DNA from: an uncultured Psychroserpens sp.
Lineage (GTDB): Bacteria > Bacteroidota > Bacteroidia > Flavobacteriales > Flavobacteriaceae
Direction of reading: 5' to 3'
Assembly: GCF_947500255.1 (NCBI RefSeq)
Contig: NZ_CANMRL010000003.1
Location: 248,001 to 312,000 of the forward strand
Length of the DNA: 64,000 nt
A model generated the notes under the pieces. It saw only the letters and a list, made by a program, of their open reading frames with translations, ran no database searches and was not told the DNA's origin. Position numbers and translations under genes: made by a program. Within the stretch, counting starts at the first letter, position 1. Each line of letters starts with the position of its first letter. Positions 1 to 64,000 of the stretch are shown here, piece after piece.

Positions 1-795
1 AAAGCTGCAAATAGTTGTGGTGAATCATCTTATTCAGCAACAAGAAACTTTACAACCGCCGACGTGGCATGTACAAATTATAATTCTTCGGAAAACAATT
101 TGAACATTCCAGGTGCTGGTAATGCAGTACATGTTATTACATCTACTCTAAACATTACTGATGATATTACAATTTCGGATGTAAATATGACTATAAATAT
201 TTCACATACTTGGGCTGGAGACATAGAGTTAGTATTAACTTCTCCAAATGGCACATCTGTAACATTATTAGCAAATAGTACCTGTGATGATGGCACAAAT
301 GATATCAACGTTACTTTTGATGATCAGGCTGCTAGCCCAGTGTCTTGTAGTACTATTGCTCCTGCAGTAGGTGGTACTGTTCAGCCAGCAGAAGTGTTAT
401 CTGCCTTTAATAATGAAAGTACCTTGGGTGATTGGGTTCTAACAATTACAGATGGCTTTCCTACTGAAGATGGTGGTACATTCTTAAACTTTGATCTCGA
501 GATTTGCGGTACAACAACATTAAGTGTTGAAGACGCTAATCTATCAGATTCTCTAGCGATATGGCCTAATCCAGCTAAAGACGAATTAAATGTTTCTTTT
601 AGTACACAAAACAATAAAGATGTTAATATTAAAATATATGACTTGAGAGGTCGTGTTATAAATCAACTTACCTACACAAACAATGGAGGATTATTTAATC
701 AACGCTTACACTTTGGGACTCTAGAAAGTGCCGTTTATATTTTGAGCATTGAAAATGATGGTCAAATCATAAATAAACGCATTATTATAGAATAG
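1..795 (+). CDS. C-terminal part of a T9SS-secreted protein with P-domain (5' end outside window)
   Basis: The reading frame is open from base 1, so this is the 3' end of a longer gene. The first ~20 codons resemble the end of a fibronectin type III repeat. Next comes a proprotein-convertase P-domain-like beta sandwich (HTWAGDIELVLTSPNG is typical), and the last ~75 residues form a type IX secretion sorting tail (IWPNPAKDELNVSF, ending in KRIIIE). This layout is common in secreted flavobacterial metalloproteases, but the catalytic part is not in the window, so peptidase activity is inference. The tail predicts export through the outer membrane. A strong terminator follows. Confidence 0.8.
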   Translation, partial: KAANSCGESSYSATRNFTTADVACTNYNSSENNLNIPGAGNAVHVITSTLNITDDITISDVNMTINISHTWAGDIELVLTSPNGTSVTLLANSTCDDGTNDINVTFDDQAASPVSCSTIAPAVGGTVQPAEVLSAFNNESTLGDWVLTITDGFPTEDGGTFLNFDLEICGTTTLSVEDANLSDSLAIWPNPAKDELNVSFSTQNNKDVNIKIYDLRGRVINQLTYTNNGGLFNQRLHFGTLESAVYILSIENDGQIINKRIIIE

Positions 796-827
796 TAATA
801 CTGCACATATTAAATAATTAATTCATG

Positions 828-857
828 AAAAAGGAACCAGACTTGGTTCCTTTTTTA
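828..857. terminator. bidirectional rho-independent terminator
   Basis: Nine-base perfect stem AAGGAACCA / TGGTTCCTT (831-839 with 844-852) and a GACT loop. It is flanked by A's on the left and T's on the right, so it can end both the secreted-protein gene on + and purC on -. Confidence 0.85.
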
Positions 858-868
858 ATTTGAATACC

Positions 869-1828
869 TTAAGACTTGAGATAATTGAGAACATTAGTCT
901 CTATCCTACTTTGAATATCAGATACATCAGCTTTAACGAATTTTTCACCCATGATATTCTCATAAAGCTCAATATAACGTTCACTAACAGTTTCGATATA
1001 TGCATCGCTCATTTCAGGAACGGTTTGTCCTTCAAGGCCTTGAAAATTATTTGAGATCAACCATTGACGCACAAATTCTTTAGACAGCTGTTTTTGTGCT
1101 TCATTGTTGTCTTGACGTTCTTGGTAACCATCGGCATAAAAATAACGCGACGAATCTGGCGTATGGATTTCATCGATAAGTACTATTTTGCCCTCTTTTG
1201 TTTTACCAAACTCGTATTTGGTATCTACCAAGATTAGCCCTCTTGACGCAGCTATTTCTGTACCACGTTGGAATAATTTACGCGTATAATCCTCAAGTAC
1301 CACATAATCTTTTTCGGAAACGATGCCTCGTTTTAAAATATCTTCACGAGAGATATCTTCGTCGTGATCTCCCATTTCTGCTTTAGTAGCTGGTGTGATA
1401 ATAGGTTCTGGGAATTTATCATTTTCTTTCATGCCTTCTGGCATTTCTACGCCACACAATATGCGTCGTCCAGCTTTATACTCACGAGCTGCATGACCAG
1501 ACATATAACCTCTAATCACCATTTCTACTTTAAAAGGTTCGCATAAATGTCCGACAGCTACATTAGGATCTGGAGTCGCTGTTAACCAATTAGGCACCAA
1601 GTCTTCTGTTGCTTTCATCATGCTTGTAGCAATCTGATTGAGGATTTGCCCTTTATATGGAATTCCTTTGGGCATAACCACATCAAAAGCCGATAAACGA
1701 TCGGTCGCGATCATGACAAGTTCTTCATCATTGATATTATAAACTTCTCTTACTTTCCCTTTATAGACACTTTTTTGGTTGGGAAAATTGAAATTTGATG
1801 CTGTTATAGTATGGTTCTGATTTGCCAC
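869..1828 (-). CDS. purC: phosphoribosylaminoimidazole-succinocarboxamide synthase (SAICAR synthetase)
   Basis: Joins aspartate to CAIR using ATP in de novo purine synthesis; cytosolic. The 319-residue length suits the longer SAICAR synthetases. Visible signatures are the N-terminal nucleotide loop [17 protein letters not shown], the substrate segment [13 protein letters not shown] and the LVDTKYEFG / [10 protein letters not shown] block near residues 200-230. The start ATG at 1828 sits about 20 residues before the first conserved strand and is the natural choice. The gene stands alone on the - strand between two structured elements: the bidirectional terminator downstream and the Flavo-1-like RNA upstream. 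Confidence 0.95.
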
Positions 1829-1861
1829 GAATGAACAATTTGTATTTATTATTACTTAAAT

Positions 1862-1935
1862 CCTAGCCCAGATTGAGGCATTTGTTGAAGCTCCTCGCAG
1901 AGAGCGACTGCCGAAAGCTGGAATAGCTTCTTATT
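1862..1935 (+). ncRNA. Flavo-1-like structured RNA (candidate)
   Basis: The intergenic segment between phoH and purC matches, from memory, the pattern of the flavobacterial Flavo-1 motif: TAGCCC-GATTG near the 5' side, a variable hairpin, then GCCGAAAGCTGGAATAGCT near the 3' side. Pairings seen in the sequence nest consistently: AGC 1865-1867 with GCT 1926-1928, CCAG 1868-1871 with CTGG 1918-1921, GGCA 1877-1880 with TGCC 1909-1912, and GCTC 1890-1893 with GAGC 1902-1905. Function is unknown. The strand is set by that consensus, opposite to both flanking genes. Confidence 0.55.
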
Positions 1936-1941
1936 AAAAAA

Positions 1942-2895
1942 TTAATCTCTATTTTCTATACTCTTATAAGCTGCAATGACCTTCTTCACCAATTTATGAC
2001 GAATCACATCCTTATCATCTAAGTAGATCATACCAATACCATCTACATTTTTAAGAACAAGCAAGGCTTCTTTTAATCCAGAAATAGTACGACGTGGTAA
2101 ATCAACCTGACCTGGATCTCCTGTAAGCAAGAACTTTGCATTTTTCCCCATACGTGTTAAAAACATTTTCATTTGTGCATGTGTCGTATTTTGACCTTCA
2201 TCTAAAATCACAAAAGCATTGTCTAATGTTCGTCCACGCATAAATGCCAAAGGAGCAATTTGAATCGTTCCATTTTCAATGAAACTAGCCAATTTCTCAG
2301 CAGGAATCATATCGCGAAGCGCATCATATAAAGGTTGCATATAAGGATCTAACTTTTCTTTTAAATCACCTGGAAGAAATCCTAAATTCTCACCTGCTTC
2401 AACTGCAGGACGCGTTAAAATAATACGTTTAACTTCTTTAGCTTTTAACGCACGAACCGCTAAGGCTACTCCTGTGTAGGTTTTACCTGTTCCTGCTGGA
2501 CCTATAGCAAAAACCATATCATTTTTACGCATACTCTCAACCAACTTGCGTTGGTTTACGGTTTGCGCTTTTATAATCTTTCCGTTAACGCCATGGACTA
2601 TAGTTTCACCGCTTTGCTCTGAGGTTGTATAATCATCACTACTCTGACTTGTCAACACACGTTCAATAACATTTTCATCTATTTTATTATACTTTCCAAA
2701 ATGTTGCATAAGCATATTCATACGACGATCAAATTCTTCAAGTAAATCTTCGTCGCCATAAGCTTTTATTTTGTTGCCTCTAGCAACAATTTTAAGTTTA
2801 GGAAAGTATTTTTTGAGTAGTACGATGTTGGCATTTTGAGCTCCAAAAAATTCTTTGGGTGTAATTTCTTCTAGTTCTAAAATAAGTTCGTTCAA
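1942..2895 (-). CDS. phoH: PhoH-like ATPase
   Basis: Cytosolic P-loop ATPase of the PhoH family, thought to act in RNA metabolism or phosphate-linked stress. Walker A is GPAGTGKT at residues 132-139 and Walker B is FVILDEGQNT around residue 230. The RPAVEAGE and TGDPGQVDLP segments are characteristic of the family. The ~110 residues before the P-loop are the usual KH-like N-terminal part. At 317 residues it is full length. It is divergent from the SAM hydroxide adenosyltransferase gene across a ~210-base spacer. Confidence 0.93.
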   Translation of the reverse strand: MNELILELEEITPKEFFGAQNANIVLLKKYFPKLKIVARGNKIKAYGDEDLLEEFDRRMNMLMQHFGKYNKIDENVIERVLTSQSSDDYTTSEQSGETIVHGVNGKIIKAQTVNQRKLVESMRKNDMVFAIGPAGTGKTYTGVALAVRALKAKEVKRIILTRPAVEAGENLGFLPGDLKEKLDPYMQPLYDALRDMIPAEKLASFIENGTIQIAPLAFMRGRTLDNAFVILDEGQNTTHAQMKMFLTRMGKNAKFLLTGDPGQVDLPRRTISGLKEALLVLKNVDGIGMIYLDDKDVIRHKLVKKVIAAYKSIENRD

Positions 2896-3105
2896 AAGCG
2901 ATGGGAATTATAAATTAATCTGTTTTGTTTTATTAGTTTTGTGATGAGACAAAATGAGCTTCATTTTAATATCATCTAAATCAAAAATAATTAAACTATT
3001 TTATTCTGTAGGTTTCCCTAAGGTTAAAATATGATTAGTTTTTAACAGTTTTGTTTAAGGTAAAAAAAAGAAAAACATCAATTAAACTTTATTTGTAGCT
3101 AACCT

Positions 3106-3942
3106 ATGGCAATCATCACATTAACAACCGATTTTGGCGAAAAAGATCACTTTGCTGGTGCCATTAAAGGTGCTATTTATAGTGAATTGCCTAATGTGAG
3201 AATTGTTGATATCTCACATTCGGTAGCGCCATTTAATGTAGCTGAAGCGGCTTATATTATTCAGAATGCATATAGCAGTTTTCCTAAAGGCACCATTCAT
3301 ATGATTGGTATTGACTCTGAACTCAATCCTGAAAATAAACATATAGCTGTAAAATTAGACGATCACTATTTCATTTGTGCCAATAATGGTATTATGAGTA
3401 TGATTTGCTCAGAAATTGCGCCGCAAAAAATTGTTGAAATAAATATACATGATCGTGTAGCCACCAGTTTTCCTGTTTTGGATGTGTTTGTGAATGTAGC
3501 ATGCCATATTGCTCGTGGTGGCACATTAGAAGTCATTGGAAAACTAATCGATACAATTAAACCCATTAAAAATTTGATTCCGTTCGTTAATGATGAAAAG
3601 AATCAAATTATTGGAAATGTTATTTATATTGACAACTACGGAAATGTAATCACCAACATCAAACGTCAATTTTTTGAAGGTGTACAAAAAACTCGTGCTT
3701 ATGAAATTTCGGCACGTAGTTATAAGTTCAAAAAAATATATGACAAATATAGCGATGCCATTAATTTTGAAATTCCTGAAGATAAGCGTTACGATGCTGG
3801 CAAAGGCTTAGTTGTATTTAATTCGTCTGGTTATTTAGAAATTGCAGTTTACAAAAGTGATAATGCTACTGTTGGTAGTGCGTCAAGTCTTATGGGACTT
3901 AAAGTCATGGATACAGTTACTATTAATTTTTCAAAAACTTAA
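3106..3942 (+). CDS. SAM hydroxide adenosyltransferase (DUF62 family)
   Basis: Members of this family hydrolyse S-adenosylmethionine to adenosine and methionine and are relatives of fluorinase. The N-terminus TLTTDFGEKDHFAGAIKG is diagnostic, with DISHSVAPFNVAEAA and the C-terminal IDNYGNVITNI segment. Its 278 residues match the family. It opens a tightly packed + strand run (3 bases to the ABM gene, then the GldM-like, membrane, gldF and gldG genes). From memory, this neighbourhood before gldF/gldG and dnaN is common in Flavobacteriaceae. The physiological role is uncertain. Confidence 0.9.
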   Translation: MAIITLTTDFGEKDHFAGAIKGAIYSELPNVRIVDISHSVAPFNVAEAAYIIQNAYSSFPKGTIHMIGIDSELNPENKHIAVKLDDHYFICANNGIMSMICSEIAPQKIVEINIHDRVATSFPVLDVFVNVACHIARGGTLEVIGKLIDTIKPIKNLIPFVNDEKNQIIGNVIYIDNYGNVITNIKRQFFEGVQKTRAYEISARSYKFKKIYDKYSDAINFEIPEDKRYDAGKGLVVFNSSGYLEIAVYKSDNATVGSASSLMGLKVMDTVTINFSKT

Positions 3943-3945
3943 GCT

Positions 3946-4242
3946 ATGTTTGTACGTATTGTAAAAATGAGCTTTGATGCTTCTAAAATTGAAGAATTCC
4001 TTTCAAATTTTGAAGATAATAAGCATCATATTAGAGCTTTTGATGGTTGTAAATTTTTAGAACTCTATCGTGACAAACACAATACAAACGTCTTTTTTAC
4101 GTATAGTTATTGGCAAACCGAAGCCGATTTAGAGAATTACAGACATTCTAACTTGTTTAAAAGTGTTTGGGCAAAAACCAAACCTTTGTTCAATGCTAAG
4201 CCTGAAGCTTGGAGTGTAGATAAGTTGGAATCACTCGAATAA
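3946..4242 (+). CDS. antibiotic biosynthesis monooxygenase (ABM)-fold protein
   Basis: A 98-residue ferredoxin-like-fold protein. The pattern FVRIVKMSFDASKIEEFLSN, then a central helix, then YSYWQTEADLENYRHS and a terminal FKSVW..TKPLF block is typical of small ABM/quinol monooxygenase-like dimers. No substrate can be inferred. It starts three bases after the preceding stop and so is almost certainly co-transcribed with the SAM hydroxide adenosyltransferase. Confidence 0.75.
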   Translation: MFVRIVKMSFDASKIEEFLSNFEDNKHHIRAFDGCKFLELYRDKHNTNVFFTYSYWQTEADLENYRHSNLFKSVWAKTKPLFNAKPEAWSVDKLESLE

Positions 4243-4252
4243 ACCATCAATT

Positions 4253-4888
4253 ATGACCAAATTCTTGTTCTTATTATTAGTTGTACAAATAACGTTTGCC
4301 CAAGAAGTGTCATTAGAAATGTCGTTGCAAAATATAGTTGTTAAAGGTATTTATAACCCGGTTGAAGTCATTATTGAAGACACAAAATGTACAGATGTTA
4401 TTATTAAAAGTGATGATGCTAAACTAATACAAAGTGAGATTAACCCTTGTAGTTATAATCTAATCACCAACACTGACCATAGAGAACTAACCATTAGCTT
4501 TTTCAAGAAAAAACAAAAAGACACTGTCTTTGTTACTAAAAGAACATATCGGGTTATTGATTTTCCCGACCCTATTCCTACTCTGGCAGGTATAGAAGAA
4601 GGCGAGGTTTCCGAAGAAAAATTTAAAAAGTATTTTAGTATTGGTAAATTTGGTGCCTATAGTGAATATGCTTGCATAGATTTTAACATCACATCCTATA
4701 CAATGATGGTTGTTAGGGACACAACTTCTATTGGAATTTCAAAAAACGTTGGCAATAGAGCTTCCGAGGAGACAAAAAAATTAATCGCATTAGTAAAATC
4801 TGGAGATCAAGTGTATATTACCAATTTAGAATGCAAGGTACTTGACCAAGTAAGGCGATTAGATGAAATTAGATTTGATATTAAATAG
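4253..4888 (+). CDS. exported GldM C-terminal-domain-like protein
   Basis: Has a cleavable signal peptide (residues 1-16, ending TFAQ). The rest reads like the C-terminal half of the gliding/T9SS protein GldM: a YNPVEVII strand, then FRV-like RVIDFPDPIPTLAGIEEGEVS, then an IDFNITSYTMMV block, and the end ALVKSGDQVYITNLECKV with DEIRFDIK. It lacks the transmembrane helix and the first domains of true GldM (about 500 residues). It lies in the gldF/gldG operon, so a role in gliding or type IX secretion is plausible. That is inference from domain similarity and position. Confidence 0.7.
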   Translation: MTKFLFLLLVVQITFAQEVSLEMSLQNIVVKGIYNPVEVIIEDTKCTDVIIKSDDAKLIQSEINPCSYNLITNTDHRELTISFFKKKQKDTVFVTKRTYRVIDFPDPIPTLAGIEEGEVSEEKFKKYFSIGKFGAYSEYACIDFNITSYTMMVVRDTTSIGISKNVGNRASEETKKLIALVKSGDQVYITNLECKVLDQVRRLDEIRFDIK

Positions 4889-4894
4889 CTAAAT

Positions 4895-5305
4895 ATGTTT
4901 GGAAGATTTCATCTTTTTTTTGGCATTATAATCGTTATCATTTTTTTATTGACGGGACAATATATGCACCATAAATATGACCACTTAAAAGATATGGAAC
5001 TTATGAATAGAGCTTTATTTAGGGCTGGACACCTCTATATTTTATTATTTGGTTTGATTAATGTTGCTCTTGGTGCTTATATAAAACCTCGAAAACATAA
5101 ATTATTAAACAAAGTACAATCATTTGGTTCTGTGTCAATTATCATAGCTAGTTGCTTAGTTATTTATGCATTTTTCACAGAACTCCCAACCGAAGATATC
5201 GAAAGACCACTCACTCGCCTGAGTCTTTATATAGTATTTTTTGGTGTAACTATACATGGTTTAATATCTTTGATGAAAAATAATCTAGAAAACCCTAACA
5301 ACTAA
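4895..5305 (+). CDS. small four-helix membrane protein, function unknown
   Basis: 136 residues with about four hydrophobic segments (roughly 4-22, 45-63, 76-96 and 108-128) linked by charged loops. An HHKYDH stretch follows the first helix. I do not recognise a named family. It is six bases downstream of the GldM-like gene and two bases upstream of gldF, so it belongs to the same transcription unit. Confidence 0.7.
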   Translation: MFGRFHLFFGIIIVIIFLLTGQYMHHKYDHLKDMELMNRALFRAGHLYILLFGLINVALGAYIKPRKHKLLNKVQSFGSVSIIIASCLVIYAFFTELPTEDIERPLTRLSLYIVFFGVTIHGLISLMKNNLENPNN

Positions 5306-5307
5306 TA

Positions 5308-6036
5308 ATGCTCGCCATACTAAAAAAAGAAATAAACACCTTCTTCGCCTCTCCAATTGGATACTTAGTTATTGCTGTATTTTTATTACTTAACGGCTTG
5401 TTTTTGTGGCTGTTTAAAGGCGAATTTAATGTTCTTGATAATGGCTTTGCCGATTTATCAACTTTCTTTTTATTAGCGCCATGGATTCTCATATTTCTAG
5501 TTCCAGCTGTAACGATGCGTAGTTTTGCAGATGAAAAGAAACAAGGTACTTTGGAGTTATTACTCACTAAGCCTATTAGTCATCTCAATATCGTTTTTGG
5601 AAAATATCTTGGTGCTTTTGTATTAATTATTATTGCTTTAATCCCAACGTTATTATATGTCTATACCATTTCTAAGCTTGGAAATCCGGAAGGCAACTTA
5701 GATGTTGGTAGTGTGATGGGATCGTATTTCGGATTGCTCTTTCTGGTTGCTGCTTACACTGCTATTGGCGTATTTGCTTCTAGCTTGACCGACAATCAAA
5801 TCGTAGCCTTTATCACTGCTGTATTTATTTGCTTCTTTTTCTATTTTGGTTTTGAGGGCTTATCAAATTACAACCTTTTTGGAGACACCCTATATATTGA
5901 AAAATTAGGAATGGAGTCTCATTTTAAAAGTATGAGTCGAGGTGTTTTAGATACTAGAGACATCATTTATTTTTTAAGTGTTACGGCTTTATTTATTGTG
6001 CTTACTAAACTAAATATTAAACGCGCAAACAAATGA
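5308..6036 (+). CDS. gldF: gliding motility ABC transporter permease GldF
   Basis: Inner-membrane permease of the GldA-GldF-GldG ABC transporter linked to flavobacterial gliding. It shows the ABC-2 permease start MLAILKKEINTFFASPIGY, the segment SFADEKKQGTLELLLTKPIS and six hydrophobic helices. At 242 residues it is full length. The ATPase partner GldA is not in the window, which is usual. Its stop overlaps the next gene's ATG by four bases (ATGA), indicating translational coupling. Confidence 0.92.
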   Translation: MLAILKKEINTFFASPIGYLVIAVFLLLNGLFLWLFKGEFNVLDNGFADLSTFFLLAPWILIFLVPAVTMRSFADEKKQGTLELLLTKPISHLNIVFGKYLGAFVLIIIALIPTLLYVYTISKLGNPEGNLDVGSVMGSYFGLLFLVAAYTAIGVFASSLTDNQIVAFITAVFICFFFYFGFEGLSNYNLFGDTLYIEKLGMESHFKSMSRGVLDTRDIIYFLSVTALFIVLTKLNIKRANK

Positions 6037-6527
6037 TTATTACAGCTCCTTTAGTCATTATGATGTGCATTGTTTTTGTGCTGATTTTTCTGTTTGTAAA
6101 AACAATAGATCGTCGCAAATGGCTTACCGTTTTAGTGAGTTTGGCTATTACACCTTTCGCTTATTTCTATGCTGTATACCCGATGGTCAATATTTTTAGT
6201 AACTATCACCATCAAAAATATTTTTCTTCGGAATTATGGATTGAGAAACCTGCATTACGTTATGAATTATCTGATGATATGATTACTTCGGAAATTTTAA
6301 TCGGACAGCCAAAAAGCGACATTGAATCCCTTTTGGGAACTTATGAATGGCTATCATGGGACGAGGCTCAAAAAGACCATGATTCTAACAGATGGAACTA
6401 TAGTTTGGGTATTGAACCTGGAGCTTTTAATACTGAAAAAGAATGTGTTGAAATTGTTTTTAAAAACGATAAAGTTATTGCGATATCAACATATAAAGAA
6501 GAGATAAAATTTGATGCTAAAGACTAA
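6033..6527 (+). CDS. membrane-anchored protein of unknown function between gldF and gldG
   Basis: 164 residues with two N-terminal hydrophobic helices (about 2-23 and 32-52) and a soluble C-terminal domain. The segment ILIGQPKSDIESLLGTYEW followed by a strand-rich end (CVEIVFKNDKVIAIS) resembles SmpA/BamE-like or outer-membrane assembly lipoprotein repeats. It overlaps gldF at its start and gldG at its end, so it is translated within the gldFG unit. gldF and gldG are normally adjacent. I cannot assign a function; a helper of the transporter or an unrelated insertion are both possible. Confidence 0.7.
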   Translation: MIITAPLVIMMCIVFVLIFLFVKTIDRRKWLTVLVSLAITPFAYFYAVYPMVNIFSNYHHQKYFSSELWIEKPALRYELSDDMITSEILIGQPKSDIESLLGTYEWLSWDEAQKDHDSNRWNYSLGIEPGAFNTEKECVEIVFKNDKVIAISTYKEEIKFDAKD

Positions 6528-8187
6528 AAAAAATATCATCACGATTGCCATCGTTTTAGTCGCAATTATTGCTGCTAATGTTATATCGAGCAAAGTCTAC
6601 AAACGTTTTGATCTAACGAAAGATAAACGTTATACCTTATCTAATGAGGCTTTACAAACTATTGAAGATGTTGATTCTCCTTTAATTATTGACGTGTTCT
6701 TGGAAGGTGATTTTCCAACAGAATTTAGACGACTACGTGACGAGACACAACAGCTACTTGAAGAGTTCACAGTTTACAATAGCAATGTCAACTTTGAGTT
6801 TATGAATCCGTTAGCCGATGAAAAAAATCGCAATCAAATTCTACAACAATTAACGCAACGTGGCTTACAACCATTTCAAATCAATATTAAAGAAAGCGGA
6901 AAAACCTCTCAAGAACTTATTATCCCTTGGGCATTAGCCAGTTATAACGAGCAAACGGTTATCATTCCGTTGATAAAAAATAAAATTGGAGCCACAGATC
7001 AGGAATTGGTCAATGGTTCAATTCAAAATTTAGAGTATGCATTTGCTGAGGCTTTTAAAAAGCTAGTCACTCCAAAGCAGAAAAAAATAGCCATTTTAAG
7101 AGGTAACGGTCAGTTAAAAGATATATATGTTGCCGATTTCCTTAAACGATTAGGAGAGCATTATTTTCTAGCACCATTTACTTTAGATAGTGTAGCCAGC
7201 AATCCTAAAAAAACCTTGCAAGACATTAGGAATTATGATCTAATTATTTCTGCAAAACCTAGTGAGGCCTTTTCCGAAGAAGAAAAATATGTGTTAGATC
7301 AATATACCATGAATGGTGGTAAAAGTCTATGGCTCACCGAGAGTATTGTTATGGATAGAGATAGTTTAAACAATAGCGCTGGAACTGCTGTCGCAATTAT
7401 GAAGGATCTCAACCTTAACGATTTCTTTTTTAAATATGGAGTACGCGTAAACCCTGTAATTGTAAATGATTTGTACTCTGCGCCTATTCCTCTAGCCATT
7501 GGTGAAGGCAATAATGCCCAGTTTCAGCCAGTACAATGGCCATACTCGCCATTAGCTGCTAGTAACCCAAATCATCCAATAACGACCAATCTGGATCCAG
7601 TAAAATTTGATTTTACGAGTCAGATAGATACACTAAAAAATACTATTGATAAAACGATTTTACTCAGAAGTTCTCAATTATCAAAAACACAAGGTGTGCC
7701 GCGAGAAATTAGTTTAGATGTGGTTACTCAAGAACCCAATCCTGAAGAGTACAAAGAACCCAATCAAACCTTAGCTGTTCTACTCGAAGGAGAGTTTAGC
7801 TCTGTGTACGATAAACGTATTAAACCGTTTAAGATTTCAGATGATAAAACCAAAAGTATCGCCACAAAGATGATCGTTATTGCCGATGGTGATGTGATTA
7901 AAAATGAGGTTATAAAAAACAGACCTCAAGAATTAGGTTTCGAATTTTTGACCAAACGCAAATTTGGAAATAAAGAGTTTCTAGAAAATGCTGTGAACTA
8001 CCTTTTGAATGATGACGGACTTATAAACATTCGCACAAAAGAGGTGAAATTGGCATTCTTAGATTCTGAAAAAATTGAAGACCAAAAATCCAAATGGCAA
8101 ATTGTAAATATTGCCTTACCTCTTGTAATATTAGGTCTTTTTGGTTTTACATTTAAATATTTTAGAAGAAAACGCTACTCTAAATAA
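6514..8187 (+). CDS. gldG: gliding motility-associated ABC transporter substrate-binding protein GldG
   Basis: Auxiliary subunit of the Gld ABC transporter. It has an N-terminal transmembrane helix (about 8-26), then the segment SNEALQTIEDVDSPLIIDVFLEGDF-like start of the ABC-transporter auxiliary domain, and a C-terminal anchor helix before FKYFRRKRYSK. The ATG at 6514 is chosen; an in-frame TTG lies directly before it at 6511. It overlaps the preceding orf by 14 bases. The length of about 557 residues fits GldG. Confidence 0.92.
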   Translation: MLKTKKNIITIAIVLVAIIAANVISSKVYKRFDLTKDKRYTLSNEALQTIEDVDSPLIIDVFLEGDFPTEFRRLRDETQQLLEEFTVYNSNVNFEFMNPLADEKNRNQILQQLTQRGLQPFQINIKESGKTSQELIIPWALASYNEQTVIIPLIKNKIGATDQELVNGSIQNLEYAFAEAFKKLVTPKQKKIAILRGNGQLKDIYVADFLKRLGEHYFLAPFTLDSVASNPKKTLQDIRNYDLIISAKPSEAFSEEEKYVLDQYTMNGGKSLWLTESIVMDRDSLNNSAGTAVAIMKDLNLNDFFFKYGVRVNPVIVNDLYSAPIPLAIGEGNNAQFQPVQWPYSPLAASNPNHPITTNLDPVKFDFTSQIDTLKNTIDKTILLRSSQLSKTQGVPREISLDVVTQEPNPEEYKEPNQTLAVLLEGEFSSVYDKRIKPFKISDDKTKSIATKMIVIADGDVIKNEVIKNRPQELGFEFLTKRKFGNKEFLENAVNYLLNDDGLINIRTKEVKLAFLDSEKIEDQKSKWQIVNIALPLVILGLFGFTFKYFRRKRYSK

Positions 8188-8268
8188 CCAAAAAACAGGT
8201 CTAAAACGCCCTTTTTCATAAGCTTTGAGTTGTTAATAAGTTTGTTTTATAAAACAATAGCTTTAAGA

Positions 8269-8276
8269 TATATTTG
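8269..8276 (+). promoter_or_regulatory. Bacteroidota -7 promoter box for dnaN
   Basis: TATATTTG matches the TAnnTTTG consensus exactly and lies 48 bases before the dnaN ATG. A TTG at 8242-8244 could be the -33 element, although the 24-base spacing is somewhat long. Confidence 0.5.
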
Positions 8277-8324
8277 TATTGCACAATTTGTTGTGATAAT
8301 TTTGTAAAAATTTTAGAAGAACGT

Positions 8325-9443
8325 ATGAAATTTATAGTATCCAGTACATATTTACTTAAACAATTACAAGTTTTAGGAGGTGTTATCAATAGTTCGAATA
8401 CACTACCGATTTTAGATAATTTCTTATTTGAGTTAAAAGACTCAAAACTAACAGTTTCGGCAAGTGATTTAGAAACTACAATGTCTTCAAGTTTAGATGT
8501 TGAAAGTGATAACGATGGTAGTATTGCATTACCAGCACGTTTATTACTCGATACTTTGAAAACGTTTCCAGAGCAACCACTAACCTTTGTGGTTGAAGAT
8601 AACAATACCGTTGAGATTAGTTCTAATCATGGTAAATATGCCTTGGCTTATGCAGATGGCAATGAATTTCCAAAAGCTGTAGAATTGGATAATCCAAGTA
8701 CAACTACAATAGCTGGTGATATTTTAGCTACTGCTATAAGCAAGACCATCTTTGCAGCAGGTAATGATGATTTACGTCCTGTTATGAGTGGTGTCTTTTT
8801 TCAATTCTCTACTGAAGGTTTAACATTTGTAGCAACCGATGCTCACAAATTAGTTAAATATACACGTGGTGATGTAAAAGCAGATCAGGTTGCCGAATTT
8901 ATAATGCCAAAAAAGCCTTTAAATCTTTTAAAAGGAATTTTAGCAGCAAACGATGAGGCTGTTACTATTGAGTATAACGATTCGAATGCTAAATTCACAT
9001 TTGAAAATTCTGTGCTTGTTTGTCGTTTAATAGATGGAAAATACCCTAATTACGAAGCGGTTATTCCTAAAGAAAATCCAAATAAATTAACTATAGATAG
9101 AACACAATTCTTAAACTCTGTTCGTCGTGTGAGTATCTTCTCAAATAAGACGACACATCAAATACGTTTAAAAATTGCTGGTGCCGAATTAAATATCTCT
9201 GCTGAAGATATCGACTACTCAAATAAAGCCGAAGAACGTTTAACTTGTGATTATCAAGGTGATGATATGCAAATTGGGTTTAACTCACGCTTTTTAACTG
9301 AAATGCTCAATAACCTAAACTCTGATGAAGTGCAACTAGAAATGAGCTTACCCAATAGAGCTGGTATCTTGACTCCTATTGATGGTTTAGATGATGGTGA
9401 AAAAGTAACGATGTTAGTGATGCCTGTGATGCTAAATAACTAG
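8325..9443 (+). CDS. dnaN: DNA polymerase III beta subunit (sliding clamp)
   Basis: Replication clamp. The MKFIVSSTYLLKQLQVLGG start, SNTLPILDNFLFEL, the central VMSGVFFQF / FVATDAHKLV segment and the end LVMPVMLNN are clear beta-clamp features. The 372-residue length is standard. I start at the ATG at 8325, because the 17 codons upstream in frame are not clamp-like and overlap the promoter box. No dnaA is adjacent, as is common in this phylum. A strong terminator follows. Confidence 0.96.
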   Translation: MKFIVSSTYLLKQLQVLGGVINSSNTLPILDNFLFELKDSKLTVSASDLETTMSSSLDVESDNDGSIALPARLLLDTLKTFPEQPLTFVVEDNNTVEISSNHGKYALAYADGNEFPKAVELDNPSTTTIAGDILATAISKTIFAAGNDDLRPVMSGVFFQFSTEGLTFVATDAHKLVKYTRGDVKADQVAEFIMPKKPLNLLKGILAANDEAVTIEYNDSNAKFTFENSVLVCRLIDGKYPNYEAVIPKENPNKLTIDRTQFLNSVRRVSIFSNKTTHQIRLKIAGAELNISAEDIDYSNKAEERLTCDYQGDDMQIGFNSRFLTEMLNNLNSDEVQLEMSLPNRAGILTPIDGLDDGEKVTMLVMPVMLNN

Positions 9444-9465
9444 TCACAAAAAACATATATATTAC

Positions 9466-9498
9466 AAAAGCCAATGACCTCTAGTTATTGGCTTTTTA
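9466..9498 (+). terminator. rho-independent terminator after dnaN
   Basis: Stem 9466-9478 pairs with 9484-9496 (AAAAGCCAATGAC / GTTATTGGCTTTT, one G-T wobble) around a five-base loop, followed by T's. Confidence 0.85.
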
Positions 9499-9510
9499 AT
9501 TTTCATAATT

Positions 9511-9882
9511 ATGACAAGAACATCCATAGCAAAGCGCTATTTAAAGTACCTTGAACATGGTGACATGGAGCGTATTGTTGATTTATTTTCTGAAACTGGA
9601 ACTGTATCTTCACCACTTTATGGTGATCAACCTGCGAATGCGTTTTATGCATCTTTACAAAACGATACGAATTCGTCGAAACTAGAGCTTAAAGGCATTT
9701 TTGATGATCATCAATCAAACAAACTCGCCTTACATTTCAATTATCATTGGGTTTTAAAAACAGAGGCTACAGTCAATTTTGATGTTGTAGATATCATTTC
9801 CTTTAATAAGGAATTAAAAATCGATCACTTGCAAATTATCTATGATACTGTAGTTAGTCGACAATTGATTAATAACACATAA
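9511..9882 (+). CDS. NTF2/SnoaL-like fold protein
   Basis: 123 residues. The start AKRYLKYLEHGDMERIVDLFSETGTVSSPLYG and the later strands with a VVDIISFN-KELKIDHLQIIYD ending fit the cone-shaped NTF2-like fold used by steroid isomerase/SnoaL-type proteins. Specific function cannot be assigned. It is isolated by the dnaN terminator upstream and a convergent neighbour downstream. Confidence 0.7.
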   Translation: MTRTSIAKRYLKYLEHGDMERIVDLFSETGTVSSPLYGDQPANAFYASLQNDTNSSKLELKGIFDDHQSNKLALHFNYHWVLKTEATVNFDVVDIISFNKELKIDHLQIIYDTVVSRQLINNT

Positions 9883-9890
9883 ATTATGAT

Positions 9891-10670
9891 TTATGAAGTG
9901 CCTGCAGGAATAAAAATTGATTTAATTCTATCAATAACACCTTGAAGCATACTAAACAATGCATCTGACGAAAATCCTCCAATGAGCGCCAAGACACTTT
10001 TATTGAATAAGTTAACATTGTCAGGATTAGTGATATACACAGATAAAATTTCAGATAAAACTAAACCTGCAATAATACCAAGTACTATTTGAGCCATATA
10101 TTCTATGGATTCCTCAGGTAATAATGTTCCTTTTTTTAACGAACTGCTTACATTTTTTAATAAATAAAATACGACACCCAAACCTGAAATAGCACACAAA
10201 TAACCAATATTTAAAAGCAATTGTTCTCCATGGTTATTCATGATTCCTTTATCGAGTGAATCATTGTTTACTGCAGATGATGTTCCAGTAATAATGAAAA
10301 TTGCCAAGAATACCAGTGCCAAAATAATGAGGTTTCTAACTAATGGCAATCGACTTAATATCATTTTACTATTATCTTCTGAATGTAAGTTTTTAGTATA
10401 CTTAATAGATTTTGGTGTAGCAGGTGCAACATTTTTACACAATAAATTATGAGCATTAATTAGATCATCAACACTACTGTTTTGAATAAGAGAATTAACT
10501 TCAGTATTTATAGTAATTCCATTGTAAACTGCATAAGACAACATATTATTTATTTCAGCACTTAGTTCTTTAATAATGTCTTGAGAAATACCTGGTTTTG
10601 TTGCGTCTGAAATTTTATCAACTTTAGGTTTAACATTAGATGAAGAAGATGTAGAAACAGTTTTGGCCAT
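9891..10670 (-). CDS. multi-pass membrane protein of unknown function
   Basis: 259 residues. A Ser/Lys-rich N-terminus precedes a soluble helical part to about residue 110, then four hydrophobic helices (roughly 113-132, 152-170, 190-208 and 222-240). I do not recognise a family. The composition and low-complexity start (SSSSNVKPKVDK) suggest a cytosolic N-terminal region followed by a membrane domain. It has no close operon partner. Confidence 0.6.
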   Translation of the reverse strand: MAKTVSTSSSSNVKPKVDKISDATKPGISQDIIKELSAEINNMLSYAVYNGITINTEVNSLIQNSSVDDLINAHNLLCKNVAPATPKSIKYTKNLHSEDNSKMILSRLPLVRNLIILALVFLAIFIITGTSSAVNNDSLDKGIMNNHGEQLLLNIGYLCAISGLGVVFYLLKNVSSSLKKGTLLPEESIEYMAQIVLGIIAGLVLSEILSVYITNPDNVNLFNKSVLALIGGFSSDALFSMLQGVIDRIKSIFIPAGTS

Positions 10671-10770
10671 AATTTAATATTTAAATGATGTCCTAAATTA
10701 ATAAGTAATAGTATTAAAAAACCAAGTAAAAACACCCAATTACTTTTGTGCGTGTATATACTATAACTAA

Positions 10771-10800
10771 AAAACGCTCACTTAAAAAAGTGAGCGTTTT
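10771..10800 (-). terminator. rho-independent terminator after the DUF4870-like gene
   Basis: Thirteen-base perfect stem (10771-10783 with 10788-10800, AAAACGCTCACTT and complement) around an AAAA loop. Read on the - strand it ends in a T-rich run downstream of the gene at 10823. Confidence 0.85.
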
Positions 10801-10822
10801 CATTTATCCCTATGTAAAATAA

Positions 10823-11158
10823 CTAACTAATAAAATTAAGAGATAAAGGATATCTTGGTGATTCTCCATGACTTGCTCTAATAGCGTTTATAATTGGAAA
10901 AATAAACGATAGTATACCTAATACTATTAATCCAAAAACGCCAACTAATACAAATACTAAAGGAATACAAATTAAACTATATACTAATACGCTCAATTGA
11001 AAATTGACGATATTTTTGCCTTCTTGATCCATTCTATACACATTTTCTTTTTGAGTAGCCCAAATGATCAACGGAACTATAAGTCCGCCAAATCCAGTTA
11101 AAAATGTAAGCAACTGACTTAAATGTGTAAGTACTATAAGTTGATTATCTTGTCGCAT
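10823..11158 (-). CDS. DUF4870/Tic20-like small membrane protein
   Basis: The segment LTHLSQLLTFLTGFGGLIVPLI followed by WATQKENVYRMDQEGKNIVNFQLS is the hallmark of DUF4870 proteins. There are three to four hydrophobic helices and an ARG-less C-terminus. I prefer the ATG at 11158 (MRQDNQL, 111 residues), because the signature begins just after it. The upstream ATG at 11182 would add eight residues. Function is unknown in the whole family. Confidence 0.75.
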   Translation of the reverse strand: MRQDNQLIVLTHLSQLLTFLTGFGGLIVPLIIWATQKENVYRMDQEGKNIVNFQLSVLVYSLICIPLVFVLVGVFGLIVLGILSFIFPIINAIRASHGESPRYPLSLNFIS

Positions 11159-11249
11159 TGTGATGATGTTTTGATTGAACACCTATTGGACGCAAGTCTT
11201 CTTAAAATGTTACAGTTCCTCCTCTCTTTTTAACGAAAAACGTTAAATA

Positions 11250-11834
11250 TTATTTTTTTATTACGCTGAAAAATAACTCATTCCCTTGTCGATGAGAAAT
11301 AGAATTGTAACACAACTCCATTGTTTTAATATGAAAGATGTCTTTAAAGTAAGGTAGATATAGTGTTTTGTTTCCACCAAACGGTGGTTTATCATCATGT
11401 AAAGGTTGATTAAATAATAATCCAACAAGTTTACCTTTATCAACTAAAAGCTCACTCATCTTCGACACATATTTTGACCGAAGGCTTGGATCAAGCGCAC
11501 AAAAAAACGTTTGTTCCAATATGAGATCAAAAGGCATATCTAAGTCAAAAAAGTTAGTTTGAATTAAATGGTCACTAGGAAATTTAGGTACTCTTTTCTT
11601 AATATTATCAAGAGCTGTTTTTGATAAATCAATGACATAAACATTGGTAAATCCTTGATTAAATAAATATTCGGCTTCATAAGAATTACCACCGCCAGGA
11701 ATTAAAATGCGTATAGATTTATCTTTGAGTTGGTCTATATAAGTCTTTATTGGTGGAGACACTTCTCCTAAATCCCAACGGTCCTCATTATTTATATATC
11801 GGTTATCCCAGTAGGACGCATCCAATTTTTCCAT
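11250..11834 (-). CDS. TPMT-family SAM-dependent methyltransferase
   Basis: 194 residues with the thiopurine S-methyltransferase-like start ASYWDNRYINNEDRWDLGEVSPPI, the SAM-binding glycine loop ILIPGGGNSYEAEYL and the motif DLILEQTFFCALDP. Bacterial members methylate small thiol, selenium or tellurium compounds or halides; the substrate here is unknown. The ATG is one base from the stop of the upstream TauE-like gene, so the two are co-transcribed. Confidence 0.85.
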   Translation of the reverse strand: MEKLDASYWDNRYINNEDRWDLGEVSPPIKTYIDQLKDKSIRILIPGGGNSYEAEYLFNQGFTNVYVIDLSKTALDNIKKRVPKFPSDHLIQTNFFDLDMPFDLILEQTFFCALDPSLRSKYVSKMSELLVDKGKLVGLLFNQPLHDDKPPFGGNKTLYLPYFKDIFHIKTMELCYNSISHRQGNELFFSVIKK

Positions 11835-11835
11835 G

Positions 11836-12636
11836 CTATAATAGTTCTTTTAGAATAATATAGACACCCATAATTAGTACAAACGATCCAAATCCTTTTT
11901 TTAATTTTTTACCATTAATAAAATTGGAAAGATAAGTCCCAATAAAGATCCCAACTACAGAAATAGCTGTAAATATGAGTAAAAATGCCCAGTCTATATC
12001 TAGATTCTCAATGTCGCCAATAAAACCTATTAGGGACTTCACTGCAATAATTAAGAGTGATGTTCCTACAGCTTTTTTCATTGGTAATTTTGCCAAAAGC
12101 ACTAATGCAGGTATAATAAGAAACCCTCCTCCTGCACCAACAATTCCAGTTAATACACCAACAACAAAACCTTCAATAGTGATTAACGGATAATTAAATT
12201 TTACATCTTCAGAAGATACGTCTGTAGTTACTTTCCTTTCTTTTATCATTGAAATTGAAGCCAATAACATAACAATAGCAAAAAAAACCATAATAGCTAC
12301 ATTCTTGGTCAGAGTAAAGTCTCCAATAGTAAAAATTTCCGATGGGATTGCTGGCACTAAAAACTTTCGTGTAAGATACACAGCAATAAATGCTGGGATT
12401 GCAAATACAATAGCAGTTCTAAAGTCTACCAACCCCTTTTTAATATTCTGAAATGTACCAAAAACAGAAGACACTCCTACCACAAAAAGTGAATAAGCTG
12501 TTGCTGTAACTGGGTTTATAAACATTAAGTATACCAGTATAGGAACAGTTAGAATTGATCCTCCTCCTCCAATTAACCCCAAAACAAGGCCAATTAAAAG
12601 AGCTCCAAAGTATCCTAAAACTTGTGAGATTTCCAT
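11836..12636 (-). CDS. TauE/SafE-family sulfite/anion exporter-like membrane protein
   Basis: 266 residues and about eight transmembrane helices arranged as two similar halves. Both halves carry the family's glycine-rich entry: GLVLGLIGGGGSILTVPILVYL near the N-terminus and GVLTGIVGAGGGFLIIPALVLL in the second half. The family moves sulfite, sulfoacetate or other organic anions. Pairing with a TPMT-type methyltransferase suggests sulfur-compound handling, but that is inference. Confidence 0.88.
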   Translation of the reverse strand: MEISQVLGYFGALLIGLVLGLIGGGGSILTVPILVYLMFINPVTATAYSLFVVGVSSVFGTFQNIKKGLVDFRTAIVFAIPAFIAVYLTRKFLVPAIPSEIFTIGDFTLTKNVAIMVFFAIVMLLASISMIKERKVTTDVSSEDVKFNYPLITIEGFVVGVLTGIVGAGGGFLIIPALVLLAKLPMKKAVGTSLLIIAVKSLIGFIGDIENLDIDWAFLLIFTAISVVGIFIGTYLSNFINGKKLKKGFGSFVLIMGVYIILKELL

Positions 12637-12698
12637 GAACGCAAATCTAATTATAAATTATAACTAGTTTGCACTTAAAATTAGATTTCCGAATAAAA

Positions 12699-13706
12699 CT
12701 ATTTGGTAGTTTCTCTTAAGATAAGATTAGTCTTTATTGTTTTTGTCGTTTTCTTGGTGGTTCCTTTATCCTTTAAACGATTTAAAAGTAATTTGACCGA
12801 AGCCTTGCCTATATCGACAGTATGCTGTGAGATAGTTGACAGTTTTGGATTGGTGAATTGAAGTACATTCTCATCTGAAAATCCAATTATGGACAAGTCT
12901 TTTGGTACATTATAATTTAGTTTTAGCGCCTTTTGAAGAGCAATGACACCTGAGGTGTTATCAATAGAAATAATACCATCAACCGATTGATACTTATTGA
13001 ATAACTGATCAACACCATCTTCAATTGATTTATCGTTTTCAATCGTAATGATACTGGGTTCATTCTTATAATCAATGGATTCATTCAAAGCTGCCAAATA
13101 ACCATTAGTTCTAAGTTTACCAACGCTTAACTCATCAATATTACTCACAAGCACAATATGTTGTCGTCCTTCAGAAAGTAAATGCTTAGTTGCTTCATAA
13201 GCTGCTCCAAAATCATCTATAATAACCTTATCACAATTAATATCTTCAGAAACCCTATCAAATAATACTACTGGAATATCTTTTTGTAATATCTCATTGA
13301 TATGGTCGACATTATTAGCCACTTGAGTTTCTTCTGCCAAGGATAAGATAAAACCATCAACACTACCATTAGATAATAATTGGAGGCTATTGATTTCCTT
13401 GGATTGCATTTCATTTGAAACACAAGTAATAATATTATAGCCTTGTTTACTGGCCTGCATTTCTATGGCATATAGTGCTTTTGCAAAAAAATGATTAAGA
13501 ATATTAGGAATAATTACGCCAATCGTATTAGTTCTACTGTTTTTAAGACTTAAAGCCAACTTATTTGGTTTATAGTTTAAAAACTTAGCAAGAGCCTTTA
13601 CTCGTTCTATAGTGTCAGGGCTAATTTCGTCGCTATCATGCAATGCCTTTGATACTGTAGAAACAGACACATTTAATTGCTCAGCTAATTGTTTTAATGT
13701 TACCAT
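12699..13706 (-). CDS. LacI-family transcriptional regulator
   Basis: DNA-binding helix-turn-helix at residues 2-22 (TLKQLAEQLNVSVSTVSKAL) with the hinge-helix region to about residue 56. It continues into a periplasmic-binding-protein-like sensor domain (TIGVIIPNILNHFFAKAL, later DGIISIDN and LSIIGFSDENVLQFTNPKLSTISQ). Its 335 residues are typical. It stands at the downstream end of the glucan locus, oriented like it, and probably senses a sugar from that pathway. It is separated from the binding-protein gene by a terminator, so it has its own promoter. Confidence 0.9.
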   Translation of the reverse strand: MVTLKQLAEQLNVSVSTVSKALHDSDEISPDTIERVKALAKFLNYKPNKLALSLKNSRTNTIGVIIPNILNHFFAKALYAIEMQASKQGYNIITCVSNEMQSKEINSLQLLSNGSVDGFILSLAEETQVANNVDHINEILQKDIPVVLFDRVSEDINCDKVIIDDFGAAYEATKHLLSEGRQHIVLVSNIDELSVGKLRTNGYLAALNESIDYKNEPSIITIENDKSIEDGVDQLFNKYQSVDGIISIDNTSGVIALQKALKLNYNVPKDLSIIGFSDENVLQFTNPKLSTISQHTVDIGKASVKLLLNRLKDKGTTKKTTKTIKTNLILRETTK

Positions 13707-13813
13707 AAAATTAAAAATAAGAAACGTATAATTCCGATATAAAAATAATTGCTTTTATTTTGATTAGAAAGGGATATTTCAATATAATCATTTAACCATT
13801 TTGACACTAATAA

Positions 13814-13850
13814 AAAAGCCACATTGCAACTAGCAAATGTGGCTTTTAAA
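13814..13850 (-). terminator. terminator after the T9SS binding-protein gene
   Basis: Stem AAAAGCCACATT 13814-13825 with AATGTGGCTTTT 13836-13847. The stem can extend by GC pairs across a one-base bulge. Reading on - gives a T run after the stem. It separates the upstream binding protein from lacI. Confidence 0.8.
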
Positions 13851-13870
13851 AAATATTAGTTAGTTAAGCA

Positions 13871-15385
13871 TTATTTTTTAACCAATTTGATTGTCTTGCT
13901 TCCAGTAGCAGAAGAAATTTTTGCAAAATATAATCCTGCTTTTAAATTTGATCCATCAATCTGAGTTTCATTTGCATTTGGAGTTACATTAACCACTTGC
14001 TTTCCTAAAACATCATAAATTCGAATAGATTCGATATCTTGAGTACCTATAACCGTCCAATTGTTTGTTGTTGGATTAGGGAATACAGAAAACTCATTTC
14101 TAGTAAATTCTTCTGCACCTAAAGTGTTAGAAGTACTAAAGAATATATTGTCAAAATAAACCTCTCCATTTCCATCAAATTTCCATTGGAATATGTCATT
14201 TAAATCATAAGTACCACTAGACGGTGTATGATCTAAGAAGTGTTGTAATGGAATAAATACACTCTGCCAAGATCCAGTTACAATTGGAGAATCTGGAGTA
14301 GGACCACCAAATCTATATCTAGGTTCTTCAGCAGCTCCACCACCAATTCCAGCTGTGGCATCAATTAGGAAGAAATTAAACTCAGTAGTTGTAGTTGCAT
14401 AATAGTTTAAGTGTACAAACTGATAACCTCCAGCAACTAAATCTTCAGCATCCCATTGTGCTCCATAGAAAAAGAAACCACCACCTTCAATTCTTCCGGC
14501 ATTATTTCCATTCATTTCAATATCCACTTCTGGAACTCCTACATTACCAAATGCATAGAAGTTAAAATTTCCAACACTACTTCCTGGTAAACCACTATAA
14601 ACATAAAGATCTGTTCCAGTAGAAGGAAATTCTGGAGCAGCCATTGTAGGACCTGCAGGTGGACAAGCAGGGCAAGAAGCACCACCACAATCTACACCAG
14701 TCTCATCTTGATTTTGGATTCCATCATCACAGGTCTCAGGACATGTTGGACAATCAGGGCCTCCACAATCTACACCAGTTTCCATACCATTTTGAACACC
14801 ATCCATACACGTTGGTTCTGGAGCACCTACTTGAACAATATCATCAATATAGTACGTGCCTGATTCAGTAACCAAAACACCATCACCAGCAGGACCTTCA
14901 AGTGCTGGGTCATAATCTGGTTGTATTACCAAAGTAGAATACTGTTCCATACCTGTAAGACCTGGTTGATCAGAAAAATCGAATGTTACTTCTGTCCATG
15001 TATTCGCATTAGTAACCACAACATCTCTATTGTAAGTTGGCTCTCCGCTTAATCCTATTTGAATTTGAAATCTTAACTGAAGATTAGCTTTCGTTGACCA
15101 AATTTTCATCGTGAACGATGTTCCATTCGCTAAATTAATTAAAGGTGATCCAGGTGTTTCATATCCAAAACCTGCAAACCAGTTAGCTCCAACAAGTTTA
15201 TCTACTTGTAGTACTCGAGCAGACATATTTCCTGCACTTACATCTGGATTAGCAATATTAGCAAAACCTAAAGTACCAAATTGAAATGATGCAGTCGTCG
15301 TTGTATCTTCATAATCGAGAGGCAAAGATTGCCCAAACGTAATAGCCGATGCTAATAAAAAGATTAAAAATGTAATTTTTTTCAT
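13871..15385 (-). CDS. T9SS-secreted carbohydrate-binding-type protein with tandem Cys-rich linker
   Basis: Signal peptide 1-18 (ends TFGQ). Residues ~20-190 form a beta-sandwich module ending in YIDDIVQ. Residues ~193-245 hold two tandem copies of a C-DG-QN-ETGVDCGG-CP-C motif, a disulfide-rich linker seen in flavobacterial glycosidases. A second beta-sandwich follows (~250-420, ending VYFDNIFFS), then a T9SS sorting tail (FSVFPNPTTNNWTV, ending KTIKLVKK). No catalytic domain is visible, so a secreted glucan-binding role is inferred from locus context. Its upstream region carries the 11 bp-pitch octamers also found at the other two operons. Confidence 0.8.
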   Translation of the reverse strand: MKKITFLIFLLASAITFGQSLPLDYEDTTTTASFQFGTLGFANIANPDVSAGNMSARVLQVDKLVGANWFAGFGYETPGSPLINLANGTSFTMKIWSTKANLQLRFQIQIGLSGEPTYNRDVVVTNANTWTEVTFDFSDQPGLTGMEQYSTLVIQPDYDPALEGPAGDGVLVTESGTYYIDDIVQVGAPEPTCMDGVQNGMETGVDCGGPDCPTCPETCDDGIQNQDETGVDCGGASCPACPPAGPTMAAPEFPSTGTDLYVYSGLPGSSVGNFNFYAFGNVGVPEVDIEMNGNNAGRIEGGGFFFYGAQWDAEDLVAGGYQFVHLNYYATTTTEFNFFLIDATAGIGGGAAEEPRYRFGGPTPDSPIVTGSWQSVFIPLQHFLDHTPSSGTYDLNDIFQWKFDGNGEVYFDNIFFSTSNTLGAEEFTRNEFSVFPNPTTNNWTVIGTQDIESIRIYDVLGKQVVNVTPNANETQIDGSNLKAGLYFAKISSATGSKTIKLVKK

Positions 15386-15718
15386 AGTTATATATATTAG
15401 AATTAGTAATTATTTAAAATTTGCATTCTGTATTTTTCATTTTCATAAATTTAAGTACTATATATTGAGATTATCATAAAACCCACCGCTACAAAAAACA
15501 TACAAAAGCAAATAATCTATTTTTTGTTTAATTATGTGTCTAAATCCGCTAAACAAAGCGAATTCAAGAGGTTTTAAAATATTAGCAAAGTCTTATTTAG
15601 CATTTTATTAACTATTGTGTTGTGGTAATGTTGTGTTTGTTTTTCGCTATATATTGCTTACTTTTCTGAATGTTGTACTTTTTAGCATTTATAATAGCTT
15701 TCCCATCAACCAATTGTT
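15386..15718. other. 333-base intergenic region: promoter region of the binding-protein gene
   Basis: AT-rich and without an open frame of gene quality. It holds the tandem octamers at 15618 and 15629. No convincing rho-independent terminator is visible after the GH17 gene whose stop lies at its right edge. Confidence 0.6.
15618..15636 (+). promoter_or_regulatory. tandem octamers, candidate operator (glucan regulon)
   Basis: TGTTGTGG at 15618 and TGTTGTGT at 15629 stand 11 bases apart. The 14-mer TGTTGTGGTAATGT is identical to 56577-56590 upstream of susC. Confidence 0.5.
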
Positions 15719-16627
15719 TTAAAATTTTAATTTTTCATGTTTATCCCAAAGTCCCCAATAGGCTCCAACATCACCTTCATCGCCAGTTTTCCATGACTCG
15801 TCAAATGATGAAAAATAAAATACATCAACATTAGCTTTGGCAGCCCATACTTGCGTATTGATAAAATATTTCATCGCATTTTCTTCAGAAGAAAATGCGC
15901 CCTTTAGGCTACCTCCCTCACTTGGCCAGCCAGTCTCAGTAATGATTACTTTTTTACCGTGTCCTGCATCTGATGCTTGCCCGAACATTTGTTGCATATG
16001 ATGCAGAGCACCATCAATATGGCAACCTTCCCAATACGGATAGCAATTACTGAGTATCACATCGCTAATCTCTACAAGCTGAGGGTGTACCGAAAACTCA
16101 TAATAAGCATCAACATAACCCACAGGAATATCTGGCAAAGCCTCTTTTACACGTCGTATATAGTCTAGCAATTCGTCTAGTGACAAATCGTTTCTATATA
16201 GTACTTCATTACCAACAGCAGCAATATCGACAACGCCTTCTTTTGCTAATTGAATTAGTGCTTCAATTTCTTTTTCATTGTCATCTTTATCATCTCCCAA
16301 CCAAGCACCAACTAGTGTTTTCATTCCATGTTTGTGGGCGATACGCGGAATATGTTCATTTCCTTCTATACAAGAAAATGAACGTATCCATTTCGAATAT
16401 GGTTTTAAAATCTTAACACGTCTTTCCACCTGTTCTTCGGTTATGACGTCGCCAGGTTCCTGACCATCTTCATACATACTAAAGCAGATGCCATGCATTC
16501 CTTTTTTAAGTGTTGCTCTCCACAACGTTTTTAATTCTTCTAATGAATATTTACTGAAATCAATTCCTGAGTGTTCTGTGAAGTTAATTCCATTATATGC
16601 GTGATATTCTTCGTCTCTATATGACAT
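15719..16627 (-). CDS. cytoplasmic GH17 beta-1,3-glucan hydrolase/glucosidase
   Basis: Glycoside hydrolase family 17 TIM barrel of 302 residues. The acid/base is E141 in AAVGNEV and the nucleophile E231 in IITETGWPSEGG, both in the expected motifs. No signal peptide is present (MSYRDEEYHAYNGIN), so it should act in the cytoplasm on imported beta-1,3-gluco-oligosaccharides. It is the last gene of the nine-gene operon, 19 bases after the MFS transporter gene, which fits import followed by cytosolic cleavage. Whether it is exo-acting or a transglycosylase cannot be told from sequence. Confidence 0.9.
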   Translation of the reverse strand: MSYRDEEYHAYNGINFTEHSGIDFSKYSLEELKTLWRATLKKGMHGICFSMYEDGQEPGDVITEEQVERRVKILKPYSKWIRSFSCIEGNEHIPRIAHKHGMKTLVGAWLGDDKDDNEKEIEALIQLAKEGVVDIAAVGNEVLYRNDLSLDELLDYIRRVKEALPDIPVGYVDAYYEFSVHPQLVEISDVILSNCYPYWEGCHIDGALHHMQQMFGQASDAGHGKKVIITETGWPSEGGSLKGAFSSEENAMKYFINTQVWAAKANVDVFYFSSFDESWKTGDEGDVGAYWGLWDKHEKLKF

Positions 16628-16646
16628 TTAAATTTTAAATTTATAG

Positions 16647-18212
16647 TTATAATTCTCCTCGTCGCTCAACGAGTTCTTTCTTTATCTCTCTAGCCCTATC
16701 TTCATTTAGATTATACTTCCACATTACCCAAACCGCAAGTGCTGCAGTTAACGATGGAACTATTATATCAGCTATTCTAAGATTGTTCATAGTCTCTATA
16801 GATTGCTCAGTAACATTAGGGTCAAATCCAACAATACTTAAGATTGCGCCTCCCAAAACAAGAGCTATAGACTGACCTATTTTTACCATCAGCCAATAGA
16901 TGGCTCCAAAAGTCCCTTCTTTACGAGGCATACCATTCTCTAGTTCATCCAAATCGCAAACATCTGCCGTCATAGACATCATTAAAGTGAATAGACCTCC
17001 CATACCAAATGCAAATAGTGGAATCGGTACAAATATGAGCCATGGTACATCGCTTCCTGGATCAATACTGAACCAAGACATTCCAATACTTTCAAGAGCT
17101 GGATTTAGAGATTCGAAAATGGAGCTAACTCCTGAATTTAAACTCTTACCTAATCCAGTTTGATTAAATTGATTATTAAGTTCTTTATCAAAGCCCCACC
17201 ATTTCAAAACATAACCAACGATGGATAACACAGTTGAGATTATGAACGCCTTTTTCTTCCCCCATTTATTAGCCATTCTTGTAATAATTGGGATAACAAT
17301 AAATGCTGTAATAATAGCATTTATGGTATTGAACCAAGCAGGCCAAGTACCAGCCATCTCATAACTTCCACTATACATATAAAACACAATAATGAAGACA
17401 CCAAATGCCGCCACAAGCTGAAATCCATTAAACACTAAAAACGTTGCTCCACATAATTTCATGAAAGGTTTGTTTTTTGTGACTTGTTTAATACCCTGCC
17501 ATAAATCTTTCATATTTGATGCTAACGACTTAAATGTAATTTCCTTTCTATTCTCCATATGAGAAGAATCAATACCCTTACAAAATAATGCTGGCAGTAT
17601 CCCAAAAACAACACACATAGCACCAACAATAAGAGCCATTGTACGAACACCTTCTGTTTGCGTATTAAATGTGTCTGTATCAGGAATAATAACATATAAC
17701 CATGGCACAATCATCCAAGCAATTTGCCCCATAGTATTAGAAAAAGCCATTAACCGTGTACGCTCATTATAATCAGAAGTCATTTCATATCCAAGACCTA
17801 CTAATGGTGTTGCAAACATTGTATTACCAATAAGAAACAATAATTGAAGAATCATTACATGCCAAATAATATAAGATTGGGATGCATTATCATCGATTTG
17901 CCACATTAAAAAGAAAAGTATTCCGCTTATAATTGCTCCAATAAAAATATAAGGACGTCTTCGTCCCCATCTCGACTTTGTATTATCAGAGATGAAACCC
18001 ATTATTGGATCGGTGATTGAGTCAAATATTCTTGGTAAACCACCTAAAAGTCCAGCCCATAAAGGATCAACACCCCAAGCCGTCAATAAGAAAAACTGAA
18101 TAAAAACACCAAGAGTACCTGGTAATATATTCAATATAAAATGACCTGCTCCAAAGGCTGCTTTTTGTCCAACTGGGACTTTATCTTTTGCGGCTGTTTT
18201 AATTTTTGACAT
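16647..18212 (-). CDS. MFS sugar:cation symporter (GPH-type)
   Basis: 521 residues and about 12 transmembrane helices. The early motif DSITDPIMGFISDNTKSRWGRRRPYIFIGA is the GPH-family loop 2-3 signature (given here as its two halves DSITDPIMGFISD and SRWGRRRPYI). An extra loop of ~60 residues around 350-410 is predicted outside the core helices. In this operon it most likely carries beta-glucose oligosaccharides from periplasm to cytoplasm, between the periplasmic GH17/GH30 and the cytoplasmic GH17/GH149. The substrate is inference. Confidence 0.85.
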   Translation of the reverse strand: MSKIKTAAKDKVPVGQKAAFGAGHFILNILPGTLGVFIQFFLLTAWGVDPLWAGLLGGLPRIFDSITDPIMGFISDNTKSRWGRRRPYIFIGAIISGILFFLMWQIDDNASQSYIIWHVMILQLLFLIGNTMFATPLVGLGYEMTSDYNERTRLMAFSNTMGQIAWMIVPWLYVIIPDTDTFNTQTEGVRTMALIVGAMCVVFGILPALFCKGIDSSHMENRKEITFKSLASNMKDLWQGIKQVTKNKPFMKLCGATFLVFNGFQLVAAFGVFIIVFYMYSGSYEMAGTWPAWFNTINAIITAFIVIPIITRMANKWGKKKAFIISTVLSIVGYVLKWWGFDKELNNQFNQTGLGKSLNSGVSSIFESLNPALESIGMSWFSIDPGSDVPWLIFVPIPLFAFGMGGLFTLMMSMTADVCDLDELENGMPRKEGTFGAIYWLMVKIGQSIALVLGGAILSIVGFDPNVTEQSIETMNNLRIADIIVPSLTAALAVWVMWKYNLNEDRAREIKKELVERRGEL

Positions 18213-18235
18213 AGTGGTTTAGTTTAGTTAGTGTT

Positions 18236-19741
18236 TTATGACTTAGGCACTACAATTGTTTGAATTGCTTGTGCATTTATTTTAATATCTACATTGCTTT
18301 CATTTAAATTTAACGTGAAACTTTTAGCGGTTTCGCCTTCATTAAAAATGACTACAGCTATGGAATCATCAGGGTTTTTTGCTGCAGTCACCATCAAGTC
18401 TTTATCTGGGTTTTCAACATCAATCACGACAGCTCCTGGCCTTATATATTTGCTGAAATGTGCCATGGTATAATAAATAGGCGTAAAATAGACCTCGTCT
18501 GCATCTGGATCAACAATAATAGGAGCTACGCACCAGTTTTTAAACCAGTTAGGACCACCTTGTCTATCTAACACCATGTTCCAATCTACCCAACCGTCTA
18601 CCCAATTATTGAGACATCCAATGATATCTCTAGCATAGCGATTTACAGGCGCATATTTTGGGTGTAAGTATTTCTCATCTTCTGCTGCCCAATCCCAGCC
18701 CCAATCGGTAGCTTCTTTTGACCAATACCAGATATCATCTTTCCATTTTGGAACTTCAGAATCTACACAGCCTTCAGTTTCAATTAAATACTTATTAGGT
18801 GCTTTGTTATGGGCATATTGCAAAGCTTCAGGGAAATAGTCATAAGTGCTTTCATACCAATGAATAGCTGTTCCATCATAATACTTCGATGACTCCTCTG
18901 TAGCATACATGACATCTACCCATTCTTTAAGGCCTGCTCTATTTTGGTCATAACCTAAAATGATTTTATCGCCTTTACCATCGACTTCCAATTTCGGTCC
19001 CAAGTGATTCTGTACAAAATCGGTCATTTCTTCTGGAGTAAAGTGCATACTTTCCCAGTTGTTTCCATTTCCATGTGGTTCATTTTCAACAGTAAAACCC
19101 CAAATTGGAATGCCTTCAGCTTCATAAGCATCTACATATTTTGAAAAGAACAAAGCCCAAGTATCGTAGTATTTAGGTAATAACTTTCCTCCTACCCATT
19201 CTTTATTATCTTTCATCCAAGGTGGTGCCGTCCATGGTGACGCGAAAATATCGAAGCCATCTTCTGAAATTGCCATAGCCTCTTTTATCATTGGAATAAG
19301 ATCATCCATATCATCTTTGATTGTAAAATGTTCTAGCATCATATCGTCTTCAACAGGTGCATACGAATACTGACTCAATGAAAAGTCACAAGAGTTCATA
19401 TGTGTTCGTGTTAATGAATAATTTGCACCTTCTCTACTGAAATAGGCCTTCAAGATTTTGTCTCTATTGGCTTTGCTTAATTTGTTTAACAAATAGGCAG
19501 AGGACTCAGTAAATGCGCCTCCAAAGCCAGTAATAGTTTGAAATTTTTTATCTGGATTAATTTTTAAAACAGGCAAAGAACCTGTTGTTGAAACGTCATT
19601 GATTCTTGTAAGCTGATTTCCGCTTGCAGATGTTTCATAAATTTCAACTTCAAGCAAGTCTTGTCCTATTTCTTTTTTTTCATTACTACCTATCATAACT
19701 AGTACTAAAAGGGAATAAAAAATGTAGCTTATGGTTTTCAT
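18236..19741 (-). CDS. GH30 beta-glucosidase (probable laminarin side-branch hydrolase)
   Basis: Clan GH-A family 30: NPDKKFQTITGFGGAFTESSAYLL is the family start, the acid/base E221 lies in FTVENEPHG and the nucleophile region is YLIETEGC (E321/E323). GH30 enzymes in marine laminarin loci remove beta-1,6-linked glucose branches, which I infer here. The N-terminus (MKTISYIFYSLLVLVMIGSNEKKE) looks like a lipoprotein signal that has lost its cysteine: the lipobox is complete up to IGS and continues with N. It may therefore be cleaved by signal peptidase I, stay membrane-anchored or be periplasmic. Co-transcribed with GH17 upstream (24 bases). Confidence 0.9.
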   Translation of the reverse strand: MKTISYIFYSLLVLVMIGSNEKKEIGQDLLEVEIYETSASGNQLTRINDVSTTGSLPVLKINPDKKFQTITGFGGAFTESSAYLLNKLSKANRDKILKAYFSREGANYSLTRTHMNSCDFSLSQYSYAPVEDDMMLEHFTIKDDMDDLIPMIKEAMAISEDGFDIFASPWTAPPWMKDNKEWVGGKLLPKYYDTWALFFSKYVDAYEAEGIPIWGFTVENEPHGNGNNWESMHFTPEEMTDFVQNHLGPKLEVDGKGDKIILGYDQNRAGLKEWVDVMYATEESSKYYDGTAIHWYESTYDYFPEALQYAHNKAPNKYLIETEGCVDSEVPKWKDDIWYWSKEATDWGWDWAAEDEKYLHPKYAPVNRYARDIIGCLNNWVDGWVDWNMVLDRQGGPNWFKNWCVAPIIVDPDADEVYFTPIYYTMAHFSKYIRPGAVVIDVENPDKDLMVTAAKNPDDSIAVVIFNEGETAKSFTLNLNESNVDIKINAQAIQTIVVPKS

Positions 19742-19765
19742 TGTTGATTATTTTATTTGACATGT

Positions 19766-21052
19766 CTATCGATTTGCCATTATTTCGTCTAGAGCTGGAG
19801 GTACTAAAACATCTTCCATCAAGGCTTTCTTATTACCGTTATATGTTTTGGTAATTGGGTTACCATTTCTTGTTAATCCATCAAAAACACCACCATCTAC
19901 TAAATCCCATATTGGGTATTTTGCCTTTCCATCAATCGTAAACAATCCGAAATGATTTTCTGAACCATTTGGATGATGTGCATCTTTCCATTGCTCATTA
20001 AAAGCTTCAAAATAGAAGCACGAAATTCCAGCAGTATTGGTCCATTCTCTCATGAGTTCGTAGTACAAACCTTGTTTATATTCATCTGTAGCTCTAGAGC
20101 CATTAGGTCCGTAGAACCCTTTAGATACTGTCGCCCAACCTGTTTCACCAATATGAATTGGTTTATTAATACCGATGCTTTTCATGTAATTAGTAACACT
20201 ATCGTACTGACGTTTAGAAAATTGGATGGCACGTTCTATTGCAGCATGAATCTTATCAATATCAGCAAGACTATCTTCGGCTTCAGGGACTCCCCAAAAT
20301 TCAGGATTGTAATGTGAATTATGATATGGGTATGTATGCATCGAGATATAATCTACGGCTTTGATTAATTTTTCTAGATCTTCAACATGATATTGGTCTT
20401 CGCCACCTCCCCATGATGCAAAATCATCAGAACTCGTTATCCATAAATCTTTCGGAAGTTTGTCTTGCGTCTTTAATTCTTGTAAATGTGTTACCCATTT
20501 TAATATCACGTTAGGTTGCACATAATAGCTTTCTGCCCATTTGACCATAGCTTCATTTCCTACAGCCAAAACCTTCACAATGTCTGGGTATTTATTAGCC
20601 AAAACTACAGCCCTTTCTATTTCGGCTGCATTATTAGGACTTTCAACATTGTGATCTACAGGTTGATCAGTCCATGCATTTAGACAATCGATCCATGCAC
20701 CTAACATCACATACATCTCGAAATTTGAGTCTTCTTTTTTAAGCTCTGTAATCGCTTTTAAAATATTTGAAGCATGCGGAAGCTGTACATTATACGTTCG
20801 CAATATTTTGATACCCATTGCAGACAATAGTTTCATATCATCTTTGAGTTCTTTAATTGTTGGCTGACTATCTCTAGATTTTTCGCGGTAACCTCCATAA
20901 GATATTGCTAAATAATTAGGATTTCCTAATATCTCTTTAGCTGTCATTTGTTTGCCTTTTTGCATGTCTTTGTTAGATTTTGGGTTTTGATTACAAGATG
21001 ACATGATCATTGAAATAATTATTGCACATAGGATATTTACTTTCAATTTCAT
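19766..21052 (-). CDS. GH17 beta-1,3-glucanase lipoprotein
   Basis: Lipoprotein signal with Cys20 (MIMSSC). The catalytic GH17 barrel has acid/base E167 in LAVGNEAMVKW and nucleophile E303 in IHIGETGWATV, and carries family motifs YISMHTYPYHN and CFYFEAFNEQWK. Residues after the cysteine (NQNPKS) lack the acidic export signal seen in the neighbouring GH16 and binding lipoproteins, suggesting an inward, periplasmic position. Endo-acting GH17 enzymes of laminarin loci cut debranched beta-1,3-glucan; this fits beside the GH30 gene. Confidence 0.9.
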   Translation of the reverse strand: MKLKVNILCAIIISMIMSSCNQNPKSNKDMQKGKQMTAKEILGNPNYLAISYGGYREKSRDSQPTIKELKDDMKLLSAMGIKILRTYNVQLPHASNILKAITELKKEDSNFEMYVMLGAWIDCLNAWTDQPVDHNVESPNNAAEIERAVVLANKYPDIVKVLAVGNEAMVKWAESYYVQPNVILKWVTHLQELKTQDKLPKDLWITSSDDFASWGGGEDQYHVEDLEKLIKAVDYISMHTYPYHNSHYNPEFWGVPEAEDSLADIDKIHAAIERAIQFSKRQYDSVTNYMKSIGINKPIHIGETGWATVSKGFYGPNGSRATDEYKQGLYYELMREWTNTAGISCFYFEAFNEQWKDAHHPNGSENHFGLFTIDGKAKYPIWDLVDGGVFDGLTRNGNPITKTYNGNKKALMEDVLVPPALDEIMANR

Positions 21053-21066
21053 GTGTTTGTTATTTT

Positions 21067-24000
21067 TTACTTTAAAATTGATTTATTAATACTTATGGTA
21101 ATTCGCTCTACTAAACCTGATCTAGCAAAAATCTCGTTACTAGTGTTTCTATCAAGAACCAAGCTGTTAAGCGTTTTTTGTGAACTTTTAGTAGTTTCTA
21201 CTTCAATCCAATTCTCATATCCCATTTTATAAATTATAGGCACTTGGCAATATGTAAAAGCTAAAGAACCAACTTCAAGGTCAATTGATTTCCAGTTGTT
21301 GTTTACATCAACATAGTTAAGGGGTTTAGATTCTGTTAAGAATTCCTCTTCTCTCAATAAACAAGGGTTGAAAAGCAATTGTCCTTGTTTAACAAATATT
21401 CCTAGTTCTCCAAAACGACTCAAAATATCCTCTTTAACTTGTCCTGTCATTCCTGGTTGTTGAGCTCCCTTTCCTCCTGGTGTATGCGAATATGGATCGG
21501 TTGGGAAAGCACCATATAATGCTGGTGACTTATGTACACCAATCCCTTCATTAATTTCATAAAAATGCTCTAGTAATTGTCCGATTATAGCTTCGCTTTC
21601 GCCATCATTTACTGCTTTTATACAACATTCTTGTACAGCCAGTAATAATTTTGAAACCATATGCCAATAGATCGATCCTAACCCTTCATAACCATAGAAT
21701 GTTCCAGATCTTCCTGTAAACGCTTTATGATTAAATACCTCTTCGAAAGCTTGCAATACTTTTGGAGTGTCTGATTCTAAAAGTGTTTCATATTTTGTTC
21801 CTAAAAGATTTTCTAACGCTAAAGAAACGTCATTAGCATTCTTAAAGTTTCCATTAAAATGATAGTCGCCATTAACATCTTTTTCGATGATTTGAACATT
21901 TCCATCCTTTAATAATTCTTGGAGTAATTTTGATGAAAAAACTGCATCTTCAGGAATCGTATTTCTGTCTAAAAACCCTTTAAGCTCTTTATTAGGATAC
22001 AACATATAACTGTATTGATCCTCTCTAAAAAGCTTGCTTTGTTTTAATGCATTTAAGACATTTAGTGTTTCTGTGGCTTTTAAATAACCTGAACTCAAAA
22101 CAGCTACTTGACCTTCTAACATCTCACTTAAATAAGAAATAGAAATAGAGTTGTCTGTATTTACAGTCATGAGGTTATAAGCATGATATAAATTATCAGA
22201 ACGCTTATTAGCTTTAATTGAATGCTCTAAATAAGACTTACTAATTGTTACAAAGTCTTTCAATTTATTAACCGAAAGCGTTGTTTTTCTTCCTGAAAAG
22301 GCATGGTTATAGATTTGAGTTCTATAATTACTACCTGCATTTCCTAAACCATCTAATATTATTTTTTTATCTGTATCATTAATCGCTACTGATAATAAGT
22401 CTTTATTATTTTCGAAGGTATTCAATACCGAATCGAAGAATTCAGATAGCTCAACAGAAACTTCTACTTGATCAATACTAGTCGTTGTAAGTAACTCTTC
22501 AAAGAAATTGAAGAATCTACGCAGATAATAAAGCGTCACCATAGATACTCCATTACCTACCAAAGCATTATTTGCATCATTCCATTCGGGACGTTGTGTA
22601 TTCATCCAAATACCTCCTTCGGGAATAAAGTTTGATAGTTTTGCCAAAGATGTTACTAATATTTTCTCAATAAAATTTGCTTTAACTATAAATCTGTTTT
22701 CATCGCGAAGCAAAGCACCATCTGCACCTAATTGTTCACGCTCTTCATTAATTTTATGATCTAATGCATCATCAAAAACAATTGTGTCTTTTGGATTTTT
22801 TAGTAAGTCTGCATATGGCTTAATTTTATAAGGTACATTGGCATAGACAAATAGATCTTTTGTGAAGAAACTTTCTAATTTATCTGGGTTATGATTATTA
22901 ATAAATTCTAAAAACTTAAGTAAGTAGATAATTTGATGATCTCCCCAATATCCAATGTAAGACCACGGGTCGTCTGGTTCAATTATTTCCCAATCAAAAC
23001 CACCTTTTGTTACCCTATATGGATTATACCCATCAAATGTTGTTGCGTTTAAAAATTTATGAATCATACTTTCAATGAACTCTGGATATGAGTGTGCTAG
23101 CGCTTCCCAGTTTTGGAAGATATCTCGCCAATTGCCTTCATAATCTAAAATTTTAGATCCATCAACTTCACTTCTTGTATTAATTGAAAATTTATTCCAA
23201 GGACGACTTGGGTCGCCATGTCTACGACTAAATTTTAACGGCATATACTCTAAACAAAGACGTCTAAAGTTTTTATCATCACTATTGTATGCTATTTCTT
23301 GTATTTCTGATAGAGAAAACACTTCTGGAAGGGTATCTAATATTCCTTCAGATGTTCGTGCAACTTTTTTATTTGCATTGTGAAGATAGTTGCTAAAATC
23401 CCATTTTTCAATTTGATAACCATTATCAAAGATTCCTCCACGCATAATGTTAAATAGCGTATTAGAAAAGTGACGCGTATCTCTTAAACTATCTGCAGAA
23501 ACTTGAATGGCATCTGATGCCGAATTCAACTCCACTAATCGTTTAGTACCATAATCAATGTTCTCATTAACTTTATCAGCTAATGCTTCATCCTCGCGTA
23601 TTTTCTTTAACAGCAACGCAATATCTGAGTGATTTTGATTAACATTTGCGACTAGCATCCATTCTTTAGAAGAATCTGCTAGTAATTCTATTTCAGTTGA
23701 AACAAAATAAGCACCCTTTTCAGCTTTAACATCCACTTCTTGTGTTAAAGATTGACCAGACCTAAAAGCATCTAGTTGTAATGATGATAGCAAATACTTA
23801 GGATTATTTAAACCTAATGACCAAACAACGTTTGCTTTTAATGCTTCGCTTGCTTCAGCTTTATCAACAAGAATAGCACTAAGTGCATAAATTCCAAGTC
23901 CAGTTGACTCTTCTAGCTCATTTCTCTTATAGGCATCTACTAAATTACTGGATTGATTCTGAATATCACTGCCTATACTTGCTGGCAAAATATTTTGAAT

Positions 24001-24534
24001 ACCATCTAATAGTGTTATACTTACAGATTCTGTAGCAGTATTAATTAATTTAGATTTTTTTACAAAACCATACTTATTACTAGAACTCCATTGGTATCTA
24101 AATATTAATTCTAAGTCATGATTAATTTCTTCAAAAATTATTTTGTTCCCATATCTATTCTTATACAAGTTTTGAGTTGTAGAATATCTACCTAAAGATC
24201 TAATAGCTAGTGGTTCCCACATGAACTCTTGATTATTCTTATGAACCTTGAAGATTGATTTATTTCCGGTTATATCAGCAGATTCGGTAATCTTATCGTC
24301 TGTATAGTAAGGAAATAAAGCATATTCAGAATTTTTACGTCCTGCAGTTAGCCCTCCATTACTCGATATAAACATCCAGTGATTAGAATCACTGACGATA
24401 CTCATAAAAAAGGGACGAATTTCATCACAATTAGAAATCTTGTAATAAGATTCATTATCAATAACTAAATCTATTAATCTGACTTTTTTTTCTTTAGAAA
24501 TATTATTTTCCATTAAAGTTGCTTCGGTTATCAT
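21067..24534 (-). CDS. GH149-type beta-1,3-oligoglucan phosphorylase
   Basis: 1155 residues with no signal peptide, so cytoplasmic. The layout is that of the GH94/GH149 group: an N-terminal beta-sandwich region with FMSIVSDSNHWMFISSNGGLTAGR, then a large alpha/alpha barrel. The segment IWMNTQRPEWNDANNAL holds the expected general-acid aspartate, D653. Length and locus fit GH149, whose members phosphorolyse beta-1,3-gluco-oligosaccharides to alpha-glucose-1-phosphate and conserve energy. The start may be the ATG at 24534 or the one at 24513 (MENNISK); nothing decides. It lies 22 bases after the PKD lipoprotein gene. Confidence 0.82.
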   Translation of the reverse strand: MITEATLMENNISKEKKVRLIDLVIDNESYYKISNCDEIRPFFMSIVSDSNHWMFISSNGGLTAGRKNSEYALFPYYTDDKITESADITGNKSIFKVHKNNQEFMWEPLAIRSLGRYSTTQNLYKNRYGNKIIFEEINHDLELIFRYQWSSSNKYGFVKKSKLINTATESVSITLLDGIQNILPASIGSDIQNQSSNLVDAYKRNELEESTGLGIYALSAILVDKAEASEALKANVVWSLGLNNPKYLLSSLQLDAFRSGQSLTQEVDVKAEKGAYFVSTEIELLADSSKEWMLVANVNQNHSDIALLLKKIREDEALADKVNENIDYGTKRLVELNSASDAIQVSADSLRDTRHFSNTLFNIMRGGIFDNGYQIEKWDFSNYLHNANKKVARTSEGILDTLPEVFSLSEIQEIAYNSDDKNFRRLCLEYMPLKFSRRHGDPSRPWNKFSINTRSEVDGSKILDYEGNWRDIFQNWEALAHSYPEFIESMIHKFLNATTFDGYNPYRVTKGGFDWEIIEPDDPWSYIGYWGDHQIIYLLKFLEFINNHNPDKLESFFTKDLFVYANVPYKIKPYADLLKNPKDTIVFDDALDHKINEEREQLGADGALLRDENRFIVKANFIEKILVTSLAKLSNFIPEGGIWMNTQRPEWNDANNALVGNGVSMVTLYYLRRFFNFFEELLTTTSIDQVEVSVELSEFFDSVLNTFENNKDLLSVAINDTDKKIILDGLGNAGSNYRTQIYNHAFSGRKTTLSVNKLKDFVTISKSYLEHSIKANKRSDNLYHAYNLMTVNTDNSISISYLSEMLEGQVAVLSSGYLKATETLNVLNALKQSKLFREDQYSYMLYPNKELKGFLDRNTIPEDAVFSSKLLQELLKDGNVQIIEKDVNGDYHFNGNFKNANDVSLALENLLGTKYETLLESDTPKVLQAFEEVFNHKAFTGRSGTFYGYEGLGSIYWHMVSKLLLAVQECCIKAVNDGESEAIIGQLLEHFYEINEGIGVHKSPALYGAFPTDPYSHTPGGKGAQQPGMTGQVKEDILSRFGELGIFVKQGQLLFNPCLLREEEFLTESKPLNYVDVNNNWKSIDLEVGSLAFTYCQVPIIYKMGYENWIEVETTKSSQKTLNSLVLDRNTSNEIFARSGLVERITISINKSILK

Positions 24535-24556
24535 GCTCTTTAAGCCGTATTGGTAT

Positions 24557-25396
24557 TTATTGTTGAACTATCTCATCAAAGTAGTAGATGTCACCATCAC
24601 AATCTGCGTTTCTTTCAAAATATATAATCATACTTTGAAAAGTTCCTGTAGGGACATCTGTGAAATCAAAAGTAAGTTCTTGCCATTCTCCGGTTTGAGT
24701 GATATTAGCAACTCTATCTTGAGAAGGTTCAGTATTTGGAAATGGCATAAACTCTAAACGAAGGGTGACTTCAGTAATTTGAGTTTCTGCTAAAACTTTC
24801 ATTGTAAACGTTTTATTAGATGTTGTAGAAAAATCTATTGAAGTTGCTAAGCCGACACCAAGTCCTGCAAAGGTTTGACATCCTATAGTTTTTTCATATC
24901 GTTGTACTTTACAACTCGAGTTTACAGCATCTATAACAGGGTTGTCAACTATAAAACCTGCAGTATTTCCAAAAGCGTCAAATGTTGCATTTCCATTTGC
25001 ATCTAAGAACGTCCAGTTTATATCTCCATTTGCGGGATCAAGATTCTCAGCAGATTCATCGGTACAAACAGGAATATCTATAACAAATGTTTCCTGAAAC
25101 GTATCTGCATTACCATTAATATCAAATGCAGTTAAGGTAACAGTATATGTACCATTTTCATAAGTTACAGTTGGCTCAGCTAATGTAGATGATGTTCCAT
25201 TGCCAAAATCCCAAGAATAATTTACAGCATCGTTTGATACGTTAATAAACGAAATAGTTCTTACATCAACATTGCTTAGAAATCTTGCATCTAATTCTAT
25301 GATTTCTCCAGCACCTCCATCGCCTTCACAACTTGTTAATCCAAAGGAAAAAATTGTTACGATTATGATACTTATTTTATATTTTAAAAATCTCAT
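24557..25396 (-). CDS. PKD-domain surface lipoprotein with CBM-like module
   Basis: Lipobox FGLTSC (Cys23) followed by acidic residues. Residues ~30-108 form a PKD domain (INVSNDAVNYSWDFGNGTSS and YENGTYTVTLTAFD). Residues ~115-279 form a beta-sandwich module ending in DIYYFDEIVQQ, the same closing pattern as the T9SS binding protein (YIDDIVQ). No catalytic residues are seen. It lies directly downstream of GH16 and probably is a surface glycan-binding protein that holds the glucan for the GH16 enzyme. Confidence 0.8.
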   Translation of the reverse strand: MRFLKYKISIIIVTIFSFGLTSCEGDGGAGEIIELDARFLSNVDVRTISFINVSNDAVNYSWDFGNGTSSTLAEPTVTYENGTYTVTLTAFDINGNADTFQETFVIDIPVCTDESAENLDPANGDINWTFLDANGNATFDAFGNTAGFIVDNPVIDAVNSSCKVQRYEKTIGCQTFAGLGVGLATSIDFSTTSNKTFTMKVLAETQITEVTLRLEFMPFPNTEPSQDRVANITQTGEWQELTFDFTDVPTGTFQSMIIYFERNADCDGDIYYFDEIVQQ

Positions 25397-25411
25397 GTTT
25401 CTTTATTTAAA

Positions 25412-26287
25412 TTAATTGTACACTCTCACATAATCCACATACATGCGTTGTGGAAAAACTGTTTCTGCATTAGGAGCACCTGGTAAAGATCCACCCACAG
25501 CCATGTTGATAATAATATAAAACGGACGATTAAACACCCATTCACCAGTATTTTGAGGAGCTCCATCTTCTACTCCAATTGCTTCATCTGCAGCATCTTG
25601 AGGAGTTAAAGTTTGATATAAATCTCCATCGACGTAATAATTGATATAGTTTGGTCCCCATTCTATTCCGAAAACGTGAAATCCAGTATCAAAACGATCA
25701 TTTTCAATCTCGTATTCTTTAGTTAATGCATCTCCAGCATTATACCCTGGGCCATGAGCACTACCAAAGACTACAGTAGGGCGATTACCTACATATTCCA
25801 TGACATCAATTTCTCCGCATTGTGGCCATGGGTTTTGATCACAGTCGTTACCTAAAAGCCAAAATGCTGGCCAGATCCCTTTTCCATATGGCAAACGAAT
25901 TCGAGCTTCAAAGCGACCATATTGCTGTTCAAATAAGCCTTGAGTGGTTAATCTAGCAGAAGTATAATTTGAGGATTCGAAAGCCTCTTCTCTTGCAGTT
26001 AATACTAATAATCCATTTTCGACAGTTACATTTTCTGGTCTATCAGTATAATATTGCAATTCATTATTACCCCAACCTGCTGGTAATCCTTGAGCAGTTC
26101 CATCTCCAATATCATAAGTCCACATTGACGAATCTGGAGCACCATCTATATCAAACTCATCTTGCATCACTAGGTTATTAAGTTGAGTTACTTCTTGAGT
26201 TTCGTCAGTATTACAAGCACTTATCAATAGGGCTACCATAAATAATAGCGCTAATTTTATCTTGTTAAATGATTTTATATATTTCAT
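25412..26287 (-). CDS. GH16 endo-beta-1,3-glucanase (laminarinase) lipoprotein
   Basis: Family 16 jelly roll with the catalytic signature GEIDVMEYVG: E159 nucleophile, D161, E164 acid/base. FEARIRLPYGKGIWPAFWLLG and FHVFGIEWGPNYINYYVDG are laminarinase-type segments. I start at the ATG at 26287 (MKYIKSF) because it gives a proper lipoprotein signal with Cys25 (LLISAC). The nine codons upstream do not. After Cys come NTDE, an acid-rich surface-export signal, so it probably sits on the outer face and makes oligosaccharides for SusC/D import. Confidence 0.93.
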   Translation of the reverse strand: MKYIKSFNKIKLALLFMVALLISACNTDETQEVTQLNNLVMQDEFDIDGAPDSSMWTYDIGDGTAQGLPAGWGNNELQYYTDRPENVTVENGLLVLTAREEAFESSNYTSARLTTQGLFEQQYGRFEARIRLPYGKGIWPAFWLLGNDCDQNPWPQCGEIDVMEYVGNRPTVVFGSAHGPGYNAGDALTKEYEIENDRFDTGFHVFGIEWGPNYINYYVDGDLYQTLTPQDAADEAIGVEDGAPQNTGEWVFNRPFYIIINMAVGGSLPGAPNAETVFPQRMYVDYVRVYN

Positions 26288-26313
26288 ATTTTTTTGTTTA
26301 TAAATTATAGCCA

Positions 26314-27777
26314 TTATTCATTGTAAAAATATACGTTATCCACCCATATATCTGAGATAGTTGCATCTGAAACGAAGAACAGTTGTCCTAAGTTAGCAAG
26401 GTCTGAAAACCCTGAAAAGTTAGAAATTGGAATGTCTAAACTTAACCAACCATTTTCATCAGCATTTCCTAAAGCAGTAGAATTCAATATAAAGTCCCCA
26501 CTTGTTGATGAACCAGTACCTGTTCCACTTTCAAGAGATAATCTTATAAAATCACCACCATCGATAGCTTCTCTAATATTAATATCTACATGCAAATGAG
26601 ACATTGCACTTATATCAACTAAAGACACCGTTTCATAAGTTCCAATACTAACAAAGTTTAGCATTGTATAGTTTATAATATTATCAAGTCCACCTCCTGG
26701 TAAAGGCACTTGTAAATCAACATCATTAGGATCTGCTCCAGCACCACCTTGTGTAGTTGCAAACTGAAAGAAACCATTATAGTGTCTTACAGGAACATTT
26801 GTATACGCATCACTAAAGAGCGACACAACGTTTGCAGGGTCTCTTGTTGGAATAGGAGCGCTAGGGAATGGACCATTAGATGTGAGTTCTAAAGAACCTT
26901 CTGCTGAATTAGCACCAACACTAGCTGTAATAGTAGTAGTACCTACTCCAATAACTGTTATTTCACCCGATTCTGAAACTGTTGCTACAGATTCATTAGA
27001 AGATGAAAAGTCAAAGTAACTAGGAGCTGCATTAACTGTTTGATTAATGCCTGTAGGTAAATTAACGGTATATGAAGTTCCTGAAATCTGAATAGTAGAA
27101 CCCACAAAAGCTTCTTGTACAAGAGAAGCACCACTAAAGATTCGAGGTACTTCTTGACCTAGAGTTCCTAGGTTTTCAAATCGTAGTTCGTCTATCCAAA
27201 ATGTAAATCCAAAACCATTTGTGCTTTGTGTTCCAGCAGAAAAGAGAAACATTCCCTTTTCTTGAACAAGTTTAGAAGGGTCTGGGATTGGGATTATATA
27301 TTTTTTCCAATCTGTCGATAATTGAACATTAGGAAAACTTACTGCGTATTCATTCTCTACAAAATCGGTTCCAAAACCTGCCTCAACAATACCTGTTGTA
27401 GAGCCTTTAGCCCAGAACGTTAAGGCATCATACTGTGTTAAATTTCTACCAGCTCCAGCATCTTCAAAAATTCCGCCTATAAATCCTCCGTCTGGATCAT
27501 TAGGTGCAGGTACATCTATTCTAATTGATATACTTCCTTCAAAAGCTTCACCATTATCAGTACCAAAACCATTGACATTTGCCCCGTCAGCAGGGTCAAA
27601 CGAATTGAAAAACTCTTCTGTAAGTCCGATTGGTGTATCTGTAAAAATATCACCTATAGTGGGAAATGTAGCTGGAATTGCGTCATCAGAAATATCTCTC
27701 TCACATCCATAAGTAAGGCTTAGAATCAACCCTAATAAGAATGCATTGTTTAATTTGATTAATTTCATTGTTTTCAT
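26314..27777 (-). CDS. surface lipoprotein with two carbohydrate-binding modules and an Ig-like domain
   Basis: Start taken at the ATG at 27777 (MKTMKLIKLNN; another ATG follows at 27768). This gives a lipobox with Cys25 (LTYGC) followed by ERDISDD, an acidic export signal. Residues ~50-205 form a beta-sandwich ending FWIDELRFENLG. A Big_2-like Ig domain (ESVATVSESGEITVIGVGTTTITA) spans ~215-300. A second sandwich starts VVSLFSDAYTNVPV and ends IWVDNVYFYNE. That last module resembles the one in the 695-residue protein of the SusCD operon (VISMFSNTYALDVNV to FIDNVYFYKS). Likely glucan-binding; no catalytic motif seen. Confidence 0.78.
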   Translation of the reverse strand: MKTMKLIKLNNAFLLGLILSLTYGCERDISDDAIPATFPTIGDIFTDTPIGLTEEFFNSFDPADGANVNGFGTDNGEAFEGSISIRIDVPAPNDPDGGFIGGIFEDAGAGRNLTQYDALTFWAKGSTTGIVEAGFGTDFVENEYAVSFPNVQLSTDWKKYIIPIPDPSKLVQEKGMFLFSAGTQSTNGFGFTFWIDELRFENLGTLGQEVPRIFSGASLVQEAFVGSTIQISGTSYTVNLPTGINQTVNAAPSYFDFSSSNESVATVSESGEITVIGVGTTTITASVGANSAEGSLELTSNGPFPSAPIPTRDPANVVSLFSDAYTNVPVRHYNGFFQFATTQGGAGADPNDVDLQVPLPGGGLDNIINYTMLNFVSIGTYETVSLVDISAMSHLHVDINIREAIDGGDFIRLSLESGTGTGSSTSGDFILNSTALGNADENGWLSLDIPISNFSGFSDLANLGQLFFVSDATISDIWVDNVYFYNE

Positions 27778-27787
27778 TGTTTCGTTT

Positions 27788-30700
27788 TTATTTTCCAATA
27801 TTGATATGTACATAGGTTCTAATCTCCCACTCTGAGCCATCAGAAAATCCAGCTGGACTTAATATTGGTTGTGGTGGAAAGTCATCAGTAAATGTGTTCG
27901 TAGGAGAATACCTAGGTGAGAATTGATCTAGAGCTCTCCAGGTTCCTCTTATTCCAATTCGTGTACTTGGTAGAATAAACCAATCAGGTTTACCCAATGA
28001 GGTTGACACGTCTAGCATTAATTGCATTGGAAATGTTAAGTTAAAATCCCTATGGTAATCAAAAGGCCCCCAATCATTAACTTTTACATGTGTTCGTACA
28101 CTCATTTTCTTGTAAATCATTCTGATATCTGCACCAAAACGATCAATTGTTCTATCACTATCACCATTAGCTTGTCCATTTCCGTAGTAGAAATTACCAA
28201 TCAACCCTAAGTCTGGGCTAATTTTAGATACCATTCTAGAATGTAATTCCCATAAGTCGTCAGCAGGTACTGATGTTGGGAATGCAAAAAATGTACGATT
28301 AGCTTGGAAACCAATATGAGCATCCATTGTTGTAGGAAGGTGACGGAATACAAATCCTAAATTCATTGCAAATTTAGCATCTTCAGCTCTATCATTATCC
28401 CACGAATACATCCATGTTCCAGGTGTTGGATCGTAGGTAAGTAATAATTCAGCTCCTGTGGTTTCTCTATTACCATTTCTTACTGCGAAAGGATCGCTAA
28501 TAACATTTCTTAATCTCCCAGGTGCATCACCACCGTTGGGCATAGGGTCAACTAACGGTTTTTGATACATAAAGTTTGGTGCAATTTGAAAATCGCCCAT
28601 TGTATATGTGAAACCACTTAAAATACTAGACACATTTCCACTACCAGAATCTCTCAATTTCCACCCTGTGAAGGTTTGCGTTTGATCGGCTCCGCCATTA
28701 GCAACTAAGCCCATGATAGCTCCTTGGGCATACCAATTAAACTTACCACCTCCATAAGTGATTTTTGCTTTAGCACCCCAATTGTCTTTGCTTTGTACTT
28801 CATCTAATACAACCTCTCCGTTGTCGATATCTTGATATGTACTGCCATTTAATGGACTTCCACCCCAGATTGCCCCAAGTGTCACTCCTACTTTGCCAAA
28901 ATCTCTTTCTACAACAAGTGTTGCGCGTTCTGTTGGCCATGCTGGAATAATACCACTTCGTACTTGATTGGCATCCAATACACGTTGACCATTTTCATCA
29001 AATTCTAAATCGGTTTCAATATCTCTATGGTATATACCAGTAATTTCATAATCACCAACTTTACGTTGATATTTTAATAAAGCGGTTGGATTAGCTCCCC
29101 ACCATAATTGAGGTCCGAATGCTGCTTTTAAACCATTAAGAGATCCTTTACCGTTGAATTCCATCCCAAGTATCTCACCATTATAAATATCTAAGTTTGG
29201 ACCGTAATTAGCTTCAGGATACAATCCGAAGAAATCGCCTTCATATCCCCAATGGTAATGCCCAGTTCTGTAAAAACCTTTGATATCAGCATATTTTGTA
29301 TTCCATTCGAATTCGGCATTATAAACTCTTAGTCTGTTAAAGTCATTGATTTCTACATCTAAATCATTACCTCCTTCAACACCAACAACAGTAATTGGTC
29401 TACCTACATTCTCATAAAATATTTCATCAATTGGGTTTTCAGCTACATTACCCAAAATATTAAAGTTCACATTAGCTCTCATATTTGGAGCTGGATTACC
29501 TTCAATTCCGACGAAATACGACTGCATATGATCAAAACCTAATTGATTAGGAAATACATTAGCATTAGGATCTTCAGTTTCAGGAGTAGTTATCAAACTT
29601 CCACCAGTACTAAATGTTGTAAAACGTGCACCGAGGTTACTGATTCTTATTTTCTGACTTCCGCCGCCACCTAAAGCAGCTTTATCTCCTCTTGCTCTGA
29701 GTACAGCGTCCATTAATTCAATATTATCAAAGTAATTTGACATGAACTCTGGAGTCATTTCAGGATTGTAAGGATCTAATTTATGTACTTCTTTAAGTGC
29801 ATAATAAGCAGCTCTAGGATATAATGTGTAAAGTCCTCTAGCATCTGTTGGTCCTTTTGCACAAATACCAAACCACTCCTCATTCATATTGAGATCACCT
29901 TCTTTTGCTTGATCTCTACTATATCCACCATTTGGCCAAACGGCAACATTATCATGAACATCTAAGTTTTCAGTTTGTTTATATTTCCACCAACCATCAC
30001 TAAATTGGAATGTAAAACCTCCAATAGAATTATTAGCTTTACCCATTCCAGAGGCGTTTTCATATATATCTTTCCAATTTCCAACATTATAATAGGCTTG
30101 AGAATATTGATCTTCTTGATTATCTCTTGCATTAAATGCATCGCCACCAAATTCTGCAAAGAGGATTGGTAGGTTTAGTTTATCCTTAACTTCTTGAAAA
30201 GCATTTCCAAACGAAACACCTCTATACATATTAGTACCATATATATCTATGTCTGTACATTCATCTTTTACTAGATCTATATAAAGTAAATCTCCATTAC
30301 AAATAGCAACCGGATGAGATTGATCTATAGCTTTAACTTCTAGAGAGGCATCGTTGAAGGCTTTATATAAAGCTCGTGCAGCAGCAATTTTATTAGGATC
30401 TTCGGCACCATCAATGGGAATGGCTTCGGTTTCTGCACCAGTCCAAGACAAATGATAGTTATTTTCATTACCTATCATATACAATAATAATCCTGGTGTA
30501 TTCTTATAAGTATTTGCCATATCACGTGCTTCCTTCATCAAGATTTCTCTAGTGGCTTGATCTGCATAATTGGTTTGTGGAGTCCAGGCTCCATCAATTG
30601 TTAGACCATATGCACCAAACGTAATATTAAGCATGGTGTAGATCCCGTAGTTTTCATATATATAAGTAATCCACTTAGGAGGAAGCCCATATGTTCTTAT

Positions 30701-30970
30701 GGCATTAACACCCATGTTTTTAAGTAATGGCATTTCGCCATCTAACGCAGCTCTAATAATATCATCAGATTCTGCCCAAATACCAGCATCTGTAATTGTT
30801 GTCCCAATAGGTACATAATCCCAATTGACACCATTAACCATGAAATCTTTTCCATCCACTTTTAATTTCATTCCGTCTATACTTTTATCAACAACAACGT
30901 TGTTAGATTGAGCTAAAACTGAAAATGTTACTAGGAAAAGAAAGAGTACAAGAAAATTGTTCTTCATCAT
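27788..30970 (-). CDS. clan GH-A (GH2-like TIM-barrel) glycosidase fused to an outer-membrane beta-barrel
   Basis: 1060 residues. Signal peptide 1-20 (SVLAQ). Residues ~27-430 form a TIM barrel of the GH2/clan A type: KLKVDGKDFMVNGVNWDYVP start, acid/base candidate E169 in YMIGNENNYH, nucleophile candidate E273 in PILFAEFGGDAF, and FQFSDGWWK. From about residue 450 to the end the chain changes to repeated amphipathic strands with Gly, Tyr and Trp, separated by polar loops (VTLGAIWGG, KFNWYAQGAIMG, FQIAPNFMYQKP, AHIGFQANRTFFAF, WEIRTYVHINIGK), typical of an outer-membrane barrel. The reading frame is continuous. It is first in the glucan operon. Substrate is inferred to be beta-glucan; the exact GH family is not certain. 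Confidence 0.8.
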   Translation of the reverse strand: MMKNNFLVLFLFLVTFSVLAQSNNVVVDKSIDGMKLKVDGKDFMVNGVNWDYVPIGTTITDAGIWAESDDIIRAALDGEMPLLKNMGVNAIRTYGLPPKWITYIYENYGIYTMLNITFGAYGLTIDGAWTPQTNYADQATREILMKEARDMANTYKNTPGLLLYMIGNENNYHLSWTGAETEAIPIDGAEDPNKIAAARALYKAFNDASLEVKAIDQSHPVAICNGDLLYIDLVKDECTDIDIYGTNMYRGVSFGNAFQEVKDKLNLPILFAEFGGDAFNARDNQEDQYSQAYYNVGNWKDIYENASGMGKANNSIGGFTFQFSDGWWKYKQTENLDVHDNVAVWPNGGYSRDQAKEGDLNMNEEWFGICAKGPTDARGLYTLYPRAAYYALKEVHKLDPYNPEMTPEFMSNYFDNIELMDAVLRARGDKAALGGGGSQKIRISNLGARFTTFSTGGSLITTPETEDPNANVFPNQLGFDHMQSYFVGIEGNPAPNMRANVNFNILGNVAENPIDEIFYENVGRPITVVGVEGGNDLDVEINDFNRLRVYNAEFEWNTKYADIKGFYRTGHYHWGYEGDFFGLYPEANYGPNLDIYNGEILGMEFNGKGSLNGLKAAFGPQLWWGANPTALLKYQRKVGDYEITGIYHRDIETDLEFDENGQRVLDANQVRSGIIPAWPTERATLVVERDFGKVGVTLGAIWGGSPLNGSTYQDIDNGEVVLDEVQSKDNWGAKAKITYGGGKFNWYAQGAIMGLVANGGADQTQTFTGWKLRDSGSGNVSSILSGFTYTMGDFQIAPNFMYQKPLVDPMPNGGDAPGRLRNVISDPFAVRNGNRETTGAELLLTYDPTPGTWMYSWDNDRAEDAKFAMNLGFVFRHLPTTMDAHIGFQANRTFFAFPTSVPADDLWELHSRMVSKISPDLGLIGNFYYGNGQANGDSDRTIDRFGADIRMIYKKMSVRTHVKVNDWGPFDYHRDFNLTFPMQLMLDVSTSLGKPDWFILPSTRIGIRGTWRALDQFSPRYSPTNTFTDDFPPQPILSPAGFSDGSEWEIRTYVHINIGK

Positions 30971-31139
30971 TTAGTTGTTTTTAAGTTAGTAATTAAAGGA
31001 TTGGATTTTATGGTTTTGATTAAAAACCTCGTCATTTCAATTTGAAAAACCTTACCACACCTTTTTAGGATACTTGATAGGTAAATTTAGTCTTACATAT
31101 TAATAAAATGCTAAAAATGACCTCAACAAAAAACATACA

Positions 31140-31167
31140 TCGCAAAAAAAACGTCTCTTTTTTGCGA
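31140..31167 (-). terminator. hairpin, possible terminator of the regulator gene
   Basis: Ten-pair stem (TCGCAAAAAA 31140-31149 with TTTTTTGCGA 31158-31167) around an eight-base loop, downstream of the regulator gene on the - strand. The T-rich part lies inside the arm and not after it, so its terminator role is uncertain. Confidence 0.4.
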
Positions 31168-31218
31168 AATACGCAGTTATCGTTCTGTTTAACACATATT
31201 AAAACTACGTTAAACAAT

Positions 31219-31295
31219 ACAACTACAACGTTGTAATTTGTTAAAAAAACCTAAATGTATAGGAATTGTATAGGTGAAATAGTCGAGTGTATAGT
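31219..31295 (+). promoter_or_regulatory. shared glucan-regulon promoter module, copy 1
   Basis: ACAACTACAACG (31219-31230) runs into a perfect 12 bp palindrome TACAACGTTGTA (31224-31235). TGTATAGG follows at 31256 and again at 31267, and TGTATAGT at 31288, giving pitches of 11 and 21 bases. Upstream of susC the same block order recurs with near-identical spacing. Confidence 0.6.
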
Positions 31296-31297
31296 GA

Positions 31298-34105
31298 CTA
31301 AATTTCTAAAATATAATTTGTTAAGCTAGATTCGTGTGGTAATTCCATTTTTTTTCGAAGTCTATAACGTTTCACTTCTACACTTCGTGATGAAATATTT
31401 AGCAAAGGAGCGATTTCTTTTGAAGACAGATTTAACCGTAAATATGCACAAAGTTTAAGATCATTAGGTGTTAATGACGGATGTTTTGCCTTTACTTTTT
31501 TCAAGAAATCTTTATCAGCATTATTAAATGCTTCTTCAAAAAATTTCCAATCGTCTGTATTGTTTAAGTTTTTATCAATAATCTTAATCACTGGATTTAA
31601 ACCTTCTGTTTCATTGACACTTTTCAGCTCTTCTTTGATATTATTCAAAAACTCGTTCTTTTTAATTAAGCTCATAGTCGATATAGCCAACTCACGATTT
31701 TTATTATCTATATCTTGTTTTAATTGCTCATTTCTTAACGACATTAATTGCTGCTCATTCTCTAATTCTTTAAGCTCTAATTCTCTCTCAGCTTCTATAA
31801 TTAGCTTCTCTTTCTGCTTCTTATAATTTCTTTTATAGACATTATGCATAATAATTGAGAACGCCATCACTGACAGTACATAAAGAAAAACCATAAGATT
31901 AGATAAGTACCACGGTTTATCTATCGTGAATGAGTACTCGGCCACATTATCAGTCATTTGATTACCTACTCTACCTCGTACATAAAATGTATAATCCCCA
32001 AAAGGCAAATTTTTAAATAATTCTGAAGGAGAACTAGACCATGAACTCCATTTATTGTAGTTTCCATCAAGTTTATATTGATATTCAGACTCTAGATATT
32101 TATCAAATTCGGCAATACTATATGTAAAGGCGAAATTATTATTCTTATTATGAAACTCTTTTTTTACACTAGGTTCTATCATTTTGCTATCAGAATCCAA
32201 TGCGTAATTAGATATAGAGTTGATTTTTATACGGTAAGATTGGTTTCTCATCTTAGATAAGTCTACAATAATGTATCCTGAGGATGTTCCAATAAGATAT
32301 TCTTGATTATCAATAGGAATAATATTTTCATAGCCTGTTAAACTCTCCCTTAAATCACTAGGTAATGGTATTCTATTAATTTGTGGTGTATCACTAAGGA
32401 GTCCAGGCGATATATAATTGACATTTCTTTTTGAAAAACTCCAAAGTTTACCAGGAGTATTCACCAGTTTACCTGATACATATGTTTCTGCATGATAAAC
32501 CTTACTTAGGATGGTGTCTTTTTGAAATGAATTAGATGAAACATCATAAGAATAAATCCCTTGACTATAGGCATACAATACATTTGAGTTATATTTAATC
32601 AAACTTGAGTGTAGCCCTTTTTTAACAGAACTTTCCTTTTTCACCTTCAATACTTTAGTGTAATCATCATTAAGGTCTAATTTAAAAACCCCTTTGTACT
32701 CATGACTTACAAATACTTGACTGCTATCGAGTAGTTCAAAAAATTTAGATGAGATATCAAATCCGTCAATCTTATTTCTAAACTGCCATTCATTATTAAC
32801 TTTTTGTAAAACGCTTAAACCAGCATAACTCCCTTTCAATAATAAATTTTCATTATTGGGTACTTGCTTTATTCTCCAAGTTCCTTCAATATCTGATATT
32901 TGTTGTATCCCATTTTCGCTGATTACGAAGGTTCCAAGATCATGACCACAAAAAAGCGTGTTGTCATAAACTTCTAGACACCAGACCTGACCTTTGGTAC
33001 CATCTACAAGTTTAAATTCTTCTAAAGAATTTAGAGGTTTGACAAAAAGTCCTTGATTTGTTCCTAAATACAATTTATCATTATAGACTTTTGCGGCATG
33101 TACAGCTCCCAACTGGCCTTTTTTATCATTATATACTCTAAATGGTGATGAGCTATTAATACAATTAATTCCATTATCTAAACCCAACCATATATTATCA
33201 TTTTTATCTTCAAAAACAGAAAGTACCGTATTGTTTGACAGTCCATTATTTTGATTTAATGCATATGATATATTTCCTTCTTTATTAAGATTAATAATTC
33301 CGTTGGAAATCGTGCCAATTGCAAAACTTCCATCTTCTAGCCTAACACTACTGTATATTGTAAGATTTGAAATAATATCATTGGCTGGGATATTCCATTT
33401 AGACAATTGACCATTATCAAATACAAAAAAACCTTTTTGATTGGTTTGTATGATAAATTTGCCATCGATATTAAAAATATTTATGATTCTATTCGATTTT
33501 AGAATATCATTATCTGAAAACAATGTTTCCTTACCATTTTCAATTTTAAATATTCCTTGATTTAATTTTTGGTAATAAATAGTATTGTTAACCTCAACCA
33601 TCTTAGTTAAAGTTGTCTCGGAGCTAATAATTTTGAATTCTTTCGAATTTGTGTCATAGCTATAAAGTCTATCTAAAGATTGAAATACTATAAACTTATC
33701 TAAAGCTATAATATTCCAAACTTGTTCATCTTCAATCATTGGTGATTGAAGATCTTTAGATAATGATGTATAGGTTAATTGATTAAAATTATTACGCTCC
33801 CAATAACCAAACTCCATGTAGCAGCCTGTATATATTCTATCTCCAACAGCTTTAACCGAACGTAATATGGTTTGGTTAGGTGTTTCATATAACTTCCATT
33901 CGGCACCATTAAACTCTAATAAACCAATATTATTAGCAACATAGATGTAATCGTTATCAGATTGAGATATAGACCAATTTTGAGTTTCTGCCTTGTATAT
34001 ATCAGACGGATAGATTTGTATAGGTAGGATTTCCTGAGCACTAACGAGACCATGTAATACGAAAAAAAGAAAAATTATTACGCTTCGAGATATTGACATT
34101 TGCAC
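31298..34105 (-). CDS. membrane-spanning ligand-sensing regulator: beta-propeller, Y_Y_Y domain, LuxR-type HTH
   Basis: 935 residues. Signal peptide 1-23. Two-component-regulator-type propeller repeats span to ~640 (motifs such as VFEDKNDNIWLGLDNGIN). A Y_Y_Y-type Ig domain follows at ~650-725 (YQYKLDGNYNKWSSW; GDYTFYVRGR), then one transmembrane helix at ~734-756, a coiled coil to ~830, and a C-terminal LuxR/GerE-like helix-turn-helix (LTPNDLKLCAYLRLNLSSKEIAPLLN). There is no kinase or receiver domain, so a periplasmic sugar signal would pass directly to the DNA-binding end. It lies just upstream of the glucan operon and is the likely activator. Confidence 0.85.
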   Translation of the reverse strand: MQMSISRSVIIFLFFVLHGLVSAQEILPIQIYPSDIYKAETQNWSISQSDNDYIYVANNIGLLEFNGAEWKLYETPNQTILRSVKAVGDRIYTGCYMEFGYWERNNFNQLTYTSLSKDLQSPMIEDEQVWNIIALDKFIVFQSLDRLYSYDTNSKEFKIISSETTLTKMVEVNNTIYYQKLNQGIFKIENGKETLFSDNDILKSNRIINIFNIDGKFIIQTNQKGFFVFDNGQLSKWNIPANDIISNLTIYSSVRLEDGSFAIGTISNGIINLNKEGNISYALNQNNGLSNNTVLSVFEDKNDNIWLGLDNGINCINSSSPFRVYNDKKGQLGAVHAAKVYNDKLYLGTNQGLFVKPLNSLEEFKLVDGTKGQVWCLEVYDNTLFCGHDLGTFVISENGIQQISDIEGTWRIKQVPNNENLLLKGSYAGLSVLQKVNNEWQFRNKIDGFDISSKFFELLDSSQVFVSHEYKGVFKLDLNDDYTKVLKVKKESSVKKGLHSSLIKYNSNVLYAYSQGIYSYDVSSNSFQKDTILSKVYHAETYVSGKLVNTPGKLWSFSKRNVNYISPGLLSDTPQINRIPLPSDLRESLTGYENIIPIDNQEYLIGTSSGYIIVDLSKMRNQSYRIKINSISNYALDSDSKMIEPSVKKEFHNKNNNFAFTYSIAEFDKYLESEYQYKLDGNYNKWSSWSSSPSELFKNLPFGDYTFYVRGRVGNQMTDNVAEYSFTIDKPWYLSNLMVFLYVLSVMAFSIIMHNVYKRNYKKQKEKLIIEAERELELKELENEQQLMSLRNEQLKQDIDNKNRELAISTMSLIKKNEFLNNIKEELKSVNETEGLNPVIKIIDKNLNNTDDWKFFEEAFNNADKDFLKKVKAKHPSLTPNDLKLCAYLRLNLSSKEIAPLLNISSRSVEVKRYRLRKKMELPHESSLTNYILEI

Positions 34106-34107
34106 TT

Positions 34108-34187
34108 ATTGTATAGAATTGTGTACAATATACGATTTTGTATGGTTTACATAAATAGTAAATTACAACCTATACAGATGCATTACA
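34108..34187 (+). promoter_or_regulatory. octamer sites upstream of the regulator gene (possible autoregulation)
   Basis: TGTATAGA at 34110 and TGTGTACA at 34120 lie just before the ATG. A reverse copy CCTATACA lies at 34169-34176, with TGTA on - again 11 bases further. A reverse CCTATACA sits at a similar distance before susC. Confidence 0.4.
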
Positions 34188-34213
34188 TTATAAATTAATT
34201 TTAGTAGAAAAAT

Positions 34214-35659
34214 TTAATGTCGTATCTGCTTAGCTATTTTATGCTCAAACTCTTCAAATTTTTTGTCTAAAGTGTGTATAGATTTTTTCTTATCATTCTC
34301 ATTCATGAATGAATAATGAATACTGTTATATACATACTCTTTTATTTTTTCGTATGAAGGTGTATAATTAGAAGCTAATAGCATATACTCATTAGATAAA
34401 TTATTTCTTGAGACACCAGAGTCATCAGTTGAAATAACCAGAGGTACGCCATAACTAGAGTAAATTAAATAAGGATGCTCTCTTCCTTCAACTCCTAATA
34501 TGAACTTATTGCTTGTCAAATTTATTTCAATTGCAGCTTGATTTTTTAGCTTTGATAATAGTTCGTAGGAATCCTTTTCATATGGCAAATCCACTCCATG
34601 GCCTATCCTCTGAGCTTGCGCTATGTCTAAGGCTTGATTAATATGAAACAATAGATTTTTAGGCCTCACCATACCTGAAGTTAGTTCCCCTGCGTGTAAA
34701 GCTCTATTAACATCTGGATATTTTCTTTTTAGATAATTGAACATTTGCATGTGTAGTGTATAATCTTTAAGAGCAGTATAATTATTCTCAGGAGCTACAA
34801 TATTAACACCCACGAGTAATGGTGACTTTGTAGCAGCTATATATGCCGAAAGAAGGTCTGTATATACTTGTAACGGTTCTAGTACCCTAACACCATAGCT
34901 TTGAAATCGCATTGTGAAACTTTCAGTATCTATACCATTATGATCTTTTGTGAGCTTATCTACAAATTCATCAATCTCCTTATCAAACGTTTTATCATTA
35001 AAATATATAGAATCTATATCTTTCAATATATTATCAACTTCTTGTTGTGTTTTTGCATTTTCTAATAAGGTGTTTAAAGTATTGTCTGTGGGAAAATAGT
35101 CATTACTAGATATACCAACAGCACTTATCATGGTTTCAATATATGAGACATTTTCGTTGATAGCTCTTTCTTTTAATATATTAAGTCCTACATCCATATA
35201 TTCATCGGAAACAGCTCCGAAATAACCAAAAGTGTTGAAAAATTGTAAATCTGGTGGTGGTTCAGAATGATTATGATTACCAAAATCTAAATCAGACCAC
35301 AGCTCTAATAATTGTCTATAAAGCATTGTATTCTCAATAACTTCGTCTGCTGTTAATAATTTACATGTATTGGTTTTACTTATGTCTGTAACTATTTTCA
35401 AGCTACAGCTATCAATTCTCCAATCTTTATGTTTTACCCAATTTAAATAAGTTTCAGCATATATAGATCCAGTATAGTGATGATGAATATCACCACCTTT
35501 GGGCATGTTGGTGAAAAATTGATTAAGCTTTGCGATGTCATTCTTTTCTATCATCATTTCATAGTACTCAGATGTGGTTTCAAAATCAGATCTTTCTTTA
35601 GGCTCATTACAGCTTAATATGCAAAGGCAAACACTTATTATTATAAAATTGTTTTTCAT
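34214..35659 (-). CDS. secreted adenosine deaminase lipoprotein (ADGF-like)
   Basis: Deaminates adenosine to inosine. Lipobox with Cys17 (CLCILSC) indicates export. Metal and catalytic motifs are complete: GDIHHHYTGS (H59/H61), ALHAGELTSG, AQRIGHGVDLPYE and VISTDDSGVSR. The ~480-residue length with an N-terminal extension before HHH resembles extracellular ADGF-type deaminases more than the ~330-residue cytosolic type. It is last in the purine operon (37 bases after the nucleoside hydrolase-like gene), so extracellular or periplasmic adenosine is the probable substrate. Confidence 0.88.
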   Translation of the reverse strand: MKNNFIIISVCLCILSCNEPKERSDFETTSEYYEMMIEKNDIAKLNQFFTNMPKGGDIHHHYTGSIYAETYLNWVKHKDWRIDSCSLKIVTDISKTNTCKLLTADEVIENTMLYRQLLELWSDLDFGNHNHSEPPPDLQFFNTFGYFGAVSDEYMDVGLNILKERAINENVSYIETMISAVGISSNDYFPTDNTLNTLLENAKTQQEVDNILKDIDSIYFNDKTFDKEIDEFVDKLTKDHNGIDTESFTMRFQSYGVRVLEPLQVYTDLLSAYIAATKSPLLVGVNIVAPENNYTALKDYTLHMQMFNYLKRKYPDVNRALHAGELTSGMVRPKNLLFHINQALDIAQAQRIGHGVDLPYEKDSYELLSKLKNQAAIEINLTSNKFILGVEGREHPYLIYSSYGVPLVISTDDSGVSRNNLSNEYMLLASNYTPSYEKIKEYVYNSIHYSFMNENDKKKSIHTLDKKFEEFEHKIAKQIRH

Positions 35660-35696
35660 AAGATTGGTTTATTTTTTTACAGCTATCACAATAGCA

Positions 35697-36680
35697 CTAA
35701 ACATTCATTTTTAGTTGTCCTAATACATAATCATAAAATGCGTCTGAATTTTTCATATTGAAATAAACAGATTGAGGGTTTCTATTTTCCATTTGATGAA
35801 TCCAACCCTGGGTATCATTACCCCATTCGTCTATTGTTAATGATATTTCTTCTGGATCAGCAAATATTGTGCTAGCAGAAGTTCCTAAAAAACAAGTGGC
35901 TAAAGTATTCCACATTTCATAAAATGGTTCATCCTTAACCAAGCCATAGGCTTCGCTAACAAATTGTGACAGATTAAACGTCTTTGCCTGAGAAGCTAAA
36001 GCCGTTTTGAATTTATCGGTAATCTTTGCTTTATCTGTGATATCTAAAGGAAACATATGTACACCACTAAACCGATTGAACATTTCGTTAACAGCAAATG
36101 GATCCCAAAATGCATTCCATTCAGCTTTATCATTTGCAATTTCGCGTGGTATAGATACTGTTTTGTCATAGAGATTTCCTTTAACAAATATCGCTCCGCC
36201 CATCCAAATAACATCTTTAATACCTTTAATAAGTTCTGGGCGTTTTTTTAGAACATCCGTAATTGCAGTAATTGGACCTGTTGCCAATACAACTACTGGG
36301 TCACTCATTATCATTGCTTCCAATAATAATGTCTCTATCATTTCTTCTCCAGATTGATAAGGAGGCTCTACATGGCTTTTATAAGGATATAAAGATTCTA
36401 TTGTTCCCATTGTAATACAATCTTTTCGATATGCCCAAGGGAATGCATTCCACCCACGAGACATACTTAAGGTTAATGGAATACCCTTTTTATCTAAACC
36501 GAGAAATTGATGAACCTTACTTGATGTGTCCATAGCTGGAGTTGCAATACAATCTGCATTTGTTACTACGATACCTTTTATTTCAATATTAGGCATTGAA
36601 CTCAGTACTGCAGTTGAAACAAAATCGTCAATAGCGGCACTATGGTTAAAAATCACTGGTGTTGGTTTTGAAGTTGTCAT
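35697..36680 (-). CDS. nucleoside hydrolase-family protein with altered metal-site residues
   Basis: 327 residues of the inosine-uridine nucleoside hydrolase fold. Family landmarks are IKGIVVTNADC, VVLATGPITAITDVLKK, VIWMGGAIFVKGN and AEWNAFWDPFAV. The N-terminal motif, canonically DTDPGIDD, reads NHSAAIDD, so the first aspartate is Asn and the catalytic-base position is Ser. The later conserved Asp is also Asn (YEMWNTLATCFL). Ca2+ binding and catalysis may therefore be changed. No signal peptide. It is embedded in the purine operon, so hydrolysis of a purine nucleoside is the default guess but is not certain. Confidence 0.8.
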   Translation of the reverse strand: MTTSKPTPVIFNHSAAIDDFVSTAVLSSMPNIEIKGIVVTNADCIATPAMDTSSKVHQFLGLDKKGIPLTLSMSRGWNAFPWAYRKDCITMGTIESLYPYKSHVEPPYQSGEEMIETLLLEAMIMSDPVVVLATGPITAITDVLKKRPELIKGIKDVIWMGGAIFVKGNLYDKTVSIPREIANDKAEWNAFWDPFAVNEMFNRFSGVHMFPLDITDKAKITDKFKTALASQAKTFNLSQFVSEAYGLVKDEPFYEMWNTLATCFLGTSASTIFADPEEISLTIDEWGNDTQGWIHQMENRNPQSVYFNMKNSDAFYDYVLGQLKMNV

Positions 36681-36700
36681 ATTTTTATTTTTAAAAATGT

Positions 36701-39700
36701 TTATTTAAGAGTCATATCTTTTAATGCTACATGACAAGCTGTTTGAATTTTGCTTATTGTTGCTGGTGCTGTCATTTCTACCCATCCATCATATTCAACT
36801 TCTTTGTAAAAAGCTAGTATAGCCTGTTTGATGGCAAAGAATACTGAATTTGCAAGAACCAATGGTGGTTCTCCTATACCTTTAGAAGATTTAACTGCTC
36901 TTGCTGCCAGTTTTGGATCAAGTCTCTCTGAAGGCGTTAACCTGTCATCAAAAATTGAAATTCTAAAATCTGTAGGAATAGATTTTGACCCAGGTGGTTT
37001 GTAATCCCATGTATTTACAGAGGTAATTGCGTTTTTTGGAACACCTTTTACTGGAGCTTCTTTTGGTCCTTGTTTAATTAATTCTTCGGTTGTCAAGTAA
37101 CCTAATCCTTGGATAAATGCGCCTTCTAATTGACCAACATCTATTAATGGGTTCAGACTTTTTCCTAGATCAAATAAGATATCTGTACGCTTAGTTTCAA
37201 ATTCTCCCGTAAGGATATCCACTTCAACCTCACTTACTGCTGCAGAGTAAGTAAAATAGAAGAATGGTCTTCCAATTGGATGCGTATTATCTACAACCTC
37301 ATGATGAGGCGCCCTATACCTAGCAGATTCACTCAAATTTATTCTACTTGTATAAGCCCATTCAATAATCAATGGCCATATATCAGACCAATGATCTCTC
37401 CAATTACGCACAATAGTTTTAACCTTTAAAACATCTTCAGAATCTCCATCATCTGATTCAGCAAAATACAAGGCATTTTCTTCAAGATCAACACACATCT
37501 GCTCTAAGCGCTCCCTTAATGCCATACATGCTTTTTGAACAGCTCCTCCGTTAAGATCTGATCCTGTTGATGCCGCTGTAGCAGAAGCATTATTAACAAT
37601 ATTTGTATTTGTTTCTGCCATTTTAATATACTCAATAGGTATTCCTAAGGTTTTAGACGCTATTTGTGCCATTTTAGTTTGAATACCTTGTCCCATTTCA
37701 ACACCTCCATGATGCACTAAAACTGAACCGTCTCCAGAATAAATAAGAACATAGGCACCACCTTGATTTAAAGCTCCTCTCGGCCCATTAAATGAAATGC
37801 CATATTTTAGAGGAATCATAGATATTCCTCTCTTCTTCCATTTATTATTCGCATTAAAGTCATTAATATCTACTTTCCTTTTTTCAAAATCTGAAGATGT
37901 CTTCAAATCTGTCCATATCTGATTAATATTATTCCACTTTAGCCCTGTTAAATAAGGCGTATAATCATAAGATGTGGTACTAAAATCTTTTAGGATTATG
38001 AGCCTATCAATATTTGATGGTCCAATGAAAGCTTCAATATTATGTGTGTTAATAGCCTTTTCTAATTCAAGTTCATCTTTATAAATTTCGCCTTGTAAAG
38101 CCTTTAAACTGTGCAATGTTGATTTATCAAAACCATACGTCTTTAAAACATCTAAAGTCCAATCTGTAATTTCAAAACTACCCCATTTAACTTGTCCATC
38201 TTTATACAAATTCAATTCTCTAAGTTTTTCCGGACTTATATCACATTCAAAAGCCGTTTTTTCAATACACTCTTCAAGTATATTCATACTTTGTACTAAA
38301 CCAAAAGCTCTAAATGCTGTACTACTAATCTCATTAGTCTGACATACATTTCCTGTGACTTTTAAGTTTTTTATGTTATAGGCATTATCAGCACTTAATA
38401 CAGATAAATCCATCACTGGAAACGACAGATCATATGTGTTTCCTCCATTAGAAACATAGTTCATCACCATACCTGTTATTTTCCCAGATGATTCAAACTG
38501 GGTTGCAAAATGCCCATAAAAAGGATGTCGGTTTCCGCACATAATAAAATTCGTTTCCCGAGTCATTTTTAAACGCACTGGACAATTGTGCTTACTAGAA
38601 GCGATAGCAATTGGACCCGATATAAATCGCGCACGAGATTGTCTACCTCCAAAACCGCCTCCCAATCGTTGTACAACTACTTTTACATCGGAAGCATCTA
38701 TGCCCAATATACTGGCAACCACACTCTGATCATCTGCCAAATTTTGCGTTGTAGAATACAGTATCATGTCTTTATTTTCTCCCGGAATAATTAGACCAGT
38801 CATGGTTTCCATGTAGAAATGGTTTTGATATCCTGTGGATTGTTTTCCAGAAGCAAAACCTTTTTTAGAATTGACGTTACTGTTTATATGTTTTTCTAAG
38901 GTATTTATAACATCTTGTTTACTACCAGGCCTTAGCATTTCCTCAATATGTGTTAAACCTGGGTTTGTGCTAGGCGCCTGAGGGAAATAATGTTTTTCTT
39001 TTAAGGCTTCTTCAATATAAATACCAGGATACTCAGAATATGCTATGCAATGTTGTCTAACATATTCGGCAATGGTATTTGATTGTGTTTCTGTATTTGC
39101 TAAAACAATAGCAAGAGGTGCTCCAATTGTAGATATTTCTCTAGGAGAAAAAATATCGGAATGCTCTCCTTTTTCAAGAATTACTGATGGGATGTCATCA
39201 TCTTCAGAAGGCACAAATAAAGGATCATCTAGTCCTGCTCCTCCCCAATTATTTATTTGATTATCCGTATGGATATCCTTATAGGCAATCAAATCAACAA
39301 AACTCAAATACTTATTTTCTAGGAAGCTTTTTAACTCTTGTAGATCCACTTTTTTCTTATTAGGCAAACAGTAATGAAAAGTTCCTCTAGAAATAGTACT
39401 ATACACAAAAGCTGCTTCTAACGTATTTGGAGGAGTTAACACACTTGAGGTGTATATTGCCTCACCAGTAGCTTGCATAAAAGCTGAAAGCTTTACAAAC
39501 GGAGCAGATACAGGCAACTCTTCTTCATAAGAATTATAAAACTGAATTCCAGATGAAACTTCATTATTTAAAGGATCGTTCAAAGACGCTATTTTTGCTG
39601 GCACATCTATATCACGTTGTTTACATACAGCAATAAAAAATTTGTAGAATAAAGAGGATACTAATTGTTGGCGATATGAAAATGATATTTGGTCAATTTC

Positions 39701-41239
39701 TATGCTTTCATTTGAACCGTTCTTTGGAGGTGCATAGTTTTGAATTTCATCTGCAATATGACGTAGTGTATGGCTTAATGTATCTTCGTTCCATTTCTTT
39801 CCTATTAATGCTTCAGATACACTAGATAACAAAATTGGTTTAAACTTCAATCCTTCGGATGTATCCTTGTAATCTGCATGAATACCATTTACTACAAAAC
39901 GACTTGAGGTAATTTCCCCTTTCGTATTAAATGTAGCTCTAAATCCAGCATTAACAATAGCATGACAATCTTCTACGCGTCGTCTAATTTTAAAAGTCTT
40001 TATATAATCATTCGTTTGAGTAAACGGTATTGTTATTGAATAGTAAAACGCATTTTTACTTAATTCTGAAGCTTTTGGTAAATCAAGAATAGGAAAAGTA
40101 GACGTTTCATTATTAGTTTTTACAGTCACTGTTGCTTCAAGTGTTGCTAACACCAATACTAAATCGGAAAGAAACCCTTTATTGGTTCCTATAAAAATAT
40201 TCCCTGCCAAAGTAGCTTCATTTCGTACCTGGAGATTAGCCACTTTATGAAGGTGTTCACTTAAAGCTACTAAACCTTTACTTCTATCATCGCCTTGTTT
40301 TTCTATTTCAGCTTGAAGAACTTCCAAAAATCTGGACAATGTAATTTGCCCGCCTACTGTAAGACTGCTTTCGGTTGACTTAACAGATTGGAGTTCGGTT
40401 ATTTTAGAAATATCAATAATACATTTAGGATCTTGGTAGGATTCATTATAATTAGCTTTGGTAGGATAAATTCCTACGGCTGTATTGCCACTCATTAACT
40501 GAAGGTTAGGACCAACTGGACCATATTTATCCAATAAATCAAATAATTGTGATGATGTAGTTGGCCTAAAATAGTTGTACATGTCATTTGAAAAATGAAT
40601 GTTTTCAGGGTTTTCCATATACTGAACAAAACCTTTTGGGATGGTAACCTTTGTAGAATGAGGTGCTTCCTTTGGTTTATAGTTTGGATCCAATTTCATT
40701 TCGGGTAAATGCTTAGGCGGCTTATAATCACTAGCTAGTTTTTTAAAACTATCTAAGATTGGACGATAACCTGTACATCGACAAATATTACCATCAAACA
40801 AATCTTCTACTTCCTTTAAAGTAGGTTTTGTGTCTTCTTGCATTCTGGTAAACATATTCATCACAAAACCAGGTGTGCAATAACCACATTGTGATCCATT
40901 ATTAGCTGCAATAGTCCATTGCACTTCATCTACGGCTGTTTTGACATTTCCAATACCTTGAGTTGTTGTAATCAATGTGCCATCTAAAGAAGATAGCGGA
41001 CGCAAACAAGCATTAATTGCACGATGAATTATTTTGCATTGAGCACTATCATAACTCGTTAACATCACTGTACAAGCACCACAACCTCCTTGTCCGCAAG
41101 CAATTTTAGTTCCGCCTTTACCTATCTCAGGTAAGTGTAAAAAATCTATCAATCGCATTTTAGGAGATACCTTAAATAGTGTCATTTTTTTACCATCGAG
41201 ATAAAACGTGAGTTTATTTTTATACTCAGAAGCTTCCAT
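36701..41239 (-). CDS. single-chain xanthine dehydrogenase-type molybdenum hydroxylase
   Basis: 1512 residues from the ATG at 41239 (MEASEYK). An in-frame upstream ATG at 41305 would overlap the preceding gene and adds non-homologous sequence. Two [2Fe-2S] domains have eight cysteines (48, 53, 56, 78; 118, 121, 153, 155). An FAD domain follows (~245-560), then the Mo-cofactor domains. The order FeS-FAD-Mo in one chain is that of eukaryotic enzymes; many bacteria use separate subunits. Arg977 (STAFRAFG) and catalytic Glu1457 (GIGEPPL) are conserved. The purine-binding Glu of the GGGFGGKE motif is Gln867 (GGGFGGRQSR). Likely oxidises hypoxanthine/xanthine or a related purine. Confidence 0.88.
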   Translation of the reverse strand: MEASEYKNKLTFYLDGKKMTLFKVSPKMRLIDFLHLPEIGKGGTKIACGQGGCGACTVMLTSYDSAQCKIIHRAINACLRPLSSLDGTLITTTQGIGNVKTAVDEVQWTIAANNGSQCGYCTPGFVMNMFTRMQEDTKPTLKEVEDLFDGNICRCTGYRPILDSFKKLASDYKPPKHLPEMKLDPNYKPKEAPHSTKVTIPKGFVQYMENPENIHFSNDMYNYFRPTTSSQLFDLLDKYGPVGPNLQLMSGNTAVGIYPTKANYNESYQDPKCIIDISKITELQSVKSTESSLTVGGQITLSRFLEVLQAEIEKQGDDRSKGLVALSEHLHKVANLQVRNEATLAGNIFIGTNKGFLSDLVLVLATLEATVTVKTNNETSTFPILDLPKASELSKNAFYYSITIPFTQTNDYIKTFKIRRRVEDCHAIVNAGFRATFNTKGEITSSRFVVNGIHADYKDTSEGLKFKPILLSSVSEALIGKKWNEDTLSHTLRHIADEIQNYAPPKNGSNESIEIDQISFSYRQQLVSSLFYKFFIAVCKQRDIDVPAKIASLNDPLNNEVSSGIQFYNSYEEELPVSAPFVKLSAFMQATGEAIYTSSVLTPPNTLEAAFVYSTISRGTFHYCLPNKKKVDLQELKSFLENKYLSFVDLIAYKDIHTDNQINNWGGAGLDDPLFVPSEDDDIPSVILEKGEHSDIFSPREISTIGAPLAIVLANTETQSNTIAEYVRQHCIAYSEYPGIYIEEALKEKHYFPQAPSTNPGLTHIEEMLRPGSKQDVINTLEKHINSNVNSKKGFASGKQSTGYQNHFYMETMTGLIIPGENKDMILYSTTQNLADDQSVVASILGIDASDVKVVVQRLGGGFGGRQSRARFISGPIAIASSKHNCPVRLKMTRETNFIMCGNRHPFYGHFATQFESSGKITGMVMNYVSNGGNTYDLSFPVMDLSVLSADNAYNIKNLKVTGNVCQTNEISSTAFRAFGLVQSMNILEECIEKTAFECDISPEKLRELNLYKDGQVKWGSFEITDWTLDVLKTYGFDKSTLHSLKALQGEIYKDELELEKAINTHNIEAFIGPSNIDRLIILKDFSTTSYDYTPYLTGLKWNNINQIWTDLKTSSDFEKRKVDINDFNANNKWKKRGISMIPLKYGISFNGPRGALNQGGAYVLIYSGDGSVLVHHGGVEMGQGIQTKMAQIASKTLGIPIEYIKMAETNTNIVNNASATAASTGSDLNGGAVQKACMALRERLEQMCVDLEENALYFAESDDGDSEDVLKVKTIVRNWRDHWSDIWPLIIEWAYTSRINLSESARYRAPHHEVVDNTHPIGRPFFYFTYSAAVSEVEVDILTGEFETKRTDILFDLGKSLNPLIDVGQLEGAFIQGLGYLTTEELIKQGPKEAPVKGVPKNAITSVNTWDYKPPGSKSIPTDFRISIFDDRLTPSERLDPKLAARAVKSSKGIGEPPLVLANSVFFAIKQAILAFYKEVEYDGWVEMTAPATISKIQTACHVALKDMTLK

Positions 41240-41258
41240 ATAACTAGTATTGATTATT

Positions 41259-42401
41259 TTAATGAGGGCATGTATCGGACGTCGCTGGTGCTTTATTGGA
41301 AGCACTCATATGTGGACATACAACATCTTGCATTACCGGACCTAATAAATCTACCTGACCAGACAGGTCATTTCTTGGCTGACTATGATCAGTTAGAATC
41401 ATGGCAGCAGCAGATCTATCTTCTAAGATTCTAGCTAAAAAATGTAAGGCAGGGTCTACATCTGTAAGGTTGGTAACAATCAAAAGGTGTTCATCTAAAG
41501 CTTCTTCTTTATCTGCCATTTCTGGTAGAATACACTGTGCTATTGAATTTAACTTTCGAGTTACCCACTCACCTTGCACTATCACATATAAATTCTTCCA
41601 ATCTTCTTCTGAAAATGTGTCTCTCCATGTTTTCATCAATGAACTTATCCCTAATTGCTGAGTTGATGCTGCAATGACTTGGGATTGTACAATAAGCTTA
41701 TAAAGTGTATCATCTGGATTATCATTATCATCACTAGACATATTACACCATTTTTGAAATACTTCTGCAGGAGATTCGTCATCACTTAATTTCAAAGCTG
41801 TGTTATCGACAAAATCAATTGAAGATTTCAATAAATCTTTCATTACTTTTATAATATGAGGTACAACTGTAGTTTCATCTACATGTGGTGGTGCATCATC
41901 AAATTCACCAGTAACATTGTTTAAATCTAATACCAATTTCTTCTTTAATGTGTCATCAATTTGATAGCCCTCTTCAACATCTATATCGTCTATTGTTGAT
42001 AAGGCTTTTGCCAATACATTTCTATAATCTTCCATTGGTGCTCTCCAGCCTTGATTTTTAGGATCTGTACTATAAGGGCCAAAACATCCAAAAATACCAA
42101 GAGGCGCATGAGCAATAGATTTGGCCATATAAAACAGTCTTGCAACAGGTTCTACAGTATATCTTGCCTCTTCACCATATTCATTTCTAACTAAAGTAAA
42201 TTTTCCACCACCAGGTGTGAATTGAGCAACAATTACTGGTTGGAATTTTGTCAAATCGGCCTGAACTTTATCTTGTAAATCGTCCATATGAGCCAGCATT
42301 TCTGTATCCACTTTAATGACATTGGCAATGGCTTCTGCGTTTAAACTTGAATCAACAATTGAGATATGATCTTTCCAGTTAAATTTTGAATTTGTTTCCA
42401 T
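41259..42401 (-). CDS. unrecognised soluble protein of the purine operon
   Basis: 380 residues, acidic, no signal peptide or membrane helix. I recognise no family. Visible features are FQPVIVAQFTPGGGKFTLVRNEYG near residue 60, a GIFGCFGPYS segment, a central Asp-rich stretch (SSDDNDNPDD) and a C-terminus with two CPH motifs (VVCPHMSASNK and TCPH at the very end), which could bind metal or heme. It sits between guanine deaminase (27 bases) and xanthine dehydrogenase (19 bases), so it may be an accessory or maturation factor for the Mo enzyme. That is inference from position only. Confidence 0.75.
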   Translation of the reverse strand: METNSKFNWKDHISIVDSSLNAEAIANVIKVDTEMLAHMDDLQDKVQADLTKFQPVIVAQFTPGGGKFTLVRNEYGEEARYTVEPVARLFYMAKSIAHAPLGIFGCFGPYSTDPKNQGWRAPMEDYRNVLAKALSTIDDIDVEEGYQIDDTLKKKLVLDLNNVTGEFDDAPPHVDETTVVPHIIKVMKDLLKSSIDFVDNTALKLSDDESPAEVFQKWCNMSSDDNDNPDDTLYKLIVQSQVIAASTQQLGISSLMKTWRDTFSEEDWKNLYVIVQGEWVTRKLNSIAQCILPEMADKEEALDEHLLIVTNLTDVDPALHFLARILEDRSAAAMILTDHSQPRNDLSGQVDLLGPVMQDVVCPHMSASNKAPATSDTCPH

Positions 42402-42428
42402 TTGAAATAATATTTTTAGTTTTCTAGG

Positions 42429-43172
42429 TTAATAATCAGTATGAGGTACAACTTTCCATGTATTGAAAGCATCTAGTGAATTTGGTGTACTACATTGAAA
42501 TACTTTCATGCTCCTTTGATAATAGGGTTTAGACAGTTCATTATAAATTTCTTCATCAGAAAAATTGACACCTTGAACTGCAGCATCATAACGTGTAGCT
42601 GAAAAATACATGTGCTGCAAACTGGCCCAACTAATAGCCGAAAAGCACATTGGACAAGGCTCTGCAGAACTAAATATGACACAATGAGAGGTTGCTCCTT
42701 TTTGAGGTAATTTTGAATGATCTTTTTCTATTTTAGATAAATCAAATACACCTAGAGATGCACAAACACTGCGAATGGTCATCACTTCGGCATGAGCAGT
42801 TGGATCATTTATGGCGGTCACTTGATTATGGTTTTTCCAATACCGTATTATTTCTTGAGTTTCATCATCAATTTGAACAATTACTGCTCCAAATGGACCT
42901 CCTTCTTCTCCTATCGATTCTTTAGCTTCTTCACAAGCCATTTCAATCCATTTATTACTTTTAATTCGTATTTTTTCATAAACTTCATCTACAATAATAT
43001 TCGCTGTTTGCGCCGGAAAATATTTGCATTGATCATGATCTTCTAAGGTACACTTTGGAACAAGTCCGCTCCATGGTTGTATTGCCGAAGGATCAACAGG
43101 ATCATGCTCTACATGAAATATTTCACCGTTCCCAGGAATGGGCTGTGATAAGTAAGGCTTTTTTTGGTACAT
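42429..43172 (-). CDS. guanine deaminase-like cytidine/deoxycytidylate deaminase-fold enzyme
   Basis: 247 residues from the ATG at 43172 (MYQKKPYL); the open frame extends 44 codons further upstream but that part is not deaminase-like. Zinc-site motifs are AHAEV (H127, E129) and EPCPMC (C173, C176), with GGPFGAVIV before them, as in CDA-fold guanine deaminases. The ~70-residue N-terminal extension with CTLEDHDQCKYFP is unusual. It is the first gene of the purine operon and would turn guanine to xanthine for the dehydrogenase. Other purine or pterin substrates are possible. Confidence 0.82.
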   Translation of the reverse strand: MYQKKPYLSQPIPGNGEIFHVEHDPVDPSAIQPWSGLVPKCTLEDHDQCKYFPAQTANIIVDEVYEKIRIKSNKWIEMACEEAKESIGEEGGPFGAVIVQIDDETQEIIRYWKNHNQVTAINDPTAHAEVMTIRSVCASLGVFDLSKIEKDHSKLPQKGATSHCVIFSSAEPCPMCFSAISWASLQHMYFSATRYDAAVQGVNFSDEEIYNELSKPYYQRSMKVFQCSTPNSLDAFNTWKVVPHTDY

Positions 43173-43646
43173 AATTTCTAATTTATTTAAACTTGAATGT
43201 ATTAGTATTTTACGATTTAATCTACCACAAGAATAAGTCTTGACTCCATTTACTTTTGATAATAGTATCTCAAAAAATCCTAGAATTGCTTTATAAATTA
43301 TCAAGTAAAATAAAGATGATTTTTATAGACTAAATACTATTGTAATTATAAGATCTAAGCTTGGCTGAACTGGGAGTCATCTCAAAGGTATAGCATAGGG
43401 TAATGCCAAACAATAGGTATATATACCTGTATTCGATACCACGTTTTTTTTCTAAAATTGTCCACTAAATAAACTTTTGAAATAATGTGATAGCTATTGA
43501 TAAAGGTTTGTAATTACACTCTAGCAGGTGAAATCTTAAGCCTATTATTTTCTATTACCAATATATTGGCAACAGCATCTTTTTAAAGATTCTCTGTAAC
43601 AATTTTAAATAATTCATGTTATTATTTAAAGTAACCTTATATTGTT
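43173..43646. other. 474-base intergenic region upstream of the purine operon
   Basis: No gene-quality frame. It holds the 14 bp palindrome at 43415-43428, listed separately, and presumably the promoter of the purine operon. No TAnnTTTG box was placed with confidence. Confidence 0.5.
43415..43428. promoter_or_regulatory. 14 bp palindrome, candidate operator of the purine operon
   Basis: AGGTATATATACCT is a perfect palindrome, about 240 bases upstream of the guanine deaminase ATG. A related half GGTATAGC lies ~30 bases before it. Confidence 0.35.
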
Positions 43647-44025
43647 ATGGGGAATTTGAAAATTTGGACGATTATATTTCTATGCATTGCAGTGCAAGGC
43701 TTTTTTTTGAGCTTTTAGATTGCGACACGTAAAAATCAAAGCAATAAACAAATTGATTTCTTTTTAAGTGCCTTCATTGTAGTATTCTCTATTATAATGT
43801 TATTCTGGGTAGGTCATTGGAACGACTTATTTAATGAATACAGTATATTCACTTATATCTATAGACCAATCCCTCTTTTTGTTGGTACCATTTTTGTTTT
43901 ATTATGTGAAACGCTTTTTCGGAAAAGTAATCTTAAAAGATGTCATTTACCTTGTGCCTTTTATTCTAATCGTCTTATACTTCTTGCCTGTATATTTACT
44001 ATTGCATATTCTATTGTTATCTTAA
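43647..44025 (+). pseudogene. truncated, frameshifted AraC-type membrane regulator (N-terminal part)
   Basis: The translation reads like the multi-helix N-terminal membrane region of Bacteroidota AraC-family regulators: MGNLKIWTIIFLCIAVQGFF, then SNKQIDFFLSAFIVVFSIIM. It carries an in-frame TAG at 43716 and a frameshift near 43834-43870, after which the other frame continues the homology (SLISIDQSLFLLVPFLFYYV, then VIYLVPFILIVLYFLPVYLL). It stops at 44025, and the DNA-binding domain is absent. With a stop, a shift and a missing 3' end it cannot be functional. Confidence 0.75.
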
Positions 44026-44034
44026 CAATAGAAT
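44008..44034. repeat. perfect 12 bp inverted repeat at the junction of two gene fragments
   Basis: ATTCTATTGTTA (44008-44019) and TAACAATAGAAT (44023-44034) flank a 3-base loop. It lies where the + strand AraC-like fragment and the - strand TPR-type fragment meet. Confidence 0.85.
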
Positions 44035-44245
44035 CGTATTTAAGTTCTATTCTATCTCTAGTAATCCTGCATAAACTATCTAATAATTTAAGTTTTTGAA
44101 TACCAGAAGTATTGTGAATATGATTCTTTAAATCATCAATATTTAATTCTTTTTGTTGTTTTTGAGAATAACTCAAAGAAGAAGAAAACAAGAATAAACA
44201 AACGACAAATTTTAATATATATAAGTAATGCCTTTTAGTATTCAT
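44010..44245 (-). pseudogene. N-terminal fragment of a TPR-type sensor/regulator
   Basis: Signal peptide (MNTKRHYLYILKFVVCLFLF, cleaved after SLSYS-Q) followed by LKNHIHNTSGIQKLKLLDSL and a helix pair typical of exported tetratricopeptide-repeat sensor proteins of Bacteroidota. The similarity ends near 44010 at the inverted repeat. Beyond that the frame only reads antisense to the other fragment. Only about 75 of the several hundred expected residues remain, so the gene is broken. Confidence 0.6.
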
Positions 44246-44270
44246 AACAATCTCTAGTGTTAATTTTTGA

Positions 44271-44293
44271 CAATCAACTTTTACAGTTGATTG
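44271..44293. repeat. 8 bp inverted repeat upstream of the TPR fragment
   Basis: CAATCAAC (44271-44278) pairs with GTTGATTG (44286-44293) around seven bases. It lies just before the broken gene's ATG and may be a leftover operator. Confidence 0.35.
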
Positions 44294-44449
44294 CTAACAA
44301 ATTTACAACAAAAGATAAGCATATTAAATAAGAATCGCCTCGTATATTATACGTACTGGACTTATGTTTTATTAAACACCAACACATTTTAAATCATTTT
44401 CAAAACAATAAACTTCTATCTTAAGATTTGAATTCGGATATAGTAAGAA

Positions 44450-45841
44450 TTATTTCCCTATACAGAAATTAGCAAAGATATTACCTAATAGATCATCGTT
44501 TGTAATCTCTCCTGTAATCTCTCCAAAATGATATAGTGCCTGACGAATATCTATCGCCAATAAATCACCAGACAATCCAGTTTCTAATCCGTGTTTTACT
44601 TTCTGAATTTCCTCAAACGCTTTTAATAAGGCATCATAGTGGCGTGAGTTAGTCACGATGGTCTCATTATTCCGTAGCGCTCCAGTGTTAATTAACTCCA
44701 AAAGCGAATTGGTTAGCGTTTCTACACCAAATCCTGTTTTAGCAGATAGTAATTGGATATTTTCTATTTCAGATTGTAGACCTGCCAATTGTGAGTCATC
44801 TAACTGATCTATTTTATTAGCAATAATCAACAGCGGTTTTCGTGGATACTTATTTTTTATTTTTTCGATTTCAATCTGAATTGTTTTTAAATCTGAAATC
44901 GACTTAGAGCTGTCAAATAGGTAAATAACCACTTGTGCTTGGTCTATTTTCTCAAACGTTTTTTTAATACCAATGCTTTCTACCACGTCTTTAGTTTCTC
45001 TAATCCCTGCCGTATCAATAAACCGAAAGCCAATACCTCCAATTGAGATTTCATCTTCTATCGTATCACGCGTTGTTCCGGCAATTTCAGAAACTATAGC
45101 GCGTTCTTCATTTAATAAGGCATTGAGAAGCGTAGACTTTCCAACATTAGGTTCGCCAACAATAGCTACTGGAATTCCATTTTTAATGACATTCCCAACG
45201 GCAAACGAATCGATGAGACGTTTAAGTACGAAAGTAATTCTGTCCACCAATTCTTTAAATTGCGAACGATCAGCAAATTCAACATCTTCTTCAGCAAAAT
45301 CAAGTTCTAATTCTATCAAAGAGGCAAAATTGAGTAGTTCCTCTCTTAGTTTAGCTATTTCCGAAGAAAAACCACCACGCATTTGCTGCATAGCCACTTG
45401 ATGTGAGGCTTCATTATCACTAGCAATCAAATCGGCCACAGCTTCAGCTTGTGATAGATCCAACTTTCCATTTAAAAAAGCACGTAAGGTAAATTCTCCT
45501 GCGTTTGCCATTCGGCATCCTTTCCGAAGAAATAATTGTATAATTTCTTGTTGAATATATAAACTGCCATGACAAGATATCTCTACAACATCTTCACCTG
45601 TGTAAGAATTAGGGTTCTTAAACACAGAAACCAAAACTTCGTCAAATACACGACCGCCTTCAGTAATATGACCTAAATGAATCGTGTGTGTTGCCTGATT
45701 GACCAAAGTCTTACCATCAACAACCGATTTAAAACTGTCGTCTACAATTGAGATCGCATCGTTACCCGAAAGTCGTATCACAGCAATAGCTCCGCTTCCA
45801 GAAGCTGTAGCTAATGCAACAATTGTATCTTGGTGAGTCAT
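44450..45841 (-). CDS. mnmE: tRNA uridine-5-carboxymethylaminomethyl GTPase MnmE
   Basis: Works with MnmG to modify the wobble uridine of tRNAs. The N-terminal formyl-THF-binding domain begins DTIVALATASGSGAIAVIRLSG. The central helical domain surrounds an inserted Ras-like G domain with GEPNVGKSTLLNALL, the switch motif EIAGTTRDTIEDE, DTAG and NKID. The C-terminus ends in FCIGK, carrying the invariant cysteine. Full length at 463 residues. A TAnnTTTG box lies just upstream on the - strand. Confidence 0.96.
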   Translation of the reverse strand: MTHQDTIVALATASGSGAIAVIRLSGNDAISIVDDSFKSVVDGKTLVNQATHTIHLGHITEGGRVFDEVLVSVFKNPNSYTGEDVVEISCHGSLYIQQEIIQLFLRKGCRMANAGEFTLRAFLNGKLDLSQAEAVADLIASDNEASHQVAMQQMRGGFSSEIAKLREELLNFASLIELELDFAEEDVEFADRSQFKELVDRITFVLKRLIDSFAVGNVIKNGIPVAIVGEPNVGKSTLLNALLNEERAIVSEIAGTTRDTIEDEISIGGIGFRFIDTAGIRETKDVVESIGIKKTFEKIDQAQVVIYLFDSSKSISDLKTIQIEIEKIKNKYPRKPLLIIANKIDQLDDSQLAGLQSEIENIQLLSAKTGFGVETLTNSLLELINTGALRNNETIVTNSRHYDALLKAFEEIQKVKHGLETGLSGDLLAIDIRQALYHFGEITGEITNDDLLGNIFANFCIGK

Positions 45842-45855
45842 CCTATATTTTTTTA

Positions 45856-45863
45856 CAAAAGTA
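45856..45863 (-). promoter_or_regulatory. -7 promoter box for mnmE
   Basis: On the - strand it reads TACTTTTG, an exact TAnnTTTG match, 15 bases before the ATG. No clear -33 element, and the leader would be very short. Confidence 0.4.
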
Positions 45864-45950
45864 TTGCAATTTTAGCTTTATAAAATAAATTTGGAGAGTT
45901 CTTTAAGTTTTTATTAATAAATGTGATTAATTTTCTTTTATTGAACTTAT

Positions 45951-45958
45951 TATATTTG
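45951..45958 (+). promoter_or_regulatory. -7 promoter box for the TlpA-like gene
   Basis: TATATTTG matches TAnnTTTG exactly and ends 17 bases before the ATG at 45976. No clear -33 TTG. Confidence 0.5.
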
Positions 45959-45975
45959 CAGTACTAAATTATTAC

Positions 45976-47136
45976 ATGATGAAAAAGATAGTTACAATTT
46001 TTTGCTTAAGTGTTTTATTATTCAACTGTAAGACTGAAGGCAGTTCTGAAGAAGTTGTTAGAGAAACCTATTTAATTACTGGAGAAGCTCCTGGCGTTTA
46101 TAATGGCATTAGAGCACACCTACAAACCACCGATCAACGTGGTAGGAAGATTAATGTAGATACTGCTATCGTCATGAATGAGCGCTTTGTATTTGAAGGT
46201 AAAGTTGATACACCTCAAATGTGGAACTTGAACATCAATAGCGTTAAAGGAGATCTTCCGCTTATTGTTGAAAACAAAGCCATAACTATTGATGTTGATA
46301 ATACTAATTTATCTAAATCAAAGATTAAAGGCACAAAAGCAAATGATGACCTCATGTCGTTAAATGCACAAGTCGAAGAACTCAACGCAAAGGCTACAAA
46401 ATTAAACGAACAAATACGTGCTACAGATGATAAGAACGTAAAGAGCCAACTAGCGCAAGAATTCACCCAACTCACAAGAGATATGAGAGCCTTACCTATA
46501 ACTTATGCTAAAGAAAATAAAAGCAGCTTATACTCATTGGTTGTAATTGATAATTTATTTAAAACGAACCAACCAGACCTTGACAATATTTCGTCACTTT
46601 TTGATGGTTTGGACGCATCAATTAAAAGCACTAAACTTGGTAAGAATATTGAAGCAAAAATAACTGGACTACAACAACAAAGAGCACTATTAAGTGCCAC
46701 AGAAATTGGAAAACAAGCACCTGATTTTACATCGACTAAGCCTGATGGGAGTCCGTTGGCATTAAAAGATGTTATGGGAAAAGTGACTATTATCGATTTT
46801 TGGGCAGCGTGGTGTGGGCCGTGTAGACGTGAAAACCCTAATGTTGTTAAAGTATATAATAAGTATCACTCTAAAGGGCTAGAAATTATTGGTGTATCTC
46901 TAGATGGTACAACAAGACAACAAGATCCAAAAGCGGCTTGGTTACAAGCTATCGAACAAGATAAACTAACTTGGAACCATGTATCAAGTTTAAACTATTT
47001 TAATGACCCTGTGGCTAGAGCCTATAATATTAGATCAATTCCTGCGACATTTATTTTAGATGAAAATGGAACGATTGTCGCCAAAAATTTAAGAGGACCA
47101 GCTCTGGAAGCTAAAATTGCTGAGTTGCTTAACTAA
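45976..47136 (+). CDS. TlpA-like thioredoxin lipoprotein with DUF4369 domain
   Basis: Lipoprotein signal (SVLLFNC), then a DUF4369-type beta domain (~30-130), a helical linker with coiled-coil character (~125-175), and a thioredoxin fold from ~245 with the redox motif WCGPC (C280, C283) and a cis-Pro segment SIPATFILDENG. Such Bacteroidota proteins reduce disulfides in the periplasm, often for cytochrome or outer-membrane protein maturation. It stands alone between its own promoter box and a terminator. Confidence 0.9.
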   Translation: MMKKIVTIFCLSVLLFNCKTEGSSEEVVRETYLITGEAPGVYNGIRAHLQTTDQRGRKINVDTAIVMNERFVFEGKVDTPQMWNLNINSVKGDLPLIVENKAITIDVDNTNLSKSKIKGTKANDDLMSLNAQVEELNAKATKLNEQIRATDDKNVKSQLAQEFTQLTRDMRALPITYAKENKSSLYSLVVIDNLFKTNQPDLDNISSLFDGLDASIKSTKLGKNIEAKITGLQQQRALLSATEIGKQAPDFTSTKPDGSPLALKDVMGKVTIIDFWAAWCGPCRRENPNVVKVYNKYHSKGLEIIGVSLDGTTRQQDPKAAWLQAIEQDKLTWNHVSSLNYFNDPVARAYNIRSIPATFILDENGTIVAKNLRGPALEAKIAELLN

Positions 47137-47156
47137 TAGCTGCATTAATAAAATTT

Positions 47157-47190
47157 AAGCCTTCTCTCTTAAAAGATTGAAGGCTTTTTT
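47157..47190 (+). terminator. terminator between the thioredoxin and rhomboid genes
   Basis: Stem AAGCCTTC (47157-47164) with GAAGGCTT (47179-47186), followed by a T run. It may also serve the convergent rhomboid gene. Confidence 0.75.
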
Positions 47191-47192
47191 AT

Positions 47193-47852
47193 TTAAATCT
47201 TCCCTAATTTATGCATTACAAACAAGATAATAATAGGTACAGCCAGTAACCCAACCATTAGCAGATCGGTTTCAAACAAAGAAGGCTGCAAAATAAGCGT
47301 AATAACATAACCTCCTATGGCACCTCCAAAATGAGCATCATGACCAATATTACCAACACGATTTTTCATGCCGTAAATTGAATATAAGAGATACATGATT
47401 CCGAAGATATAACCAGGGATTTCAAAAGGAATAAAGAACATATAAATACCACGCTCAGGCTCTAACAATATAGACGCATACAGAATACCCATAACTGCAC
47501 CACTTGCTCCTACTGCACTGTAATGATACTCGTTTTTATGAAAGTAAAGAGATAATAAACTCCCCAAAGCTAAGCTTCCAATGTATACTACTAAAAACCC
47601 TAACTCACCAAGATCACCAATAACAGCATTAGCAAAAAAGAAAAGCGTCATCATATTAAACAACAAATGTGTAGTATCGGCATGTAAGAACCCCGAACTA
47701 AACATTCTAAACTGTTCACCACGCCTGACACCTCCTACATTAAATTTATAGCGCTCGAAGAAACCATAATCTTCAAACCCTTTATATGATATTATTACAT
47801 TTGCTGCAATAATGATAATTGTAAATAAACTTAAACCACCTAAACTACCCAT
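47193..47852 (-). CDS. rhomboid intramembrane serine protease
   Basis: Six-helix rhomboid of 219 residues. The catalytic dyad is S117 in GASGAVMG and H174 in DAHFGGAIGGYV. The membrane-entry segment GFLHADTTHLLFNMMTLFFF (HxxxN on helix 2) is present. Rhomboids cleave membrane helices of client proteins; the target is unknown. Divergent from the acyltransferase gene across 46 bases. Confidence 0.92.
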   Translation of the reverse strand: MGSLGGLSLFTIIIIAANVIISYKGFEDYGFFERYKFNVGGVRRGEQFRMFSSGFLHADTTHLLFNMMTLFFFANAVIGDLGELGFLVVYIGSLALGSLLSLYFHKNEYHYSAVGASGAVMGILYASILLEPERGIYMFFIPFEIPGYIFGIMYLLYSIYGMKNRVGNIGHDAHFGGAIGGYVITLILQPSLFETDLLMVGLLAVPIIILFVMHKLGKI

Positions 47853-47866
47853 AGACTTTAATTACA

Positions 47867-47874
47867 TATATTTG
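47867..47874 (+). promoter_or_regulatory. -7 promoter box for the acyltransferase gene
   Basis: TATATTTG, an exact TAnnTTTG match, 24 bases before the ATG at 47899. Confidence 0.45.
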
Positions 47875-47898
47875 CCACTGCAAATCTAACATATATAA

Positions 47899-48792
47899 AT
47901 GCAATTTATTATCTACATCTTAGTTTATCCATTTTTATGGTTAATATCTATTCTTCCGTTTAGATTGTTATACGCATTTTCAGATGTATTATACCTATTT
48001 ATCTATCGTATTTTTGGCTACAGAAAAAAAACCGTACAGGATAATTTAAGACTGGTTTTTCCTGAAAAGGAATCTAAAGAAATTAATTTAATTACAAAAC
48101 AATTCTACCATCACTTATGTGACATGATTGTTGAGGCTATCAAATCATTATCGATTTCAGAAGCTGAAATGAAGAAGCGATTTACATTTACCAATGTCGA
48201 ATTAATTCAAGGTATAGAAGCTAAAGATAGAAGCATTGTACTCATGTGCGCACATTACGGAAGCTGGGAGTGGATATTTATTCTTCAAACTTATGTGAAA
48301 TCTAGAGGAAATGCAATTTATAAGCGGATACAAAATAAGTACTTTGACCGATTAGTTAAACGTATTAGAGCAAAATATAATAGCCATTTAATTACAACTA
48401 AAGAGACCATTCCTGAATTAATTAGGTTAAAAAATAGAGGTGTTTCTACTATTAACGGATTTGTATCTGACCAGACACCTAAACCTCAAAAAGCATTTCA
48501 TTGGACCGAGTTTATGAATATAAGAGTACCCGTGCACACAGGTGCCGAAATGTTAGCAAAACGTCTGGACATGTCTGTTGTATTCTTTAGCGTAAAACGC
48601 CTCAAACGCGGATATTATGAAACCACATTTGAGACGTTAGCAGACTATCCAAATGATTATAAAGATTATGAAATCACGGATCAATTCTTAAAGCTTGTCG
48701 AACAACAAATTTATGAAGCGCCACAATACTACTTATGGACACATAAACGTTGGAAACATAAAGACAAGAATCCTGAAGACTATAATAATTAA
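47899..48792 (+). CDS. lipid A biosynthesis (LpxL/HtrB-type) acyltransferase
   Basis: 297 residues with an N-terminal hydrophobic anchor (1-22). The catalytic H-x4-E motif of the family appears as HYGSWEW, and the GFVSDQTP block and HWTEFMNIRVPVHTGAEMLA follow. It transfers an acyl chain to lipid A or a related aminolipid at the inner membrane. Its stop overlaps the convergent lipoprotein gene by four bases. Confidence 0.88.
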   Translation: MQFIIYILVYPFLWLISILPFRLLYAFSDVLYLFIYRIFGYRKKTVQDNLRLVFPEKESKEINLITKQFYHHLCDMIVEAIKSLSISEAEMKKRFTFTNVELIQGIEAKDRSIVLMCAHYGSWEWIFILQTYVKSRGNAIYKRIQNKYFDRLVKRIRAKYNSHLITTKETIPELIRLKNRGVSTINGFVSDQTPKPQKAFHWTEFMNIRVPVHTGAEMLAKRLDMSVVFFSVKRLKRGYYETTFETLADYPNDYKDYEITDQFLKLVEQQIYEAPQYYLWTHKRWKHKDKNPEDYNN

Positions 48793-49766
48793 TCTAAGTC
48801 TGGCGGATCTGTTGAATATTTATGATACCAAGCCAATACAGGGTTTAAACCATCTATTGTTCGTACATATAATGTGTTTTCAGTTATTGAAAGAATCTCA
48901 TAGGATGATGAGCTTACAAAATAGCCCATAAATGCATCGTTAGTAAAATTCATGACTGTTCCTCTCGGATTAAAGTCCGGATCAGGAACAGCAGACCAAT
49001 CTACAGAAGTTGGTGCTAAAGACACATTACTAACTCCTGAAGTATCAAAATCAAAACAAGCATCTTCTCCAGCATCTTCTCCAATTACAGATTGATGTCC
49101 TGCATTAAAAAATGTTTGTCCGTTATTATTTAACTGAAATGTTAATTGGTTATCGACATCTAATGAAAAGGTTAATTCATCATCACATAGACAATCGCTA
49201 ATCTCGTCATTACACTTCTCAAATGGTGTCGCTGAGAAAAAACTTGGAAACCAAAAGGCATCTGCGGAAATCTCTGGAGTACCACCTACACCTAAATGTC
49301 CAGATTGAGAAGCCGCTAAATACCATATTTTAGAGGATCCTGCTCCTCCAGACAAAAAGTCTTTGGCTTCTTGATCATCAAATGCACTAAACACATCAAC
49401 ATCAACAGATGTACTTGTAGTCACTCCTCCTGTCCCAGAAGCAATCACAGTGACGTTGTATGTGTTAAGTCCTGTAAGATTAAATCTGTGCGTAATTTCA
49501 CCAGATGGCGTGACCTCAACATTGGTATTGTCTCCAAAATTATATCTGTAGGTAATGGCATTATCTGCACTTGCACTAAACGTGACAAATCCGGAGCCAT
49601 CACCATTAGGATTCATTAAATCTTGTCCTATAACTTCGAAGTTAAGAACTAAATTAGTTGGCGTAGTAATCTCACCAAATTCCTGATCTTCGTCTTGACA
49701 TGTAAATAATGTCATCATCACTAAAAGTGATAAGCCGCTATTGAATATTTTTTTTATTGTCATCAT
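48789..49766 (-). CDS. PKD-domain surface lipoprotein of the SusCD operon
   Basis: Lipobox Cys23 (MTLFTC) followed by QDEDQE, an acidic surface-export signal. A PKD-like domain spans ~40-125 (ITYRYNFGDNTNVEVTPSG). The C-terminal domain (~140-325) has KIWYLAASQSGHLGVGGTPE and a Cys-rich segment (KCNDEISDCLCDDE) and is related in style to the repeated modules of its neighbour. No catalytic motif. It is the last gene of the operon, 13 bases after the 695-residue protein, and probably a SusE/F-like glycan binder. Confidence 0.78.
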   Translation of the reverse strand: MMTIKKIFNSGLSLLVMMTLFTCQDEDQEFGEITTPTNLVLNFEVIGQDLMNPNGDGSGFVTFSASADNAITYRYNFGDNTNVEVTPSGEITHRFNLTGLNTYNVTVIASGTGGVTTSTSVDVDVFSAFDDQEAKDFLSGGAGSSKIWYLAASQSGHLGVGGTPEISADAFWFPSFFSATPFEKCNDEISDCLCDDELTFSLDVDNQLTFQLNNNGQTFFNAGHQSVIGEDAGEDACFDFDTSGVSNVSLAPTSVDWSAVPDPDFNPRGTVMNFTNDAFMGYFVSSSSYEILSITENTLYVRTIDGLNPVLAWYHKYSTDPPDLD

Positions 49767-49779
49767 GATCTTTTTACGC

Positions 49780-51867
49780 TTAGAGTTTTACGAGTTTATA
49801 TTGCCAAAATACACCAGAACCAGATTCGACATAGACTTCTATAGTATTACTGTCTACTAATGTCACATTATAAGTAATTGAACTTGGAACAGCAACATTT
49901 GGTAATTCACCTTGATTGTTCGCTTTTGGTAAACCAATATAAGCGCCTACTCCATTTAAAGTTAACTCTCCCGAGCTTGAGTTATAAGTATAAGTTGCTG
50001 GATTTGAACCGTCATGTGGAGCTACTGGAGTACCACAACCATCAGATCCACCTTGCCATCCTTCAATCCAACTTTCAGACCCCAAATTATTGGTAAACGA
50101 TCCGTCTGCACCAAAGACATAAGTATCATCAAAATAACATGCTCTATCTGCAACACAAACAGCATCACAAGAGAACCACTGCGTATCTCCAACGCTTGGT
50201 CCTACTCCTAGCGATCCAGCTTCAGGAGCCATTTGCCATGTTCCAGCCAATGGGTTTGGCGCTTCAGATTCTTTAACCAATCTGTACTGCCAAAATACAC
50301 CAGCTCCAGATTCGATATACACATCCATATTATTATTATCAACTAGGGTTACATTATAAGTTATCGAACTTGGAACAGCAACATTTGGTAATTCACCTTG
50401 ATTATTTGCTTTAGCTAAGCCAATATAAGCTCCAGTTCCGTTTAAAGTAATTGTTCCAGCGCCTGCATCATAGGTATATGTGGCAGGATTGGAACCATCA
50501 TGCGGTGCAACTGGTGTACCACAACCATCACTACCTCCTTGCCATCCTTCGATCCATGACTCTGCTCCTAAATCATTTACAAATGATCCATCTATTCCGA
50601 AGAAATATGTGTCATCAAAATAACATGTTCTATCAGTAACACAAACAGCATCACAAGAGAACCACTGTGTATCTCCAACGCTTGGTCCTACTCCTAGAGA
50701 TCCAGCTTCAGGAGCCATTTTCCATGTTCCAGTAATTGTTGGAGCCATAGATGGCGATTTGTAGAAATAAACATTATCAATGAAGAAATCAAATGTTCCT
50801 ACAGGTACACCTGAAAAAATAAGTTGTTGTATAGAATTGATAGAAGTCATTCCTGCATCAGTAAAATCACTCATTGGAATCTCTAAGGACACCCATTCAT
50901 TTTGTGGTAAATCATCAAAAACGATTTCAGCTTCGGTTGCTGTACCACCAAGATCTACTAGTTTTATTCTAAATGTCGTTGCATTTACTGACCAGAAATC
51001 TAAATGAAAGAATTCCATTTCGGTAGCATCAACGGCATCAGCACCATAAAACTCAACACCAACAAAATCGGCATCAGCATAAAACTTAGTGTCGTTACCA
51101 TCAATCTGCAAATCTGTTAGTGTGCTTGTACTCCAATCTGATCGCCAAGAACTCACATTAACATCAAGCGCATAAGTGTTACTAAACATTGAGATCACAT
51201 CTTCATCTGCTCTACTTGGCGGCACAGGAGCACCAGCCAAAGGCTGTAAAATTTCCGTTACCAAGAAATCTTCAGTATATGTTGTTGTTTCAATAGCCGC
51301 ACTAAATGCTGTTACTGTAATGGTATAGGTTCCGGCTTCATCATAGGTAAAAGAAACACCCTCATCGATATTCGCCATCATGATGGTATTGTTAGGATCG
51401 CCAAAATTCACTTCATAATTCATAGCAAACTCAGCCGATGCAGTTACATTAACTTGCCTAGAGACTGCTGTATCATTTTCAATGGTTACCATTAAGTTTT
51501 GCGGAGCTAAAAACGCGACGATTATAGTTTGCGTCACTGTAGTCACTTTTCCGTTAAGACCTGTAGCCGTAACAATTACATCATAAGAACCTTCTGCATA
51601 AGTATGTTGAACACTTTCGCCAGGGTTTAATTCTCCAGAAGAGCCCGTATTATCACCAAACTCCAGATCAAATTTTGCCGCACCTTCACCTGATGGTGTT
51701 AGTGTAACTAAACCCGAATTATCTGGCGTCACCACTGATAATAATGAAATATTGGTTGGTGCAGGCAGGTTGTTAACGAAGTTAGTATCATTGTCATCAT
51801 CTGTACAGCCATAGATAATAGCAGTAAGCAACGCTATACTCAGTATGTATTTTAAAATCTTCATCAT
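49780..51867 (-). CDS. SusE-like surface lipoprotein: two PKD domains, a CBM and a tandem-duplicated module
   Basis: 695 residues. Lipobox Cys21 (IIYGC) followed by TDDDND (surface signal). Two PKD-like domains (~30-115, ~118-205), a beta-sandwich module (~225-375, ending FIDNVYFYKS) that resembles the last module of the glucan-operon binding protein, then two copies of a ~153-residue module beginning GTW-MAPEAGSLGVGP. Each copy has several cysteines and a WIEGWQGGSDGCGTPVAP core. No catalytic residues. Probably a multivalent glycan-binding partner of SusD. Confidence 0.8.
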   Translation of the reverse strand: MMKILKYILSIALLTAIIYGCTDDDNDTNFVNNLPAPTNISLLSVVTPDNSGLVTLTPSGEGAAKFDLEFGDNTGSSGELNPGESVQHTYAEGSYDVIVTATGLNGKVTTVTQTIIVAFLAPQNLMVTIENDTAVSRQVNVTASAEFAMNYEVNFGDPNNTIMMANIDEGVSFTYDEAGTYTITVTAFSAAIETTTYTEDFLVTEILQPLAGAPVPPSRADEDVISMFSNTYALDVNVSSWRSDWSTSTLTDLQIDGNDTKFYADADFVGVEFYGADAVDATEMEFFHLDFWSVNATTFRIKLVDLGGTATEAEIVFDDLPQNEWVSLEIPMSDFTDAGMTSINSIQQLIFSGVPVGTFDFFIDNVYFYKSPSMAPTITGTWKMAPEAGSLGVGPSVGDTQWFSCDAVCVTDRTCYFDDTYFFGIDGSFVNDLGAESWIEGWQGGSDGCGTPVAPHDGSNPATYTYDAGAGTITLNGTGAYIGLAKANNQGELPNVAVPSSITYNVTLVDNNNMDVYIESGAGVFWQYRLVKESEAPNPLAGTWQMAPEAGSLGVGPSVGDTQWFSCDAVCVADRACYFDDTYVFGADGSFTNNLGSESWIEGWQGGSDGCGTPVAPHDGSNPATYTYNSSSGELTLNGVGAYIGLPKANNQGELPNVAVPSSITYNVTLVDSNTIEVYVESGSGVFWQYKLVKL
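49783..50244 (-). repeat. C-terminal copy of the in-gene tandem repeat
   Basis: Encodes the GTWQMAPEAGSLG module. Long stretches are nearly identical at base level to 50272-50730, with single-base differences. Confidence 0.85.
50272..50730 (-). repeat. N-terminal copy of the in-gene tandem repeat
   Basis: Encodes the GTWKMAPEAGSLG module. The period is about 486 bases, with a ~9-residue linker between the copies. Confidence 0.85.
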
Positions 51868-51889
51868 ATCTCTTTTTATAGTTGTTTTT

Positions 51890-53353
51890 TTAATATCCAG
51901 GATTTTGTTCCCATTGATTTCCAGCTAATTGAATTTCAATAGAAGGTATTGGAAACAGTTCATGCTTACCAGCTTGAAAACCATTTATCTCACTTGCAGC
52001 TCTACCAGTTCTAACTAAGTCAAAAAAGTGATGTCCTTCTCCAACAAGCTCTACACGTCTTTCATGATATATAGCAGAAGTTAATGCCGTTCCAGTTGCT
52101 GTTACATTGTTATCAGAATTTCCAAAAGCACGTTCTCTAACTCTATTTAAATATTGCTGTGCTCTCATATCATCTATTCCACCTCTATTAAGTGCCTCAG
52201 CTGCCATCAATAAGACATCTGCAAAACGAATAGATCTATAATTATTAGGATTTGTTAAATTGGCATCTCCAGTATTAGCATCACCTTGGCGCGCTATATA
52301 CTTTCTATTATAGTACCCTGTGTGCTCAAATCCGGTTGAGAATGTAGCGCCAGTATCATTGGCCCAAGTATCAATATCTAAAATTGCTGTTTCAAATCGG
52401 TTGTCGCCAGGTTCAAACTCATCAACAACTTCTTGGGTTGGTACATTAAAGCTAAATCCCGATTCAAAAACTGGACCTGTATAACTTCTTATACCATTAA
52501 ATCCAACAGCTACATTACCTTCACTACATTGAAGACATCCAAAACCAGCACCTTCTTGATCAGAATACTGTACCTCAAAAACAGATTCGATATTATTCTC
52601 GTTATCATTTTCAAACATAGTGCTGTAATCTGTGAGGAGATCATGCGGACCATTATTTATTAAGTCTTCCAGAACATTTGCCGCTTCTGAGAACTTATCT
52701 TGGTATAAATACACCTTTCCTAATAAAGCTTGCGCAGCTCCTTTAGTAACACGACCTGTTTCTGCCTGAACATAAGGTAAATTAGCGGCCGCAAAAATGA
52801 GATCTTCTTCCATTTGTGCATAGATTTCTGTCTTTGGTGTTCTTGGAATAGAAAACTGATCGCCAAATAGTATTCTTCTGTCAACAGCAAATGGTACATC
52901 TCCAAACCATTTTACCAATTCAAAATAATAATATGCTCTTAAGAATCGTGTTTGAGCCAAAACACCTTCTTTACCAACAAAATCAGTTTTATCTTGAAAC
53001 TCCATAATGTAGTTTGCGCGATTAACACCGCTGTACATCCATCCCCAAATGTCTCTTAATTGTTGATTAATAGGTGTGTGAATCATATCGTCTATTTCCT
53101 GAATACCAGGAACATCAATTGCACTTTCTCCTCCAGCTAAGGTGTTATCAGACGCAATTTCTCCCAACATAACGTTTAAGTATGTTGATTGCAATAGGTC
53201 ATATGCGCCAATTAATGCGTTTTGGTAATCTTCTTCAGTATTAAAGAAGTCCTCAGAATTTTGATCTTGTGAATCGACGTCGACAAAATCATCACTACAT
53301 GATATAAAAATAAGTAGTGAGATACCTATATATGTTATTCTTGTTAGTTTCAT
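51890..53353 (-). CDS. susD: SusD/RagB-family surface glycan-binding lipoprotein
   Basis: Lipobox Cys19 (LLIFISC) followed by SDDFVDVD. SusD architecture is clear: NTEEDYQNALIGAYDLLQ at the N-terminus, LAQTRFLRAYYYFELVKWFGDVPF, the TPR-like RVTKGAAQALLGKVYLYQDKFSEA, and the C-terminal IYHERRVELVGEGHHFFDLVRTG with a final WEQNPGY. It forms the lid over the SusC channel. It starts six bases after the susC stop. The glycan is inferred to be beta-glucan from the shared promoter module and related binding modules. Confidence 0.95.
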   Translation of the reverse strand: MKLTRITYIGISLLIFISCSDDFVDVDSQDQNSEDFFNTEEDYQNALIGAYDLLQSTYLNVMLGEIASDNTLAGGESAIDVPGIQEIDDMIHTPINQQLRDIWGWMYSGVNRANYIMEFQDKTDFVGKEGVLAQTRFLRAYYYFELVKWFGDVPFAVDRRILFGDQFSIPRTPKTEIYAQMEEDLIFAAANLPYVQAETGRVTKGAAQALLGKVYLYQDKFSEAANVLEDLINNGPHDLLTDYSTMFENDNENNIESVFEVQYSDQEGAGFGCLQCSEGNVAVGFNGIRSYTGPVFESGFSFNVPTQEVVDEFEPGDNRFETAILDIDTWANDTGATFSTGFEHTGYYNRKYIARQGDANTGDANLTNPNNYRSIRFADVLLMAAEALNRGGIDDMRAQQYLNRVRERAFGNSDNNVTATGTALTSAIYHERRVELVGEGHHFFDLVRTGRAASEINGFQAGKHELFPIPSIEIQLAGNQWEQNPGY

Positions 53354-53359
53354 CTTTAA

Positions 53360-56300
53360 TTAAAATTTTAAGTTCATACCTAATAAAAATGTTTTCGGAG
53401 TTGGGTAGAAACCGTAATCGATTCCACCACCTATAGCCTCTCCAGTAGAAGCTGTTGGATCATAACCTCTATATTCTGTAAGCGTAAGCAAGTTTGAAGC
53501 AGATATATAAAATCGTAATTTTGTGATTTTAGAATCTTCTAAGAATTCACCTGATAATGAATACCCTAATTGTACGTTTTGTAATCTTATGAAGTCTCCA
53601 TCTTCAACAAAGAAATCTGAAAACAAACCGTTTGAGTTTGCTCCAGAAGTTACTCTTGGAAAGCTATTACTAGTACCTTCACCAGTCCATCGATCTAAAT
53701 AATAAACACTACGATTGGTTAATGGTTGGTTTCTCTCATAATTTCTTACAATATCATTTCCTACTGAAGCAAATGCATAGGCTTGAAAATCGAAATTTTT
53801 ATATTCGAAATTAAAATTTAGCCCCATAGTGGCATCAGGTAATGGATCTCCAATGTTAGTTTTGTCATTATCATCTATAACACCATCATTATTGATATCT
53901 ACAAATCGTAAATCACCGGCTTGCACAGCATCATTTAATGTTGGATAAGCATCAATCTCTCCTTGGTTTTGAAATATTCCGTCTGTTACAAATCCTCTAA
54001 AGTATCCAATAGGAAAACCTTCTTCCATTCTAGCTGGAGGGTCTTGTCCAACACCAAATGCACCTCCAGAGAGAAAATCTCCATCTGCGCTTACTTCTAC
54101 AACTGTATTATCTAGAGTAGCGATATTATATCTAATACTATAGTTAAAATCGTCATTAACAACCTTACTGTAGCCTACTGAAAATTCAAAACCTTGATTT
54201 TCTACAATACCAGCATTAACAACTGGTGGTGTAGCTCCGGGAGCAGTAACACCCAAAATTCCTGAAACCTGAGGTACTATTAATAAGTCCTCTGTTCTTT
54301 TCTTATAATAATCTGCTGTAATATCTAATTGGTTATTAAACAATTTGGCATCAATTCCTATATCTAATGTTTTTTGTTTTTCCCATCGTATTTCTGGATT
54401 TGATACAGCTCCTATTGCAGTACCAAATACAAGTTCATCATCTATCACATAAGTACCTTCTCCATTTAAGAGTGACACAAATCTGAAATCTGGTATTCTA
54501 TCATTTCCTAGAACACCATAAGAACCTCTTAATTTTAGAAAGCTTATAGTATTACTATCACTTAAAAAATCTTCATCTGAAATAATCCATCCTACAGATG
54601 CTGATGGGAAGAAACCAAATTTATTTTCTGGCCCAAACTTGGTAGAACCATCACGTCGTAATACAGCTGAAATAAGATATTTTCCATTATAGTCATATTG
54701 TATTCTGGTAAAATAAGAGAGTAATCTTGCATCAAACTGTGCATTTCCATTAGGGAAAATATTTTGTATATCAGAAGCTTGATCCAGAGTAGCGTTTTCA
54801 ACAGTATTGCCTGGAATATCAAACCCAACAAACCCACTAAAGAAACCTTCTGTCTTAAATACTGATGTCCCAACTAATACACTTAAATTGTGAATGTCAT
54901 TAAATCTATTTTCATATTTTAAAAAGGCATCAAAAGTATAGTCTCTAAAAATATTGTTATTGATCACTACTTCATTTCTATCTCTATTGAATACTTTACC
55001 GCTTCCGAAGAAAGCAATAGGATTAAAAACATTGCTTTCAACCTCAGAATAATTAAATTGATAATTAGCTTGAGCAGTGAAATTTTCTAAGAAATTATAA
55101 GACAAACTTATATTTCCTGCTATTTTATCCACAAAAGACCTATTGAAGGTATTATCGATTTGTGCTAATGGATTGATAACCTCATTGCCTAAGCCTTCTG
55201 CTATAGTATAAGCGCCATTTTCATCTCTTACTGAAAATGTAGGTGCCATATTTAATGCGTTAAACAATACGGAACCTAATCCGTTTTCAGAAAGTGCTTT
55301 TCTACTTGTATGTGTAAAGATTAACCCTGAGTTCAACTTGAAATTTTCAAGAAAATCTAAACCATAATTTAAACGTTGTGTGTATCTTGAAAAGTTTGAC
55401 TTACTACCTCCTACAATACCATCTTGAGACAAAAATGATGCTGCATATGCATACGATGACTTTTCTCCTCCTCCAGATAGTGTTGCGTTAACATTATACT
55501 GTGCTGCGTTTTGAAATACCTCGTCTTGCCAGTCTGTACCTTGACCCAAGTTTGAAACATCGGGAAAAACAAGATCTTCTCCATTTGCGGCAAAAGCTTC
55601 ATTTACTAACAATGCGTATTCGGTAGCATTTAAAGAAGGAATCTCACGTGTTGTTTGTTGAAAACCAGCGTAGGTATTAATTTCAATACTAAGAGGTCTA
55701 TTCTTTCTACCTGTCTTAGTAGTAATTAATATGACTCCGTTTGCTGCTCTTACACCATAAATTCCAGCAGTGGCATCTTTTAATACATTGAGCGTCTCAA
55801 TATCATTTGGATTGATAACACTTAAGTCTTCAATAACGTTACCATCAACTAATATCAATGGTCTGTTATCTCCATTTGTGGATACACCACGTATACTAAT
55901 GGTTGCTGCTGCACCAGGAGAACCTGATTGTGATGTAATGTTAACACCAGCCACTTGACCTTGCAATGCTTGTTCAATACGTGTTGGTTTCAAGTTTTCG
56001 ATAGTTTCACTTGATACAACAGCTACAGCTCCAGTTATTTCCTTTTTCTTCTGGGTACCATAACCTATAACCACGACTTCATCCAAAGACTCTGTGTCTT
56101 CTACAAGCTGTATTGTTATTGGGTTGTTGTCTGTAACTACGAACTCCAAATCCTTATATCCTAAATAAGTGAATACTAGAGTGGAGTTGATAGACACATC
56201 AGAAATAGTGAAATTACCGTCAAAATCTGTTGACGCACCTTTGGCAGTGTTCTTGACCAGAATATTAACTCCTGGCAGTGGTTGTCCAGTTGCTTGATCT

Positions 56301-56386
56301 ACAACTGTACCTTTTACTGTAACATTTTGACTAAATGTCAATGCTGTAAATAGTAAGAATACTAGTGAAAAGAGTTTTGTTGTCAT
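53360..56386 (-). CDS. susC: SusC/RagA-family TonB-linked outer-membrane transporter
   Basis: 1008 residues. Signal peptide 1-19 (LTFSQ), carboxypeptidase-like regulatory domain (VKGTVVDQATGQPLPGVNIL, ~22-95), TonB-box-bearing linker with LDEVVVIGYGTQKKKEITGA, plug domain (~115-225, LKDATAGIYGVRAANGVILI) and a 22-strand barrel to the C-terminal MNLKF. It imports glycan fragments in partnership with SusD. First gene of a four-gene operon. The region upstream carries the promoter module shared with the 31-16 kb glucan operon. Confidence 0.95.
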   Translation of the reverse strand: MTTKLFSLVFLLFTALTFSQNVTVKGTVVDQATGQPLPGVNILVKNTAKGASTDFDGNFTISDVSINSTLVFTYLGYKDLEFVVTDNNPITIQLVEDTESLDEVVVIGYGTQKKKEITGAVAVVSSETIENLKPTRIEQALQGQVAGVNITSQSGSPGAAATISIRGVSTNGDNRPLILVDGNVIEDLSVINPNDIETLNVLKDATAGIYGVRAANGVILITTKTGRKNRPLSIEINTYAGFQQTTREIPSLNATEYALLVNEAFAANGEDLVFPDVSNLGQGTDWQDEVFQNAAQYNVNATLSGGGEKSSYAYAASFLSQDGIVGGSKSNFSRYTQRLNYGLDFLENFKLNSGLIFTHTSRKALSENGLGSVLFNALNMAPTFSVRDENGAYTIAEGLGNEVINPLAQIDNTFNRSFVDKIAGNISLSYNFLENFTAQANYQFNYSEVESNVFNPIAFFGSGKVFNRDRNEVVINNNIFRDYTFDAFLKYENRFNDIHNLSVLVGTSVFKTEGFFSGFVGFDIPGNTVENATLDQASDIQNIFPNGNAQFDARLLSYFTRIQYDYNGKYLISAVLRRDGSTKFGPENKFGFFPSASVGWIISDEDFLSDSNTISFLKLRGSYGVLGNDRIPDFRFVSLLNGEGTYVIDDELVFGTAIGAVSNPEIRWEKQKTLDIGIDAKLFNNQLDITADYYKKRTEDLLIVPQVSGILGVTAPGATPPVVNAGIVENQGFEFSVGYSKVVNDDFNYSIRYNIATLDNTVVEVSADGDFLSGGAFGVGQDPPARMEEGFPIGYFRGFVTDGIFQNQGEIDAYPTLNDAVQAGDLRFVDINNDGVIDDNDKTNIGDPLPDATMGLNFNFEYKNFDFQAYAFASVGNDIVRNYERNQPLTNRSVYYLDRWTGEGTSNSFPRVTSGANSNGLFSDFFVEDGDFIRLQNVQLGYSLSGEFLEDSKITKLRFYISASNLLTLTEYRGYDPTASTGEAIGGGIDYGFYPTPKTFLLGMNLKF

Positions 56387-56444
56387 ATAATTGATTGTTA
56401 TGATGTAAACTTACAGCGGGAAATTGGCAATTCAATAAAAAAAA

Positions 56445-56463
56445 CCTATACAATAATCATACA
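56445..56463 (-). promoter_or_regulatory. reverse-oriented octamer pair near susC
   Basis: On the - strand TGTATGAT and TGTATAGG stand 11 bases apart, ending about 60 bases before the susC ATG, similar in distance to the reverse copy before the regulator gene. Confidence 0.4.
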
Positions 56464-56543
56464 ATTCAAAAAAACATATATAATATTACGAAATACTTAA
56501 AAATCAAGGATTTTCAGTACTTTTTAAATAATACGAAACAAGC

Positions 56544-56598
56544 ACAACTACAACGATGTAGTGTAAAAAAGAATAATGTTGTGGTAATGTATAGGTGA
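56544..56598 (+). promoter_or_regulatory. shared glucan-regulon promoter module, copy 2
   Basis: ACAACTACAACG at 56544-56555, continuing ATGTA, then TGTTGTGG at 56577 and TGTATAGGTGA at 56588, an 11 bp pitch. The distance from block to last octamer is 44 bases here and 48 at copy 1. Confidence 0.6.
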
Positions 56599-56741
56599 TG
56601 TAATGTTTTCCTACAACAACTTTGATATTAGGTATAGTTAAAAAAAAGCTTCAATTACACTAAATACAGTATGTTCTTAATGTAAGCAACTCAAAAACAA
56701 TTATGAAAGCAGTATATTGTAGTGTCTGTAGAAATGAATTT

Positions 56742-58250
56742 TCACAATTTAAACCATGCATCAATCACCTCATCATCAGATGATTTTTGAGATGCCAAAG
56801 ATTGATGTATAAACTCATTAGTTTTGCCTTGATACTCGTAAGCTTTTGACCAATCTTTATGATGTTTTGCTAATGATTTAATACTGTCACAAACATAGGC
56901 CATTTCTTCATTGGTAGTCGTTGGATGTATGGACATTCGAATCCAACCAGGTTTACGCACAAGATCTCCGATAGATATTTCATTGGTCAATTCGTTACTA
57001 GTTTGCTGATCTACATGTAATAAGAAGTGTCCATAGGTTCCAGCGCAACTACAACCACCTCGTGTTTGAATTCCGAAACGATCATTTAGCAGTTTTACGC
57101 CTAAGTTATAATGCAAGTCATCAATATAAAATGAAATTACACCCAAACGATCTTGATGCTGGCCAGCGAGAATATGCAAGTTATCTTGAGAAGATAACTC
57201 ACTAAATACTTTACTCACCAACTCATGTTCACGCTCTAGGATGTTGGCAACACCCATTTGTTCCTTAAGTTTTATTGTTAAGGCTGTTTTTATAGTTTGT
57301 AGAAATCCTGGTGTACCACCATCTTCCCTATCTTCTATATTATCTATGTACTTATGCTCTCCCCATGGATTTGTCCAACTTACGGTTCCTCCTCCTGGAC
57401 AATCAGGAATCATGTTTTTATATAACTTCTTATTAAAAATTAAAACACCTGAAGTTCCAGGCCCGCCTAAAAATTTATGTGGTGAAAAGAAAATAGCATC
57501 CAAATTCTGAAGTTCATTTTCTGGATGCATGTCAATATCGACATAAGGTGCCGAACAGGCAAAATCTACAAAACATACGCCTCCATGTTTATGCATTAAT
57601 TCTGCAATATCATGATATGGTGTTTGTATTCCAGTCACATTAGAACCTCCAATTACTGAAGCTATCTTTAATGTACAGTCCTTATATTTATCTAGTAAGC
57701 TTTCTAAGTTTTCTAAACTGAATAAACCATTAGCATCAGGCGGAATCACTTCTACCTTAGCAATAGTTTCTAACCAAGACGTTTGATTAGAATGATGCTC
57801 CATGTGCGTCACAAAAACTACAGGCCTAATCTCATCAGGAACAGTAGTATACTTTCTAAGATTCTCAGGAATTTTTAAACCCAAAATCCTTTGAAATTTA
57901 TTGACAACACCTGTCATTCCATTGCCAGACACAATGAGCACATCATCATCTGTGCAATTCACGTGTTTTTTAATAATATGCTTCGCTTCATGATATGCTT
58001 TGGTCATTGCCGTTCCAGAAACCGTAGTTTCGGTATGAGTATTCGCTACAAAAGGCCCAAACTCGTTACACAACTTTTCTTCAATTGGTCTATACAAACG
58101 TCCAGAAGCAGTCCAATCTGTATAAATGATTTTTTGTGTTCCAAAAGGAGATTCAAACTCCTGATCGATACCTATTATATGTTGTCTGAATCGATTGAAA
58201 TACAATTCAAGTTCAGATGGTTTAGACGCTGTAGTTTCCGTAGAAATCAT
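56742..58250 (-). CDS. class-V-fold PLP-dependent aminotransferase/desulfurase-like enzyme
   Basis: 502 residues. The PLP lysine is K259 in FFSPHKFLGGPGTSG, the cofactor aspartate D229 in CFVDFACSAPYVD, and THMEHHSNQTSW matches the His-rich cofactor-stacking loop. A late RGGCSCAGTYG holds two cysteines where cysteine desulfurases carry their active cysteine, but the protein is ~100 residues longer than IscS/SufS. The substrate cannot be assigned. It is oriented with glmM but separated by 24 bases, so it may be co-transcribed with it. Confidence 0.82.
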   Translation of the reverse strand: MISTETTASKPSELELYFNRFRQHIIGIDQEFESPFGTQKIIYTDWTASGRLYRPIEEKLCNEFGPFVANTHTETTVSGTAMTKAYHEAKHIIKKHVNCTDDDVLIVSGNGMTGVVNKFQRILGLKIPENLRKYTTVPDEIRPVVFVTHMEHHSNQTSWLETIAKVEVIPPDANGLFSLENLESLLDKYKDCTLKIASVIGGSNVTGIQTPYHDIAELMHKHGGVCFVDFACSAPYVDIDMHPENELQNLDAIFFSPHKFLGGPGTSGVLIFNKKLYKNMIPDCPGGGTVSWTNPWGEHKYIDNIEDREDGGTPGFLQTIKTALTIKLKEQMGVANILEREHELVSKVFSELSSQDNLHILAGQHQDRLGVISFYIDDLHYNLGVKLLNDRFGIQTRGGCSCAGTYGHFLLHVDQQTSNELTNEISIGDLVRKPGWIRMSIHPTTTNEEMAYVCDSIKSLAKHHKDWSKAYEYQGKTNEFIHQSLASQKSSDDEVIDAWFKL

Positions 58251-58274
58251 TTGAAAAAGCTTTTTGCGAAGATA

Positions 58275-59663
58275 CTAAATATTTGCGATTACCTTGATTT
58301 CAGATATAATACGATCTGCTAAATCATCGGCTTCTTGCTGTGTAGGTGCTTCAGTATAAATTCTAATAATTGGTTCTGTATTACTTTTTCTCAAATGTAC
58401 CCAAGAGTTAGTAAAATCTATTTTCACACCATCAATAGTGGTTAGGTTTTCATTATCATACTTGGTTTCCATAGTTCTCAATACCCCATCTACATCCAAC
58501 TCAGGTGTTAACTGAATCTTCTTCTTACTCATAAAATAGTTAGGATATGAAGCTCGCAACTCACTTACAGAGCTATTTCCTTCGGCCAATAAGCTCAAGA
58601 ATAGTGCAACACCAACAAGCGCATCTCTTCCGTAGTGTAATTCTGGATAAATAATCCCTCCATTACCTTCTCCTCCAATAATAGCGTTGTTTTTCTTCAT
58701 CAAATTAACAACATTAACTTCGCCTACTGCACTGGCTTCATAAGTACCACCATGCTTTTCGGTTATATCACGAAGAGCTCTTGTAGAACTCATATTACTC
58801 ACTGTATTTCCTGGTGTTTTACTCAACACATAATCTGCACAAGCTACCAAGGTATATTCTTCACCAAACATCTCTCCGTTTTCATCCATAAAGGCTAAAC
58901 GATCAACATCTGGATCCACCACAATGCCAAAATCAGCACCTTCCTTCACCACTGCTTCTGAAAGATCCGTTAAATGCTCTTTTAAAGGTTCTGGATTATG
59001 CGGGAAATGACCATTAGGTTCACAATACAACTTTATAGGATGTACTCCAAGCCGCTCTAACAACAACGGAATAGCTATACCTCCGGTAGAATTCACGCCA
59101 TCTACAACTACTTTGAAATTCGCTTTTTCGATAGCTTCTTTGTTTACAAGTTCCATAGCTAAAACTTCATCGATATGCATATCTATATACGCATCATTAA
59201 TCGTAATCTCTCCTAAACTATCAACATCAGCAAATAACATGTCGTTTCCTTCGGCTAGTTTCAAAATCTTTGCACCTTCTTCTCCATTTAAAAATTCACC
59301 TTTAGCATCTAAAAGCTTTAATGCATTCCATTGCTTTGGATTGTGACTTGCTGTTAGAATAATACCACCATCGGCATGTTCCATTGGCACAGCAACTTCA
59401 ACTGTTGGTGTTGTTGACAGACCAAGATCAATCACATGAATACCAAGACCAACCAAAGTATTCATTACTAGATTTTGAATCATTTCACCAGAAATTCGTG
59501 CATCTCTACCAACTACAACACGATAGTTTTCCTTGTTACGTTGTTGTTTGATCCAAGTGCCATAAGCCGAAGCAAATTTTACGGCATCAATTGGTGTGAG
59601 ATTATCACCAACTTGTCCGCCAATAGTACCTCGTATTCCTGAGATTGATTTTATAAGTGTCAT
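58275..59663 (-). CDS. glmM: phosphoglucosamine mutase (alpha-D-phosphohexomutase)
   Basis: 462 residues. Active-site phosphoserine S106 in ILTASHNPKQWN, metal loop VDPDVDRLAF, sugar loop GEGNGGIIYP and phosphate loop RKSNTEPIIRIYTEA. GlmM makes glucosamine-1-phosphate for cell-wall and LPS synthesis; a related phosphomannomutase or phosphoglucomutase role cannot be excluded from motifs. Its start codon overlaps the stop of the upstream acyltransferase gene by one base. Confidence 0.85.
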   Translation of the reverse strand: MTLIKSISGIRGTIGGQVGDNLTPIDAVKFASAYGTWIKQQRNKENYRVVVGRDARISGEMIQNLVMNTLVGLGIHVIDLGLSTTPTVEVAVPMEHADGGIILTASHNPKQWNALKLLDAKGEFLNGEEGAKILKLAEGNDMLFADVDSLGEITINDAYIDMHIDEVLAMELVNKEAIEKANFKVVVDGVNSTGGIAIPLLLERLGVHPIKLYCEPNGHFPHNPEPLKEHLTDLSEAVVKEGADFGIVVDPDVDRLAFMDENGEMFGEEYTLVACADYVLSKTPGNTVSNMSSTRALRDITEKHGGTYEASAVGEVNVVNLMKKNNAIIGGEGNGGIIYPELHYGRDALVGVALFLSLLAEGNSSVSELRASYPNYFMSKKKIQLTPELDVDGVLRTMETKYDNENLTTIDGVKIDFTNSWVHLRKSNTEPIIRIYTEAPTQQEADDLADRIISEIKVIANI

Positions 59664-60751
59664 TATCTAAACTTTGTTTTCAGTTTTAAAAAATAGGTTT
59701 CAAAATATGTGTACGACAAATGTGCAAAAAGTATTGTCAATACAAAAGTCAATATATTAATTAGAAGTATTGTTATAGTATCATTAAAAATTTCATGAGC
59801 TTGAACTTTCAGCATAAAAAAAACAACGATGTTCATTGCAATGACATGAAACATATAAATACCATAAGACATATGTCCCAAATGATTCCATAACTTATTT
59901 TTAATCGTTATTCCAAAGTTATTATGCGCTAAGGTGTGTACAAACAAGCAGAATACAACCATCGTGACGAAATGAGTCATCCAGCGTGTTTCAAATTGAA
60001 ACACATTTGTTGTAAAATACAGAAGCATCGCAATTACTATCACAATCGGGATTAGTATTGAGCGTTTTAAAAACTCCAATTGCTTTTGTTCTTCCAAAAT
60101 AGCTATTACGCCTCCAGAGAATAAAAAGAAATACACAAATCTATAAGTATACAAGAATTGAAAAACATCTAAATGAAATACAATAAAATAGGCAATAGTA
60201 AGTACAGATAATACAAGTAATATCCTAGTTTTTCGTATAAAGAAAAGTAAAGGAGCAATCATAAGGTAAAATTGTTCTTCAATACCAATAGACCATAACA
60301 CTTCTAAAATACCACCTGGCTCGTATAGTTTCCCGAAAACATTAGGTAAGAAAAATGTAGTCAATAAAATTCCTTCTCCTAGGTTATAATTATTTTCAAA
60401 TGGCATATTCAAAGCAGGCAAAATGAGCCAATAAAATAAGAACCCGAAAATAACAATAAGATAGTACAAAGGGAATATTCTTAACATGCGTCGGATGTAA
60501 AACTTCTTAATAGAAAACGCATCACGTTGCTTATAACGATAAATCAATCTAATAATCAAAAAACCACTCAAAACAAAGAATACATAAACAGCTTCAGTCC
60601 CTCTATTAAATATGGGAGCATCTGAGAAATATGGAAGTCCTTGATTTCTGCTTAGATGCGGAATATGAAAAATCATCACCAACGAAGCCAAGATAAAACG
60701 TAAGGGATCTAAATTTGGTAATCTATCCAAGTATAAACATTTAGAACTCAA
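59663..60751 (-). CDS. acyltransferase-3 family membrane protein (OafA-like)
   Basis: 362 residues and about ten transmembrane helices. The family start LDPLRFILASLVMIFHIPHLS includes the catalytic-type histidine, and YFVFFVLSGFLI-like VYVFFVLSGFLIIRL follows. Such proteins O-acetylate surface polysaccharides or lipids. The only workable starts are TTG codons (60751 or seven codons later); an in-frame TAA lies just upstream and the first ATG would remove the conserved segment. Only 19 bases separate it from the divergent AcpH-like gene. Confidence 0.85.
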   Translation of the reverse strand: MSSKCLYLDRLPNLDPLRFILASLVMIFHIPHLSRNQGLPYFSDAPIFNRGTEAVYVFFVLSGFLIIRLIYRYKQRDAFSIKKFYIRRMLRIFPLYYLIVIFGFLFYWLILPALNMPFENNYNLGEGILLTTFFLPNVFGKLYEPGGILEVLWSIGIEEQFYLMIAPLLFFIRKTRILLVLSVLTIAYFIVFHLDVFQFLYTYRFVYFFLFSGGVIAILEEQKQLEFLKRSILIPIVIVIAMLLYFTTNVFQFETRWMTHFVTMVVFCLFVHTLAHNNFGITIKNKLWNHLGHMSYGIYMFHVIAMNIVVFFMLKVQAHEIFNDTITILLINILTFVLTILFAHLSYTYFETYFLKLKTKFR

Positions 60752-60770
60752 AAATACATATATTTATTGA

Positions 60771-61379
60771 ATGAATTTTCTAGCCCATATTTATCTATCT
60801 CAAGACGACGACTTGATTACTATTGGTAATTTTATCGCTGATGGCATTAGAGGAAAGCGCTATAAAAAATTTCCTTTAGGAATTCAAAAAGGCATCCTAC
60901 TACATCGTCAAATAGATACATATACTGATGCTCACCCAACAGTAAGACAGAGTACAAAACGCCTGCACAAAAATTATGGGCATTACAGTGGTGTAATCGT
61001 CGATATCTTGTACGATCACTTTTTGGCCAAGAATTGGAGCTCTTATTCAGATATTCCTTTACACGATTATGTAGACAAATTCTACGATCTTATGGGAATG
61101 CATTTTGATAGTCTTCCTTCTCGTATTCAAAAAATGATGCCGCATATGATTGCTGGTAATTGGTTACTTAGTTACGCTGAAATTGAAGGTATTCAAAAGG
61201 TTTTAGATGGAATGAACCGTAGAACTCAGAACAAATCGGGAATGAATACAGCCACTGTAGAGCTCAAAGAATTTTATACCGAATTTGAAACTGAATTCAC
61301 CTCGTTTTTTGAAGAACTAAGAGCATTTACCGAAGCAGCTTTAAAAGACATCGAAATCCAATTATTAAATGAAAATTAA
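60771..61379 (+). CDS. AcpH-like acyl carrier protein phosphodiesterase (DUF479)
   Basis: 202 residues starting MNFLAHIYLS, with IGNFIADGIRGK, LLHRQIDTYTDAHP and VIVDILYDHFLAKNW, the His/Asp-rich HD-like pattern of the ACP phosphodiesterase family. That family removes phosphopantetheine from ACP, but the activity of distant members is unproven. It overlaps the ggt start by 11 bases, indicating coupling. A TATATTTA near-match to the -7 box lies at 60759-60766. Confidence 0.85.
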   Translation: MNFLAHIYLSQDDDLITIGNFIADGIRGKRYKKFPLGIQKGILLHRQIDTYTDAHPTVRQSTKRLHKNYGHYSGVIVDILYDHFLAKNWSSYSDIPLHDYVDKFYDLMGMHFDSLPSRIQKMMPHMIAGNWLLSYAEIEGIQKVLDGMNRRTQNKSGMNTATVELKEFYTEFETEFTSFFEELRAFTEAALKDIEIQLLNEN

Positions 61380-63087
61380 ACTTTACTTCATAGTCTTTCT
61401 ATGCATCACTTTTTCTTGTAAAAAGGAAACTCCTATCAAGCGTGGATTGATTACTAAAAATGCTATGGTGGTGTCTGCACGCGCCGAAGCTTCTAAAATA
61501 GGGAGTGATATCCTCGAACAAGGTGGTAATGCTTTTGATGCGATGTTTGCGACCGAAATGGCTTTAGCCGTAACCTATCCTTATGCTGGAAATCTTGGAG
61601 GAGGTGGTTTTATGGTCTATCGTCTTAATACAGGTGAAACTGGAGCGCTGGACTATCGTGAAAAAGCACCTTTAGCAGCGAGTCGTGATATGTATTTGGA
61701 TTCTCTCGGAAATGTGATTCCCAATAAAAGTACTGTTGGTGCTTACGCTGTTGGTGTTCCAGGAACCGTTGCAGGCATTTTTACTGCTCATGAGAGGTTT
61801 GGAAGTCTTCCCATAGAAACACTATTGAAACCTGTTATTGCTTTGGCTGAAAATGGATTTACAGTCACCAAAAAGCAACACAAGCGTTTTGCGAAGTATG
61901 ATAGCATCATAACAGCTGTTAATGGAAAAACAACACTAGTAAATAAAGATGTGTCTGCACAATCAACATTTAAAAATGTGGCATTAGCCGAAACATTAAA
62001 ACGCATCTCTAAGCATGGTCGTGACGAGTTCTATAAAGGTGAAACTGCAAAGCAACTTGTGACATTTCTTAATGAGAAAGGCGGCATTATTACCTCCGAA
62101 GACCTTGCTCTATACGAAGCTCAATGGCGCGATCCTATTCGATTTGCCTATGACGATCTTACTATCATTTCGATGTCACCACCTTCGAGTGGAGGACTTT
62201 GTCTTGCACAAATTATGAAAATGACAGAGCCTTTTGATGTAAGCCAATATGATCAAAATAGCTTAGAAGCCATTCAAGTTATGGTTGAAGCCGAAAAACA
62301 AGCCTATGCTGATCGCAGCTATTATTTAGGCGATCCAGATTTTGTAAACATACCAATAGATAAGCTTCTTGACCACTCCTATCTCAATAATCGAATGCAG
62401 CATTTTTCGTTTGACAAGCCAACACCTTCAGACTCGATTTCCTATGGAACACTGCCTAACTATACCATGGAAATAAGAGACAACATCTCGTATCAAGAAC
62501 ACGACGAAACGACGCATTATTCTATTGTTGACCAGTTTGGAAATGCAGTGGCAGTTACCACAACACTCAATGGTGCCTATGGCTCAAAACTCTATGCTGA
62601 AAATCTAGGCTTTTTCCTAAATAACGAAATGGATGATTTTAGTAGTAAACCTGGTGTTCCAAATGTTTACGGACTCCTAGGTGGAAAAGCCAATGCCATT
62701 GCGCCACAAAAACGAATGCTAAGTGCGATGACACCAACTATTGTAGAAAAGAACGACCAACTCTATATGGTTGTAGGAACACCTGGTGGCTCAACAATCA
62801 TTACCTCTGTATTTCAAACCATACTCAACGTACATGAATTTGGAATGACTATGCATGACGCTGTAAATTCACCACGTTTTCATCACCAATGGCTACCCGA
62901 AGAAATACGAATGGAACCTAATCGCTTTGATGATTCACTTTTAGAACAACTAGAGAACTTAGGCTATACCATAAATGAAACACGTACACCTGTAATAGGA
63001 AAAGTAGATGCCATTCTTATCTTAAATGATGGAACTTTAGAAGGTGGTGCAGACTCTAGAGGTGATGATACTGCTGTAGGGTTTTGA
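61369..63087 (+). CDS. ggt: gamma-glutamyltransferase (lipoprotein)
   Basis: Cleaves the gamma-glutamyl bond of glutathione and similar peptides. It is made as a proenzyme that cuts itself before a threonine, here T381 in HDETTHYSIVD. Substrate motifs include GNLGGGGFMVYR, LDYREKAP and SPPSSGGLCLAQ, and later GTPGGSTIITSVFQ. The N-terminus has a lipobox (CITFSC) followed by Lys-Lys, so it is probably anchored in the periplasm, without the acidic surface signal. 572 residues is full length. Confidence 0.93.
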   Translation: MKIKLYFIVFLCITFSCKKETPIKRGLITKNAMVVSARAEASKIGSDILEQGGNAFDAMFATEMALAVTYPYAGNLGGGGFMVYRLNTGETGALDYREKAPLAASRDMYLDSLGNVIPNKSTVGAYAVGVPGTVAGIFTAHERFGSLPIETLLKPVIALAENGFTVTKKQHKRFAKYDSIITAVNGKTTLVNKDVSAQSTFKNVALAETLKRISKHGRDEFYKGETAKQLVTFLNEKGGIITSEDLALYEAQWRDPIRFAYDDLTIISMSPPSSGGLCLAQIMKMTEPFDVSQYDQNSLEAIQVMVEAEKQAYADRSYYLGDPDFVNIPIDKLLDHSYLNNRMQHFSFDKPTPSDSISYGTLPNYTMEIRDNISYQEHDETTHYSIVDQFGNAVAVTTTLNGAYGSKLYAENLGFFLNNEMDDFSSKPGVPNVYGLLGGKANAIAPQKRMLSAMTPTIVEKNDQLYMVVGTPGGSTIITSVFQTILNVHEFGMTMHDAVNSPRFHHQWLPEEIRMEPNRFDDSLLEQLENLGYTINETRTPVIGKVDAILILNDGTLEGGADSRGDDTAVGF

Positions 63088-63139
63088 TTTATAGGTTATA
63101 TAACTAGTTATCGTAAGTAGACAATAAAACTCAAAACAA

Positions 63140-63442
63140 ATGATTGCAAGAATCTGGAAAGGAAAAACGAAAATTGAGCATTTGGAAGAATATACTGATT
63201 TTATGAAAGTCAGAGCAATACCTGATTATTCTAAGGTTGATGGATTTATTAAATTAATTTTTTTAAAACGAACAGATCATAATTTTGCATATTTTGACTT
63301 AATCACTTTTTGGAAAAATATGGATGTAATTAAGGGGTTTGCTGGTAATGATTTTGAAAAAGCCAAATACTACCCTGAAGATAAAAATTATTTAATCGAT
63401 TTTCCCGAAAACGTTATTCATTATGAAGTATTCGCTGAATAA
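63140..63442 (+). CDS. ABM-like small protein
   Basis: 100 residues. The pattern MIARIWKGKTKIEHLEEYTDFM followed by a central FIKLIFLKR and a FDLITFWKNMDVIKGFAG block resembles the antibiotic biosynthesis monooxygenase fold, as in the protein at 3946, though the two are not close copies. No function can be assigned. It lies 52 bases downstream of ggt. Confidence 0.65.
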   Translation: MIARIWKGKTKIEHLEEYTDFMKVRAIPDYSKVDGFIKLIFLKRTDHNFAYFDLITFWKNMDVIKGFAGNDFEKAKYYPEDKNYLIDFPENVIHYEVFAE

Positions 63443-63613
63443 ACAATAATAAACTTCAGAATGAAATTAATCAAAAGTGTATTTAAAATTACTTGTGGCT
63501 GGGATAATCTTGATCACCAAATATAGTGTTTAATATAACTCGTTGAATTCTACTAAATTTCAATGCTCCTCGTTCTTTTTTACTAACTTGCCTTCAAACA
63601 ATATTAGCCATAT

Positions 63614-64000
63614 ATGTACAGACTTATATTTTTAATACTTATACTTTCTGTTTCGGCTGATGCACAGACGTTTAAAGAAAAATTTGTTACCGATTTTTGT
63701 CAATGCTTTGATAACAACATAAAAAAAGTATCTGAAGACACCAATCTATCCCTTCTTAAAAAATGTATTACCAATACGCTAGAGGCAAACAAAAAAGAAT
63801 TTACCGACTATATCATCAAAGATATAGATACCACTATTATAGAGAGTGAATTATATGAAGATGGCTATGCTTATGGTTACGCCTATGGTCAAAAGTTTTA
63901 TGGCGACATACAAGAACAATTGGTTAATGATTGTGATTCTTATTATCAATATACTTCGGAATTAAGCTCGTTCATGAAAAAAAATATGGAGAAAGGCGTT
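63614..64000 (+). CDS. exported protein of unknown function (3' end outside window)
   Basis: Open from the ATG at 63614 to the window edge (129 codons). Signal peptide MYRLIFLILILSVSADAQ. The mature part begins FKEKFVTDFCQCFDNNIKK, with a CxC pair and further cysteines (KKCIT, NDCDS), and a Tyr/Gly run (GYAYGYAYG). I do not recognise a family. The paired cysteines suggest disulfides in the periplasm. Confidence 0.7.
   Translation, partial: MYRLIFLILILSVSADAQTFKEKFVTDFCQCFDNNIKKVSEDTNLSLLKKCITNTLEANKKEFTDYIIKDIDTTIIESELYEDGYAYGYAYGQKFYGDIQEQLVNDCDSYYQYTSELSSFMKKNMEKGV

Follow-up and report, generated by a model that had tools for sequence, protein, structure and literature searches.

A glycosidase of a putative laminarin cluster joined in one chain to a probable outer-membrane β-barrel

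We describe a protein of an uncultured Psychroserpens sp. in which a clan GH-A glycosidase domain is followed by some 620 residues that very probably form a transmembrane β-barrel. Its gene lies in a cluster whose content points to laminarin (β-1,3/1,6-glucan) as substrate, within the window, i.e. the whole stretch of 64,000 nucleotides analysed. The fusion is common, strongly conserved and filed in databases as an ordinary glycosidase: among the matches listed its NCBI name is mostly "glycoside hydrolase family 2", a label also used in PMC13188888. A protein conserved in laminarin clusters of wide distribution is read as a plain GH2 glycosidase, with more than half of it very probably being a membrane barrel.

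Results

Domain layout and catalytic domain

The reading frame is uninterrupted and a match of residues 76-285 to Pfam Glyco_hydro_2_C (PF02836; 29.8 bits, cut-off 21) is followed by the long C-terminal part, confirming the claim of an earlier note on this DNA that an enzyme and a barrel-like part share one chain (Table 1). Some entries of the family comprise the C-terminal part without a complete GH part (e.g. P0138, 641 aa) and are probably broken gene calls.

The same note had recognised a clan GH-A barrel with the glutamates E169 and E273, and both residues are indeed invariant in all 388 aligned relatives. N168-E169 and E273 align with N136-E137 and E220 of BuGH158, the 22-residue numbering offset having been counted by hand. 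This suggests a retaining glycosidase of clan GH-A, a clan with an Asn ahead of the acid/base and the two catalytic Glu behind strands 4 and 7. According to excerpts of PMC7157763, E137 is the acid/base and E220 the nucleophile of BuGH158, which acts on β-1,3-glucan and is encoded in a β-1,3-glucan cluster. This endo-β-1,3-glucanase (PDB 6PAL) is also the best PDB match of the GH-part profile, with an E-value of only 3.1e-6. The two proteins share the clan GH-A core and the catalytic pair, but the C-terminal domain of BuGH158 is Ig-like, whereas the fusion has the predicted barrel instead. We consider β-1,3-glucan the probable substrate of the fusion enzyme as well.

The fusion matches the TIM-barrel model of GH2, a family in which sugar-binding and Ig-like domains precede the TIM barrel. 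Pfam detects no such N-terminal domain in the fusion; GH2 membership was dropped as the catalytic domain begins directly after the signal peptide and PF02836 is the sole model above cut-off. Since 17 of 47 members also match the GH72 glucanosyltransferase, the reaction may be transfer.

Table 1. Positions in the window of the fusion gene, its parts and the surrounding genes
Feature	Position	Strand	Remarks
Fusion gene	27788..30970	-	1060 aa, single unbroken ORF
Signal peptide, residues 1-20	30911..30970	-	VLA end before Q21, without lipobox cysteine; read by eye
GH-A catalytic domain, residues 25-404	29759..30898	-	PF02836; profile match to GH158 6pal, then GH2 enzymes
E169, predicted acid/base	30464..30466	-	motif GNENNY; invariant 388/388; aligns with BuGH158 E137
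E273, predicted nucleophile	30152..30154	-	motif EFG; invariant 388/388; aligns with BuGH158 E220
Linker, residues 405-439	29654..29758	-	poorly conserved; mean entropy 1.72 bits vs 0.90-1.18 bits for the averages of five other position classes
Inferred transmembrane β-barrel, residues 440-1060	27791..29653	-	~24 strands; alternation, covariation, loop pattern
Loop L3, residues 570-597	29180..29263	-	far side from enzyme; strongly conserved, entropy 0.31 bits
Loop L4, WWGANP, residues 623-628	29087..29104	-	nearly invariant, entropy 0.03 bits
Trp-containing 17-residue loop, residues 847-863	28382..28432	-	enzyme side; conserved, entropy 0.61 bits
Loop L11, GPFDYHR, residues 968-974	28049..28069	-	strongly conserved, entropy 0.19 bits
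Y_Y_Y/LuxR-type regulator, upstream of fusion gene	31298..34105	-	homologue within 10 kb upstream in 61/65 loci with room
Partner lipoprotein, Big_2 domain	26314..27777	-	next gene after fusion in 77/77 loci with room
GH16 lipoprotein, predicted surface endo-β-glucanase	25412..26314	-	Pfam 2.3e-25
PKD-domain lipoprotein	24557..25396	-	
GH149 β-1,3-glucan phosphorylase	21067..24534	-	NCBIfam equivalog, 1805.9 bits vs cut-off 1150
GH17 (GH17a)	19766..21052	-	Pfam 8.8e-8
GH30	18236..19741	-	Pfam 1.8e-78
MFS_2 sugar transporter	16647..18212	-	Pfam 1.2e-64
GH17 (GH17b)	15719..16627	-	Pfam 4.1e-13; own gene apart from MFS here
SusC (53360-56386) and SusD (51890-53353)	51890..56386	-	21 kb from fusion gene

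The C-terminal part is an antiparallel strand meander

No Pfam model matches residues 430-1060 above cut-off, and a profile of residues 436-1060 gave no match to PDB sequences up to E = 10; searches of Pfam and PDB with the single sequence likewise brought up no relative. In its own genome the C-terminal profile recovered, up to E = 10, solely the fusion gene. Aligned by hhalign with SusC and with two porin families, each represented by single sequences, it yielded probabilities below 1%, not distinct from soluble controls. The one Porin_O_P relative in the genome showed no link to the C-terminal part when compared, and an Alginate_exp relative is absent there. The barrel hypothesis was tested on the sequence itself, by alternation, cysteine content, covariation and loop lengths.

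The z-score for 180-degree hydrophobic alternation is 4.2 for the C-terminal part, as compared to 2.2 for the barrel of the window's SusC and -0.5 for the GH part, and the alternation exceeds that of the SusC and Porin_10 barrel families. As the adjoining lipoprotein scores 3.0, however, alternation by itself cannot tell a barrel from a sandwich. Simple amphipathicity counts, based on a hydropathy scale with some values adjusted by hand, did not tell barrels apart from all sandwich proteins either. The C-terminal part is cysteine-free in 114 of 122 relatives. An aromatic C-terminal residue is typical of outer-membrane barrels; here the last residue is K in 93 of the 122.

Early covariation runs were dominated by gapped loop columns, and later ones dropped 90 of 625 columns located at most three residues from a column with >5% gaps, plus columns >98% conserved. 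The covariation resolves an ordered antiparallel meander of consecutive hairpins comprising about 24 strands. With strand limits partly set from the same data, 17 of the 23 consecutive strand pairs were counted by hand among the 40 best antiparallel runs, some of which lie off the meander (e.g. 805-878, 856-954, 465-512 and 723-1020). Five antiparallel runs exceed the maximum of 60 column permutations, as does one parallel run, which shares a contact with the best antiparallel run. The margin was small in the first pass (antiparallel 3.6 vs parallel 3.2, top 20), and parallel runs are equally local, with 32 of the 40 best spanning no more than 60 residues vs 26 for antiparallel ones. Split-half testing, done three times, showed that the top hairpins from one half outscore random places at the same distance in the other half (p = 9e-6, 2e-7 and 2e-8), only 7/20, 6/17 and 4/20 hairpins lying above the 95th percentile. 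Pairing of the first and last strand, which would close a barrel, reached a local maximum of 2.2 vs a 95th percentile of 2.3, the last strand being too conserved for a signal.

By covariation, the arrangement is that of an outer-membrane barrel, with antiparallel next-neighbour strands joined by long loops outside and short turns inside. Of the 156 lumen-facing positions 42 are invariant, vs 13 of 152 for lipid-facing ones. We conclude that the meander very probably closes into a membrane barrel, in line with the outer-membrane strands that the earlier note had proposed, although its figure of 14-18 strands has to be raised to nearer 24.

The enzyme is likely periplasmic

Opposite the enzyme lie 12 loops with a mean length of 21.9 residues, and next to it 11 turns with one of 4.4. 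As the long loops point away from the enzyme and the short turns lie beside it, a periplasmic position of the enzyme is the most likely one. Covariation between the domains assigned it to neither side (p = 0.36), 404-851 being the top coupling in this overall negative test; residue 851 belongs to the conserved Trp-containing loop. The most conserved parts of the protein include the lumen-facing positions and the far-side loops L3, L4, L7 and L11. Of the suggestion that the enzyme processes glucan at a channel mouth, the loop pattern thus retains the placement at one barrel mouth, probably the periplasmic one.

Gene cluster and distribution of the fusion

GH16, GH149, GH17, GH30, MFS and SusCD genes occur together in the window, as in laminarin utilisation clusters, SusCD being 21 kb off. 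A gap of 327 bp separates the fusion gene from the upstream regulator gene, which fits a first gene of an operon here; among the 65 relatives whose upstream sequence is long enough, however, 24 have SusC and SusD genes within the 10 kb before the fusion gene, the region that was examined. The partner lipoprotein likely starts at M22 of the listed ORF, 10 bp past the fusion gene; in 63 of 73 cases its lipobox Cys is followed by at least two acidic residues. Excerpts of PMC5080379 describe such an acidic signal for surface export of lipoproteins. It is present in 69 of 73 GH16 lipoproteins (second homologue downstream in 71 of 73 loci) and in 21 of 22 SusD proteins, as compared to 3 of 60 rows for GH17a and none of 14 rows (nine genes) for a free lipoprotein form of the enzyme. 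This free form occupies the same cluster in relatives lacking the fusion and sits between GH17 and GH30 in all five clusters read.

Profile matches with E ≤ 0.001 comprise 5038 proteins among 8000 candidates scored (best 120 listed), a number that may include partial proteins. The design is odd among enzymes, as had been remarked, but the family is widespread. No description of the fusion architecture or the barrel was found in the open-access literature searched.

Discussion

Our data may be combined into a route for glucan in which surface GH16 would cut laminarin outside the cell and the co-encoded surface lipoprotein would hold it, so that it could reach the barrel. The GH-A domain, carried in the periplasm by the C-terminal barrel, whose roughly 24 strands would span the outer membrane, would then cut the emerging glucan at the periplasmic barrel mouth, and periplasmic GH17 and GH30, the MFS permease and GH149 would complete the breakdown. 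We give this scheme as a whole an even chance, and whether the barrel passes glucan rather than merely anchoring the enzyme is equally balanced. If it does conduct glucan, these bacteria would possess, alongside SusCD, another way in through the outer membrane that unites channel and enzyme in a single chain. A bolder version, in which a TonB-independent pore of ~24 strands is fed by its own surface lipoprotein, the glycosidase closes the periplasmic mouth as a catalytic plug, cutting every chain that comes through, and hydrolysis alone makes uptake one-way, is speculative and rather unlikely.

Three other explanations have to be weighed against this route. The barrel might only fix the enzyme to the inside of the outer membrane, nothing passing through, in parallel to the lipid of the free form. 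That this form replaces the fusion in the same cluster and that the window and no fewer than 24 of 65 relatives have a SusCD importer at their disposal would agree with an anchor, yet 620 residues are far costlier than a lipid and an anchor needs neither conserved lumen-facing positions nor conserved loops L3, L4, L7 and L11, so that we regard this explanation as possible but doubtful. It is improbable that the GH domain is carried outside in the manner of autotransporters, working on laminarin beside SusCD. Type V secretion offers a precedent for enzyme passengers on barrels, and the adjoining GH16 and lipoproteins bear surface-type signals, but the loop pattern, long opposite the enzyme and short next to it, calls for a periplasmic N-terminus, Pfam gives no autotransporter domain and the free relative lacks a surface signal.

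A soluble all-β structure of the C-terminal part, i.e. sandwiches or a propeller, is very unlikely. It would explain why no known barrel family is matched, why the adjoining soluble-type lipoprotein likewise shows β alternation and why the first and last strands pair weakly; against it stand the next-neighbour pairing across about 24 strands, the alternation of long and short connections, the lack of cysteine in most relatives and an alternation above that of the SusC and Porin_10 barrel families.

Enzyme-barrel fusions of type V secretion, such as autotransporter esterases and the patatin-type PlpD, also have the enzyme N-terminal to the barrel, but their barrels are smaller and their passengers are sent to the surface; the C-terminal autotransporter domain (type Va) has no Pfam match in the fusion and no other type V domain was detected. 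FbGH17B, an MFS-GH17 fusion of Formosa, resembles our protein as a single chain of a laminarin cluster that unites an enzyme with a membrane protein, but is, according to excerpts of PMC6246565, an inner-membrane transporter with a C-terminal GH17, whereas here an N-terminal enzyme precedes an inferred outer-membrane barrel. As in TonB-dependent SusC/SusD importers, the cluster pairs a gene for an outer-membrane barrel with a neighbouring surface-lipoprotein gene. The fusion lacks, however, a CarbopepD_reg domain and, by Pfam, the plug domain PF07715, which is present in the window's SusC, and so does not class as a TonB-dependent transporter. Moreover, the 24 of 65 relatives have SusCD in addition to it, as does the window, where the pair lies at 51.9-56.4 kb, for which reason a plain substitute for SusCD, as the earlier note had envisaged, found no support and was dropped.

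Related genomes provide a natural experiment, since clusters of one kind contain the enzyme fused in some of them and free in others: among 57 genomes 16 carry the fused form, nine the free form, none both and 32 neither. The window's SusC and SusD are 86% and 90% identical, respectively, to the pair of a laminarin cluster with the free enzyme (L162).

A single chain with a clan GH-A enzyme domain

The fusion gene (see table) had been proposed in an earlier note to encode one uninterrupted polypeptide carrying both glutamates of a clan GH-A enzyme, and both points are borne out: the frame is real and unbroken, and E169 and E273 are invariant in 388/388 relatives, the set left from 393 distinct sequences after removal of those with at least 15% gaps. 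By eye the N-terminus reads as a signal peptide. The glycosidase domain (GH part) that precedes the C-terminal part (C-part, residues ~440-1060) belongs to clan GH-A and matches Pfam Glyco_hydro_2_C. In an alignment with BuGH158 (PDB 6PAL), an endo-β-1,3-glucanase of GH158, E169 is aligned with the acid/base and E273 with the nucleophile, both roles being those assigned to Glu residues of BuGH158 in the available text of PMC7157763. GH158 is a candidate family for the domain. GH2 membership was ruled out by architecture. Besides GH2 models, 17/47 members also matched GH72 glucanosyltransferase (best 2.8e-5).

Features of the laminarin gene cluster and its surroundings in the window
Feature	Position	Strand	Description
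Fusion gene	27788..30970	-	1060 aa; enzyme domain and putative barrel
Big_2 lipoprotein	26314-27777		likely surface glucan-binding protein; paired with fusion gene
Purine-catabolism block	34214-41305	same strand	between laminarin genes and SusC/SusD; adenosine deaminase-like, nucleoside hydrolase and xanthine-dehydrogenase-like genes
MFS and GH17	15719-18212		two separate genes
Sorting-tail protein	13871-15385		cluster end; type IX sorting tail (Por_Secre_tail)

The C-part as a putative membrane barrel

No family in the libraries searched (Pfam, PDB sequences) matched the putative barrel: the ~620-residue C-part gave neither a Pfam match above cut-off nor a PDB sequence match, a profile of 47 sequences included. 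The barrel reading is based on sequence pattern. The two-residue hydrophobicity period of the C-part (mean z = 3.75, up to 16 members per family) lies among those of the barrel references SusC (2.96), Porin_10 (2.49) and a single Porin_O_P protein (4.35), the values for the lipoprotein and enzyme families being 2.10 (Big_2 lipoprotein), 1.15 (PKD, 9 members) and 0.75 (GH16), and that for the GH part -1.64. Cysteine is absent from the C-part in 114/122 relatives.

Mean-field covariation was calculated from the 388 sequences with the maximum of 60 column permutations as null. The top antiparallel runs of the C-part (748-783, 646-684, 962-984, 839-876 and 800-840) all exceed this maximum, as does a single parallel run, 753-782, located at the contact of antiparallel 748-783. 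As a control, the GH part rises above its own null only in residues 29-45 (one antiparallel and two parallel runs). Two observations count against the antiparallel reading: in a first pass antiparallel runs exceeded parallel ones only slightly, and of the 40 best runs of each kind, 26 of the antiparallel and 32 of the parallel ones stay within a span of 60 residues. When clustering at 85% was used to divide the sequences, hairpins ranked top in one half outscored random places of the same distance in the other half in 3/3 splits (p = 9e-6, 2e-7 and 2e-8), with 7/20, 6/17 and 4/20 hairpins above the 95th percentile.

In a 24-strand reading (S1-S24), 17/23 consecutive strand pairs are found among the 40 best antiparallel runs by hand count. 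The remaining six (S4-S5, S7-S8, S14-S15, S20-S21, S22-S23 and S23-S24) have local maxima of 3.4-5.5, taken over an 11 by 11 neighbourhood, so that comparison with the single-place 99th percentile (3.5) flatters them. By the same measure barrel closure, S1-S24, scores only 2.2; the last strand is nearly invariant, and little covariation signal arises because it hardly varies. Weighed together, all this evidence favours a predicted meander of about 24 strands.

Side of the membrane and conserved loops

Outer-membrane barrels direct long loops outward and short turns toward the periplasm, and an even number of strands leaves both barrel ends periplasmic. Connections far from the enzyme average 21.9 residues (n = 12) and those on the enzyme side 4.4 (n = 11), a difference whose p-value should be read with caution, as the strands were delimited manually and in part with these covariation results. 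Covariation between the domains showed no preference of the enzyme for either barrel side (p = 0.36). A periplasmic enzyme is independently supported by the free form, a separate lipoprotein version of the enzyme in relatives without the fusion, since it lacks the acidic stretch after the lipoprotein cysteine that, according to the available part of PMC5080379, is a surface export signal of this phylum. At least two acidic residues follow the cysteine in 0/14 rows of the free form (9 genes), 3/60 of GH17a (the first GH17 gene of the cluster), 15/54 of GH30, 69/73 of GH16, 63/73 of the partner lipoprotein and 21/22 of SusD, a count in which a few GH17a and GH30 genes were entered twice and genes with no detected lipobox were excluded. 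Functionally the fusion protein would resemble a glucan-active enzyme in the outer membrane that faces the periplasm and probably has a pore.

Invariant positions make up 42/156 lumen-facing, 13/152 lipid-facing, 61/263 far-side loop and 92/380 GH domain residues, the faces having been assigned by hydrophobicity, which biases the lumen toward lower entropy. Within the C-part, some of the strongest conservation is seen in the far-side loops L3, L4, L7 and L11 (0.31, 0.03, 0.59 and 0.19 bits). Such strong conservation is unusual for outer loops, suggesting that these four fold inward and bind sugar.

Distribution of the fusion and of the free enzyme

The C-part is present in 35/395 sampled genomes of the phylum. 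Of its 36 matching places, 33 fall within open frames of 1028-1084 aa and three within short ones (300, 99 and 55 aa). A partly overlapping class sample (395 genomes) gave 17 matches, every one within a frame of 1041-1093 aa. As the matches sit almost all in full-length fusion frames, neither sample contains a clear free-standing C-part. Several shorter proteins (641-894 aa) occur among the 120 best-scoring proteins. Three of these were read; they lack a signal peptide and may well be incomplete or broken gene models. Relatives extend to Balneola, Gracilimonas and Cyclonatronum of the phylum Balneolota. A join by chance or in assembly does not account for the fusion, which is real, old and common.

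Among 57 related genomes the fusion occurs in 16, the free form (342-348 aa, E ≤ 1e-140 to the protein of locus L017) in 9, and both in none, the chance of zero overlap being 0.039, or 0.003 when only the genus (23 genomes) is considered. The free form, a lipoprotein, is encoded between GH17a and GH30 in 5/5 clusters read; in the stretches read, GH149 is present, neither the fusion gene nor the Big_2 partner occurs, and SusC or SusD is found in all three that extend that far. The loci L160-L164 are laminarin clusters with the free lipoprotein form between GH17 and GH30. GNE-NY and DGWWK motifs are common to the L017 free form and the fused domain.

Previous descriptions

Databases mostly name the relatives 'glycoside hydrolase family 2 TIM barrel-domain containing protein' or 'glycosidase'. 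In the accessible text on a Muricauda laminarin cluster (PMC13188888) a 'GH2 beta-glycosidase' lies upstream, with no barrel mentioned, and the available part of a Maribacter paper (PMC11345257) lists a GH2 in the Croceitalea and Croceivirga laminarin clusters, perhaps the same gene as the fusion. PMC6298971, in the portion available, names GH2 for other substrates only. For a North Sea bloom, extracts of PMC10108472 report that laminarin clusters with GH149 contain an unclassified 'GH0', which one genome expresses highly; to equate it with the fused enzyme or its free form would be a guess. Searches of one open-access library listed no paper recognisable as dealing with a glycosidase-barrel fusion, and the membrane half has apparently escaped notice.

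Gene neighbourhood

The genes run in the order regulator, fusion, Big_2 lipoprotein, GH16, PKD, GH149, GH17, GH30, MFS and GH17. In the best 80 of 578 candidate relatives the Big_2 lipoprotein directly follows the fusion in 77/77 loci with room, a pairing of barrel and lipoprotein genes that resembles SusC-SusD; GH16 is the next homologue in 71/73 and the regulator lies upstream in 61/65. SusC and SusD are found within 10 kb upstream in 24/65 of these loci, and in the window 21 kb from the fusion gene with purine-catabolism and other genes in between, indicating that in the window and in these relatives, at least, the fusion protein acts alongside SusCD. The MFS and GH17 genes, separate here, are fused in Formosa according to the available part of PMC6246565. 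At two other loci, L183 and L184, Porin_10 matches lie in frames of ~2217 aa, much longer than those of the other Porin_10 matches compared, and may represent another barrel fusion.
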